DNA of 64,000 nt from positions 35,967,501 to 36,031,500 of the forward strand of contig NC_091966.1 of the NCBI RefSeq assembly GCF_036711975.1. The letters are read 5' to 3'. The position numbers were made by a program, and so were the translations under genes. This document shows, piece by piece, positions 1 through 64,000 of the stretch (positions are counted from its first letter, which is position 1; the number at the start of each line of letters is the position of its first letter). This DNA is from Onthophagus taurus. Taxonomy: Eukaryota; Arthropoda; Insecta; Coleoptera; Scarabaeidae. The notes beneath the pieces were generated by a model, which was given only the letters and a program-made list of their open reading frames with translations, was not told the origin of the DNA and did no database searches.

Positions 1-958
1 ATTAACCCTTCTACTAAAACTTTCTTTACATGTTAAAAGGTTTTCTTGGCTACTATTTCTGCATGCATTTCTTATCCGCTCTTTCATGTTTTCTGTCGTA
101 GTCGGGACTTCGCGATAAACATTATCCTTAAGGACGCCCCATAAAAAAAAATACAAGAGGTGCCAGGAAATTGGACCTCCCTTCCAATCCATCGCCCAGC
201 ATAATCCCGATCTAAAACTTCACGTGCAATATATGAAAAATGTGCTGGACACCCATCATTTTGCAGCCACATATTTTGTCTTTCTTCCCCGCTCAAATCT
301 ACAAGTAAAATTGGTAAGACTTCAGCTAAAAAAATTCGGTACTTCTCTCCATTCAGCATACCATCAATAAAGTATGGACCGATCAATTTCTCACCAATTA
401 TGCCACACCAAATATTAACCGACCAAGGTCGTTGATGTTCTACTTCACGCAATCATCTCAGATTTTCAATGCTCCAATAGTGCGTCTTATGTCTATTGAC
501 TTGTCCTTTGTTTGTAAAAGTAGATTCATCCGAGAATAGCACGTTACCAAAGAAATTGACGTCCAACTGCATTCGTTCTTGTGCCCATTGACAAAATATT
601 AATCGATTTAAAAGTCACCTCTATAAAGCTTTTGATGCAATAAAATGTAATATGAGTGATACTTGTTGCGCTTTAATATTCTTAAAATGCTGGTCTTCGA
701 TATTCCGGCGTCAATTGCAAGTCGTCGAGTGCTAACTTGAGGATTTACCTCAACGCTAGCTAATACCGCTTTTCTTCCATAGTTACAGTTGGCCGAGTTC
801 TTTTTCTTGATTCTACATTTCCAGTGTTAACGACTCGAAGGCGTATTTTGATCAGAAAAACGTTCTCGATACAAAGCTATACTATCAGCAACTTTTCTGC
901 CACTTTCTCCATAAATAAAAATCATTTCTAGTTTTTCTGCCATACTGAGAGTATCCAT
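1..958 (-). mobile_element. Tc1/mariner-superfamily transposase remnant
   Basis: Read on the - strand, a transposase starts near 958 with MAEKLEMIFIYGESGRK, the N-terminal helix-turn-helix region common in insect mariner-like transposases. It continues through FSDES (first catalytic Asp), a long open stretch at 84-452 with WSVNIWCGIIGEKLIGPYF, and QNDGCPAH (second catalytic Asp). The last part, YFFLWGVLKDNVYREV, lies in another frame, so there is at least one frameshift near position 150, besides an in-frame stop near 455 and breaks in the N-terminal third. The 3' end runs off the window and no terminal inverted repeat is visible. It is an inactive DNA transposon copy. Confidence 0.85.
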
Positions 959-1492
959 GATTTAATAACTTAGTTTAAACACTTTGCCTTAATATAAAAC
1001 GATGGAATGAATTCAGAATTTGTTGTTTTTATGCAAATTTAGTTTTACCCGTTACATTTTAAAACAATTCAACCAATTAAGTCTCTGAAAGCGATATTCT
1101 AAAAATGCCGACATAAGCAGTTCTACGAACTCATGTTTTTTATGCGCTATTCTATTATCAAATTGACAAAGGCGGAAAAATGCCGGAAGCTTTTAGACCT
1201 CTTTCCAAAGGTATTTCCGACGAGCCAGGTCACCCGATGTACCTCTTCTAGATTTTTTTTTGTTGAGCATTCTTAAATAGTATTCTGAGAATTAAGAACT
1301 AAAGATAATGTATCGAAGCGGGAAGGAAAATGTTTAAAAATTCATAAATCTTATTTGTTCTTGCTTTGTTTCAATTTTTTTCAAAAAATGTTTTGCCGTT
1401 GTACAGGCAAAACCACACAGTAAAATTTTTTTATTTTCTTTTTTGAATTACTTTACTTTTATCCACAGATTCAGATTTTACAATAAAATATA

Positions 1493-1639
1493 TACGGTGC
1501 CATTTAAAAAATTGGTCGTGACCATCATATAACCTTAAAAATAAGGTCAAGGTCAAAAAATGTTATCATCATATGGTTCCCCCTTCGCACAGAACAACTA
1601 TAATTTGGTTCATTTTTATCTAAAATGAACCACCCTGTA
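1493..1639. mobile_element. possible short mariner-type MITE
   Basis: A 147-bp stretch begins TACGGTGCCATTT and ends AAATGAACCACCCTGTA, flanked on both sides by TA. The ends are imperfect inverted repeats, and the right end matches the CCCTGTA terminus of the clearer MITE at 47.6 kb. No coding sequence is present. The left end is poorly matched, so this is tentative. Confidence 0.35.
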
Positions 1640-1682
1640 TAAATAAACTCACTAGCATCATAAGCTCAGATATTTGCGGAAC

Positions 1683-2060
1683 AACTAAAACTGGAACTAA
1701 CACTAGACCTAAAACTAGAAACATTTGGGTTAAGCCGTTCGTCTTTTAAGACGGCGAAACCCGAATGATTCTAGTTCTAGATTTAGTGTTAGTTCTACTT
1801 TTTGTTCAATAAAAAGTATAGAAAAGTATGATACTTATATACTACAATCTAGCGCTAAATAACAATTAAAACTAGAACTAACACTAGACCTAGAACTAGA
1901 AAGCACGGCTAAACCCGAATGTCTCTAGGTCTAGTGTTAGTTCTAGTTTTAGTTCAATAACCAAATAATAACTAAAACTTGAGCAAACACCAGCACTACA
2001 ACTAACACTAGACCTAGAACAAGAAATATTCGGATTTAGCGTGCGTCCCTTAACATGGCT
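1683..2060. repeat. foldback repeat built on ACTAGA-like hexamers
   Basis: The segment AACTAACACTAGACCTAGAA and close variants occur at least three times on the + strand (about 1690, 1875 and 2000) and twice as the reverse complement (about 1775 and 1925). Each + copy is built of six-base units (ACTAAA, ACTAGA, ACTAAC, CTAGAC) followed by a tail with CATTCGGGTTTAGC. Copies face each other, so 1683-1808 and 1866-1962 could each fold into a hairpin; the first is centred on CGTCTTTTAAGACG. The same unit recurs at 39.8 kb. No transposase is seen. Confidence 0.75.
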
Positions 2061-2318
2061 AAACATACAAACAGCCTTCAGAGGCACGGCTAAACAGTCA
2101 ATATCGAATATTTGTATTCATTTAAATATTGCCATTTGAAACAGCTAGCCAACAACAGATGACGCTAGTGCGAAATTAGAAATTTAAACTGCACGAAATA
2201 ATAGTCCGCGTATATTGAAAGGTTAAGTTATTATTTTGAATCTGCTTATTTTTGACAATTAATGAATTATTTTGGTGACAACTAAAAAGAAAGGTTCAAA
2301 ATGTAAAAATTAAAAATT

Positions 2319-4438
2319 ATGTCTTTGCCTACAAAAAGCAGTCGTTATGGTATAATTTCCGGTGCGAATCTGGGTGTAATTCCGGATATACGGGGAGGAG
2401 TAGGTTTAAGATTTTTTAATTCAATGGCTAGAAATGGAGATAAACTGCATCATGTCTGTCCCAAAAAAATAATTAAATCTTTTATACTGAAAATTAGCTA
2501 CTTTTTAGTTTTTTCTTGTAGATGGAAGCAACGATGGGCGATACTGAAACGAAAGGGATGGTTCGATCTAAAGCTATTCGTGTGGCAACTTTATTAAGAA
2601 ATCGAGGAATTGAAGAAGGAAATATTATTGTAATTTCTAGTAAAAATCATTTGGATCAAACAGTTGCGTTGTTGGCTTGTTGGTTTCTCGGTGCGATAGT
2701 AGCACCTCTTCACTCTGATTATGATTACGAAGATTTAAAACACGCCGTTAGAATGTTACAGCCAAAAGTTGCTTTTTGTGGAAACAAATCTTCTATATTG
2801 CTACACAGGATAATGCTGGACATAAATGTTAAATGTACGATTATAACTTTTAATGAGGAAAGTAAACAATTTCCTACGTTTAAGAAATGTTGCGAATTAT
2901 ATAAGGAAGATCCTAATTTCGAAGTGGCTTATATAAGCGAACCCTCAAAACAACCAGCAATTATTATTACCACTTTGGGCACGGAAACCAATTGTAAATT
3001 AGTCGCCGTCTCCCATTATAATTTAATATTACGGTATAGCCGTTTAATTCCAAGATTTAACAAATCGGAAAAACTACTTTCATTCTTTCCGTTGAGTTGT
3101 ACCATGCATATTTTGGCTTCATGTCTTTGTTTCGATACAACAGTACGATTGATTTACTTTAAACATTTCACCGAGAAAAGTATTTGTAAACATATTCAAC
3201 ATTTAAAAGTCGAACATATGTTTATCGATGGAGAATTGGTTGTTAAAGTGGTTGCGAACGCTCCTCTTCTGGTAAATGTATTATAAAATTCATTAACCCT
3301 TTACCACACTTTAATATTAATGAGAAGTTATTATTCATAAAACACGTTTTTATTGATTAAAATTATCTAAAATTAAGTAAAAAGAGACAATGTTGCCGGC
3401 AATTTTTTCCACTTTCCACAAATCTCAAAAATGGCTAATTAATTAAATTTAATGTTAACATTAACCTTTCAAAATTTATATTATTTCTTTAAAATATTTT
3501 GTGCGTTAAAGGGAGATAAATGTAAGATTTAGTTTTTCAACTGTGCAGGATTATGATTTGACTAGTTTGAAAACGATCTTCGTAGCTGGTATGCCATTAT
3601 CGACGACGAATTACGCAAAGGTTTGCAGGACGTTTCGTGGGGTTGATGTGAACACGACTTATCAAACAATCGAAACAGGGATGATGACCGAAATAGGTCA
3701 AGAAGTGTTCAGTTTTAACAAACAAAAAGTTCTTTCAGTTGGAAAATTATATCCCGGCCTTAAAATTAAAATCCTTGATATTAGAACGAAACAAGTTTTA
3801 GGGGCTGAGCAATCAGGAGAGATTTATGTTAAAGGTGCTGCCATCATGTTGGGGTACTTAAAAATTTTAATTCTTGGTCTGTTTTAAATTTTTAAAATTA
3901 TTATAGATATTATAGAGATCCTTTAGCTACCAGTAAAGCTTTTGTAAAAGGTTTTTACAAAACTGGAGATGTTGGTTCATATGATACAGATGGATATGTT
4001 TATATTAAAGGAAGATTAAGCGATCATGTATATCGAAGTGGCTTCTTATTTGGTCTTCAAGATATCGAGGAAGTCCTTAAATTAAACCAATCCGTTTCTG
4101 AAGTTGTATGTATAGAAACCTTTGGTGCTATTATTGCATGTGTGATTAAAAAACTTGGACACGAAATTAAGGCAATTACTTTATTAGAGTAATAATTAAT
4201 GATTTGTTTTGTTATAATGTTAATTCTTAAATATTGTTATAATTAAAGTTTTGTCTACGATGTCTTACCACCTTATAAAATACCATCGAGAGTAATATTT
4301 CAAGATTATTTCCCCAAAACGGTCCTAGGAGTTAATCGAAAGAATATCATTAAAGAGAACATTACAAAAATTCTTCTAGAAGAGTCTCTTATGAAGGATG
4401 ATTCACTTAGAGATGATAAAAGATCAATGGAATCTTGA
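2319..4438 (+). CDS. gene A: luciferase-like adenylate-forming enzyme homologue, probable pseudoenzyme
   Basis: Five exons can be joined in frame: 2319-2453, 2522-3271, 3549-3853, 3907-4188 and 4249-4438, giving 553 residues. The fold is that of the ANL superfamily (acyl-CoA synthetase, firefly luciferase): there is a TGD motif in FYKTGDVGSYDTDGYVY and a C-terminal subdomain ending PYKIPSRVIFQDYFPKTVLG. Key residues have changed. The A3 loop, usually SSGTTGLPKG, reads TTLGTETNCKL. The YGxTE motif reads TYQTIE. The catalytic lysine after PKxxxG is Val. The frame is intact over five exons with good splice sites, so this is not an ordinary pseudogene; I infer a non-catalytic protein kept by selection. 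Its first intron sits where E and H also have one, and its last intron matches the only intron of gene B, its closest relative. The C-terminus lacks a peroxisomal tripeptide. Confidence 0.85.
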
Positions 4439-4538
4439 GTATTATTTTTTATGTAAAAAAAATTGTAAATGTTAATTATGTCAAATAAAAACAATAAAAT
4501 TGTTAGTTTTTAAATAAAAATTTAAAAAATCCCGCCAC

Positions 4539-4545
4539 TATAAAA
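4539..4545 (+). promoter_or_regulatory. candidate TATA box of gene B
   Basis: TATAAAA preceded by GC-richer CCCGCCAC lies 109 bp before the ATG of gene B and 100 bp after the stop of gene A. A TCAAT initiator-like site follows at 4575. This suggests that B has its own promoter in the short gap. Confidence 0.4.
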
Positions 4546-4653
4546 CAAGTCTGTCACCTCAGACTTCTTTAATGTCAATACTGTCACTTAAACATTTCCT
4601 CCTAAAATGTAAAATCTTCAGTTATAAATATCCTTTCTTAATTTAATGTGAAA

Positions 4654-7600
4654 ATGGCAGCCGAACCGGCTAATAAATTAGAAAGTCTTCCAACAATAAC
4701 ATCCGCAAGTGGGCCACCTTTAACAATACCAGAAATAACAACAGGTCTTGGTACAAGATTTTATGAATCCCTGGAAAAGTATAAAGATCAAATTCATTGT
4801 GTGGACTCATCAACTGGAGCGACAGAAACTAAAAATTCAGTAAAAATGCGGGCTATAAAAGTTGCCAAAGAATTAATAAAAAATGGTGTTGGTCAAAATG
4901 ACGTGGTTATAGTCGCAAGTAAAGTTCACATGGATTTAATAGTATGCGTTTTAGGGTGTCTTTTTGTTGGCGCAATAGTGGCACCCGTACATTCAGATCA
5001 TCCTCACGAAGAATTAAAACAATTAGTTATAATTCTGCAACCAAAATTTGCATTTTGCGGAAGTCGCTGTTCGAGATTATTAATGCCAATTTTAAAAGAG
5101 GAACGAATTAATTGTCCCATTTACACCTTTGAATCCGATAGCAGAGATTTTATCAGTTTCGATAAATGTTTAGAAAACCCAGATGATCCAAGCTTTAAAG
5201 CTGCCACAATTCTCAATCCAAAATCGACAGTAGCTTTCATTTCTTACACCCAAGGAACCGAAAGCGATCAAAAAATGGTTGCAATCAGTCATTACGCCAT
5301 CGCAATGAGATATATGTCTATGTTAGATTGGGCTTTTAAAAAAAGTGAGAAAGTCGTTTCAACATTCCCAATGAATAACATCACAATGATTCTTGTTATG
5401 TGTATTTGTTTTGATTCGCCGGCGAAGCATGTTATATTAGGTTCAATAACTGAACGGGCAATTTTAAAAGTTTTACACGATCTAAGGGTGGAAGTTTTAT
5501 ATATTGATTCCGATTTAGCGATTCGAATTTGCAAAAACACGGCCGTCGGTGACTTCGATTTATCCAACTTAAAAATGATCTTCCTTACAAACGCAATATT
5601 GACTAAAAACTACGTTCGAGTTGTACGAAGTTTTCGAACCTTAACGGTAGCAATCGATTATGGTACCGTTGAATCCGGAATGGTCGCATACGCAACCCAA
5701 CAAACATATTTACAACACCACGATAAACTCAATTCAATCGGCCAATTAATGCCGGGAGTTAGTGTTAAAATTTTACCACCCCAAAATGGGGTTGCACCAC
5801 CCGGATGGGGCGAACTCCACGTCAGATCGCCTTGTTTAATGTTAAGTTATTACAACAATCACGTTCCGACAAAACCGATAAGCAAAGGATATTTTATAAC
5901 CGGAGATTTAGCAAAAATCGATTCTGATGGGTTTTTATATATTCGGGGAAGGTGTAGCGATGAAATTATAAGAGAAGATAATGTTTTTTCAACGGCCGAA
6001 GTTGATAATGCCATCTTAATACATCCCGATATTGAAGAAGTTGCTGCTTTTGAAAATGAAGATGGCGATTTAATCGCGTGCGTAGTGAGAAAGGAGGGAA
6101 GAGATGTTTCTCAAGCATCTATTTTAAAGTATGTGAATTTTTAATTATATTATTCTTAAGTTAGTAAAACTAAACTCTATAAACAACTTTGTTATTAAAT
6201 TTGTTAACCGTTTTGATTCATTACGGTTTCTAAGTTAAAGTATATACTTTTGCTTTAATGTGGTTGTATGGAAAGTAACACATAGCGGATGTGTCCCCTT
6301 CTTGAAATCAGCCATAAATATCGTCAATAGATAGATAAATTTTCTTTATTGTGTTGTTATTATGTTTTAAAACTACAGCAAAAAGTACGGATTTCATACG
6401 AAAATCTAGGCTAAAAAAGAAAAGCATCATAAAAATACAATACAATTAGGAGCTGACTATCTACAGCAAGTAAAAAATAAAAGTTGCAAGATGTTACAAC
6501 AAAAAGCGCACGATTACTAACTATGGTAATGCCATCGGCAAGCTTTCCAAGTCTTCAAAATTGTTTATCAGATATCCATTAATGTTATAGAACCTTTTAA
6601 ATCCAAGGTTTTAAACTGCTTAGCATCAAGGGCCCCGATACGCACGCGCAGCACATTGAACAGCTTGGCAGTCAGAATATATAATTATACAGAACAGTCA
6701 GAATATTCAATTCAGAGAATTTGGTTCTGCAGCATTTGACAAAGCGCAAACCAGTGATAACTCTCAAGCATCTCCTTTGCATTCGAATAGTCTGGGCAGA
6801 GTAAGCAGAGTAACCTCAACATAGAATGGCATAGGATACCTGTGGGTAGAAATACCCGTAATAACTGATTATCAAAGTGTCAAGGGTACTATATTTATCA
6901 GATTTGTTATTGCAAAAATGAGAATGAACAACTATGCTTAAGATGAACGCTGCAAGGCAGATCAAGAACTCTGCAAAGTACAATCCACTTTTCCTAGTAA
7001 TCTTATGTGAGATCAAATTCATGAAGATAAGTTCTCAACAAGTTCAATTCTTTATAATTAAGAAAAAGGTCCGAACTATTCGTACGTTTTGAGCCATTTC
7101 CTTAAATAAGAATTCGCCAATATTCCTGGAATTCGAAGATATTGTCACAAGGTCTTGGAAATGAAAGAAACCTCGGAATCTGTATCAATGAGGCTTTGAA
7201 TGGTGACATAATCACGATAAGAATGTATTCATTGTATCAGTGCGTTGTAATCCTTGAAGTACCCTTACTCATAGTGTTCTTTGCCTTCACGTGATATTGT
7301 CAAACAACAATTTAACATTCTAATCTTACGGGCAGCAATAACTACTACTCGTAGAATCTGCTCACAACGTTAACATCATTAAAGATAGACAAGAATGACC
7401 AATTATCTTACAAAATTTCCATTCCGGGAAAAATCACCTGACCACTGTCTAAAAACTGCAAGAAGGATATTTATTATGCAAGTGTGTTAACGCACAAAGG
7501 ACATTGTCCATCATCGTAAAGCCTAACAAATTTTTCAAAATCAAGTCAAGCAATCTGTCGTTGACATTGAAGCAATAATTACACTGAATGAAACTCTACA

Positions 7601-9982
7601 GAAAATTTTATCGAAGTATTTTTTGAACAGCCAGACCATTGAACAATCCAAAACAATTCAGTAATTTTTACATGACCCCAACGATCAGCATTCAATTACA
7701 ACAATTTTCTTCGTATCACGGTCAACACCCAGAGTATCAAAATAGAGTTTTTAGAGTATCACAGAGTATCACAACCAGAAGACACTTTTAGTTAGCACAG
7801 TTTTTGCAGTGTACGATTATGGGCTATCTGGTTGTGTCGCTTATTTCAACAATATACCATCGGATGTAATGCTCTATAGGAGAAATAACTAAATAAATCT
7901 TCTTCGTCTTATAAAGCTGTGTTTGCTTCTTCCTTTTTATTAGTTTATTATAAGCATCATATACTTATGATATCTTCTTCTTAAAGTGCCAATCCCTCAC
8001 GTTCTTTACACACGAACACTGTCTCCTGCCCTGATCTCTTCTACCCCTCAACTTTCCCTTCCATTATAAGGCTTAGAAATTCGTATCTACTGCCTCTTTT
8101 AATGTGATCCAGGTAGCTTGTCTTTCGTCTCTTGATAATTGTAAGAATTTCTCTATCTACATTCATTCTTCTTAGTACCGTTTTATTGGTAATGTGTTCC
8201 GTCCATGATAGTTAATACTAGTCAATACTTTAAGCATTCTGCACGTTACCCATATTTCAAAGGCTTCTAGTCGTCACATCGAGTGACTCTCATCGTGCAA
8301 GATTCAGTCCCATACAAAAGAATTGAATAAACATATGCTTTCACAAATCTATATCTTCATTCTGGTTGCTGGCAGGTTCCGATGGCAAAACAATGACATT
8401 TCCTCACAACATTCAGAACATCTAATAGAGCTAGCTATCAGTTTCATCTGATAATTGAGGAAAACACCCCGAACTAAGGTCAATTAGCCTTAGTCTATAT
8501 TCTGCAGTGATGACCAACAACACTTATAACATCTCCAGCAAACCTTCAAATATTTGCAACTACATAACTATAGGAATTGTTTGCAGAGCTTTGTTTCCGC
8601 TGATACCGATATGCTGACTGATTTCAAACCAATAAGCTGACAAACTGATGACAGTAAAAGACGACATAACGGCGGTACTCTACCAGGAATCTGGGTTAAT
8701 AATTGTATTATTTCTTAGTACCAGATTAACAAAAATAGATGGAAAATACCACGCTAAAGATTGCCTCTCGCTTATTAAAGTCCCAAATCTTGCAAAATAT
8801 ATGATTTTGCATTTTCATGCCAGGCATCAAAAGAAATGTTGCGATCTATCAACGGTATATTTGAGTTGGATGCTTATACGTTAGCTGCAGATACTGAAAG
8901 CAGCAAAATTAGTTGCCCGTCTAGAAAAAATTATTAGAGAGGATGGCTACACACCTGACCAGATTTTTAATGTTGATAGAACAAGTTTGTTTTGGAAGAA
9001 AATGCCTGCAAGAACATTTACAGCTAAAGAAGATGCTGCTCTCATACAGACCACGAATGTTTTCAAAGAAGAATTAGACGGAAACAAGGTGACAGAGCGA
9101 GGTCGACTTTTCTCACTTATATAGTGAAAGTTGCTATAACAGAATTTTCAATGTTTTTCACGAGCTGGATATTGCTGTAACTTCAACTGTGTATTTTCAA
9201 AAGAAGTTAATAATAATATTACAATTTACCTTTAAAAAGTTTTCAAAATCGGTAAGTGCAAAACTATTAAAATCAATCACTTGCACATGCAAGATGTGCA
9301 GCATGCTCGTTGAAGTGGTGTATTCATCGAAACTAAAGCTATAAAGTAGTTATCTCGAGTCACCAGTTGAAGTTACGTAATAAACTGAATATGAAAGCGT
9401 GCCACATTAAGGATGAACGAAATATATATGACAAATTATTTAACTCTAATTGAATTAATTTAATCGTTAACATCAACTACGAGCTTTGTGAAGTCTTTAC
9501 ATGCCCATACCCTGATATTTACTAAGTCTTGAAAGTCATAATAATAGTCAAGTGCGCTGAAAGACATAAATTAATATTGTAAAGCTCGTTTGATATAGTA
9601 ATGGCAGCTATCGAATTGGGATCATCTGCTTTATTCGATCAAGAACAACTGATTTTGCACACTTTTTATTTTTCTTTTTTCACAATTTCGCCATAAGTGG
9701 ATTTAAAATAAAATTTAAGCAGTGAATCGAAAACGCTCTAAATTTTTTTGATACACAAATATTCATTAACTATAATATATATTAATTTTTCTTATATATT
9801 TTTTTATTTTTTGTAGGGTGGTAGCAGAAATTCTTCCAAAGTACAAAATTCCTACTAAAATTATTTTTAAAACTGGTTTACCAAAAACATTATTGGGAAC
9901 GATCAAAAAATATAAATTGAAGGAATCTATGGTTGAACTTATCAGGGAGGAATCATTTTATCATGCAGATGTTGATGATTAA
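4654..9982 (+). CDS. gene B: luciferase-like adenylate-forming enzyme homologue, probable pseudoenzyme
   Basis: The gene has two exons, 4654-6128 and 9817-9982, separated by a 3.7-kb intron. The donor is TTTTAAA|GTATGT and the acceptor TTTTTTGTAG|GGTGG; the joined product has 546 residues. The ATG at 4654 is in good context (GAAAATGG). It aligns along its length with gene A. The A3 motif is reduced to TQGTESDQKM. The YGxTE position reads YGTVE, TGD is kept (FITGDLAKIDSDGFLYIRG), and the final PKTLLGTIKKY has Thr where catalytic enzymes have Lys. As in A, the frame is clean and the loss is confined to catalytic positions, so a non-enzymatic role is inferred. The last exon is easy to miss: reading through the donor gives a false 496-residue protein that lacks the C-terminal hinge end. 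The intron holds a LINE and a Tigger-like remnant. Confidence 0.87.
6170..7970. other. intron DNA without recognised content
   Basis: First half of the long intron of gene B. It is AT-rich with only short open frames. I see no coding similarity, tandem array or inverted repeat here. Confidence 0.5.
7975..8330 (-). mobile_element. LINE fragment, 3' end of reverse transcriptase ORF
   Basis: On the - strand, 8160-8060 reads WTEHITNKTVLRRMNVDRE, then LTIIKRRKTSYLDHI and LIMEGKVEG. This is the well-conserved C-terminal end of insect endonuclease-reverse transcriptase ORFs. An upstream piece, RLEAFEIWVTCRML, lies in another frame, so the copy is frameshifted as well as 5' truncated. It lies in the intron of gene B, antisense to it. 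Confidence 0.8.
8780..9125 (+). mobile_element. Tigger/pogo-like transposase fragment
   Basis: From 8900 the + strand reads AAKLVARLEKIIREDGYTP followed by QIFNVDRTSLFWKKMPART. This matches the Tigger/jerky transposase region around NADETGLFWKKMP. The catalytic Asp is present but the following residues are changed (DRTS for DETG). A short upstream piece, LAADTES, matches the preceding helix-turn-helix end in a different frame. Only this middle part remains. Confidence 0.75.
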
Positions 9983-10343
9983 AATTAATAAATAAAAATT
10001 TAATGTAAAATATTATAGTTATTTTTATGTTAAAACTGTGATTGAAGCAACTCGGTTATAATCGTGTTAACGATGCGTTATCAAATTATTCTGCAATTAA
10101 TTATTTAATTGCGAACTAATTTTAATTGCGAAATAGAAATTGCGATTCATTTCTGGTTCAAAAACTTTTTGCAAATTTAATTTCGGAATTTATATCAAAC
10201 AAATGAGAATTAAGACTGCTTTTTTTATCTCAAATTTATTACACCTATATTTTCTTCCAGCGCAATAATTTAAGGCATAAAAAAAGACCTTGATTTATTT
10301 ATGTAACTTATTTTTACCAAATCAGAAAGATAATATAATGATC

Positions 10344-10380
10344 TATAAATAATGCTAAAATTATCTTTTAAAATGTCAGT
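10344..10380 (+). promoter_or_regulatory. core promoter of gene C: TATA box plus TCAGT initiator
   Basis: TATAAATA at 10344 is followed by TCAGT at 10376-10380. The 34-bp distance from the first T of the TATA box to the initiator A is close to the arthropod optimum. Transcription would start near 10378, leaving a leader of about 32 nt before the ATG at 10410. Confidence 0.6.
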
Positions 10381-10409
10381 CTACTTGCTAACCAACTACG
10401 TCGAACATC

Positions 10410-12201
10410 ATGAACAACTCGAAAAAATCTAACGACAATTTAATTTTAAGAAAAAATAATGAAGTTTACGGATTTCCGTTCAAAAAAGAAATTGGACAAA
10501 AGAGTTACGGTTATTTCGTGTATGAAAAAATGATTCAAAATAAAGATAAAATTTTTCAAATCGATGGGTTAACGGGAGAAAGTGAAACTTACGGAAATTT
10601 GTTAACACGGTGTAAAAGAGTGGCACTGGAAATGATAAATCGAGGGGTAACAGAAAAAGACGTCGTACTTCTTTGTAGTCAAAACACTTTAGATGCGATC
10701 GTCCCAGTTTTTTCAACTCAATTTATAAATACAACTTTGTGCAGTGTCGATCCATCTCAATCCGTTAAAGAAGTTGCTTATCTTTTAAATTTAGCTAAAC
10801 CCAAAATGGGATTTATCGAAAAAGAATCCGTAAATTTAATAAAGGATGCTTTAGAAATAAATGGTTTGAATATGGAAATTATTGTTATGATTCATGATGA
10901 TGATAAGAATTCTCTTGGATATTTTTTAAAACCTAAAATTGGAGAAGACGATTTTAAACCGAAAGTTATAAAAGATTCTAAAATAGCAGGTTTTATGTTT
11001 TTTAGCAGTGGAACTACAGGATTGCCAAAAGGAATTCTTTATTCCGGATGTGCAGTTTTAAATAATAATTTGAGTATTATGTAGAAAATAATTATTTAAT
11101 TTTTAATTAATTTTTGAAAGAACTTTTTTTTTGTAGTCATTTCGGTATTGAAGCTAAAGTTGCAAGCCATTTATCCACATTTTATTGGGTATCAGCATTA
11201 GTATTAACAACAATGGTACTACTTAATGACGGCATGAAGGTTGTTATTCCAACTAGAGATACAAGAGTTTTTGCAAAAGCTATGAGTGATTATAAAGTAA
11301 TTCTAAAATATTTTCATAAAAACAATCATTGATTTTAATTTTGCATTCTAGGTTACTTTCGCTTTTACATCTTATACATTTGCAGTTGGATTAAATGAAA
11401 CCATCACAAATGATTTAAATTTTAATCATCTTGAGTACTTAGTTCTTGGTGGTTCAATAGTTCCCGAAAATCACCTCATAAAATGCAGAAAACTTCTCCC
11501 TAAAACACTAGTTTTAGTGTCTTATGGTCAAACTGAAGCTGGACACATTTCCAGTTTTACAAAAGAAACTTATCATTTTGCTTTGCAAAAACTTTCAAGT
11601 GTTGGTCAACCAATTCCTGGAACAATCATAAAGGTGCTAAAAATTCTTATAATTTTTCCTTCATCATTTTATTATTAATCTATTTTAGATCGCCGATCCA
11701 GATACTGAAGAACCTCTTGGAATCAACCAAAAGGGTGAAATTTGTATAAAAACCAATTGGCATTTCAGCGGTTATCACAATGCGGATAGTTCTAACGTTT
11801 TTGATAAATCCGGTTATCTCAAAACGGGAGATTTGGGATATTTCGATGAAGATAACTGTTTGTACGTTAGTGATCGATTAAAAGAAACATTTAAATTTCA
11901 AGGTTGGCACGTTAGTCCGGCTGCAATTGAAGAAGTTCTTCTTAAACATTCGGCTATTAAAGAAGGAGTTGTCATCGGTATTCCACATCCGTTAGATGAA
12001 ACTCATGCTTTAGCCGTAGTAGTTCTTAAAGAAGGTTGTGAAGACGTTAGAGAAGAAGAAATTGTTCAGTTTGTTAATGAAAGAGTTTCGGATAGGGAGA
12101 AATTAAGATCCGGAGTGAAATTTTTAAACGAGTTACCAAAAGCTCCGTCTGGAAAAATTATGAAGAGAATAATTAGAGAGAAGTTTGTAGTGGTACAATA
12201 A
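10410..12201 (+). CDS. gene C: luciferase-like acyl-CoA synthetase / 4-coumarate-CoA-ligase-like enzyme
   Basis: Four exons, 10410-11080, 11137-11296, 11352-11633 and 11689-12201, encode 541 residues. Adenylate-forming enzymes activate a carboxylate with ATP to an acyl-AMP and pass it to CoA. The core motifs are present: A3 SSGTTGLPKG near residue 205, YGQTE, TGDLGYFDEDN, DRLKETFKFQGWHVSP (the hinge and A8 region), and LPKAPSGKIMKR with the catalytic lysine. It therefore looks catalytically competent. The substrate cannot be told; fatty or aromatic acids are usual in the family. The C-terminus is VVVQ, not an SKL-type peroxisomal signal, so a cytosolic place is likely. Gene D, 2.3 kb downstream, is a recent duplicate with the same exon lengths in the first three exons. 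Confidence 0.93.
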
Positions 12202-12202
12202 A
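12197..12202 (+). terminator. AATAAA overlapping the stop codon of gene C
   Basis: The last codon and stop, CAA TAA, together with the next A form AATAAA. If used as the poly(A) signal, the 3' UTR would be only about 15-30 nt. No other canonical signal is seen in the next 80 bp. Confidence 0.4.
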
Positions 12203-12532
12203 GTAGTAAATTTGAAAATTGATGTTTTATTTAGTAACTTTTATGTACAAGTAGAGAGACCTTTGGGGTAAAGTCTCTCATCTCCGCTCATTTGCAATAA
12301 AAAAGAAACAAAGTTACACAATGTTATGTAGAGTTTGCCAAGCCTCCAACAAACTAAGCAATTTGTTCCAGCAATAAGAAAAGGAAACCCTAAAGTTTAA
12401 GAAAAAGTGGTATGAAGAAGATTTTGTGTGTTGAATGATAACTTCTGGAATAGATATTGAAGAGATGATCTTATAATATAAGGCTGCGCATTAAATTGCA
12501 TCGTTCATACACAACCAACCCATTAACCCTTT

Positions 12533-13937
12533 GACTCCGCTTTTAGCAAAGATGTGTCTTACACTAAGACATAAAATATTCTTGTTGTATTCTTGTTCTC
12601 ACTGATCGTTTCAGAGAAAATAAAGATAATCCTCATAGTTTATAGTCAGTTACCAACAAAACATTGTACAGATCTATTTATCATGCAATAATTAGTAGAA
12701 ATACAGTTTTGTCTATAATTAGAGATATTCTATTCAATCTTAGTACTAGGCCTAAGAGAAAGAAAAATGATAAATATATGAGATAGGTACTCAGAATTGT
12801 AGATTACAAATGTTAACCAGTAAGCTTTAAAGGACGGTCTTTTCCTCGATTATACTATATCTAGCAAACCCGGAAAAGATGGGATAAAAATTTGGATAGA
12901 AATATCTAGAAAAATCAATGTTAAAAACTTGTCAAGACTTTAGCACGGTATTGGCATGACAAGTGGACGTAACATTATGATTAACAACTTCTTCACAAAC
13001 ATATCTTTAGTAAAAAAAGCAGAAAAAGCTTAGTTTGGTTGATGCCTTGAGAAAGACTGGTAAAAATATCCCACATCAATTACTAGGTGTGAAAAAATGA
13101 GTGTTGTGTTATTCAGATTTTTTGTTTAATAAAGAAATGACTTTAATATGTTTTATTACAAAACCCAGAACATTGTTGTAAAAAGACAAAAAGTACACCA
13201 ATAAGTGTGAAGTTTGTAAACGGTTTGTGTGCCCTAATCGTAGCAAAAGAAACTATGCTGGCAAAATGACAAACTGCAATAAATGTAAACGATGAAAATG
13301 ATAAACTATAAAAAGCAAAATATAAACGATTTTTGTCATGATTTTACAAATGATTAATGATTTATTTAAATTCTACATACAAGGCTTTGAAAAAATTTTA
13401 GGAAGCAAGTGGAGCCAGTCAAAAATGTGGATTTGGAACCAGAGATGTTTAGGTTTAATCTCCAGACACTGGTGCAATATTGCCAAGATGAAAGAAAGTA
13501 CGTCTTTATGTGGAGTAGGAATAGGAATAGGTAGAAAAAAAAATTATCGTGGCTAAGAAGAAATATCCGTCAGTGGATCATTCCAATCATTACAGATTGC
13601 TATACATAATAGATCCATCTGATAGGAAAAGCGATGATCGCCTACGCAGGAATCAACGTGGCACGTTAAGAAGAAGAAGAATGATTTATGTACAATGATT
13701 TTTTTGTAATGTTCAGTTTCTAATACTAAGTTTATAATTTTTGTTCATATGATAAATATACTATCCAGCTTACGTTTAATAATATTTAACTGTATGCTAA
13801 TATTCACCAATAGCCATGAACAAAGTGTTTCTTTTTTTGGTGACATTGATCACAAACTGGGTCCTCAGTGACCCAGTTTTAGGGTGTTATGAAAGTTAAT
13901 TATTTTGGGACGGTGAAGGTTAATAGCACAGGGTTAA
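12533..13937 (+). mobile_element. degraded piggyBac-like element with TTAA-flanked ends
   Basis: The stretch begins TTAA CCCTTTG and ends CACAGGG TTAA, which is the end structure and target site of piggyBac elements. Near the 3' end, 13200-13290 reads CEVCKRFVCPNRS and CNKCKR, resembling the cysteine-rich C-terminal finger of piggyBac transposases. A preceding segment (near 13030) reads LVDALRKTGKNIP, like the transposase core. Most of the transposase is missing or broken. It occupies most of the gap between genes C and D. Confidence 0.55.
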
Positions 13938-14471
13938 AGACCAATTTCGAACATATTTTTAATATTAAAAAACACTTTTTGGTGAAAAAAATAGCTTGGA
14001 AAAATGATCGTATTAATTGATTGCTGTTGAAACAATAACTAATAACGATAGTTAAGTGACTTGTAATAAATAAGTGTGACTTGCACTTTCATTTTTTAAA
14101 TACGCGCAATTAATTTGCAAACGTTCGATGAGTTGACATCAAAATTTTCCTTTAAACAAAAGTTGTTAAAAAACTTTTCTTGTAGTACTTTAGTTCGATA
14201 TCAACATGTGAGTAATCTTTCATGGTAAAAAAAAAATAATTATGACGAAATCTGTATAAATACGTGATTAATGTGATTATAGATCGTTATATAATACATT
14301 TGTTTTTATGTATAATTAAATTTTATAGTCACTGAGCGAGTATTTAAAGATAGTCAACGATATGAAAAGATACGTGTAGATAAGAATTGAAAATCCTTGA
14401 ATCTTTTCTCAGGGTAAAGGTGAACAGCTCTTGAATATTATTTTCGACATGACATAAACACGGTTTTTTTC

Positions 14472-14476
14472 TCAGT
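14472..14476 (+). promoter_or_regulatory. candidate initiator of gene D
   Basis: TCAGT followed by CG lies 39 bp before the ATG of gene D, at the place equivalent to the TCAGT of gene C. No TATA box as good as that of C is seen about 30 bp upstream; only AT-rich GAATATTATTT is present. Confidence 0.35.
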
Positions 14477-14514
14477 CGCAGAGTAATACGTAGTTGACAA
14501 GTACATCACACAAA

Positions 14515-16327
14515 ATGAATAATCCTCTAAAACCAAACAGTGATTTAATTTTAAGAAGAAATAATAAAGTTTACGGTATTCCGATGAAAGAAGAAATTGG
14601 ACAAAATGGGTACGGTTACTACGTGTATGAAAAAATGATTAAAAATAAAGATAAAATCTTCCAAATCCATGGGTTAACCGGAGAAAGTGAAACGTACGGG
14701 AATTTATTAAAACGCTGTAAAAGAGTGGCATTGGAAATGATGAATCGAGGAGTAACAGAAAAAGATGTCGTACTTCTTTGTAGTCAAAACACTTTGGATG
14801 CGATTGTTCCAGTTTTTTCAACTCAATTTATAAACACAATTTTGTGCAGTGTCGATCCATCTCAATCCGTTAAAGAAGTTGCTTATCTTTTAAATTTAGC
14901 TAAACCCAAAATGGGATTTATCGAAAAAGAATCTGTAAATTTAATTAAGGATGCTTTAGAAATAAATGGTTTAAAAATGGAAATTATTGTTATGACCCAT
15001 GATGATGATAAGAATTGTCTGGGATACTTTTTAAAACCTAAAATTGAGGAAGACAATTTTAAACCGAAGATTATGAAAGATTATAAGAAACCGGGTTTTC
15101 TGTTTTTTAGCAGTGGGACTACAGGAATGCCAAAAGGAATTCTTTATTCTGGTTATTCTAGTCTAAATAATAATTTGAGTGTCAGGTAAAGTATAATTAA
15201 TCAATTTTATATAAAATTTTTGAAATAATTCAGTACCATCAGGTATTATGCAGCAGTAAAGCAATAAAGTTTTTGTAGTCAACTTGGTTTTGAAGCTAAA
15301 ATTGGAACTCATTTATCTACGTTTTATTGGGGATCAGCATTACTAGTAACGACAAAAGTACTAATCAGTGATGGAATGAAAGTTGTTATTCCAACCAGGG
15401 ACACAAGAATTTTTGCGAAAGCTATGAGCGATTATAAAGTAATCCTAAAATATTTTACAAAACAAAAAATACTTTATTTTTACATTCCAGGTTACTTTAG
15501 CGTTTACATCTTATACTTTTGCTATTGGATTAAACGAAACCATTACAAAAGATTTAAATTTTAACAATCTTGAGTATTTACTTATTGGTGGTTCAATAGT
15601 TCCCGAAAACCATCTCATAAAATGTAGGAAACTTCTCCCAAAAACATTAGTTTTGTTGTCTTATGGCCAAACGGAAGCCGGATACATAACTAGTTTTACA
15701 AGAGAAACTTATCCCTTTGCTTTGCAAAAACTTTCGTGTGTTGGTCCACCAATTCCCGGAACTATTATAAAAGTACTACAAATAGTGATGTTTTCCTTCA
15801 TTACTTTATTATTTTAGATCACCGATCCAGACACTGAAAAACTTCTTGGAATCAATCAAAAAGGTGAAATTTGTGTAAAAACCAACTGGCATTTAAACGG
15901 TTATCACAATGCGGATACTACAACCATTTTCGATAAAGCCGGTTATCTTAAAACGGGAGATTTGGGATATTTCGATGAAGATAACTGTTTGTACGTTAGT
16001 GATCGATTAAAAGAAACGTTTAAATTTCAAGGTTGGCACGTTAGCCCGGCTGCTATTGAAGAAGTTCTTCTTAAACATTCGGCTATTAAGGAAGGTGTGG
16101 TAATCGGAGTTCCACATCCATTAGATGAAACACACTCGTTAGCCGTTGTAGTTCTTAAGGAAGGTTACGAAGGCATTAACGAAGAAGAAATTATTCAGTT
16201 TGTAAATGAACGGGTTTCGGATAGAGAGAAATTAAGAGCCGGAGTTAAAGTTTGGAAGGAGTTGCCGAAAACTCCGTCTGGAAAAATAATGAAAAGAAAA
16301 ATTAGAGACAACTTTATAAACAAGTAA
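14515..16327 (+). CDS. gene D: luciferase-like acyl-CoA synthetase, recent duplicate of C
   Basis: Four exons, 14515-15185, 15279-15438, 15491-15772 and 15818-16327, encode 540 residues. Exons 1, 2 and 3 have exactly the lengths of those in C (671, 160 and 282 nt). The ATG at 14515 is chosen because the frame upstream of it has no ATG. Core motifs are complete: SSGTTGMPKG, YGQTE, TGDLGYFDEDN, GWHVSPAAIEEV, and LPKTPSGKIMKR with the catalytic lysine. The product probably makes acyl-AMP and acyl-CoA as C does. Some segments are almost identical to C at the DNA level (for example the part of exon 1 coding for SVDPSQSVKEVAYLLNLAKP), while others differ more. The tail is FINK, again with no peroxisomal signal. 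Confidence 0.93.
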
Positions 16328-18545
16328 ATTTATTGATTATTGTTTTAAAACGAGGAATATACGAAATAAGCAACCAAGTATACACAACTGTAAATTGTGT
16401 AAGTTACTTGAAAAAAATATAAATCATTTCATTTATATTTCGAGTAACGTAATGAAATAAACTAACTTTTTCAATAGTTTATCAAAATCTTTATGATTAT
16501 TTTATTATGTTCTACTAATAATAAATGTTTTAAATATGGTAACGTTGTATTGATAAATTATTAAGAATCCCTACCTGATACCTCTTAGGTTAAATATCAT
16601 TCTCCAATAAATTCGGGTTATTGACTGTTCCATGTTTCACCACGCTAATATCCTTCTTTAGTCGGGTGACTAATCATTCCATCACACCTAAAACAATGAA
16701 ATGAGACCACCAGACTCACTACATAACGTATATGTTGTCTGTTGCTTCATCTGCGTGTTGACCTATTCATTCAAAAGTAGTTTTTTATTTTTCAAATTTT
16801 CCATGCCGCATAGTCTCCTGACTCGTTGGAAAAGAGTGAGAATTATAGACAGCTTCTGTTATGTTTGGGGTGGTGTGATGAAGCTTGTAAGTCAATATTC
16901 ATAGGTATGCGATTTCTTCCAGTAAAATCCTTGTTTAGTTGTTTATTGTTGGTTCCTGGTTACTAATACATCGATGATTCGCTATTTCAATGATTTAAAA
17001 AATTCCCAATTCAAAGACGACCACACGGTTGCTCCCCCATATTGCTTTAAAACTCTCCTTTCCAGCATAAGTATGTCTATGACAGCCAACTTGTACAAGT
17101 TTTGGCAGTTTCTGCCTTTTCAGCTCTATGCCGCTCTGCTTGTATGCAATCCACCCTCAATGTCTGATATTGAGCATTTCAATTATGCCACAACACTCGC
17201 GGAGTTGTTGTTGACCATCTAAATGTACTTTTCAAAAGTAACTTTGTTATTGATGATCCTGTCCAAGTACTTGGTAGCCATTCCAACAAAAATCTTAGCA
17301 TCGCCGAGGTTAGAAATTACATCTCGTAAAGAGAACGGTCTCTCTTCGTGGCTACCAGCTATAACCTTGTGTTGAAGCAATCGGAGTATCCCAACAGGTG
17401 TTCATCCTGTAGTATTTCTATTTAATAGTTGTCAAAAAGTATGTTCTTGATTTCCAGGCAAATCGAGGAATCCTGTGCTACCCCACAGAATCTTCAGAGT
17501 CTTTGTTTCGCCCTGTTAATCGCATTATTGGTGTCAAGAGTAGTCGATGACGTCCGTGGCTTACTACGGTTTTTCCTATTTATTATTATCAATTTTTACT
17601 TAAAAATAAACAATATTAACCAAAACTTTTTGTTGGCGATAGACGATAGAGATATGATTCGGGTTAAGAATATCCTAATTGATTGGTTCTCACTTTGGAC
17701 GTTCTGAGGATTATCTTCACTTTCACTGCGATCCTCAATTTCCAATAATTTTTTTCTAGCATTATTGAGTTTTTTTTTAAGTATCGTTTATGACGATGAG
17801 GACTTCCTCGTCTAATTTTTCGATTTCTGCGTTTTCCTCAACGCAGGAAGCCGCCGATCTTAACAATTAGCAACATGATCTCTGAAATGGCATCGCAGTG
17901 TTTTTGGAATACATTAGGTACAATATAGCCGTTAATGCATGTTTATAATGAAATTATGTCAACACCAAGAAGATGTAGATGGTTCTTTATACACGAATGT
18001 GTAACTTATCGATGGTGTACCCCATAGACTGTCTACAAGATGCCTTAATTACCCAAAATACTCCTGAACTTATAACTAGCGAGGTTAAGTACTTGGGCCA
18101 AAAACTAAAAAAATTTATATATTAGATGAGTTATTAGACGAACAACCCTCTCCACAACCATGGAAAGTATGTTAACCCTAACACATCTCAATTAATATAT
18201 CCAGGAGCTTTTGAAAACTTAGTAAATATCCAACCTTTCTTTTTTCTTAACTTTTGAAGAAAGCAGAATTTACTCACAACTTTACTGAGGTTATTATTTA
18301 ATACATTTTGCCGTTTTAACTTATTTTTATTTCATTTTGGAATACATTCTGAATCTAAGAACAAAATTCATGAATCTAGATGAGGTTATGTTTAATCTTT
18401 ATGTAGGCGCTACAATAAAATAGTATAACTACACTTATGCACTTTAAACTTCGCTGACGGCCAAAGAATTATAGTACAGGACACATATAACACGGAGTTT
18501 ATGTTAAAAATACTGCACACAGAGTATACAAAATGGGGATTGGAA
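16328..18545. other. gap between D and E without recognised genes
   Basis: Several open frames of 60-92 codons lie at 16.7-17.7 kb, but they have no recognisable domains, overlap on both strands and include low-complexity ends. The block at 16.9-17.5 kb is less AT-rich than its surroundings and could be an old transposon, though I cannot name it. The 3' UTR of D should lie at the start; AATAAA sites occur around 16.45 kb. Confidence 0.45.
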
Positions 18546-19705
18546 ATCGGCATAAATTTATGAAATTTTCATATTTTCGTATTTTTCTCGATATTGACGC
18601 ATCTAAGTTCAAAAGTGCAATAGAACAATATTGTTTAGATTGTAATTTGCTATACCTTTTATTCTAAAGACTTTTTTATACCATGCACCAATTCCCGAGT
18701 GTTACCTCTAATAACTTGAAAAACCAACAAATATATCAAATTTTCATATATTTGTATTTTTCTCGATGTTGACGTATCTAAGAGCAAAAATGCAAAAGAA
18801 CAATATTGTTTAGGATAAAATTTGCTACAACTTTTGTTCTAAAGACTTTTTTATAACATGCTGCGATTCCCGAATGTTATCTTGAATAACTCGAAAAAGC
18901 AACAAATTCATAAAATTTTCATATTTTCGTATTTTTCTCGGTATTGACGCATATAAGAGCAAAACTACAAGAGAGCAATATTGTTTAGATTGCAATTTGC
19001 TACAACTTTTGTTCTAAAAACTTTTTTATAACATGCTCCGATTCCCGAACGTTACCTTTAATAACTCGAGAAAGGAACAAATTCATCAAATTTTCATATT
19101 TTCGTATTTTTCTCGATATTGACGAATCTAACAGCAAAAGTGCAAGAGAACAATATTGTTTAGATTAAAATTTGCTACAACTTTTGTTCTAAAAAAATTT
19201 TTATAGCATGTTCTAATTCCCGAATGTTATCTTTAATAATTTGAAAAAGCAACAAATTTATCAAATTTTCATATTTTCGTATTTTTCTCGATATTGACGA
19301 ATCTAACAGCAAAAGTGTAAGAGAACAATATTGTTTAGATTAAAATTTGCTACAACTTTTGTTCTAAAAACTTTTTTATAACATGTTGCGATTCCCGAAT
19401 GTTACCTTTAATACTTGAAAAAGCAACAAATTCACCAAATGTTCATATTTTTCTCGATATTGACGCACCTAAGAGCAAAAGTGCAAGAGAGCAATATTGT
19501 TTAGGTTAAAATCTGCAACAACTTTTGTTCTAAAAACTTTTTTTATAATATGCTGCGATTCCCGAATGTTACCTTTAATAACTCGAAAAAGCAACAAATT
19601 CATCAAATTTTTATATTTTAGTTTTTTGTCGATATTGACGCATCTAATTGTAAGAGCAAAGGTGCAAGAGAACAATATTGTTCAGATTAAAATTTGCTAC
19701 AACTT
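18546..19705. repeat. 175-bp satellite array, about 6.6 copies
   Basis: The landmark TCTCGATATTGACG recurs at about 18586, 18761, 18936, 19111, 19286, 19452 and 19627. Steps are 175 bp except one of 166. Each unit also carries AACAATATTGTTTAGATT, GCTACAACTTTTGTTC, TTTTTTATAACATG and GATTCCCGAATGTTA. Copies differ by scattered substitutions. There is no coding potential, and the open frames crossing it are accidental. The array lies just upstream of a LINE 3' fragment, between genes D and E. Confidence 0.9.
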
Positions 19706-19719
19706 TTCTATTTTTTTAA

Positions 19720-20215
19720 CATTTTCTTTAACATTTGATCGACGCAAATAAAATTCGTCAAGTACAACATTTTAAAAACTTGGACACCATTATCGACAAG
19801 AATGGTATTGGCTAGGCAGAAATCAAAAAAACCAGAACAGTGCAGCTCCAATTCCAATCGAAATAATAAGAAACTTATTGGAAAGAGTATATTGACATAT
19901 AGCTGTGAGGTTTGGATGATGAAAGAGAAGGATAAACGGACAGCTGGCGTGGATGTATTGTTTACGTAAAAGTGCATGAGTATTCAAATTGGAGAGAATT
20001 CGAAATAAGGACATTAGAAACACAATGTCAGCAACGGAAATTGTCATACGCACGTTTAAAAAGAAAGGTCATCTGCTATGCACGGAAGAAGTGAGATTAC
20101 CCAAACAGATATACTAATGGAAGAAAATAAAGAAGGTGTCCTCGAAGATCATGATGTGAAGACATGCAACAGGTAATGATGTAGTGGCGATTGAGAATGA
20201 AAACGTTCCAGGGAC
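19720..20215 (+). mobile_element. LINE fragment, C-terminal part of reverse transcriptase ORF
   Basis: The + strand shows HFKNLDTIIDKNG, then ILTYSCEVWMM-type sequence near 19890 (TYSCEVWMMKEKDKR), then FKLERIRNKDIRNTMSATE and LPKQIYWKK. This is the usual order at the end of the insect non-LTR endonuclease-RT polyprotein (KYLGSIIT, TYGCEVW, RRNTEIR, WPRRIYNW). Pieces lie in different frames, so the copy is dead and 5' truncated. Confidence 0.7.
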
Positions 20216-20847
20216 CGGGCAGTTTGATTGATGTATCCTAAATAATAGTTTATTGTATCGTACTTGATTGATCACAATAAAAATAATATTTAATTTTATT
20301 AAATCTGGAACCAAACACTGTGTGTTAAATTATTCTTGGATATAATTAAAAAACGTTTTTTTTTATAATTTTAACACAAAACACGATGAGATGAAAACAC
20401 AATATGTTTGAATCTATTTTAAGATCAAACAAGTCTTATCGCAAAAATTATGATCCTCTTTGTTTACACACAAAAAAAAATTGTTAATGAATCTGATTTA
20501 AAATCAAATTGCTGAGTTCTTGCTAACTTTCCGTTTCTTGCTTTTTTAGATAAAGCAAAATTATCAAAAGAAACCGAAAATAATATAAACTAAATCATTA
20601 TCTAATTAGCTGTTAATATTTAGAATATACACAACATTTATAGTTTCTAATAAAAATTTTGTTTAACGACTAATTTTGAATGATTAACAAATCTAACATT
20701 AAAATTTTCCATTACAGTATACACTCAAATTTTGTGAAAAATAATAAAACATTTACACAACCTTTTCATGAACTTGAGTTATCATAAATGATAATAAACT
20801 GTTTATAACGCCATTCACTTTCATTTATATGTTGTAATTCAACAATC

Positions 20848-23800
20848 ATGAGTAAGTTGTAAATACTATAATAATTTTATTGTTAATTATCTATTATTAC
20901 TTTAGTAGCTACAAAAAATTTTACTAAAAGGGAACGAAATTATATTTCCGGTCCAAAATTGGAACATGATGAGTTTATCGAAGATGGATTAGGATGTTAC
21001 CTCTTCAACAAATTTACACAACATTCAAATAAAATATTTCAGGTAAAATTCTATTTTCCCCATTTTACTTTAATTTTAATTTTTTAATTTAGGTTAATGC
21101 TATAACAGGTGAAACAGAAACTTACGGAGTTCTTTTAAAACGCTCGATAAGATGTGCTTTAGAAATGAAAAAACGCGGTGTTATAGAAAACGATGTGATT
21201 GTTATGTGCAGTGGAAACTCGATGGATTGTTTCGTTCCCATATTAGCTACTCAATTATTAAACGCATCTGTTGCAACATTAGATCCAAGTCAATCAAAAC
21301 GAGATGTTGTGTATTTATTAAATATGGTCAATCCAAAAATGATATTTGTGGAAAATACATCTTTTAAGTTGATTGAGGAAGCAAAAACTGAATTTAATTT
21401 TTTAACTGAAATTGTTATTATGGGAAAAGATACATATTCAAATTCTTTTGAAGATTTTTTAAGCCCTAATACATATGAAAAATATTTTAGACCAACATGT
21501 GTAGAAAATCGAGATAACACAGCATTTATTTTATTTAGTAGTGGAACAACTGGAATGCCAAAAGGAATTTGTTTATCTGGAGAAAGATTGTTAGGAGCTG
21601 TTTTAGCTTTAATGTATTGTTTCATTTATTTTTTTATATTAATTTTTACTCTCTCGCATATCTATATTTTAAAAATTTGTTTTAAAATTAATTGATATAT
21701 TTTAATGCTGTTATTATTATTGCTGGGAGTTTTGTTCAATCTATATTTACAATATAATTATGATAGTGAAAACATGTTACTTTTTAACAACGTCGAAGGA
21801 ATTTATTGTTGTCATGTTATTCGCTTCTGCATAAAATATTGAATTGATTGATAATCTCTTCCATTGTAACATTGGGTCAATTGACAATAATTAACTTAAT
21901 TTTCGTTCTTATTTGAAATCTCTGACATAACACAATGTTTTTCTGGTAGCAAAACAGATTTATAATCGAAACTAAAGAATAACATTTCATCCTAATGGCT
22001 TTTATATTTGAGATATTCTCTTTTAAAATCATCAAAGCTGGCGTTTCTTGAAAAAATTTAAACTTTCAAGGTTGGAAGGAAAAACTGGTGGATATGCAAA
22101 TAAGTTATACTAATTTTTCAATTTATAAATCATTTTTCTATACAACTAACTCACACGCTTTTCATTATTGATGATAATTAATCAACACCATTCGAAAAAG
22201 CCAATAGAAATGTCAGTTTAATTGAGTAAAGTTCTATTTCTTCGTCTTCTAACTCGACAGGATAATTTTTTGGAAAATTTGGAAACCTTTTGTAGTAGAA
22301 AAATAAATTTTTAATCGATAAAGAAGAGTAACATTTTATCCCATTGGCGTCCATTCTCGAGATATTCCCTTTTAAATCTATCAATATTGGGGTTTTATGT
22401 AAAAACTAAGATTTTCGAGCTAAATATCTCACGAACGAAGGTAGATGCGCAGATAAGTTATTCTTCGTTTTCGATTCAAAAATTGTTTTTCTGTAAGCTT
22501 AACTTATATATATTTTATGAAAAATGATAAATACTAAACTCGGCCCCAACAAGCGAATAGAACTGTCAGTTTAATTGAGTAAAGTACTATTTCTTCGTCT
22601 TCTAACTCGACAGGATAATTTTTTGGAAAATTTGGAAACTTTTTTCTAGCAGAAAAATAAATGTTTAATCGATAAAGAAGAGTAACATTTTATCCCATTG
22701 GCGTCCATTCTCGAGATATTCCCTTTTAAATCTGTCAATATTGGGGTTTTATGTAAAAACTAAGAATTTCGAGCTAAATATCTCACGAACGAAGGTAGAT
22801 ACGCAGATAAGTTATTCTTCTTTTTCGATTCAAAAATTATTTTTCTTTAAGCCTAATATATATATAGTTTATTAAAGATGATAAATACTAAACTCCACCC
22901 CAATAAGCGAATAGAAATGTCAGTTTTATGAGGTAAACTTTTATTTAATCTTGCGTTAGTATATGTTTTTGGAAAACTTGAAAACATTTTCTGGTAGAAA
23001 AATAAATTTCAAATCGATATTAAAGAGTAACATTTTACTCTCTCGGCTTTCATTCCTGAGATATAAAATGAATTGTAATGTATGCGAGAAAGTTGAATTT
23101 ATATTTTAGTAAGTTTACCCTTATATTATTTTACATTTACATTTTTAGCCAAATTGGTTTTTATGGTAACATATCAATTCACTTAACATCATTTTACTGG
23201 ATATCAGCATTATGGGTAACCCTTCTCACCATTATCAAAGGAGGTAAAAAAGTTATTTTGCCAAATTCTAGCATGGATGAAATATTAAAAGCAGTTGAAG
23301 ATTATAAAATAACATTTGCACTGTTCGGAACAAACATCGTTTATGAAATGAACGAAGAAATTTGTAACAAATACGATCTGTCTTCGTTTGAATTAATAGT
23401 CACAGGTGGTTCTCCAATTTCATACGATCATCTTGAAAAATGTCGGAAATTCTTACCGGGTACCGAAATAACTCCGGGATATGGATTAACTGAATCTGGT
23501 GGATTAACTGCTATTTTTCCTAAAGATCATTCTTATTTGTATGGATTATATCCGGGAAGTTGTGGAACACCAACACCAGGAGTCACCATAAAAGTAATCC
23601 AAAATATACTTCAATTTACGATTGATAAATAAAGTTTTTTTAGATTGTAAATCCAGATACTGAAGAAATTTTAGGTCCTAACCAAAGTGGTGAAATCAGA
23701 GTTTTTAGCAATTTCCTTTTTACCAAATATCACAAAATCGATTCCAAAAACGCGTTCGATTATGAAGGATTTGTAAAAACCGGCGATATAGGTTATTTTG

Positions 23801-24159
23801 ATGAAAACAACATTTTATACGTTTCTGATCGGCTAAAAGACATGTTTAAATATAAATCTTGGCACATCGTACCAGCTTCAGTGGAAAGAATCATTTATCA
23901 ACATCCCGCTGTTAAAGAAGCTGTGGTTGTTGGAAAACCTCACCCATTAGACGGCGATCTCCCAATGGCTTTGATAGTTTTAAAGGAGAAATATTTACAT
24001 GTTAACGAAGAAGAATTAGCTAAGTTTATTAACGAAAGGGTTTTAGAAAGGGAACAATTAAGAGGTGGATTGAGGATTGTTAAAGGTTTTCCGAAAACGC
24101 CATCAGGAAAAATTCCAAGAAATTTAATTAGAAAACAAATTTTGGAACGAAATTTATAA
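20848..24159 (+). CDS. gene E: luciferase-like acyl-CoA synthetase
   Basis: Five coding exons: 20848-20851, 20906-21042, 21093-21613, 23149-23593 and 23644-24159 (540 residues). The first coding exon is only ATGA. The second intron ends TTTAGTAG, so two acceptors three bases apart both keep the frame (MIATKN or MTTKN). Motifs are intact: SSGTTGMPKG, YGLTE, TGDIGYFDENN, FKYKSWHIVP and FPKTPSGKIPRN with the catalytic lysine. An ATP-dependent acid-CoA ligase activity is expected, with unknown substrate. It has the IIK|I-type intron found in C and D but lacks their DYK|V intron. Intron 3 is 1.5 kb and filled by 354-bp repeats. The tail ERNL is not a peroxisomal signal. Closest relative in the window is F. 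Confidence 0.92.
21900..23060. repeat. about four tandem copies of a 354-bp repeat in an intron of gene E
   Basis: TGTCAGTTTA with following sequence recurs at 22211, 22564 and 22919 (steps 353 and 355). The two central copies (about 22195-22550 and 22550-22905) are highly similar and share GTCTTCTAACTCGACAGG, CATTGGCGTCCATTCTCGAG and ATCTCACGAACGAAGG. A more diverged partial copy precedes them (from about 21900) and a truncated one follows to 23060. There is no coding potential. Confidence 0.85.
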
Positions 24160-25335
24160 AATTAATTGATTGAAATTTTTGGAAATTGTTAACAAATTCA
24201 AATTTTACATAATTATATTTTATATCAAACAGAACTTTGTTGTTTGGGTAATATATTAACCAAAAATCGTTTCCTTAAGATTAATAAAATTGTAAACTTT
24301 TTTTCTTAATTTATTCAGTATGAAAAAGTCGTGTTACGCAGCTATTTTATAGCTATATAATCAAATTAAATTACAAATTAAATCATAAATTATACGTTTG
24401 AGTAAAGATCAGCCTGCACGTGTTTCTTTTTTTTTTTCGCGTTAAAATGAAAAAGTTATTTCGAAATTTTCGGTTCAATAACATGGTTAATGTGTTCGTA
24501 ATTTTTTTCTGCGCAAATAAAATCGTACAATTAGATAAGACTTAATGATCAAATATGTTGATACAGAACTTGTTTAAAGAATTTTATGAAAGTATTAATC
24601 ATCACAAATATATTAATATAATCAAGAAAAATGAAATGAAAAGATTTAAATTATTTTCGAAATTTTGAAAATTTGTTCCCTTTTGGGTACAAACTCAGAA
24701 CTGATACGCACCCCATATAATAGTTAAATCATTAATTCCCAGGTAATTATCTGGAATATTTCCTAAAGATCTTTCAGCTCTCATCTCTTAATTAGATTTT
24801 TTAATCTTATTATGACACATTTAGATAACATTCGTCTATACCACTTTCAACAGTGTGCGCACAAATGAAGTCAACATGCGTAAAGTGTCATGAAAAATAA
24901 TTCTATTTATAATTATCATTAAGTAATTAAATGTACATATTTTTATCATGTTTATCTCATAGCTGTGAGATACTTGATGGAAACGTAGCTCGGTATAAAG
25001 TTATTTTTGATATTTGTATAGATTGAGCAAAGCAGTAAAAAGTGATCTGGTGATTCTAATGGCTCTAAATGATAAAGATTAGTTGGCTATAATAGACGTA
25101 TTTTATTAAAATTCAACTTGATGATATTTTCTGATACTCTTAGTTAGCTAATTGGTCTAATCATGTTGAGCAGAACGATCAATGCGAAATAAAGTTAAAG
25201 TAAAACAAATCTTGAAGCAATGTATCATGGAATATCATAGTAAAGATATTCTTGTAAACGATGGAAGTGGTTTGGAATAGTTATGACAAGCTAAAATTCA
25301 TATATTTTGTGATGTGAGTTGGGTTGGTTTTTAAC
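24160..25335. other. AT-rich gap after gene E
   Basis: It holds the 3' UTR of E (AATAAA near 24283) and then AT-rich DNA with no long frame, tandem array or coding similarity that I can see. Confidence 0.5.
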
Positions 25336-25725
25336 ATAAAGTTGTTATGTTAAACTGACTACAAAATACTAGCAACCTGAGAGACAAGAGAGACAAGACG
25401 TAATGGGAACAAGAAAGTCTGCCAACAACAGAAAACCGAACATAAAACCATGGTTTACTACTACTTACTATTTTACTGCTACTTAGAAAAGAAAAGCATA
25501 GAATATAGAAAATGACAATCAAAATGACAAAGAAGACATAGACGAAGAAACAAATAAGCAAGTGGAAGAAAACACAACTAAACGGTCTTTCACGAAGAAG
25601 AAAAAGAACCACAGCCGGAATGCTGAAAAACTGGAAAACTCGAGATGATCAAATATGGAGGAGATATACTGTTTGATCAACTACAAATTTTCTTCAACAA
25701 ATACCTGAGGGCCTGCATAATTTTG
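25336..25725 (+). mobile_element. LINE fragment (RT entry region)
   Basis: At 25645-25715 the + strand reads EMIKYGGDILFDQLQIFFNK, matching the conserved LINE RT stretch ELLKYGGxxLxxxLxxLFN. Upstream lysine-rich sequence (about 25480-25640) fits the linker between the endonuclease and RT domains. Frames change within the piece; it is 5' and 3' truncated. Confidence 0.65.
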
Positions 25726-25999
25726 ATTATTGCCTGATTTTTTCATTATAATTTCATTCCAACTTTCGATTAACAACCCTACAGCTAATATTAGAAGTAG
25801 TTAATTAATTTTTTTTGAGAAATTATTGAAAGTACAAATAAGCTAGAAACATTCTTTATTATGAGCTAAACTTATTCCCCAAATTTCATTTTTCTGGTGT
25901 TTATAGTTCTCGAGAAAAAAAAAAACATTTTTGCTTAAAATTTGCTAAAAAATCACCCTCTGAAGTTTGGGAACGACATTCAGATACACCCTGTATAAT

Positions 26000-26720
26000 G
26001 ATTGAATTCTTTTTTTATTGCTATAAATCATACCATAAGTAACATTATATCTTATCATAACACAACTCAAACTTCATTAACTTATTAGCTACTTGTTATG
26101 CGTCGTATTCTCATATAACTTTTCGTATTACCCTTACTCTACATAATACCCCATCATATCACACTGAATATCATATTATATCATACCAATTTTACTCATG
26201 CCAGTTATTATTATTACGTCTAATCTAATATCATAAGATGTAATATAAGTATGATGTCTCACATCACACCTAATTTTCTTTTCACATCATTATAAAATAG
26301 ATATCACAGAGTCTTCTATCATATCTCACTTCATCATAATAAATAATTAACACAGCTTATACACCAAACTTTATTATTTCACATTCACATCTTGTTCATA
26401 TCATATCTTAAAACAAATCTTATATCATAATACATCTCAATTGTATATCAATAGTATGTGTTATTAAAATACAGCCAAAATCATGGAATATGAATTTTTA
26501 ATATAACTCATGCTATGCCTCATACTCTCATATATCACTCCATGTCGTCCTTGCTTTAAATTTTATCCCATCATACCACTTGAGATATTACGAATAATAT
26601 CACAGAGATCCACGTCATATCTCATCTCAATACAATAAATGATAAACACAGCTCATATATTACACATTGTGATATTGTTACTGATATTAAATCTTACAAC
26701 ATCTCATTATACATATGGAA
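26000..26720. repeat. low-complexity TCATA-rich region with two diverged copies of about 300 bp
   Basis: Dense short motifs such as CATATCATA fill the stretch. Landmark CACAGAGtCttCTATCATATCTCA-like sequence at 26304 recurs at about 26601 (CACAGAGATCCACGTCATATC), each followed by AATAAATgATaAACACAGCT-like sequence. This suggests an old tandem repeat with a unit near 297 bp. Confidence 0.5.
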
Positions 26721-28260
26721 TATGAAATATTGATGGAATAATTTTGTTTTGATTATTTTTCGCATTTTGTCTGTATGTATCATAACTCCATTATCATCGT
26801 TGGGCATTTTACTCAATTTCATGACTCAATTCCTGCTCATTCCAAATATGTTCCAATTAAAGACAATCCAGCTTACCATGTATCAAAGAGATTGTTATCG
26901 TCCCAATTATGTAGTTGCAGTTATTGGTGGTAAGGTCCAATGGCAGCATTGGTCAATCGGTGGTTTCTCGTAGAAACATACGATTTAAGAAACATAGTGC
27001 TAAAATTAGTGAAATACGTTCAGGATCTAGTTGCAATGTTTTTTGAAGCAATGAAACAAAATTTTCATTTTTTATTGAAAAGTCTTCAAAATTCTTAATC
27101 TTCCATTGTTTCGTGTTATCAATTAAAGCCTATCTTGCATCATTTATGTTGTATCATTCGCAATTACTATATCAAGGAAGAGTCAAGTCACGTAAAGCTG
27201 AGGCTTCAAGACTATGGATTTGACCTTGATAGAGCCAAACACTTATTAAGCAAATTGGCTAAAGTTTCTGCCGAATGATTACCGATTAAAGGGTGGAGTG
27301 AAGAAGGGAAATGGAGGCATTCAAAAGTTATTTTAATCGTTTGGTCAAACTTATCTTCTTAAAAAGTCAACCTGACAATACTGAAACCTGGTTATTTTTT
27401 AGTTTAGAGAAGCTAAATTCCACAATCCCAACTAACGATGTTACAACAATTCCTAAAAACCGTTTAACTCGCTGTTTTTACAAAGGATTAGAGATTTGAG
27501 GCACTCTTCAAGATAAGATCAACAGGATCTCCCTAATGCTGACATTAAAGATACAAATGACAATGTGTTTGATATTCAAAGTTTTGAAGCATTTAATATT
27601 TTTGTATTGTGTATGTGTCTACTTACGACTTAATATTGTGTATACTGCACTGAGTAACAAAATATAAAGCTATATAAAGTTGTTGCTAAAAATAATATCA
27701 AACTTAAAAATTGTTAAATATCATTAACTTTTTATACATAATTGTTAACAATTAATGATTGATTTCTTACCGGCAAAATTTAGTTGTACGAGATGTTTCT
27801 AATACCTTATATGATTGTCAAAATACATATGTACATACTATGTGTATGTAATAAAGCTAAAAATGGTCAAAACAAATTCAAAGACCTTCAAACCTTGTAG
27901 ATCTTTGCATTGTTTGTATACGCGAGAAAGTAAAGTAGGTTCATCATTATCTTTCACATTCTCTATAATCAATATTATGTAAACAAAATATTATTCAAGT
28001 TCAAATTTAATTATAATAATAAAATAAAAAAATTAAAATCTATGTCATTCTATTTTATTGGATGCAGAATAAAGCAGATTGAGAAATGTCATGTTCCGGG
28101 ACTTTGTACTTATCCGGTATGCTATAAGTATAACAGTAATTTTTCTATTATAAGATAATAGTGTTTGTCATTTCAACGAATTGCTCAATAACCCATAAAA
28201 ATATATTAAATGCACGTTTAGTTCATCTTACTTTAAGTGGTAAATAATGAACGAATGCGC
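26721..28260. other. gap upstream of gene F, no recognised gene
   Basis: Two frames of 62-74 codons occur (near 26.75 and 27.31 kb), neither with a recognisable domain nor with convincing splice partners. The rest is AT-rich. Confidence 0.45.
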
Positions 28261-28269
28261 AACAATTGC

Positions 28270-28276
28270 TATATAA
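28270..28276 (+). promoter_or_regulatory. TATA box of gene F
   Basis: TATATAA in the setting GCTATATAAGGCAT lies 194 bp before the ATG at 28464. A start about 30 bp downstream (near 28300) would give a leader of roughly 160 nt. Confidence 0.5.
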
Positions 28277-28463
28277 GGCATATGGGTATAGTGCACAAAG
28301 TCTGATAATTAATCGAGCTGCTAACGAAGAAGGTCGAAAAAAATGTGCTTAAATTCAACTTCGTGCACAATAAATAAAAAATAGTTAATTTTAATTTCTT
28401 ATCAGTAGGTATAAATTAAATCTTAAGCGGTCACTTTACAGCATTGTTTAAAGAACATTCAAA

Positions 28464-30352
28464 ATGGGTAAGTCAAAACAGGTTTATTTCAATTTCTTTG
28501 TTATTATTTTTTATTTTCTTAGAGAATTTCGGTTCAAAAACTAAAAACAATTACGTTTATGGCCCCGAATTTAATAAACATATCGGAAAAGATGGATTTG
28601 GTTGTTTCATATTTGATAAATTTACTGAGAATGGCGACAGAATCTTCCAAATTGATGGTTTAACTGGAAAATCTGAGACTTACGAAAACGTTTTAAAACG
28701 ATCAATTCGCGTCGCTTTAGAAATGAAAACTCAAGGTGTCACTGAAGACGATGTAATCGTACTCTGTTCCGGAAACACTTTAGATTGTTGCATCCCAATT
28801 TTCGCGGCTCATCTCCTCAACGCATCCGTAGCGGCTTTAGATCCAAGCCAATCCGTACGAGATGTGGTGTATTTGATGAATTTAATCGAACCAAAAATGA
28901 TTTTCGTACAAGATTCCGCATTAGATTTAATAACCACCGCCGAAAAAGAATTTTTATTTACCCCGAAAATTATTGTTATGGGAGAACACATCGGCGAGGA
29001 TTCTTTTGATAACTTCACAAAACCAAATCCCAATGAAAATAATTTTAGACCAAAACCGATTGAAGATCGCAATAAAGCTGCTTTAATTATGTTTAGTAGC
29101 GGAACAACGGGAATGCCAAAAGGAATCTCTATGTCTGCCGAAAGTATATTAACATCCGTGTTAGCTGCGGAGTAAGTTTTATCTTTATTTGTATTTTTTA
29201 TGTAAAGGGAGTAAAGTATAAAAACATTAAACGAGATAAGATGGTCGCGTTTTTTTATGATTAATTAAATTTACGTAATTCTAAAATTATCGTCAGCGAT
29301 TATTTCTTAATTCATTTTATCATGATGTTTTTTTTTGCAGAGAATATTGTTTAAGCGATACAATTGGATTTCACGCAACATCTTTTTATTGGATATCGGC
29401 AATGCTGGTAACAATATCAATTATTTTAAATAAAGGTCATAAAGTAATCCTATCAAGATATAGCATTGATTCATTCTTCAAAGCAGTCGAACAATACAAA
29501 GTAACTTTTCACCTAAAATTATTCAAAATTATTTATTAATTTCCGTTACAGATTAATTTTGCGTTATTATCCCCAACTTTAGTTTACGAATTTAACCAAG
29601 AAAACGTTACAAAATACAATTTAAATTCGTTAAAGTTTATTGCAGCCGCTGGTGGTAGGTTGACAACTGGACACATGGAGAGATGTAGGCAATTACTTCC
29701 AAGAGCAGCAATTCTTTCAGCGTATGGTTTAACTGAAGCATGCGGATACGTTTTGGTTTTCCCTAAAACTGCTTACTCCGAAGCCAAAAAATATCCAGCA
29801 AGTACAGGATTACCCATTCCAGGATTTATAGTTAAAGTAGTCGATCCTGAAACCGAAGAGGTTCTTGGGCCAAACCAACAAGGAGAAATCCGAATATATA
29901 GTAGTTATCATTTTAAAGAATATTTCAAAAAAAATTCTTCGGATGCTTTCGATAATGAAGATTTCGTTAAAACGGGGGATGTGGGGTATTATGATAAAAA
30001 CAATTATTTTTATATATGTGATAGGATTAAAGATATGTTTAAATATAAATCTTGGCATATTGTTCCCGCTTCAGTTGAAGGCGTAATTCTTCAACATCCC
30101 GCAGTAAAGGAAGCTGTGGTTGTTGGAATTCCAGATCCAATCGACGGAGATTTACCAATGGCAGTTGTTACTTTAAAGAAAGGATTTGAAAATACCGATG
30201 AAGATGAGTTAATACATTTTGTAAATGAAAGGGTTTTGGATAGAGAGAAATTAAGAGGTGGATTAAGAATTGTTGAAGAATTCCCGAAGACCCCCACAGG
30301 AAAAATTCCAAGAAATATCGTTAGAAAAGCTGCAATTGAAGGTCATTTTTAA
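28464..30352 (+). CDS. gene F: luciferase-like acyl-CoA synthetase
   Basis: Exons 28464-28467, 28523-29171, 29341-29500 and 29552-30352 give 537 residues. The first coding exon is only ATGG, joined to AG AAT TTC. A longer frame that reads through this 55-bp intron from upstream has no ATG and is rejected. Motifs are complete: SSGTTGMPKG, YGLTE, TGDVGYYDKNN, FKYKSWHIVP and FPKTPTGKIPRN with the catalytic lysine, so an active acid-CoA ligase is expected. It has the DYK-type intron of C and D (after EQYK) but lacks their next intron, the mirror image of gene E. The tail is EGHF, with no peroxisomal signal. Its coding end lies 51 bp from the end of gene G on the other strand. Confidence 0.93.
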
Positions 30353-30386
30353 TATTATATAATTTTCTTTATAATTTCATCTTACC

Positions 30387-30392
30387 AATAAA
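30387..30392 (+). terminator. poly(A) signal of gene F
   Basis: AATAAA lies 35 bp after the stop codon. Cleavage 10-30 nt downstream would fall inside or next to the coding end of gene G, so the two transcripts probably overlap. Confidence 0.55.
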
Positions 30393-30403
30393 ATAATTAT
30401 CCC

Positions 30404-33400
30404 TCAATTTTTCTTCGGATTTAATTTTATCACTTCTAATAATTTTCTTCTACATTCATATCGTTGTATTTTTCCCGTTGCAGAATATGGTATAAAATCT
30501 TTATCAACAACCCAAACACCACCACGAATCTTTCTTGTTTCATCAACTCTTTCATTAACAAATTTTTCCAAATCTCCCCCCTCAACATTATCACCGTCTT
30601 TTAAAACAACAGCTCCAACGGGATGATCCCCATCTTCATCATGAGGAACTCCAGTAACAAAAACGTTTTCAACTGAAGGATGGTTACCCAAAATCCCTTC
30701 CAAATAATGCGGAGATATAGCCCATGATTTATAACGAATCATTTCTTTGATGCGATCGACGAAATAAAAAAAATAATCGTCGTCGTAATATAAAACATCG
30801 CCAGTCTTTAACCAACCGTTTTCATCGTAAATGTGTGAAGAATCGGTTTTAAAATAACCGTTCATTTCAAATTTGGTTTTGACTAAAAGATGGCCTGGTT
30901 TGTTTGGACCGAGTGTTTCACCGGTATTTATATCGACTATTTTATACGTTATCCCTTTCATAGGTCTTCCAACACTAAATCCTTTTTTGTTATAATAATC
31001 AGGATATTTCCCCCAATCAAAATTTGTTAAAAATCCACCAACCTCGCTTTGACCATAAGCCGAAACTATGATTACATTTGGCAGCATTTTTTTCAATTGT
31101 CCAACAAATCCTTTAGACAACGGACTTCCAATGTAACGAAGCGTTTGAATAAATGATAAATCTAATTCTTTGGGTACACCCACTTTTAATAATTGGGTTA
31201 TACAAGAAACTGACAAAACTAAATTGCGGATGTTGTACTTTGAAATAGTGTTAAAAAAACTATTCGGGTCGAATTTTGGCAAAATTAATCGGGAGTATCC
31301 AAAATTTATTGAACGACATATGTTAATTGATGCTGCTAACCATAATAATGGAGAGTATGATATTATGGTTGTGTTTGTTTCAGATGCGTATCTAAAAAAA
31401 ATAAATTAAGTTTAAAAATACAACCAATAACAACGTCATTGAGGTTACTGCTTCATAAGAAAAAAGAATGTTCTACAAACTTTAGATTACATAACAACAA
31501 TATTGGAAAAAGTTGGCAACAATTTTCACTTCAGAAGGTTTTAGTAGATAAATAATATTGTCCGCATTAAAAATCTTTTAGGCACAGTTTGGTCAAGGTT
31601 GCGCAACGCGACATTTAGGTATATGTCCAACATTCAGTGTTCATTGAACGATGCGATAAGACGATGCGAAGAGAAATATCTATAAGTACAAATTTTCATG
31701 CCCAGTAAAAAGTTGTGCTACTAGCAGAAGACTAGATACCGCTATTGGCAGAGTAGGCACTGCTAATAGGAGACCAGCTACTGCTTGCAAAAATGTAAAT
31801 ATTGGCAATGAAGATTAGACACTGCTAATAAAAGGCCAGATATTGCTGGCAGAGGACTAGATCCTGCTAGAAGAGAACTACGTGTTGCTAATGGAAGACT
31901 AAATTCGGCAAATAGAATATTAGACATTGCTTGAAAAATAGTAAATAATGTTAATAGAGAAACTCGACGTAAAAGACAAGATACTGCTTGCAGAAGACTA
32001 TATATTGCTAATGGAAGGCTAAATAATGCTAATAGAAGACTAATAGAGTAAAGTGGGGAAATATGCCGCGCTGGGCAAAACGCCGCAATTGAGTAAGTTT
32101 CGTCTAAATCGCCACTAAATGTCGGTGTTAGCACCAAAACGTTAATGATACGTGGCAAGCACGTGTATATTATTTACAAAGCAAATAAATCAACTTTTTA
32201 GTAGGTAACGTCAGTATAAAGGTAAGTACCCTTAAGAATCTTCTTATGTGAAGTTATATGTAGCGATGAAAGCAGTTCTAAATCTTTTTGGTCTAATTTG
32301 AATAGGGATATGCCAAAGTATAGGACTCATAACCTATCTAATAAAAAAATAAAAAAATCTAATAAAATAGTTTTATTTCAACAAGAATCGCATGTTGCCA
32401 TATTGATATTACCCAACTGCAAGGGGAATATAGCAATTTGAGTTTTCCTGTTAATTTAATTCCTATTGAATCTACAGTCAATTTAGCCTGGAGAGATGAT
32501 CTACTGCATTTGCCTAAAAGCCTAACGAATGGGTTGTAAGCATTGTTTTATCACAGCGTGTACAGGGTATGAAGTTATAGACGACCAAGTCTATAGAAGT
32601 CTAAATACTGGTTATAGAAGACTAATTACCCCTTGCAGAATACCAGATACTGTTGGCAGAAAATTATTTGCTCCTTACAGGAGACTAGAACCTGCTAACA
32701 GAACACTAAATATTGCTAATAGCAAAACAGACATTGTTAATAAAAGACTAGAAGTGTTCCTGGCACCGATTATCTTGTTTGTGAGCTTACCACATACTTT
32801 TCCTAACAAGCCATAACATTATATCACTCAGCCTCATTTCAACGAATATTGTTATAAATTTTCTACTGCGTTGTTGAATTCCTGTCCCCTCTTTTTAATT
32901 GCCATTCTTCCATAAATATATGGTAAGTCATTTGTTGAATTTTGAAAGGTTGCTGCTTCTACAAAGTAATTTAATTTCATCAACCCTCATATACATTTGG
33001 TATTGCGACTGAATCGAACCAACACTTCCTGGAATAGAATACCGATCTCTCTGGGCGATCCATTAATTGTTTCTATAGTCGTTCTGTACTAATTAAAGTT
33101 AACGCCTTGAAAAGTATAAAGATAGGGTTTTGCCTATTTAGGACTCAGAATTCAGGGTTCCTATAATCATTTATACATTCTCAAATCTAATCTATCTCAA
33201 CTAAATTGTTCTAAGACTTATCTCGCAGATTATGAAGATCCTCCTCCTCTATTTACCCTATCTAATTTGCTAAATACACCTTTAAGGTGTGTTTCTACGT
33301 GTGTACGTTAAAGGACCTTACTCTCTCTAATGTTGTTGGGGTTCATCAATATTAGGTATATGATGGCATCACGACAGTTTAAAATTAAGGATCTTGAGAC

Positions 33401-35829
33401 CATAATGGAATAAACTTTGAAAAAATCTTATTGGATTGTATTGGATGAACATCACGCCGCCACAGACCATAAATTTGACTTTGCGAACCCAACCGTTCTT
33501 TGTACTGAAGCCCTTTGAATGATTCGAAAAGGAATTGCAAGAAAACTGTATGTCTCATCGACTTACCACGTTGTTAAAAATTAGTGCATGGTACTCGGCT
33601 ACTTTAACAATAAACAATTCTGCACCGGACGTACAGCTAATAGACGACTACTGCTTGCAAAAACTAGATAATCCTAATAAAAACTAGACACTACTAATTA
33701 AATCCCAGATACTGCAAGCAGAGGACTAGATACTGCTAGCTGAGGAATACGTGTTATTAATGGAAGACTAAATACGGCTAATAGAAGAATAGATGCCGCT
33801 TATAGAATACTAAATACTCTTAACAGAGTACTACATGCTGCTGATAGAGGAGTGAACAATGTTAATAGAAGACTAGGTATTACTTGTAGACTACCTACTG
33901 CTTCCAGAATAGTCAATACTGGTTATAGAAGACTACTTATTCTTCGCAGAAGACTAGATACTTCTAACAGAAAACTGATTACTCCGTACAAAAGACTAAA
34001 TACTGCCAATAGCAGAGTAGGCATTGCTAAGAGAAGACTTATCTATGGGATTCCAAAAATATACAAAGACGATTTGTTACTCCCCACTATGTTCTTATTC
34101 CGTTAGATATTGTCTCCCTCATCCCCAACATACCCTCTAATCTGTTTATAGAATGGCTGAAAGCTGATTAGAACTTAATTCAATCTCACACTGAAATCTC
34201 TCAGGGTCGTTGAGTATTACTGGAAATATGTAGGAAACAGGTTGGTATTAAGGGTGAATCAAATCGAATCATAATGTCCTCTTAAACTAATATGTAGAAA
34301 ATCGATCTATTCCTGACGACTCATTAATTTATTTTCTTGTTGTCCTGTACCAACTAAAGCTAACGCCTTAAAAGAAATGAAAAATAGAGTTTTGCGTATT
34401 TTGGACTTAGAATTCAGGGTTTCAACATTAATTCGTCATTAAAGTGGTTTCTTAAAAACTTTCAACCCAGATCCAGATCTAATTCATCTCAACAAAATTG
34501 GTCTATGACTCATCTTCCAGATTGCGAAGATGACGCAGGGGGTCATCTAGGTTTGTTAACCTTCCCTTTATACCGAATGTAATTGGTAGCTTGATTAAAA
34601 GTTTAAAAAGCTTAGCTGTTAAGTACATCTCTAAACCTACAAGAAGTGATTTAACCCAAGAATATTACAAGAATTCTTGGTAATGAATCAATTCCGATCT
34701 AAAGATTAAGAAAATGAAGTGACTCCTAGTAAATAATAGTCATTGGAAAAAGTCTCACTATAAGACAATGTATTTGGGATTGATTACATCTCATATACAA
34801 CAAATACAGCTTTGACCATTTCCCATTGTTTTTTGCTCTTAAAGATATCATAGCAATTAAAATGTCATCTAAACCTTCTTTATATTCATTAATTTATGTA
34901 TTATCAAATCTCTGAAAAGTTTGTAATTGCTTTTAATAAATCAAAAGGTATTCGTGTAACCCAAAATATTAAATATACGAAGATATTGTTGTATGTTAAC
35001 CACAGTTGATAGTGTTGCCTAACCAACAAGTTGTTTTATATATGTTTTATCTGTATTTAAAAGTAATCTTATTTAAAAATAACCTCAATGATCGATATAC
35101 AACAACAATACTTACGAAAATGAGTAGATGAAATTAAACAAACTTAAATGACTTATACATGCTGCTTTATGATTTCCTGTACTTCCCCCCGTTAAAGTTA
35201 TATATGCAGAATCCGAAAGACTTCCAACTTTATAAACTTCAAAATTTCTATCATCCATAGCGGAATCCAAAAATTCCTCAAAATTCATATTATTTTTACT
35301 TTTTCCAAAAACAATTATTTTAGATTTAATCCCCCATTCTTTAATTTTTGGTTCCAAAAATATCTCGGCTTCTTCCGAACAAAATATAATTTTCGATTGA
35401 AATTTATCAAGCAAACTTTTCATTTCATCCTGCGGCATGTGAAGATCTAAAGGAGCGCTAAGCGTTCCCGTGAATAAAGATGATATAAAAGGTATACAAG
35501 AATCAAGGTGATTGTGTGTTAATGGAGTTATTAAATCTCCCGGAAGAATACCAAGATTTAACATCGCTTTCGAAGTTTTTATACATTTTGAAAGGAGATC
35601 CTCGTATGTTTGAATTTCATCAGTTAATCCATCAATTTGAGCAATTTTTGATGAGTTATTTAACATTAAATTATAAAAATAATCTCCTAAACCATCAGGA
35701 TGATATTTCGCATCGTTATCGTGCGTTTTAATGATGTTATCTTCAACAGAAGAAATCGTTTCATCTAAAACTAATTAAAATTAATTTGTAGTTTTCATAA
35801 AGAATTATTTTCTTACTGTCTTTAATCAT
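30404..35829 (-). CDS. gene G: luciferase-like adenylate-forming enzyme with altered A3 motif
   Basis: Exons on the - strand, 35829-35817, 35764-35116 and 31391-30404, join to 549 residues. The first coding exon holds 13 nt (ATGATTAAAGACA). The donor TTTTC|GTAAGT and acceptor TTTTTTTAG|ATACG bound a 3.7-kb intron at the same phase-2 place that C, D, E, F and H use. Kept motifs: YGQSE, TGDVLYYDDDYFF, DRIKEMIRYKSW and YSATGKIQRYE with the lysine. The A3 loop reads TGGSTGNHKA in place of SSGTTGLPKG; it is still Gly/Thr-rich, so activity is uncertain. The intron carries three blocks of a 21-bp repeat and a possible Penelope-like trace. A TATA box stands about 70 bp upstream of the start. The tail PKKN is not a peroxisomal signal. 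Confidence 0.88.
31725..32050. repeat. degenerate 21-bp repeat, block 1
   Basis: Units close to ACTGCTAATAGAAGACTAGAT are repeated head to tail about 15 times with many substitutions and small indels. Because 21 is a multiple of three, frames stay open on both strands and give false heptad-repeat proteins. It is in the large intron of gene G. Confidence 0.8.
32575..32755. repeat. degenerate 21-bp repeat, block 2
   Basis: The same family as block 1 (for example ACTGGTTATAGAAGACTAAT and CCTGCTAACAGAACACTAAAT), about eight units. It is followed by sequence that resembles the sequence after block 3, so blocks 2 and 3 with their flanks look like a duplication about 1.25 kb apart. Confidence 0.75.
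33635..34045. repeat. degenerate 21-bp repeat, block 3
   Basis: About 19 units of the same family (for example ACTGCTAGCTGAGGAATACG and GCTAATAGAAGAATAGATGC). It is the longest block. A short frame across it reads as a heptad series with RRLDT-like units, an effect of the 21-bp period. Confidence 0.8.
34046..34560 (+). mobile_element. possible Penelope-like retroelement trace
   Basis: Right after block 3 the + strand reads YGIPKIYKDD, resembling the YGLPKIHK start of Penelope-type reverse transcriptases. Next, in other frames, come LDIVSLIPNIPS and WNLIQSHTEISQGR, which resemble the following conserved stretch. Sequence at 32.76-33.25 kb is a diverged copy (shared CAACTAAAGcTAACGCCTTaAAAG). 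The match is short and broken, so the family call is tentative. Confidence 0.35.
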
Positions 35830-35898
35830 TATAACCACAAAGTCACTCAAACACAAATAAAAACCATCACAGAAATGATAACTGGAAGAATAAAACGC

Positions 35899-35906
35899 TA
35901 TTTATA
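35899..35906 (-). promoter_or_regulatory. TATA box of gene G
   Basis: On the - strand, TATAAATA in the setting CCCGATATAAATAGCG lies 70 bp before the ATG at 35829. A start about 30 bp downstream, near CCAGTTATC, would give a leader of about 40-50 nt. It sits in the 230-bp gap between genes G and H. Confidence 0.6.
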
Positions 35907-36058
35907 TCGGGAAGAGAAAGTTATCAATCAACAATGTAAACGCTTTGATTTTGTATTATTTATTTAAAATTATCATTGTTATTGTGTACTTATTGAAATC
36001 GGGTTGACAATAAATAACACAATTTTATCAATATATTAAAGTATAAACAATCATTATA

Positions 36059-39000
36059 CTAAATTCTATATTTCATTTCTTCCAAAACAAAATCTTTTAA
36101 AGCTTTTCTTTTAACTTTCCCAGAAGGTGTTAAAGGAATACTATCCATAAATCGAATTCCAGCACGAATTTTCTGTCTATTATCCACTCTACAATTTACG
36201 AATTCCACCAATTCTTCTTCACGAACATCTTGACAATCTGGCATTAAAACAACTACAGCCATTGGATGTTCACCATCTTCATCATGCGGAACACCAAACA
36301 CGACAGCTGTTCGCACGGCGGGATGTTGTTGTAACACACCTTCTAATAAAGCTGGAGGAATATGCCAAGATTGATACTTCATCATCTCTTTGATGCGATC
36401 GACAATGTAAAAGCAAAGATCTTCGTCGTAATAACAAACATCGCCAGTTTTCAACCAACCATCTTCATCCCAAATACCATCAGATGGTATATTATAATAA
36501 CCGTTAAGTTGCATTTTAGTTTTTACTCGAAGTTCACCACGTCGATTTGGACCTAAAACCTCTTCAGTTTCTAAATCGATCACTTTGAACCACATTCCAA
36601 AACTTGGTCGACCTGAAGATGATGGTTTGCTATGCATTAAAATAATGTCTTTTCTTACAGCCGGCTTAAAAATGGTTATTAACCCAGCTACTTCAGTTTG
36701 ACCATAAACTAAACCAACGTTTGTACCGGGAAATAAATCTTTGAATGCCATCATGTTTTCAGACGACATTGGGCCGCCACCAACCATCAAATCGTAAAGA
36801 GTTGCTGTATTTAATCCTTCTGGTTTTCCATGTTTCATCATTGCCATTGCTTGGCTTGGAGCTACAAACATTTGAGTCACTTTGTATTTTTCAATTAATT
36901 CCCAAGCGTCTTTCGGCGTGAAAGATTTACAAATAAGTCTTGTATGGCCTTTCATTACGGTTTGGACGAAAATCATCGCCGACGAAATCCAATAAAACGT
37001 TGCAAAAGAACAAACCACGTTACTTATTAATCCAGAAACGCTAAAACACTTTGAAATAATTAAACGAAAACAAATTCAAATAAAAAATAACCTAATATTA
37101 ACCGCTTGACCCATAATCGTATAATGATTAATACAAATTCCTTTTGCCAACCCAGTGGTACCACTACTAAAGAATATAATAGCCGTATCATGAATACTAC
37201 TAGCAATGACAGGCCTAAAATCGTTTTCTGCTTCTTTTGGCTTTAAAAAAAACGAAATCGAATCGTAATCACTCGCATCATTAAAAACGATTATTTGCGT
37301 TTTTAGAGCTAACTCTGAGATAACATCTTCGTACATGTCCTTACATTCGGGAACGACAAAAACCAATTTTGGGCAAACTTGATTAATTAAATGCTTTGTG
37401 TCTTCAAAGGAAATCGTTGGATCCAAAGCCGCGACTTTTGCCCCTACCAAAAATGTCGCAACGTAAGGTACGGCGCTGTTTAATTGGTTGTAGGTGCATA
37501 AAGCTATTACATCTTCTCGGGTTACTCCGCGATTTTGCATTTCAATTGCCGTTCTTATCGATCTTTGTAATAATGATCCGTATGTATCTCTGTGTCCTGT
37601 TAATGCACAAATCTAAAAATAAAAACTGCGATATTCTACAAGTTTATCCGATATCAAGATTAAATTAAAAAAAATTTAAAAGAGATGTTGAAAGAAAAAT
37701 GATGTCGAAGAGTTTCATCAGTCTGCAGGAAAAATGGAAATAGACTGACTGAATCAGCATCACTTAGGTGTGGCAAATGAATTGTTAAGTAATTCTGACC
37801 AGGTCAGCACTAAGCAAAAGGGTGATAAGTTATATTGCAATTAGATGCAACGATATCCTTAGAAAAGCTGAAGCAGATGAATAGGAATGTGAAAAAAATC
37901 TTCGGCATGAAATTAAAGCAAGCTAATAGCTAAATGCATATAACTTTCCAAAGAGCTCCTGAATGGAGTGAATTGAGTGAAAGCTTAAGAAATTGTAAGC
38001 AAGAAACTAATGCAATAATAATGGAGAGAGATTGCCAGTCAATGCTGCAAATGGAAAGAAAAAGAATGTTACTTGAAGACCATTATGGCTTCAGATTATT
38101 CCATTCAACCTTAATTAGCCTTTACCTCCAGAAAACAAAAAAATAGTAAAAATTTTCACAACAAAGAGTTACACACATCAAGAGCTTTGTGTAATTGCAC
38201 TCCTTCAATGCCTATATCTCGATTTCTTAGATGAGGATTACAAAAGCACTAAGGGAGTGGAGTACCAAAGAGTACTTGGTGAAAACAGTGAAGACATATC
38301 TAGTAAATAAGGAAATCTTTGTCCTCAGCAGAAAAAACTGGAATTAGCCCCAACATTCATATAGGATCTAATGCTACGGAGTATCTTCTGTGATAGTGCT
38401 CTGAGAGTGGATGGCCATGTTGCATGGCGTTGATTTGAGAATACCAAATTGGAGGAAAATGTAGCCTAAATCGTCAAGATGTAAAATAAAACAAGAATAG
38501 TAATCTTGGAAGCGTGGAGAGAGTTCTCAAGAGCTTTCAGAGTTCATTATTGAGCAAAATGAAGAGAGAAAAGTATTATGCAGGCCATAAACAGGATGTT
38601 AGTAATCGAACTGACATCAGCATATCGGAAAGAAGGTCAACCAAGAGTTGAAAAATGTTTTGGGGCAAATTTTCCGAGAAATACTAGGATTAGATTAAAA
38701 GTGAGAAGCAGTTGAGTAAGAATTAAATGAGAAGAAACGATGATAGAAGGGGGTATAAAATTTATTGCACGACTGTTCTCCCCCGATCTGAAATCTGAGT
38801 ACAAGTGAAGAAGGGTGTAGCAAAACCAAGAGGAAGGAGAGGTCTTAAAGTCCCACCAGTCCAGCAAAAGTAAAATGGAGAATAATTTTTATTCTATGAA
38901 GAAATTTCTTGCTAAATGGTAACTGGGAATTCTTCAGAAAAAGAACCTTTAATACGACATAATCCGGCAGACCAAGATCCATATCAATATCAGATGTCAA

Positions 39001-40341
39001 ACCATCATAGGTCTTGAGAAGCATTTCTCAGAAGTTTCACTGCCAGTTCACCAATCAGGTCAATATAATGTGCACAGTATATTTCTGAGTTACTACGCAA
39101 AGTCCAAGATTCGCTACAACGGAACATTTATAGAATCATTTAACCATGCTTAGGATATAGCTTTATATACAGTGTGCTCAGAAATGACCGTGAAGGAGAA
39201 GTGTTGTATCGCCTCATAGTGAATTCAGATACTAAATGGCATCTGCATGATAGTTCTTAACAAATTATAAAGCATAACTTGATTGGGATTCTTTTCTAAT
39301 CATGGTATAAAATTATGCACTCAACAAATATTATTTTCAGTCTAGTATAGTATTAGATTCAGTGTACTTTTTGTAATCAACTTTTAAAATAAATAAATAA
39401 GAACCAGATAACCTCGCTGTCGCCAACTACAACTTCATCGAAGTTCATTACATACACACAGACAAAATCACATCAAAAATAATCCTACTTTCCTTACTCC
39501 ATCATAGCAAATGCAATCCGATGACCAACTTTAGTTTATGTTCTAAAACTGAAAATATTAAGTAATCAATTTAATTCCCAACTTGTTTTAAAGACCATGA
39601 TTAGATGCTTATTTTAGTAATTTAGTTAATGCAGGCCACAAAGAGACATGGTAAAAGCGGCTCCCTCTGAACCTAAGTGTGATCTCGAACTTGACCTTAA
39701 GATCAATCTTCAAACATGATACCAAGAGATAAATATACAGGGAATTTCACTTAAAATGCAATATATAAAAATATATTTTCTTAGAAATTTCTTGTTCTAG
39801 GTCTAATATTAGTTCTAGTGACTGTAGTAGGTAGCACTAGTTAACATAAGATATCAGTATGTTGCATATTTTTATTGAACTAAAACTAGAACTAACACTA
39901 GACCTAGAACCAGAAACATTCGGGTTTAGCCGTGCGTCTCTTAATAAGGCAGAAAACTTAGGGTTATCACAAAGACGTCACGTTTTTCCAAGCAAAACTT
40001 TTCCTTTGCTAAACTACCCGTGTCTGTACTATTAAGCTATGTTGCATTTTATGTAGGACAGTGCAAGTGCATAGTAGTTTCGTAACTATGATTACGCAAT
40101 ATATGAATGCGATATTGCGAGTTATATGAAATTCCCGGTATTATATAAACAAAAAAAAAGTTTACTTGAGCTGTATAATATTTATTCTTCTTCATTTTTT
40201 GGAAAAGTTCAACACCTAAACCTCCTGGATTGGGCTCAAACTGGAGATCACATCCTCTAATGATGTTATCTTCACCCAACATATCTAAAAAGAACACGAT
40301 TTGTTTCCAAGAAAAAAGTGCAGAAAAATCTTACCTTCCAT
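36059..40341 (-). CDS. gene H: luciferase-like acyl-CoA synthetase
   Basis: Exons on the - strand, 40341-40335, 40284-40166, 37612-37092 and 37040-36059, join to 542 residues. The first coding exon is ATGGAAG, then G|AT ATG TTG GGT. The third exon is 521 nt, exactly the length of the matching exon in E. Motifs: SSGTTGLAKG (Pro to Ala in A3), YGQTE, TGDVCYYDEDLCF, DRIKEMMKYQSWHIPP and LTPSGKVKRKAL with the catalytic lysine. An active ATP-dependent acid-CoA ligase is likely. The 2.55-kb intron after the second exon separates the N-terminal 42 residues from the rest, so the true start is easily missed. The tail MKYRI is not a peroxisomal signal. A TATATATAAAAG box stands 56 bp upstream of the start. 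Confidence 0.9.
37613..39785. other. large intron of gene H, content not identified
   Basis: The stretch is less AT-rich than the typical introns of the cluster and has many short broken frames, which suggests old transposon DNA, but I see no family-specific motif. It ends with a copy of the hexamer foldback repeat. Confidence 0.45.
39790..39950. repeat. second locus of the ACTAGA foldback repeat
   Basis: CTTGTTCTAGGTCTAATATT (reverse orientation, near 39790) faces ACTAGAACTAACACTAGACC (near 39885), which is followed by CATTCGGGTTTAGCCGTGCG. This is the same unit, including the tail, as at 1.7-2.1 kb. Confidence 0.75.
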
Positions 40342-40396
40342 ATTATTTCAAATGCAGTTTTTTTACAAATAAACATGTGTTGGATAGAAATTGGAT

Positions 40397-40408
40397 CTTT
40401 TATATATA
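40397..40408 (-). promoter_or_regulatory. TATA box of gene H
   Basis: On the - strand, TATATATAAAAG stands 56 bp before the ATG at 40341. It is well placed for a leader of about 25 nt and supports the tiny first exon as the real start. Confidence 0.6.
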
Positions 40409-40409
40409 T

Positions 40410-42900
40410 CTCCGACAGACAATTGGGCGAATAAATGCCATAATAGGCAATCATTATCTGCACGCTCTTGCACGTTGAAGTGTAGCCGTATAAAGACGTT
40501 CATAAACAGGTATAATTTAAGTTAAAATGTAAGAATTTTGTGTTTGATTTTATACTACCTATATTCGAACATCGACCGATAATTTTTGAACTTGCCAAGA
40601 ATATTTCTCAGTACTCGATCGATGAAGAGACAATCATACCTATATATTTTGTTTGCATAATGTATAATTTAAAATTTCTGAGTTTTAAATCAATAACGAT
40701 TAAATGAATAAACGAGGGTAGATAATAATTAAACGAATATTTTGGTTAAATGATTCATTTTAATAAAACTGATATAATATAAACAGTTTGCGTGATATCA
40801 TTACAACTCTCGTGACACAAAAAAATCGATCCGCGCATGTTAATAATTTAAATGATAGTTAGAGCTTCAAATTCATATAAAATTAACTTGAAGAGTGCAC
40901 GTGGAATAACTACACAGTGGTTCATGTGTCAAGGTTAATTAGCCCTGATTTGGAGCAATTTTAGCAAAGTAATGCGAACATGCAAAAGTTGTTGTCTGTT
41001 ATAATAATACATAAATAAATGAAATAAAAAATTATTTATTATTATTACTGTTACAATAATTGTTTTTATAAGGACATTTACAAACAGGTGGATGTAAAGT
41101 GGAACGAATAAAATTACCACCGGCGATTGTAAACAAGAAATGAGGCATGCAAGACGGTAATTGAACGCGATCTTAACAAAAGGTTTGTAATCGTCACAAG
41201 TTGGTTGAATAAACGAAAGAGGCTGGAATTGATGAGTCACTGCCGCAATGACCTAGAATGCCCGGGAAGGACTGGCAGTAGGTATTATTTTTTCCAAAAG
41301 ACGTCCGGTGACCCGGTTTCGTGTAATATTCGGTGTTATATACCGAACAGTCCAGATCGGCGACGACGAAGAACGGTAAAACGAATGAAAAAGTTCTAGA
41401 AGACAACGGATGTGCGAGTAGGACGCAAATTAGACGACAAGAAGTGCGTTAAACTGTAACTGAAGAGAAATCGAGTTAGAATATCCGGGGAAAACCAAAA
41501 TTGAAAAAAAAAACAAAGAAGCGTAATTCATTTAATTTATGTTCTTGTAAGTGCGCAGAATATAAAGAGAATGCATTGTTTCCGTGCAAATTTTCGGCCT
41601 TGAGATTTATTAACTATTTTGACTGTTTTAGCATTATGCGGCAAAATAATACAATGAGAGACCCTGGTAAATATAGGTTTGGAATATATTGACCCAATAT
41701 TAGCATTGTTTTGTTTAAGTTTTGGAAATATTCGCAACTATACTTCTATTATACTTCACCAAAATATAAATTTCGGGCTAATTGATACTTGAAAACGGAA
41801 AAAATGTTACTTGTTATTTTCAAGGTGGCGGAAAAAGTAACAAATTTTTCTGAGAGGAATTTTATACAGAGCATCAAAAATCTAAGTCAATTAAATTTAT
41901 TTTTAATTCTTGCAATGGTAATATGGAATAATTACATATTATGCGTTTAGTTCTGGTTAAAGACTAGTCAGAGGTATCCTTGAATTGCCTTCTTGAGGAA
42001 ACTTACAAGGAATTTGCGGATCGCAATAACCGTAAAAATAATTTAATAGTGTTGGCAACTGACATAGAAGTTGTTACAGTAATAAATATTGCTAAATGCA
42101 TTATTCATTCCACATTTAATATTACCTTTAAAGTGACCAAGCGTCAACAAAACGAATAAATATCCGCACAAGGTTGTGACAAAATTTTCATGCTTGTTAA
42201 ATACCATAATCAGTTCAAACTACAATTGAAATAGAGTACTCCTGGTGATGCGTTTTACTTCAGAATACGTTTCCACCCAGTTATATAATTCATTGAGCTA
42301 TTCACCAGACACATATCCTGCTACATTCTTTATGTTCATCTTGTAATGATGATATGCTTATGCCAAAAACTTGGTTGTTTGAAGATGTATTGGAGGAGAT
42401 GCGATTATGTAATGTTTAAGAAAAATCGTAACTATCTCTCCGATTTGATTAATGCCGTGCCAATAATGAATGTGGTGGGTGTCCAAAATTTATAAACAAA
42501 GTTCAAACCGAAAGGTTGCTCGGATCATAAGTGGCCAGCGTGGTTTGCTAATAAGGTAAAGAGCTCTTATCGAAATAAATTATTGCTAATGCTTAAATCT
42601 CATATGCGAGCTCATTAGAAGAAGTCTTTAAGGAGTTTTTGCTATTACATGTTCATGAAAGCCACGGGATTGCTGGCCTTTTGAGAAGAGACAACTTGGA
42701 ATTCAGCACAGATCAAAGCATCGTGTATGCTTTTGCAGAATATCATGGACGTATTTACATTCAATCAAAATCTGTAGGCAAGAATGTTACCACATCCAAT
42801 CATAACCCACATTTATCTATTGAATGTTTCAGTTTAGAGGATATGGTGCATATGAAGCACTAGGAAAGAGTAAAGTAAACACCAATGGAATAACAATAAT
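40410..42900. other. gap upstream of gene H
   Basis: There is no recognised gene. A stretch at about 41.1-41.47 kb is visibly richer in G+C and CpG than its surroundings; it could be an unseen first exon or a regulatory block for H or for another transcript. Short frames on both strands there have no domain similarity. Confidence 0.4.
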
Positions 42901-42904
42901 ACCC

Positions 42905-43410
42905 TGGTGTACACGGAAGTTAAAGAACTGGCTAAGAAGAAAAGGAACGCATATATAAAATATAGGAGAAATTATAGAAAGACACTGGAAAATTTTCACG
43001 AAGAACATGCAAACTGATTGGCACAGGGAGCAGAGGAATGTTTGAAAAAGGATTCAAAATCAGAAAAGAGATGTGAATGAATACTTTCAGATTAACAGCA
43101 TATCGAGAGAAACATTTTGCAAGACTAAAAATATATAACGGTACCCCACAATAACCATATAACCAGGGAGGAGATATATGAAGCCTTAACCAAATTAAAA
43201 AACCGGAGAGAGAGAGAGATGCGGCATACAGAATATTGGCAAGTGGGTTAGGAAAAGGAAGCGCCAATGCAGTCGACATGTGGACAGAATAACGGAAGAC
43301 TGAATAGCTGAAGTATGCAAACGCAGTCGACCTGTGGGGAAAAGGACAGCAGGAAAGCCACTGAAAAGAAATAACGTAATCCTAAACTAAGATGAAGAAG
43401 AAGAGAGTAG
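42905..43410 (+). mobile_element. internally deleted LINE (RTE-type) remnant
   Basis: The + strand reads VYTEVKELAKKKRNAYIKYR, then a stop-broken linker, then ITREEIYEALTKLKN. This is the stretch just before the RT domain in RTE-type elements. About 80 bp later comes RPVGKRTAGKPLKR, typical of the extreme C-terminus, and then the end ATGAAGAAGAAGAG. The RT core is deleted between them. Confidence 0.65.
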
Positions 43411-43980
43411 CCGAACACTTAACATCGGATATTTGACGTCCTCCGTTGACATTTTTGCATTGTTGGAGAGTTTTGCATAATCATTCACACAATATTGACT
43501 TCTGAAAATTTGGAACACTTGCGTTTTTAAGTATCTCCATAAAAAGAAAGAAATTATGCCGTAAGACCGAAGGGGTCTATCGATATCCCTGTTCCATGAA
43601 ACGACACGCCCTGAAAACAAAGCATTCACAACATTCAGTGAGGTTCTGCTGAATAAGTTTGTTTTCATTAACTAAAAAGCGATCGAGTTGCGATGTGAGG
43701 AAGCTCTGGATCATTACGTTCTCAAAAAAATATGAACCAATGATTCCATTTTTTGAAATCGCACACCATTTTGTCACTTTTTTAGCATGAAGAGGTGTTT
43801 CATATCTGAAGATCTATTTGTTAACAAAATTGAAGAGGCGGAAATGTGCCTCTTCCATAAATTGTTGATTTGATTTTCTTCCAGTCTGGCAAGTATAACC
43901 TCACAAAATCGAAACGTTGTTGTTTATCACTCATATTAGAACCCGGAGATCTTTCAACTCTGTAATCTCTTAGCCGAGTG
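43400..43980 (-). mobile_element. second mariner-like transposase fragment
   Basis: On the - strand from 43777: KVTKWCAISKNGIIGSYFFE, then SFLTSQLDRF, and later RPLRSYGIISFFLWRYLK, matching VTVWCGIASFGIIGPYFFE and the PRSPDLSPCDFFLWGYLK end of insect mariner-like transposases. Frames change twice, and the second catalytic region is not recognisable. It belongs to a different subfamily from the copy at the left edge of the window. Confidence 0.75.
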
Positions 43981-44929
43981 AACGTCCAATTCTGTATTAT
44001 AAACTAAATGCCAGACTATACAGATTATAACATGCCAGAGACTTACTTCCCTATTATTTGTCCACAAGCTGCCAATCCTAACTCAAATCTTTCCGTATTT
44101 TTGGCGAACCATAACTAGACTTTGCCAAACAATCAGAAATGAAAAATGGCACAGAATTTGATCGCATTACTGCAAAACTTTATGTTATATTACCAATTCT
44201 CAGAAGATACACAAAAAACCAGAAACAAAGATTAAAGCTTAAAGATATTAAGAAGTTAATTGGGCATATTCGGAAACATTTTGGGTTGTGAGATTAAGTA
44301 ATCTCAATTTAATTGATTCTAAAAAACTTAGAAAAGATTCTAACGTTACTTCAAAATAGAAACATGCTCTTTTTAATGATAATTATTAGAAAAAAAGTCC
44401 AACATACCGTTATCATAACCAAAAACGACAAGTAAGCTCGAAATTACCTCATTATGTTCGCGTTATGGTACGGTAGTCGCCATCGGTTATATGGGTAACC
44501 AGATCGCAAGTACAGTTGCGCACTTAACATACTGACTCGTTTAGGTGTAATAAGTAAATCACTCCCGTCTTGAAAGCTTCGATTTAAGACGGGAATCAGC
44601 GTAGAACGTGGAAAAAATATAGACGCGATCATAGATTAGGTCAATTAAAATCTCAACCAACACGATTCTTACAACAGCAAAAGAAGAGGTCCTGGTACCG
44701 GTGTTCAAGACATCAAACCACGATGGATTGGTCGATATAGGTACAGTTAGACCAGTTGACGTTGGTGTATGAGCCCATAGACATTAGTACCGTTCAATCC
44801 ACAGACAGAAACTTATTACCAACGGGAACTTCTTTTACAAGTTCAAAAATTTTTACATAAAAAACGTATATTCGTTGTATAGAAAGCGAATTCTTTCATT
44901 CCTTCCACATAAGTTCACTACCAATGCGC

Positions 44930-45271
44930 AAATTCGAGGTAATCATCTTGGATGAGGAGTGAAACCTTTCGGAACGCCGAAAGAGAGGCGCGAGGAAACG
45001 ACCGCGGACGTGGAAAGGAACGGACCGTCGAAGAACATTCCGTGTCCGCTAACCAAAAGTGTTACCACGCGCGAACAGAGATCGTCGACGCGAGTCTGCA
45101 AGCTAAGTTCAAGTTCACTGGAACGGAGGAACAACTCTTTAGATTCTCCCGTTAAATACGCGATTGTTAACCAGCTTATGTTACGATGTTTGAACAAGAA
45201 TCGGCAATAAGAAGATAGTGTTTTGGCAAATTTAAATATCGTTTAAATCTTTTTGGTATTTGAAGAAAAAG
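44930..45271 (+). promoter_or_regulatory. CpG-rich block, candidate non-coding first exon of the 51.8-kb gene
   Basis: From 44.95 to 45.2 kb the DNA is rich in CG (GGCGCGAGG, GACCGCGGACG, ACGCGCG, GTCGACGCG) in an otherwise AT-rich window, and it has open frames on three tracks at once, a sign of composition rather than coding. It is followed by a good donor, GAAAAAG|GTAAGG, at 45271/45272. The gene at 51.8 kb begins with a 3' splice acceptor in its leader, so it needs an upstream exon; this is one candidate. Confidence 0.35.
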
Positions 45272-46739
45272 GTAAGGTATTCAGAATATATCATTCAAAA
45301 AAGTTATAAAATCATTCAAACATTATTCATTAACCCATTTAATAAAATTATGATAATTTAGTCAAATCTTTTTAAAAAAGTATATGCAAAGAGGACAAAA
45401 TATAAATAAAATTTGACTTTGTTAATTCTCCTCATTTAGAAGTTTTGCGTCACCTCAAAATTATTGGTTGATTACCGGTTCTCGCATAATCAGATAATAA
45501 TTTAAAGTTTGGTTTTAGTTTATTTTGAACTATATGGATCAAGGATTTTAAAAGTAAAGGTCCTGGACATTCACCTCCGCCTATCGGGGAAAATTTAGCA
45601 ATTACGAAAATTATTAGTGATTGCAACAACTTTGTCGAATTAAAATTAATTTTCAAATTCTTGAAATTTAAATTAAAATCATTAAAATTTTTAAACATTA
45701 TTTTGATGACGACCTTCATTGTAACGAATCGTCTCAGGGTTAATGATCTCAGACCGGTTTCACCTCAAAACGAAACCAAATTTTGTATGGCTCAGACCTA
45801 AAGAACGTTGGCCTTACACCACTGACATAGATTTTATTTATGCGTCAACTGTTGTTTTGGCACAGTCAACTAATCCGTTAAAATATAAAGTAAATCAAAA
45901 CTACAAACTAAATTCTTAAAATCAATAAATCTTAAAATTAACATATCAAAGTTATTAATGAGATACAATCATTTTGGATTAAGCTGTACATTCTATAACA
46001 GTTCTATTCATATAGCGGTATTGTATTCGCGGTTCGGTGAGCAAGAACGGCTATTCTTAAAACTCAACATTTTGAATCAATAAAAATTCAAAAAAAAATT
46101 ATTTTAAATATTAAAACATCTATGTGAAGGTGAGCAACACAAAAAAAAACGAAAATATTATTTCTTTTAATTAATGACCTTTATTCGGAATAAATTAATA
46201 ACATCAAACTCTCAATAAATCAAAAGAATTGATGAAAAATCGGGATTTCTCTTGCATCCCGTCATTGACTGCATCCGTTGTTGCATTCCTCTCTATGAAT
46301 TTCACTTTATGTTACCAATTAAGTGTTTTCTTGTGTCAGAGATTGATTGAGCATTCAACTCGGGGAACGTAAAATGGTTTGCTAAGTAGGTTTGTATTCC
46401 TTTCTTGCTTCCTTTGCAAGTTTCCCTCATCATATAAATAAAATTCATACTTACTTATTACTCCTAAAAAACAATTACGATTTATGTACTTTGTTGTTTT
46501 TAGATTTCTAAGTAATTTTCACATCAAATTAATGTCTTTTATACTTTCAAAAAATAATTCTAAAGAGGATTTAACCTATTTGAATAACATACAAAAACCT
46601 ACTCCACCAGAATTGAACTTAAAACCTTTCTAATAGCAACAACCAAAAAGAAATTACTCAAAGAAAAAATTAGAATTAACTGGTTCAGTTTAACATTAAA
46701 CGTTTTACCGTACCGTGTAACGAATTCTCAAAGAATACC

Positions 46740-46930
46740 ATCACGTTTAACCGCGAGCGTTTTTAGCAAACTCAAAGAAGTGTTATCCGAATAAGTCGAG
46801 GCGTAGGCGCGAACCTAACGGGGCATTTAAGGCATAACTTGACGGCTCGGCGCGCTGTGTCTCTCGGTCAAGGTAATTTTGTGACCTTCCGTTGCTCATC
46901 GTACAAACGACCACGTTCGACCTAGTTGTA
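46740..46930 (+). promoter_or_regulatory. second CpG-rich block, candidate alternative promoter or exon
   Basis: CGAGGCGTAGGCGCGAACC and CGGCTCGGCGCGCTGTG stand out from AT-rich flanks, followed by a donor-like CGGTCAAG|GTAATT at 46872/46873. No coding frame is seen. It may be an alternative first exon of the same gene. Confidence 0.3.
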
Positions 46931-47595
46931 AGATTTTAAGGAAGAGAACAGGTTCAGATACTCTATTATTATTGGAAAGGACAAGAATTTTTGGATTTAT
47001 TTTTTCAAATTATATTTAATATTTTTGCAACATTACTTGACTCTTGTTCTGTATATGCAAATATAGAGGAGATAGGTCAAGCAAGACATCTATCATTACA
47101 GTTGGCATAGTAGCTATTGTACCAGAAATTGCTAATTCAGGAATTGATGATAATTTATTGATATACAATACCTATACAAGTCTGCAAGGCTATATGGTCT
47201 AACTATAGTAATATCAAGCCAGTAACATTTTCAGGTATTAAATCCTAATTTCTACCACAGATACAGCAATGTATTGGTAAATGGCATTTGTCCATGGCAA
47301 TCACGACGTTTAGATTAAACCTTGTAGTTGAGATTTTCCTTTGAATACCATTCACAAAGAATACTGATGTTTCCTTAGAGAAGTTTCGATCCACTTCATG
47401 ACTTGAAGCATATGTCCAAAACATGAATTGGAGTTGAGGCATTACAGTTGATTCAACCTCTCTATCAAAGGCTATTCTTTCAATATGTTATGGCGTTATT
47501 AAACTTTCCTTTATTGTTAAAACACCCCTGCTCACTAAGGAATCTAGATATGGTATCTACCACATTGTACAGAACAAGTTCCACTGTCTTTCCTA

Positions 47596-47819
47596 TACAG
47601 GGTAATTCAAATTCGATCTCCATCATTGGGATCTCAGAAACCATAAGAGATACAAAAATCCAACATATATATTTTAAAAACTAAAACGACTAGATCCAAA
47701 AACTTAGTTGAAAACTGATGAGGTCTAAGATATGCAACTTTGCCCCCATTTAACTATTTCTGTATCTCTTATGGTTTCTGAGATCCCAATGGTGGGGGTC
47801 GAATTTCAATTACCCTGTA
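47596..47819. mobile_element. 224-bp mariner-type MITE
   Basis: The element starts TACAGGGTAATT and ends AATTACCCTGTA, with TA on each side (47594-47595 and 47820-47821) as target-site duplication. The inverted repeats extend about 65 bp with only a handful of mismatches, including TGGGATCTCAGAAACCATAA inside each arm. The short centre has no coding capacity. It is a well-preserved non-autonomous element. Confidence 0.88.
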
Positions 47820-48419
47820 TAGATACTTAGAGACCCAGTGAACTGTCGACCAGAATCCTTGAACGAATATACCGCTCTTGTACCTTAGAAGCTTTTTCAG
47901 CAAAAATGAAGTAAGACAGTACGTTCAGTCTTAATGTACGTTTATTCCATTCAGTCAAAATCATTCAGTAATACAAAACGCTACACGAGCGATTTGAAAA
48001 GTTTAAACTTGTTAACCATCCAATTAAACTTTTAATCTACTTGTGAAGAACGTTTTGTAGCACGAAAAATGCGTATCTTAACGACGTTATCCTCCATCAT
48101 AAGGTTTCCTAACGAGCAAGCCTGTATTAGAAGCTTCAAAGCAGCTTTGTCCAACTCCATATAAACTCCATCAAGTCGCCTAGAGGAAATATCTGGTTTA
48201 TATAGAAAATGTTGTAGACTCTAACACCGCTTAGTGTCTCCAAAATCTCTTGTAGTATTTGTTATAATTACTTAGACCCTGTTTATATTGTTTCGATTCG
48301 CGCAATATTAAGCACCGTTAAAACTCTGCCTAGTATAACATTCAAATTTTCTCATTTTGATCATAGTCGTTCTTTCCAAAGAAGTACCTTAATTTTCTAA
48401 ATGTTTAGTGTAAAGTTTC

Positions 48420-49620
48420 TTAACCCTTTGTGTTCCGACGGTACTTTAAAGTAGCGGTAGTTTTAAACACTTATTTTAAAACAATGACCCGTAACAGGTT
48501 TCAGGAAATTTATCATATCGTATTTTTAATCACTTAACCGTCAGTTCTCCAGCTATTATCATGGCACTAGGCAGTTGGCTGTAAATAAATTCAAAGGGAG
48601 GTCAAGTATGAAATTCAATCCCATGAAGCCCATAAAAAAGCTCTGGTGCTTAGCAGATAAGAAAGGGTACATAAAGAAATTTGATATGTATCAGGAAAAA
48701 TCTTCGGAAACTGAACTAGGTGAATGGATTGTCCTTCTTTCGATAACTTTTTTTACAAGTCTTTTGGAAAAACTGATAATTGAGAAATCCTTAGCTTGTG
48801 GGACAATAAGGTCCCACAAAAAAGGGATGCACCTAAAAATTTGGTAGATAAATGAATGAAAAAGGAGATTATGATTACCAGATTTCAAATTTAGATATAA
48901 ATTATTACAAATGGAAGGACAGTAAGTGCGTGAAATTTTGCTCTAATTTTCATGGAGCAGAAAAGACCACCGCAAATAGGAAGCAAAAGAATGGAACGAA
49001 AATTGATGTGCGCTGTCGTAGATCATGCCGATCAACTTCGACAAGTATATGCAATCGACTGCCGTTCCAAAAAGTGCGGGCACAGGCTTTCCTTTGGTTT
49101 TACAGATAGGTATATGCTTCGTATATTTGTCATATATTCTAAATGTGAAGAGGAAAGGATGACGCTATTAGATTTTCGTCGTTCTGTAGCTACAGCTCTG
49201 ATAAATAAATATACAAATTTACTGCGAACACGAAAATGTCGTAGCGCAAGTTCACCAGCTCAGTTACCCAAAAGACGAAAGTACGACTATTCTGTTACTG
49301 ACGTAAGACTTGGGAACCGTGGTTCGCACTGGGTTACTTTTGAAAAAGAATGAGGAAGGTGTGAAAATTGTTCTGCCAAAGTTATTCAGCCCTCTCAAAA
49401 TGTAATGTGTTTATTTATGTAGTAATGAAAGAAAGAACTGTTTTTCTGAACATCATAATGTGATTTACCTAAAGCAAGTGTTACTTATGTTCTAACGTAA
49501 TAAAAAATGTATTATTTTTATATTAGCAATAAATATATATTAATATACTGCAACATCACTAAAATTTATTTTAATGTCTGACGGTATTCTTAAGTACCAT
49601 TATCCCCCTGGAATGGAAGG
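48420..49620 (+). mobile_element. piggyBac-like transposase remnant
   Basis: The left end is TTAA CCCTTTGTGTTCCGACGG, a piggyBac-type terminus. Inside, the + strand reads NKFKGRSSMKFNPMKPIKK, LWCLADKKGYIKKFDMY, ACGTIRSHKKGMHLK, YKWKDSKCVKFCSNFHG, RKQKNGTKIDVRC, and then in another frame HADQLRQVYAIDCRSKK, in the order of the piggyBac DDE core. A cysteine-rich C-terminal piece follows near 49.35-49.46 kb. The N-terminal domain is deleted, and at least two frameshifts and several stops are present. The right end is uncertain (an inverted-repeat-like CCATTATCCCCC near 49600). Confidence 0.85.
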
Positions 49621-49749
49621 ATTGTCCAAAGGCCTTTACTGAGTGTATTTTGATAGCGTTTTAATTCTATCACAAAATTTCAAAAATTTTCCATTCGAAA
49701 AACCTACATCCCGAAACATTTCGTCGAACTACATTTAATTAACTACAAT

Positions 49750-50000
49750 ACAGTTCTTATATAGGAATACGTGCAACCCAACACGAACTCAAACCAAAAT
49801 ATTGTTAGCCATACATGAACAAGAAATTCATCTATGGACAAAGTCTTGCCTTTATTGTCAGAAATCAAAAATCCATAACTACACAAAACTATCGTTTCAA
49901 AAAGTCTTAGTCCCCACACATTTGAATATATTCATATTGATCTCATTAGCAGCCATACCCCTTCATTAGGCTCCTTACCTTGTTACTCAAAATTTAGAAC
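49750..50000 (+). mobile_element. fossil LTR-retrotransposon fragment (integrase region)
   Basis: A short stretch resembles the zinc-binding and early core part of a Gypsy- or Pao-like integrase (WTKSCLYCQKS, with the paired cysteines). It is a small, old and heavily broken piece; no LTRs or other parts are visible nearby. Confidence 0.5.
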
Positions 50001-51785
50001 TTAGTAATAACTAATAACATTACCAACTGCGAAATCTCTTGACAAAATTTCGAACAAAATGTGTCGAAAAAGGTTCATTTATTGACTTGCTTATGCCGGC
50101 AAAAGAAAATAATTTTTTGACTGTATAGGATATGGGGCCAAATCAGTCAATTGGTAAATCAACTGCTTAAAAGTAAATCTCATTCATAAGATGATTATCA
50201 AAATCATCAAGAAGAGCGGAATTTTGTGAGCAGTTGCAATTATTGTGCAACCACGAATAAGACTTCATTAAATACACTTAAAAACTTTTGACCCAGCAAC
50301 ATTTTCATTAAGTGAATGAGTAAATTCGAATAATTGTAGATGCTGAAAAAATCCTACGAATCCACAATGCACCTATCAATCCAATATCCAGTGCGAATAC
50401 GATTTGTACAGGATTCTTTCCTGAGCCTTTTCTTTTTTGAAGAAGGACAAACATTAGGATTTTCTATAAAAGCCTCACTTCTAACAGGAGTAATTTCTTG
50501 AACAAGATGGTACTTCAACACTATCTCTCCTCTGTACGAACTTATTTACACGAATTATTTCGCAATCAGTATATTGAAAAAGAAGGACCCTTCTCACCAT
50601 TCGGCTGGACTTCTTTCTTTGGGCCTATGTTCTAGTTACTTAATAAAGATAAGCTAGCCAAAAGTGTAGGAAATAGGAAAAGTGTAAGAATAATAGGAAA
50701 ATTTCTGTTAGATGTTACTCCAAGTTCTGGAATAATTCAATTATAAACCTAGCAGTCAATCTAGAATAGCACTTCATAACGATGGGATTAAGTAACAACT
50801 CTTCTCATGGTTTTTTGTTTGTAGACGATATAGAGTAGGATATGAGAAGGCTGAAGGTTGGAGACGATAGTCGTGGGATAGACAACTTTGGAACAAACTA
50901 TTTAGGCAGGCCAACGTTCACAACGAGCTATATAGCCAAGATGATGATTCCTATAGTTTTTAACAACTATGGTTTTAAGTCCTACCATCTTCAATCTTCA
51001 ACTCAACAATTCAGAAATCCTTGAATTCATAACGATCTTTAATGTCGATTAAGGTTGTAAAGTATATCTTTACAACTTTTTCATTTTTGAGATATAAGCG
51101 AAAATATATTTTTCACCTCAACACCCATAACTCGTCCCAAGGACTTACTGCATATAGAAAAGAAATCGCTAACCTTATTTTGGGCCATTTTACAACTTTC
51201 CTTATAATGATTACTTATTGGGTAACCTTCCGGATTACCTTTGATTGAAACTTACTTAATCGATCATTGAAACAGCTAAATGGCACCTAAATACATTTAT
51301 TGGCAACAGTTAAATTCAGATTTCTTTAATATTCGAAACCTCCAAGGGTAACATGTATAAGACAATATATTAACTTCTATCGTTTGATGTTTGTCTAAAT
51401 CGCCTTTAATTACTTTGAAGTATCAAAATATGTGGGTAAGATACCAAATCTTGTTTGCGCGGAAATTATCTGAAGCGTTACAATATAAAAATACAAATTA
51501 ATACAATAACAAGCAGTATAACTAGCTAGAATGACAATTATTTTATAGTTTTGGCAGTAAATTGTTAAAATAATTTAACTTTTTTATATTGGCTACATTC
51601 TAACTTTAAAAAAAATGAAGAATATGATGTAATATCTAAATTTTCGCTCTCACAAATTATAAATAAATTAGTAGTAAAATATTTGTGCAAGGTATTTTTC
51701 CTTGAGTCATGAGAGACTTTCATCAACATTGTTCATAAATTTCTCACAAGTCCATTAACTTTCACCTTCTTTTTTTGTGTGTTAC
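50000..51785. other. gap before the mucin-like gene
   Basis: There are only short frames without recognised domains. The last 30 bases (TTCTTTTTTTGTGTGTTACAG) form a strong polypyrimidine tract and 3' splice acceptor, so at least the right part is probably intron of the following gene. Confidence 0.5.
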
Positions 51786-51796
51786 AGGCTTCAAAT

Positions 51797-54700
51797 ATGG
51801 AACTTAAAGCAATAGTCTTAATGATAGTGAAAATAGTAATTTCGATTCCCACGTTAGCCGTTATGGTTCAAAGGGTGGAATCCGCAACATTAATGGGTGG
51901 CCATTTGGATAATGGAAGTAAAAGTAACAATTTTACTAATTTGTTGCTCGAAGAAATTGATCAAACGGCACTCGCAGATAATGTAAATTGAATTAAATTT
52001 TTTATTTATTAATTTATTTAATTGATTTCTTTTAGCACAAAAATTATAAAACAACGGAAACGCCTCCATATAACGCAGAAACGATTCCAGATCCCTCACC
52101 GTTAGTTGTTCCGGGTTATAATCTTCCAGATAATTTATTTAATAAAGGAAAACCGTTTTATTTAGAAAAGAACCCAGAAACAGGCGAATTAGATTTTCCA
52201 ATAAAACCGCAAGATGAAGACAACCAAGATGAATACGAATATTACGATGAAAATCCAAATACAGATATTTTTGATAAATCAAATATTGATAGAAAAGATG
52301 GAAACATTGCAAGTCATAAATACAACGATGTAAATCAATTAACTCCGAATTTTCATGATTTTTTACCCATTAAATATAATCCAGAAAAATATGTTTATCC
52401 ATTAATTTCAAGTTCATATGCGAATACGAAAGTTCAAGGAAACGTTAATCGATTTCACAATCACAAAGATTACACCGTAACAACTTATAAACCAACAAAA
52501 ACTCCAACTTATCTTTCTACAAAATATTCTTATTATGGTATTGAAGAAAGAACAACAACCACCACAGAAAAACCAACGATGACTACAACCACGACCCCTA
52601 CAACTTCAAAAATAGCATCCTACACTACATCTTCTCCAACGACAACAGAAGATGTTTATTTAACGACGTCACAAAAGAATTTAATGAATAGCCCGATGAA
52701 TCATCCGAGTTTTCAAGAGGATTACTCAACGGAAAAGAAAGCAGTCGATGATATCTTTTTAACGACGACTAAAAGACCTTTAAGTATATTTGAACAATTT
52801 TTCGGATCATTCGATGATATTGAAACGACATCTAAGAAAATTGATGAAGATATTGATTATAATATTAACGGACACGCTGGTCCTTACAACCCAAACGTTT
52901 TAACCGGCTCAAATATGGCCCATTACGAATATGAATACGAAGACGGTGTCGCCGATAATATTGCAGTTGAAAATCAACCAATACTAACTCAAATTAAAAC
53001 AAACATTGAAACTACTAGCAAAGAAACGACAAAATTAATAACGGAAAAATCAACAACACCAAAAATAATAACATCAAAAGAAACTACAACTCCTTTAATG
53101 ACAACTCAAAAAATAACGACAACAACATCAACCACGACAAACACGCCTTTAACGACTACACCAATTACAACGACAACAACCACACAAAAAGCGAAGGTGG
53201 TGTCAAAAATTCCTGAATCAAACTCAAATTTAAACCCGACCCAAAAGAAAACATACATAAAGCCCACTACTTTACATCCTCCTTTTACACAAAAAGTAAC
53301 ATCAATGCCTTTAGGTGATTATTACAATAATCAACCGATTATTGTGGCCACACAAAACTTAAGGGATCAATTAAATAGCGAAAAAGTCCCAAAACCATTT
53401 GAATCCCCAAGAATTCCTCCCGCACCGAGTAGTTCAAATATAAGAATACCCGCCGATCAAAACACGGTTTCTTTCGTAATCGGAAATCAACAAAGTGTAG
53501 GAAATGAATACGCTGGTTTTAAAGAAAGTCCCTTTGATAATAAACCATTTAGACCGGTTTATTCCGATTATGGAGATACGGCAAGTTACCAAGTTCAAGC
53601 TAGTATTAATATGAAACCGCAACAAGGATACAATATAGGTGCAAGTTCGATTATGCATCCAATAAAAAATTCTGAAACTTCTTTAGCCATTGGTGTTCCA
53701 TTGGATATGATTCAAAAGAAACCGGGTCAAGTCGTTGATGATTCATTGGAAATTCATAACGCACAAATTGAGTTTCCCAAAGGAAACGGGCCGAAAATTG
53801 TATTTCCAGATGAAAGAAACGAAGAAAAAACACCATCGACTTTAAAACCGGAAGAAAACGAAAATGTTCAAATTAATTTTAAAACCACCGAAAGTCAAAA
53901 TACCCAAAATCAAGATCAAGATTTCAGAAATCAAGATTTGCAAAATTTTAAAACCGATTCGACTTCAACGACTGCCTTACCAAATAATAATAATAACATA
54001 AGAAAGCATTATAATAATATTCATCAAATTAATAGAGAAGTTCTAAAATTGAATTCTAAGCCAATGTTGCATCAACTTCCGAGTGATTTAACTCCGCCGA
54101 GTGAACCAGTTACTAGAATTCATTTGAATCGGGAAAGACCACCTTGGGATCCAAGACCTGGACATTTTCATTCTGGAAGGCCTGAATATGCTCGACCACC
54201 AAGACCGAATGACGTTTATAAAAGAATTGATAATCTTCCTAATATTCTTCCACAATTTAGACCTAATGTAAAACCACAACATTATTTTGATCATCATCCA
54301 GGAAAAGGTAAAATTTTTAATTTCTATAATAATGAAACTTCCATTACAAATATCTTCCTTTTCATATTATGAAGAACCCCAACTGTAGAAATTCTAACAA
54401 CCTTGAAATAGTATAACCCAACTCTATTAATAATTGAGGCAACCCCATAATGCTCTATTCATGTTGTTCCTATGCCGATGAATCTTTATGGCCTCTCTTG
54501 TCATCCCTTGGTAGTAATGTCTGGCTTTGGCTAGCACCTTAGTCCCTCCCTCTCTGTAGCAATACTCTGCGACTACCCGCTGCAGGATCTTATTTACTCG
54601 ATATTACGTCCAGATTTGCCAAAGTAATACTTCCCATAACTGCATGATAACCAATAAACACCCATTTAATTAAAAAACTAATTTCTTTTAGGATATCCAA

Positions 54701-56136
54701 GACAACCACTATTAGATAGACCATCTAATCGTCCAGTTGGATTTTTTGAAAAACTCCAACCACCGCCACCACCTAAACATCTCCATAACCTAAGAAAAAT
54801 CCCTCAACTTGAACAATCTTCACCATCACCACAACAATTACAACAACATCAACTTCACCAACAACTCCAACAGCAACTTCAACAACAACAGCAACTGCAA
54901 CAACACCAGCAACTTCAACAACATCAGCAACAACTTCAACAGCAGCAGCAACAATTTCAGCAACAACATTTGCAACACCAACAATTACAGCAACAGCAAG
55001 AAATAAAATCAAGAAATCCATTACCGATAGCTGAAGATCGTATAATGAATAAGAAAACAACTCCTGAGCAATACATGTTTTATCAAACACCCCCAAAAGT
55101 CGTTTTAGCACAAAGAAGAAATGGTGATCCTGATGTAGAAGTTGAAACACTTCAAATGATTCAAGCAAAACAAGAAAAATTAGAAAAATCAAAAGATGAA
55201 CCTGTAACCGCACCTTTAGATACATCCTTAGATTTAGATTTGGATAAAGAAAAACCGCTTTATGTAGTTTATCCCGTAAATGCCGCACCAGTAAAATTAG
55301 ATGATTTAGATATGAATAAAAAAGAAAGTGTTGTGATTGGAAAAAGAGCCGAATTACCTTTACCACCATCTCAAATTCAAGATTTTGATCAATCGGAATT
55401 TAGCGTGATTGAAAGGCATGAATCGCCGATTTTAAAACCGCATCCAAAACCGGGTTTTCCGAGTAAAACTGATTTTCCGTATCCTTTAGAAAGACCCGAT
55501 CCGTCTTTATTAAGTGCCCCAGATATCGGAAACAACATCGATAATTTACCTAAATTTGAAACGAACGATTGGGATACGATTGATGATGCTGAAGAGAGAG
55601 TGGTTAACTCAAAAAATCAACAAATTTCGGTTAAATTAAAAACTTATACGGAAAAACCGATTGCTGTGGCTTACACACCAACTGAACCGCATAGAACAGA
55701 AAAATATTCCGCTCCTAATTACGCAAGTCCCGTTATTCCGGAAATAAGAAACAGCGAAATTACAGTAAGCGCGGTGATGCATACGAATCCAAAAAATGAA
55801 CACGATGTTAATTTAAAAAGTCAAATTTACCATGATAAATATGTAACGAACCCGGATATAATAGAAGATGATACTCCTAATATTCCAAAATTAGATTTCC
55901 AGGCACCATTCCAAGCGAGTGTTAACGTCGATAGTATGGCTAGTAATGGATGGTCTGTTGTTCGTGATAGAAATAAACAGGAGGAAATTGAAACTACAAC
56001 CCAACCTATGATTACAACCAGCAAATTTGATATCGAAAACTTTAATCCACCTTTAATCGGCGGATTTAAACCGATTTATGATTTTCCTGATGATGATTCT
56101 GAAAAAGAAACTGAAATTAAAGAGAGGCAAGAATAA
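51797..56136 (+). CDS. secreted, cysteine-free, Thr-rich and polyQ-containing protein
   Basis: Coding exons 51797-51982, 52036-54307 and 54692-56136 give 1,300 residues. The leader begins at an acceptor (GTTACAG|GCTTC at 51786), so an upstream non-coding exon exists. Residues 1-30 form a signal peptide (LKAIVLMIVKIVISIPTLAV, likely cleaved after VESA). Then come an acidic Tyr/Asp/Glu-rich stretch, Thr-rich mucin-like blocks around 240-260 and 385-450 that suit O-glycosylation, a Pro/Arg-rich part around 770-840, a Gln-rich block around 865-925 at the start of the last exon, and an acidic C-terminus (YDFPDDDSEKE). I find no cysteine in the whole product and no folded domain that I recognise. 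It is probably an extracellular, disordered matrix or cuticle-surface protein, but the function is unknown. Confidence 0.85.
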
Positions 56137-57289
56137 TTAATTAAATAAAAAAAATAAGATTTGGTAACAATTACAAAATAACTTTTTTTATTGATGATAG
56201 TTTATTTATGTGTGTTCAGTGTTGGAGAAGAAAAAATAATGGGAAAAGGCTAAAACAAAGTTAGGTTGACTGAAAAAAAAAACGAATTAGTGTTTAAAAA
56301 AATTAAAATTCTTGAACAATTTTAGTGCCGTACGAACTTTTTTACTGATAAATGTGTTCTTTTGATCTCTACACAAAAGAAGACAGAAACCATTCATACC
56401 TCCAATGGTTTTGTTTAATACATTTTTTTTAATCTTTTCTTTTAAGTATTAATCTTTTTTGCGTAATTTAAGTTTGTAGATAAAAGTAGCTTTAAATTTT
56501 AAAAAAATATTTCCAAAACCACTTAGTACCTACGAACAACGAAACAAGACTTAATATTATTATTTTTATTTACTTATTTATTTTTAAAAAAATCCTGTTG
56601 TTTATTTATATTAAAAACGTTAAAATAAATACTTCCAACTTAACAAGGGATTTTATTTTAATTAATAACAACATGTTTTATTTTCAATTAATATAATTTA
56701 TTAACGATGTTAGTTACTCAATACAAGTACTTTTTTTAATAATCGTTTTAATTGCTTTTTTTAGTTTAATTTACTGGTGTTTTGTTTATTAATTAATAAA
56801 TTCAGCATAACGAATCGTATTTCAGTCTTAAACAATAATTATCTTGGAAATATTCAAGCCTAAAGTGTGTACAAGTATTCAAAAATTGGTTATACAAAAA
56901 GCTGTCCGTAATAGCGGCGGTACATAAGTGTATAAATACGTTGTAAATTGTTGATTATATGTATAGAGAAAAATAGTGCTTCTCAGTGAGTTTTATCAAT
57001 AAAAAATAATGGCCGAAAAGCTGCCAACAACAGTTTTAATTTCAATTAATATAAACAAATAAATTTAACACCTTAATCTTACACGATAAATTTTAAATCT
57101 ATCAAATTTCTTTGAATAAATTTAAGTAATTTGCACTCTCGATTTTCGTAAATAAACGTATAAAAAAGTTTTTAAATATAATTGTTATTAATAAAGATAA
57201 AAAATAAGATTAATTAAGAAGCCAAAGTGACCAAATAAACTATTTATTTTTGGTTTTATTTAATTATCCGGTTTTTGGTTGCTCTCTGC
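56137..57289 (+). other. 3' UTR and downstream DNA of the mucin-like gene
   Basis: AATAAA occurs within 15 bp of the stop and several more times up to 57.2 kb (for example AAAATAAATAC near 56.63 kb). The sequence is very AT-rich, with no frames or repeats of note. Confidence 0.5.
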
Positions 57290-57700
57290 TTGTTTAAAAA
57301 GCAACCTGTATACTGCTTGCAGAAATTGTTTGCAAAAACTAAATACTGCTTTCAGAAATTAGATACTGCTTGCAAAAACTAGATACTGCTGTTGGAAGTC
57401 TGGGTGCTGCTTGCAGAAAGTAGATATTATTGGAAAACACTTAATACTGCTTGCAAAAACTAGATACTGCTTTCAGAAGACTGAATACTGCTTGTAAAAG
57501 CATAGATACTATTGACAGAAAGCAAGATGTTGGTAACAGAACTAAACTTTGTTAATGGAAGGGTATATACCGGTTGCACAGGATTTGATACTACATACTT
57601 CCCGTAAAAGGATACATACTGAATGTAGAATGTTAGATATTGTTGAAAGGTAACTAATTCCGGTAATAAACTACTATATACTGCACAGTAGAGTTGCTGT
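57290..57700. repeat. degenerate 21-bp repeat, block 4
   Basis: Units such as ACTAGATACTGCTTGCAAAA and CTAGATACTGCTTTCAGAAGA repeat head to tail about 18 times. It is the same family as the three blocks in the gene G intron, 23 kb away, which shows that the repeat is dispersed and not only locally expanded. Confidence 0.8.
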
Positions 57701-58099
57701 TGCATAACACCGGGGATATCCACATTTAGACATAATACAGAACCCTTCAAATGCTCTAACATTACTAAAGAAATTGTATTCAACTTCCATAAGCCAGATA
57801 CGCAAAGACCCGAACGAGAAAGACTATTATAGTATAGAATACTCTTTGTGAAGAGACCTCACAAGATACTGAATCAAGAATTAATACATAATTCAGTAAA
57901 CTCTTTCGAATTCCGCAATAAAAAATGGCATATTGTATTAAAAAAACATTGATAGCATCATAACGTTTAAAAATAGCGGAAGAAAATTAAAATCTACACC
58001 AAATGTGAATCTTAATGGCTTTAACGAATTTATCCGTTACTTTTTGAAAATACTGTATATTATGCACACATTATAAATTTTTTTACGCACATTTTGCTT

Positions 58100-58800
58100 T
58101 TATTTCAACAATGTGCATATAGAAGATTCAGATGCAGAGGAATTAGTTACCAGAATATGATTCTGCTGATGAAAGTGATTTAGAAACCATCTCTGGAAAA
58201 CTGACTCGCATCCGTCGTATCGTGCTGTAATTGAAGGTGTCTTGAACGTTTTTGGACAATGTAAGCAAACTGACAAAGCAACAGCCACATTTTTCTGATG
58301 TTGAAGAAACCGTCAAGAATAGTCCTGCATAATTGGAGCCAACATCACTGTTAATGAGCAACTTTATCCCTATGGTGACAAATTTGTACCAGTATAGCAC
58401 CTTCTGGAGAAAGAGAACAAAATCAAGGTGAACGTGTGGTTAAAGATTCGTGTATGACAACATTTTTACAAGTAACATTTTGGCTTCTCCTTTGATGTTA
58501 GACTACAGTTTATCAATATTCGGCACTGTAAACAACAGACAAATCCAAGAAGAGGATCAATCATCAATTTTCGGATTCAGAAATAACATAAGTAGGTCTT
58601 CATATGTTCCAAAAAAAGAATAAATCAGTTGTGTTTGTTTCCACTTCCCATTATAACATCGAAATTGAAGGTAGGTTCTAAAAGAAAAGCAAGAATGATA
58701 TTCAGAACAGATGTGTTCGTGATTTACATGGAAAATAATTCACGCTAGTAGAAGTTTCTACAACACTTGAGTGAGCTATGTCTGAAATCCAGAAACGTTT
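58100..58800 (+). mobile_element. third piggyBac-like transposase remnant
   Basis: In order on the + strand: an acidic N-terminal piece PEYDSADESDLE; NITVNEQLYPYGDK; QGERVVKD; FTSNILASPLMLDYSLSIFG with GTVNNRQIQEEDQ; FGFRNNISRSSYVPKK; then KSVVFVSTSHYN in the next frame. This is the order in piggyBac transposases (DEQL, DNFFTS, GTxRxN, SYVPKKNK, VLLLSTxH). It has several frameshifts, stops and internal deletions. It belongs to a different subfamily from the copy at 48.4 kb. Confidence 0.75.
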
Positions 58801-60264
58801 ACAAAGTGCATAAAACATGCGAAATTTTCCGCTGCGTAGTAGAATTGGGCCATCCTATACCGCCTACTATTACAAATCTGCCAATACGCCCTCAATAAGA
58901 ATTTGACAGTTCTGGCAGAATCAAGAAAATTATTATATAAACTGCGGAATAAGAATTTATTTTAACTTGATTGATCTTGCACAATCTTTCTTGTTGTCTA
59001 AAAAGAGCTACAACACTTTATGAACTGATTTGAATGATTTAGTAGACAGATAATGAAGATTAAACAAAAAGTAGTGTTTAATTTGAATTTTTTTCGACTA
59101 ATATTGAGAGTGCAAATTCAATTACGTGCATTTTTCGGTGCCAAATTTATTAAAACAATCCTTAAACTCATCTTAAATGTAAAGCTTTGATTTAACAATT
59201 GAAAGCATCATTTTGTTCACTGGCAGTAATTATTTTTGGTTCAAATCGAAACGATTTTCAATTTCCACAACGAGTAACCCTACGTAAACTTTAAAAATAA
59301 CAATAACCCTGATTGTCCAAAAGACAGTTTACAATTTTAATGTATTTTTAATCGAATTTGTATTTTTTAACAAAACTTGTTATTACGTTTTTTTGCTTTT
59401 TGATTCGAATATTTTTCGTTATAGGTATAAAAACTAACTTAAAACATATCGTATCACTAAGATTAATTTTATTATTAGATTAACTGTGATATATATTTTT
59501 TTTATGCAGAGTGAGGCAACGAAACTACACTCGAAACATTTTTAAATGTAGTTTAATAGCAACACTCTGTATAATAAGTTTTTTGTGTTATAAGATTTTG
59601 TTATGATATTTGCAAAAAAATGTAATTTTTGATTGATGTTTCGTTTTTTTAACAAATATCATAAATAAAGCCATTAAGTTGAAGCAAATATTGCAACTCC
59701 ATTAAAGTTATATTATAAATATTATTTCATCTATAAATATTTGTTCGCATCTATTTCTAAAAATCAAATAAAGTTAATACAAAGATTTATTAAAAAAACT
59801 CCTTTACTTACTTCTAATTTACGTTATTTATTTTTTTATAACGATTTTTATTCTAATTAATTAAAATAATTTGTATTGATTCTTTATCAAAATTCCTTTG
59901 GAATGTAATCGCGTGTACGAATAAATTTAAAAATTAAAAGTCTTTTAAAGCAAAGAAAAAAGATTATTTGTCATAAATACCTGTTCCCATACAAGATTAA
60001 GATTTTAATGCTAAAAAACTGCATCTAACCTAAATCGCAAGCATTCTTTTTTCTTTTACATCTTCTTATTTGGCACAATAGGTTGAAAAAATCCAATTTA
60101 AGAAAAACTTTCTTTACGTTTATAGTTGTATTTAATATTATTTAAGATAATTGTGTAAATACTTGTCTCTTTATTATCATAATGGAAGAAATGTATCGGA
60201 CCGAATCGAATTGGTGAATCATTTTTAATTCAGGAATTATTACTATTATTATCAGTTTTTTCAA
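58801..60264. other. gap between convergent genes
   Basis: This is AT-rich DNA between the mucin-like gene and the intersectin gene. The right part should hold the intersectin 3' UTR. No coding similarity or repeat array is seen. Confidence 0.5.
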
Positions 60265-62811
60265 TCAGTAATTTGTGAACAACTGTAAATCTAATTTAAC
60301 CGTTACTTCACCTGATTCAACTTGGTGTAAGATGAGCTTTTTTATTATTGGTCCATTGGTGTTTTGCGATTCTCTGTAAACTTCTTGTAATTTTAAATCA
60401 GCACGACCTAAGAAAACTAATAAAATTTTCTTTTTTAAAATTTACATATTCAAATCAAATTATAAATAAGGGGTAAACGTCTTGGAAAGATGTATAAGTT
60501 TTTATAAGAAACTTTCAAAATCACTCATTTATTCAGAGTCAATTAATACAGTGATGATTGCATAACTTTTGTTATATATTATTTTGGATCCTTTATCATT
60601 TCTGTGGCTTAAATTCCCTTCTACTCTGGTTGACCTCTTTATAAAATTCAAGTTCGAATTCAATACTTTCTTAAAATAAATCAGATGTAAGAGAAAATCA
60701 TCACATTTCAGTAATATGAATTAAAGTAAGTAAATCTCGATGCAACACAAAGAAAATGTAAATCCCTACACCTATTGCAGAAGGAGATATACAGACGTTA
60801 TTTTCTTGGAATAATATTTTTTTACTTTAGCCCTTTTAGAATCAAACCACAGAGAAAAAACTCGTTATGAATATAGACGTTTACCCCTTTATAAAAAAAT
60901 TTATATATATTTACCGTCTGGTTTAAATAAACACATCTCATAAACACAAAGACTGAGCACATCATCTTTAATACTAGCAACGTGAAATTGCATGCTTGAA
61001 TTCCACACTAAATTAGGAATTTGAGGATAACCATTTTGTGGTCCATTACCATTACTCAAATTATCTTTTGCGATATCAGTTTGTTGTTCTTGCTTTCCAA
61101 GAGATACTTTACAATAAATGTTTTCCGTAAATAATTTACCTAAGAAATTAAAATTTTTATTTAAAATGAATTCAATAAGGATTTTAAAAAAATTATTATT
61201 AAGCTGTAAATGGATTTTTAAAATTTTTTTTGATCACCTTTTCGCCAAGAAAATGAATTTCGATTGCGAGTCGTCCTACTATAAATTTCAGTTCCCTCAG
61301 CGATAATCACGTTGAGTAAATATCTAACGTCCACAGCTGAAATTGCATGCAAAACTTAACATTAGAACCTTACCTAAATGAATAAAACGTTTCCCCTTTT
61401 GAACAAGCACGAGCAGACGGCCGCACGATTGGCTTCCTGCACACAACAACAACAAACACTCAACAATAAGACAAAAAATTTTTTTCACACCACAATTTTA
61501 TGCACAAGGATGTAATTCTTAACTTAATTTAATTACTTACGTGAATAAGATGCAGGTTTTATAGAAGCCACAACACGTTCATATTCATCTTTAGCTTCTT
61601 CGATTCTTTTAATCCATAAGCTGCATTCGTTAACGCTTGGTGTTAAAAGAGCAATTATTTGTTTTTTGTTTTGTATTTTGAGCACTCGGTTCGAATCGGT
61701 TCCATGTTCCACAGATTCTGCACTACCTTTACTTGCTTTTAAAAATTGAATCATTATTGGCTAAAAAATATTGTGAAACAATTTTTTCTAAATATTTAGA
61801 AAGATATTAGATTACCTGTTTGTATAATTTAAATGTAATATTTGTGTTTGTAGGAAAAGTAAATTGTCCGCAAATTGATTTGCTTGGTTGTGCTAATAAT
61901 AAGAAATCGTTTAGGAGAAATCCAATAAGTTCTTTCCCACTTTTTACCTAAAAGAAATATATTTTTATATTTTATTTATTTTATAGGAAAGTTACTAACT
62001 TTAGTTAATAATCCATAATGTAAAAATTTTCTTTGCCCTAATTTATTTGTACAACTATTAAAATCAATATTCAAATCGCTTTGTATGAAATTTTTTAACC
62101 AATCGAGTCTTTCATGGTTTTCTTTGACGCGTACATTCTCATTAATTTGCCTTAAAAAATCTTCGGCTGCTTCTAAAGCTTGCCTGAGATAAATTGAATC
62201 TACGAAACATTATTAATTTCTTTTTAATTAAAACTTTAAACTAAATAATTACCTGCATGATTATCAGGAGTATTTTCTAATATTTTTATGATAAGTAATG
62301 GATATCTAGTAATTCTTTGCATCGGTTTAATCAAAAACGAACTTAATGGCATTCCTTTAGGATCCACCTCGTTTTGACATTGCTTGACAAGTTCACGAAA
62401 AGGCGAAGAAGTTTCAGTTAATTTTTGTAATAAAGCCGCGCTATCCAACTGTTTACTACAAAAAGTAATGTACGCAGTCATTTTTGGTAACTAAAATTTT
62501 CTTTTTTTAATAATAAAGAACATAATAAATAAAATTGTATTTCCATACATGAGCGCATATAACATCACCGATTATTTCACTTCCCGATCTTCTTCGTTGT
62601 TGCAAATCTTCCAAAAAATTCTTATTACATTGCAAAATATCTTGCCAATTTACAAATATCGCCTTGATATCATTTTTGTCGATAATCCCACTTCTTGTTA
62701 ATGGTATTTCAAATACGTTATGAACAACTTTCATATCTGCTATGTAAGCTTCTTCCGTTTGTATTAATTCGTTTATACAATCTTGTCTTTTTTTATCTGT
62801 AGGGCTTATTG
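60265..62811 (-). CDS. Dap160: intersectin (Dap160), C-terminal DH-PH-C2 part, 5' partial
   Basis: Eight - strand exons: 62811-62549, 62490-62253, 62199-62000, 61947-61816, 61760-61541, 61436-61374, 61139-60915 and 60416-60265, about 497 residues ending in TNY. Intersectin is an endocytic scaffold; its DH-PH unit is a guanine-nucleotide exchange factor for Cdc42-type GTPases. [107 protein letters not shown]2: [53 protein letters not shown]. The order and spacing match human ITSN1-long. The EH and SH3 domains should lie beyond 62.8 kb, partly off the window. The last intron has two AG sites 9 bp apart; the outer one restores FLGR and is preferred. The gene is convergent with the mucin-like gene. 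Confidence 0.93.
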
Positions 62812-63434
62812 CTGTTAGAAAGAAAGATAAAAATATTAAGTTAATAATGAAAATGTGGAAATCGAACGAGATCATTTTTTTTATTTTTATTAAATAATTT
62901 TGGACAACACATGATTTTTGTAGGCAAAAGAACATTCGTATTAATAGTCCAACTTTTGGTTGGAAGTGAGTTATGAGTCGAAAATGAGATGTGTTGATCC
63001 TGGTATAGTGAAAGAGATATGTATGGAGCTAACAAAGTTAGTACAACAAGAGCCGACATGAAGAGAGTATAAAGTCTTATGTTATTCGATGTTATCCCGA
63101 AAAAGTTAACAAGGAAGCTCAGGCAAAAAGAAACTAGTACACAAGCATTAACATTCGCAACCTCAAACCCTTTCCTCGTCTTCTGATAAGGCAGAACCGG
63201 TTTATGATATATTAAATTGTTAGATAGACCTGAATGTTTACTTAGTACAGATTAGTCTGAATAAGTGAAGCAAACTTTACTTTCTAAGATGCTGATTGGA
63301 GCTACAACATTAGAACCTATCATACTTCATTGAGAGACCCAACTGATTTCTTCTATACAAAAGATGATTTCACAGACTTTGTTTAAAATCCTAAGGAGCA
63401 ACTTAAGCATTTACATAAAGTAATCATAGAAACA
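62812..63434. other. intron of the intersectin gene
   Basis: A pyrimidine-rich acceptor (TTTCTTTCTAACAG) borders the exon at 62811. I find no further intersectin exon in this stretch or to the end of the window. Confidence 0.5.
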
Positions 63435-63482
63435 AATAAATATAGAAATATATAGAAATATATATAGAATATATAGAAACAA
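63435..63482. repeat. short AATATATAG microsatellite
   Basis: TATAGAAATA-type units are repeated about five times in an imperfect run inside the presumed intersectin intron. Confidence 0.6.
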
Positions 63483-63559
63483 AGGAATACCAATAAGAAG
63501 CAACAGAAAGAAAGAAACTTGCATATCCATTAAAGAGATCTTTTTCTTCTTTTATCTAG

Positions 63560-63985
63560 GATATAATCTGTTTTTCTCTAGACATCGTTCATGGTATACC
63601 AATAGAGGTGGAGAATAAGTTTCCTTCCATCTTTGCAATGGTCTGCCGCGATTTCTTCTTCCAGCTCGCCTTTGGTCTCTTGCTATCTTGCGACTGGTCT
63701 CTTTGGATGTGTTCATTCCATTTTCTTCTATTAGTCTTATACACAGTGTGGAGTCCACAAACTGTGTATCAGCAGATCAGCCCACGCCAGTCGAGATGTG
63801 GACGATACAGATGAAGGTTCAGAGTCTTCTGTGGCTTAGAAAATCGCCTTGTAGAGTACTAATGCTGCTTTTAGTTGCCGTAGATTTACGTAATATTGTA
63901 TTCACCAACTGTTTTGGTATATTATTCTCTTATAATATTGTTATCACGTTGTGTAGTTTCACTCGTTCGAATGCCTTTTGTTAGT
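63560..63985 (-). mobile_element. LINE fragment with internal deletion
   Basis: On the - strand the right part reads KAFERVKLHNVITIL and KQLVNTILRKSTATKSSIST, matching the LINE RT start (DFEKAFDSVKHDKLIxIL). The left part reads NRRKWNEHIQRDQSQDSKRP and, in another frame, GRRNRGRPLQRWKE, the usual C-terminal end. The middle of the RT is missing. It may continue beyond the right edge of the window. Confidence 0.7.
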
Positions 63986-64000
63986 CAACAATATACTTAA

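Follow-up and report, generated by a model that had tools for sequence, protein, structure and literature searches.

A tandem pair of probable ancient pseudoenzymes of the ANL superfamily in the beetle Onthophagus taurus

Related enzymes and described dead paralogues

Beetle luciferases and luciferase-like acyl-CoA synthetases (ACS), such as P. pyralis (Ppy) luciferase, AncLamp (6k4c), Zophobas 4w8o and fly CG6178 (7kyd), have the same two-domain architecture and fold as the two adjacent genes described here, A and B, and these four proteins are among the best solved-structure matches of the pair, both by sequence and by structure. The identity of A and B to this group is about 20-25%, and the C-terminal peroxisomal signal (PTS1) was sought in both and is absent. 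The lysine K529 (Ppy numbering), the A3 loop and T343 (the last as Ser in CG6178) are retained in P. pyralis luciferase, AncLamp and CG6178 but not in A and B. Tandem ACS genes, some of them without PTS1, as in A and B, are also known from the luciferase-like clusters of fireflies, going by the main text of PMC11090084 and the first 300,000 characters of PMC6191289, in neither of which the words ‘lysine' or ‘K529' occur. According to parts of PMC6122825, the catalytic lysine does not vary across 374 sequences of class I adenylate-forming enzymes, and the equivalents of E344, G388, D422, R437 and K529 are invariant in the superfamily.

Broken paralogues that exist alongside active relatives, as A and B do, are represented by the dead deoxyhypusine synthase (DHS) paralogue of trypanosomatids (abstract of PMC3663545) and by FAM20A (excerpts of PMC10211241), but these belong to superfamilies other than ANL. 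Within the fold of A and B, the amide bond synthetase mutants K483A (6h1b), K492H with adenosine (8pyx) and K492H with AMP-CPP (8ppp) still crystallise, going by the titles of these entries. These mutants are engineered single changes, in contrast to the natural loss of multiple motifs in A and B. We take K483 and K492 to be the catalytic lysine, that is, the equivalents of K529. A literature search, judged by titles and the beginnings of abstracts, turned up no described ACS pseudoenzyme.

Gene structure and catalytic motifs of A and B

The window, a stretch of 64,000 nucleotides of O. taurus contig NC_091966.1, contains A at 2319-4438 (five exons, 553 amino acids) and, downstream of it, B at 4654-9982 (two exons, 546 amino acids, with a hand-built gene model). 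As the earlier note had it, both frames are open over the full length and the splice sites are correct, with GT-AG borders in all five introns (Table 1). The Pfam domains AMP-binding and AMP-binding_C score 146.7 and 25.9 bits in A and 132 and 36.2 bits in B, against cut-offs of 29.9 and 24.5 bits, and jointly span the whole length of each protein; by descent, A and B are class I adenylate-forming (ANL) superfamily members of the luciferase/4-coumarate-CoA-ligase kind. The AlphaFold model, which comprises B without the last 55 residues and is limited to this protein of the two, is confident and has a luciferase-type fold; 36 of 80 bacterial loci were used, solely to supply rows for this prediction.

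Table 1. Features of genes A and B (positions in the window)
Feature	Position	Strand	Evidence
A exon 1, ATG at 2319	2319..2453	+	donor GTCTGT
A exon 2, bulk of N-terminal domain	2522..3271	+	Pfam AMP-binding E 3.9e-24; spliced alignment
A, A2-motif region, about Ppy 97-136, A-B identity in excess	2684..2803	+	window scan; coordinates hand-counted
A degenerate A3/P-loop (Ppy 198-208)	2972..3004	+	motif table
A exon 3, with Y340 and E344 equivalents, T343 replaced by Ile	3549..3853	+	Pfam AMP-binding E 7.8e-14
A exon 4, TGD at 3962-3970, R437 kept, K439 and K443 lost	3907..4188	+	spliced alignment, motif table
A phase-2 intron, A/B-specific, GTAATA...TTAAAG	4189..4248	+	splice-site comparison
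A last exon and stop, PKTVLG-V, Val (4331-4333) replaces K529	4249..4438	+	alignment, motif table
B exon 1, 491 codons + 2 nt	4654..6128	+	Pfam AMP-binding E 2.4e-38; AlphaFold pLDDT 87.8, pTM 0.85
B, A2-motif region, about Ppy 97-136, A-B identity in excess	4963..5082	+	window scan; coordinates hand-counted
B degenerate A3/P-loop (Ppy 198-208)	5248..5280	+	motif table; AlphaFold confidence drops here
B conserved TGD (D422 equivalent)	5899..5907	+	motif table
B last intron, phase 2, position as in A, 3.7 kb	6129..9816	+	splice-site comparison
B last exon and stop, PKTLLG-T, Thr (9899-9901) replaces K529	9817..9982	+	alignment, motif table

The intron near the C-terminus, previously thought to be unique to the pair, is so in its phase-2 position, which is exclusive to A and B in a set of 35 models, but the pair is not alone in having a late intron, given that 11 of 33 other models have a phase-1 intron 11 nt downstream of this position. 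The alignment shows that the intron following A exon 1 occupies a phase-0 position common to many other models. Two stretches of the last B intron, at about 6368-6919 and 7985-8356, consist of degenerate dispersed repeats that have matches across the whole genome. Of the telomere repeats, a TCAGG array is missing from this genome and TTAGG is confined to a single location, a pattern that is uninformative about the species.

The catalytic lysine K529, reported as lost in the earlier note, is indeed replaced by valine (GTT) in A and by threonine (ACG) in B. Judging from the gene models, this loss is beyond chance because the lysine is lost in none of the 36 other models built from the genome, including one in which it is located on a tail exon 4.4 kb downstream. 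The lysine may have disappeared once or twice because the replacing residues differ, and only the changes in the neighbouring motif are common to A and B.

The decay of the remaining motifs also follows the original description, and extends further. At positions 198-207 of the A3 loop, only G200, T201 and K206 agree with the relatives, and the P-loop residues S199, T202, G203 and P205 are lost in both proteins; in the YGxTE motif, T343 is gone from both and G341 is left in B only, with E344 and the adenine-stacking Y340 staying in both, and the TGD motif is retained. In addition, D436, K439 and K443 are lost, the latter replaced by Tyr in A and Ile in B, compared with 31 Lys, 7 Arg and 1 Trp among 39 relatives, and G316 is lost in B and kept in A. 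The residues H245 and Q448 are lost as well, but both positions are variable among the relatives, too. Four of the five superfamily-invariant positions, mapped to Ppy numbering in this analysis, are kept in both A and B (E344, G388, D422 and R437), and K529 is lost. Thus, A and B lack the hallmarks of a functional acyl-CoA synthetase (the P-loop, the adenylation lysine K529 and the thioester lysine K443) and those of a beetle luciferase or peroxisomal ACS (H245, T343, K529 and the C-terminal PTS1) and, by sequence, correspond to the definition of pseudoenzymes as proteins lacking conserved catalytic motifs, as worded in part of PMC10211241.

Ancestry and selection

A and B share 31 residues that are found in none of 39 relatives, and the derived changes common to the two proteins affect the pyrophosphate-handling loop, the hinge motif A8 and motif A10. 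The decay of the active site started before the A/B duplication because these shared private residues include residues of catalytic motifs. The identity between A and B is 38% and dS is saturated, so that omega is reported as rejected values rather than as a number: in the A-B codon comparison, omega = 1 is worse by 120 lnL, and it is much worse in every (overlapping) region tried. Together with a neutral simulation, the shared derived changes and the predicted fold of B exon 1, this comparison bears out, for the A-B pair, the suggestion that selection holds the fold with the catalytic motifs gone; neither stops and frameshifts nor an omega near 1 are found in A and B.

In the tree, the A/B stem has a length of 1.3 changes per site and the tips 0.7 and 0.9, and the sister clade consists of 13 genes that are located in the A/B cluster itself and in one other cluster. 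On these sequences, the A/B lineage is old, constrained and not nested among the window neighbours. Depending on the window size, none or one of 362 non-independent pairs reaches the excess of A-B identity at Ppy 97-136, which thus sits at the edge of the null.

The first profile was built from 30 sequences, without the low-scoring and C2 models, and the model set leaves out 10 of the 46 listed AMP-binding_C matches (C11; C2 at 16.48 and 13.83 Mb; C3 at 11.46 Mb; C7 at 39.8 Mb; C8). Among the initial 35 models, three (C7_10981518, C2_5562941 and C2_5570091) had fused neighbour exons, and remodelling yielded three more genes; the tree and the counts of shared residues were redone on the corrected models, with unchanged conclusions, and the window scan, the pair ranking and the AU test refer to the first set that includes the flawed models. 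A placement of A and B as a young offshoot of their six window neighbours is rejected by the AU test (p 0.0003, on the tree that includes the three flawed models).

Possible functions and alternatives

A and B very probably represent a tandem pair of ancient, conserved pseudoenzymes of the ANL superfamily and probably have a different, non-catalytic job because catalytic residues have been lost and yet selection has apparently preserved the genes intact over a very long period. The complete proposal, in which such an ancient pair also has a binding role, appears likely. Since the duplication, the two proteins have moved very far apart in sequence, with strong purifying selection acting along their entire length, and the strongest A/B-specific constraint appears to have shifted towards the A2-motif region. 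They would catalyse neither of the two half-reactions, adenylation and thioester formation, and perhaps act in the cytosol, through binding rather than catalysis. An adenosine half-site (Y340, D422 and R437, plus E344) is retained, with the phosphate-, acyl- and thioester-handling residues mostly gone, although Y340, D422 and R437 may have been conserved for structural reasons rather than for a ligand, and G316 is lost in B. The leading, tentative mechanism is a putative regulator that would bind adenine nucleotides, acyl-adenylate or CoA, possibly in a pair with its twin or together with an active paralogue. More speculatively, A and B could be sensors of adenine nucleotides, acyl-AMP or CoA, or allosteric subunits for the neighbouring active synthetases; in this view, A and B would have kept four of the five invariant residues and the adenosine half-site and discarded the phosphate, acyl and thioester chemistry. 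If the pseudoenzyme reading is true, a natural lineage that dropped the lysine, kept its fold under strong selection and was duplicated would offer a clean natural way to tell the parts of this much-used scaffold that are needed for binding from those needed for chemistry, and would extend the idea of dead paralogues to the enzyme family that gave rise to beetle luciferase.

Decaying pseudogenes that are open by chance would account for the missing catalytic motifs, the long branches and the repeat-inflated intron of B, and a very recent loss of function is compatible with the data, but intact frames at saturated dS and the poor fit of omega = 1 in all regions make this quite improbable. Even less credible is restoration of the lysine by an alternative last exon, which the earlier note had raised: the B intron is long enough to conceal such an exon, but when both strands of a 26-kb stretch, beginning 10 kb upstream and ending at window position 16000, were scanned with a tail profile, only the tails of A, B and gene C, an active-looking paralogue at about 10410-12201, were recovered. 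No match lay inside the B intron, which partly consists of the dispersed repeats.

It is conceivable, if rather unlikely, that A and B are purely protein partners, whether as subunits of a dimer or as activators or decoys of active paralogues, and that their nucleotide site is a relic. The precedent is the 3000-fold activation of trypanosomatid deoxyhypusine synthase by its dead paralogue (abstract of PMC3663545), further pseudoenzyme-enzyme pairs appear in parts of PMC10211241, the excess of A-B identity falls outside the lost phosphate loop in the sequence, and the 13 sister-clade genes are located in this cluster and one other; for a pure scaffold, however, Y340, E344, D422 and R437, unchanged in both copies, would be needless. 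A different chemistry or a relocated catalytic lysine, an improbable option, could draw on the retention of K206, E344, D422 and R437, on the lysines close to the lost K529 (G-T-I-K-K in B, with KK two and three positions on, and G-V-N-R-K in A) and on seven cysteines common to A and B, six of which occur in no more than 2 of 36 relatives. However, with S199, T202, G203, P205, T343, K439 and K443 lost as well, the relocation of one lysine would not be enough to rebuild the site, some models that retain K529 also have Lys at 531 or 532, and seven shared cysteines are likewise seen in some closer pairs of relatives.

Gene structures and relatives of A and B

Genes of the luciferase and 4-coumarate-CoA-ligase kind were modelled across the 290.8-Mb genome, of which the window is C1:35967501-36031500, with a purpose-written spliced protein-to-genome aligner, giving 35 models with A and B included; three joined models were remodelled later, and the final set comprises A, B and 36 others, which together with 3 solved-structure rows make up the 39 relatives used for comparison. 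The adjacent genes A and B (table), with only 215 bp between the stop of A and the ATG of B, both pass the Pfam cut-offs for AMP-binding and AMP-binding_C and are, judged by sequence, full-length descendants of the class I adenylate-forming (ANL) superfamily. The closest solved structures by sequence are AncLamp and the beetle luciferases, joined in the case of A by the fly luciferase-like protein CG6178. For one paralogue of this genome, AncLamp and the beetle luciferases outscore CG6178, and in the tree the luciferases cluster with CG6178.

The full-length frames and correct splice sites described in the earlier note hold up: neither frame contains an internal stop or frameshift, and 5/5 introns are GT-AG. 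The C-terminal intron that it considered peculiar to A and B is so only in its exact position (phase 2, profile position 448; present in 0 of the other 33 among the 35 models), whereas the presence of a late intron is in itself old, 11 of these 33 carrying one in phase 1 at position 452, 11 nt further downstream. In our alignment, the first intron of A occupies an old position common to many relatives.

Features of the window and one paralogue elsewhere (window coordinates unless a contig is named)
Feature	Position	Strand	Remarks
Gene A	exons 2319-2453, 2522-3271, 3549-3853, 3907-4188, 4249-4438	+	553 aa
Gene B	exons 4654-6128, 9817-9982	+	546 aa
Frame pieces resembling decayed Tc1/mariner-type transposase	84-766	-	by eye; no Pfam match for 84-452
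C1_35997949m, third diverged paralogue	30404-31405, 35112-35771	-	K529 and TGD retained
Two long low-complexity frames, Thr/Pro- and Gln-rich	52036-54372, 54682-56136	+	778 and 484 aa; no Pfam match above cut-off
RhoGEF-domain exon	62507-63028	-	Pfam E 2.9e-17
Paralogue L013	C6:14589643-14591169	+	K439 to Ser, K443 to Trp, A10 SF replacing the usual PK; K529 retained

Catalytic residues lost and retained

The main losses reported in the earlier note are found in both proteins (P. pyralis luciferase, Ppy, numbering). At K529, the catalytic lysine after PKxxxG, A carries Val and B Thr. Lys is present in 36/36 other models, in one of which it is encoded by a tail exon lying 4.4 kb downstream and retrieved as a separate stretch. 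The A3 motif (P-loop) is mostly lost, S198, S199, T202 (now Glu), G203, P205 and G207 being gone and G200, T201 and K206 remaining; YGxTE is partly lost (T343 gone, Y340 and E344 kept), and TGD is kept, with D422 retained. Also missing from both are H245, D436 (Gly), K439 (Ser; presumably the luciferase hinge), K443 (which we take to act in the second half-reaction) and Q448. The losses of H245, Q448, G207 and K443 count less because these positions vary among the 39 relatives (His in 26, Gln in 26, Gly in 28 and Lys in 31, respectively). G388 and R437 are retained in both proteins.

Five positions are listed as invariant in a survey of 374 class I adenylate-forming sequences (PMC6122825), by our own correspondence E344, G388, D422, R437 and K529; 4/5 are retained in A and B, and the fifth, K529, is lost. 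According to the same survey, the Tyr340 equivalent contacts the adenine, the Asp422 equivalent holds the ribose hydroxyls, the Thr343 equivalent holds the alpha-phosphate, and the P-loop is the phosphate-binding site (PMC6122825). Read from these residues, A and B evidently retain the adenosine side of the site and have lost most of the side that handles phosphate, acyl and thioester. There is good reason to think that they would perform neither adenylation nor thioester formation.

Descent and constraint

A and B group with support of 100/100 and are placed outside a 13-gene clade (six window genes and seven from the contig C6 cluster); the split of A, B and this clade from the rest is supported at 97/96, or 96/95 after model correction. 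Nesting of A and B with the six window genes alone was rejected (AU test p 0.0003, on the set before model correction). The shared late intron supports common descent of A and B. The two proteins have 49 identical residues that each occur in at most 2/39 relatives, 31 of them in 0/39, and the residues shared by A and B include A3 T202E, A8 (hinge) D436G, Y444R and V449F, and A10 S527L. As these shared changes lie inside A3, A8 and A10, the decay of these motifs evidently began before the A/B duplication. Scored as one state, not-Lys, K529 needs 1 change on the tree; A (Val) and B (Thr) may also have lost the lysine separately.

Identity between A and B is 179/472 core columns (38%), and the tree path of 1.59 changes per site is about that from firefly luciferase to CG6178 (1.56). 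The 535 aligned codons give a dN of 0.57, with dS saturated. The proposal of purifying selection with the catalytic motifs gone is borne out by this pair: omega values of 0.05, 0.3 and 1.0 cost 3.8, 38.6 and 120 lnL against the best fit, a pairwise omega being an average that cannot prove selection still acting today. When seven overlapping regions, the C-terminal domain and last exon among them, were taken one by one, omega = 1 was worse by 10.5 to 99.5 lnL. In neutral simulations, drift of 0.1 changes per site gives ∼8 stops per gene and leaves the frame open in ≤0.3% of 300 runs. From the codons, the protein of A and B has evidently been held under strong constraint.

Against 362 pairs of relatives that have diverged about as far overall, A and B show excess identity near Ppy 97-136 (A2-motif region; equalled by 0 to 1/362 pairs, according to window size) and too little near Ppy 432-481, which takes in the hinge and the beginning of the C-terminal domain (0/362). 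These counts are descriptive because the pairs have branches in common. Seven cysteines are common to A and B, six of them present in ≤2/36 relatives; seven shared cysteines are also found in four pairs of closer relatives. Both tails run 18-26 residues beyond the last conserved block and contain the letters EES.

Possible roles and other paralogues

The surviving half-site of A and B might bind an adenosine-bearing ligand; alternatively, by analogy with dead paralogues that act as subunits in other systems (PMC3663545; PMC10211241), they might serve as subunits for active paralogues nearby. A literature search by titles and abstract starts found no acyl-CoA synthetase pseudoenzyme; most subscription-journal papers were out of reach, so that the empty search is no proof of absence from print.

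An SKL-type C-terminal signal is found in 0/15 genes of A, B and the 13-gene clade, and a peroxisomal signal at the C-terminus in 0/13 genes of that clade, which come from the C1 window and C6:14.55-14.59 Mb clusters; SKL or CKL is the ending of five paralogues on contig C7 and of one on C3. H245 is present in 0/13 genes of the same clade (Trp in 12, Ala in one). Contigs C1 and C3 of the assembly (G000) have round sizes, 44,240,000 and 30,320,000, perhaps a sign that scaffolding was binned or that contigs were cut. The third diverged paralogue, C1_35997949m, has the longest end branch in the tree (1.1) and an altered A3 loop (GGSTGNHKAA, P205 to His), and lies tail to tail with a + strand paralogue ending at 30352, ∼50 bp away.
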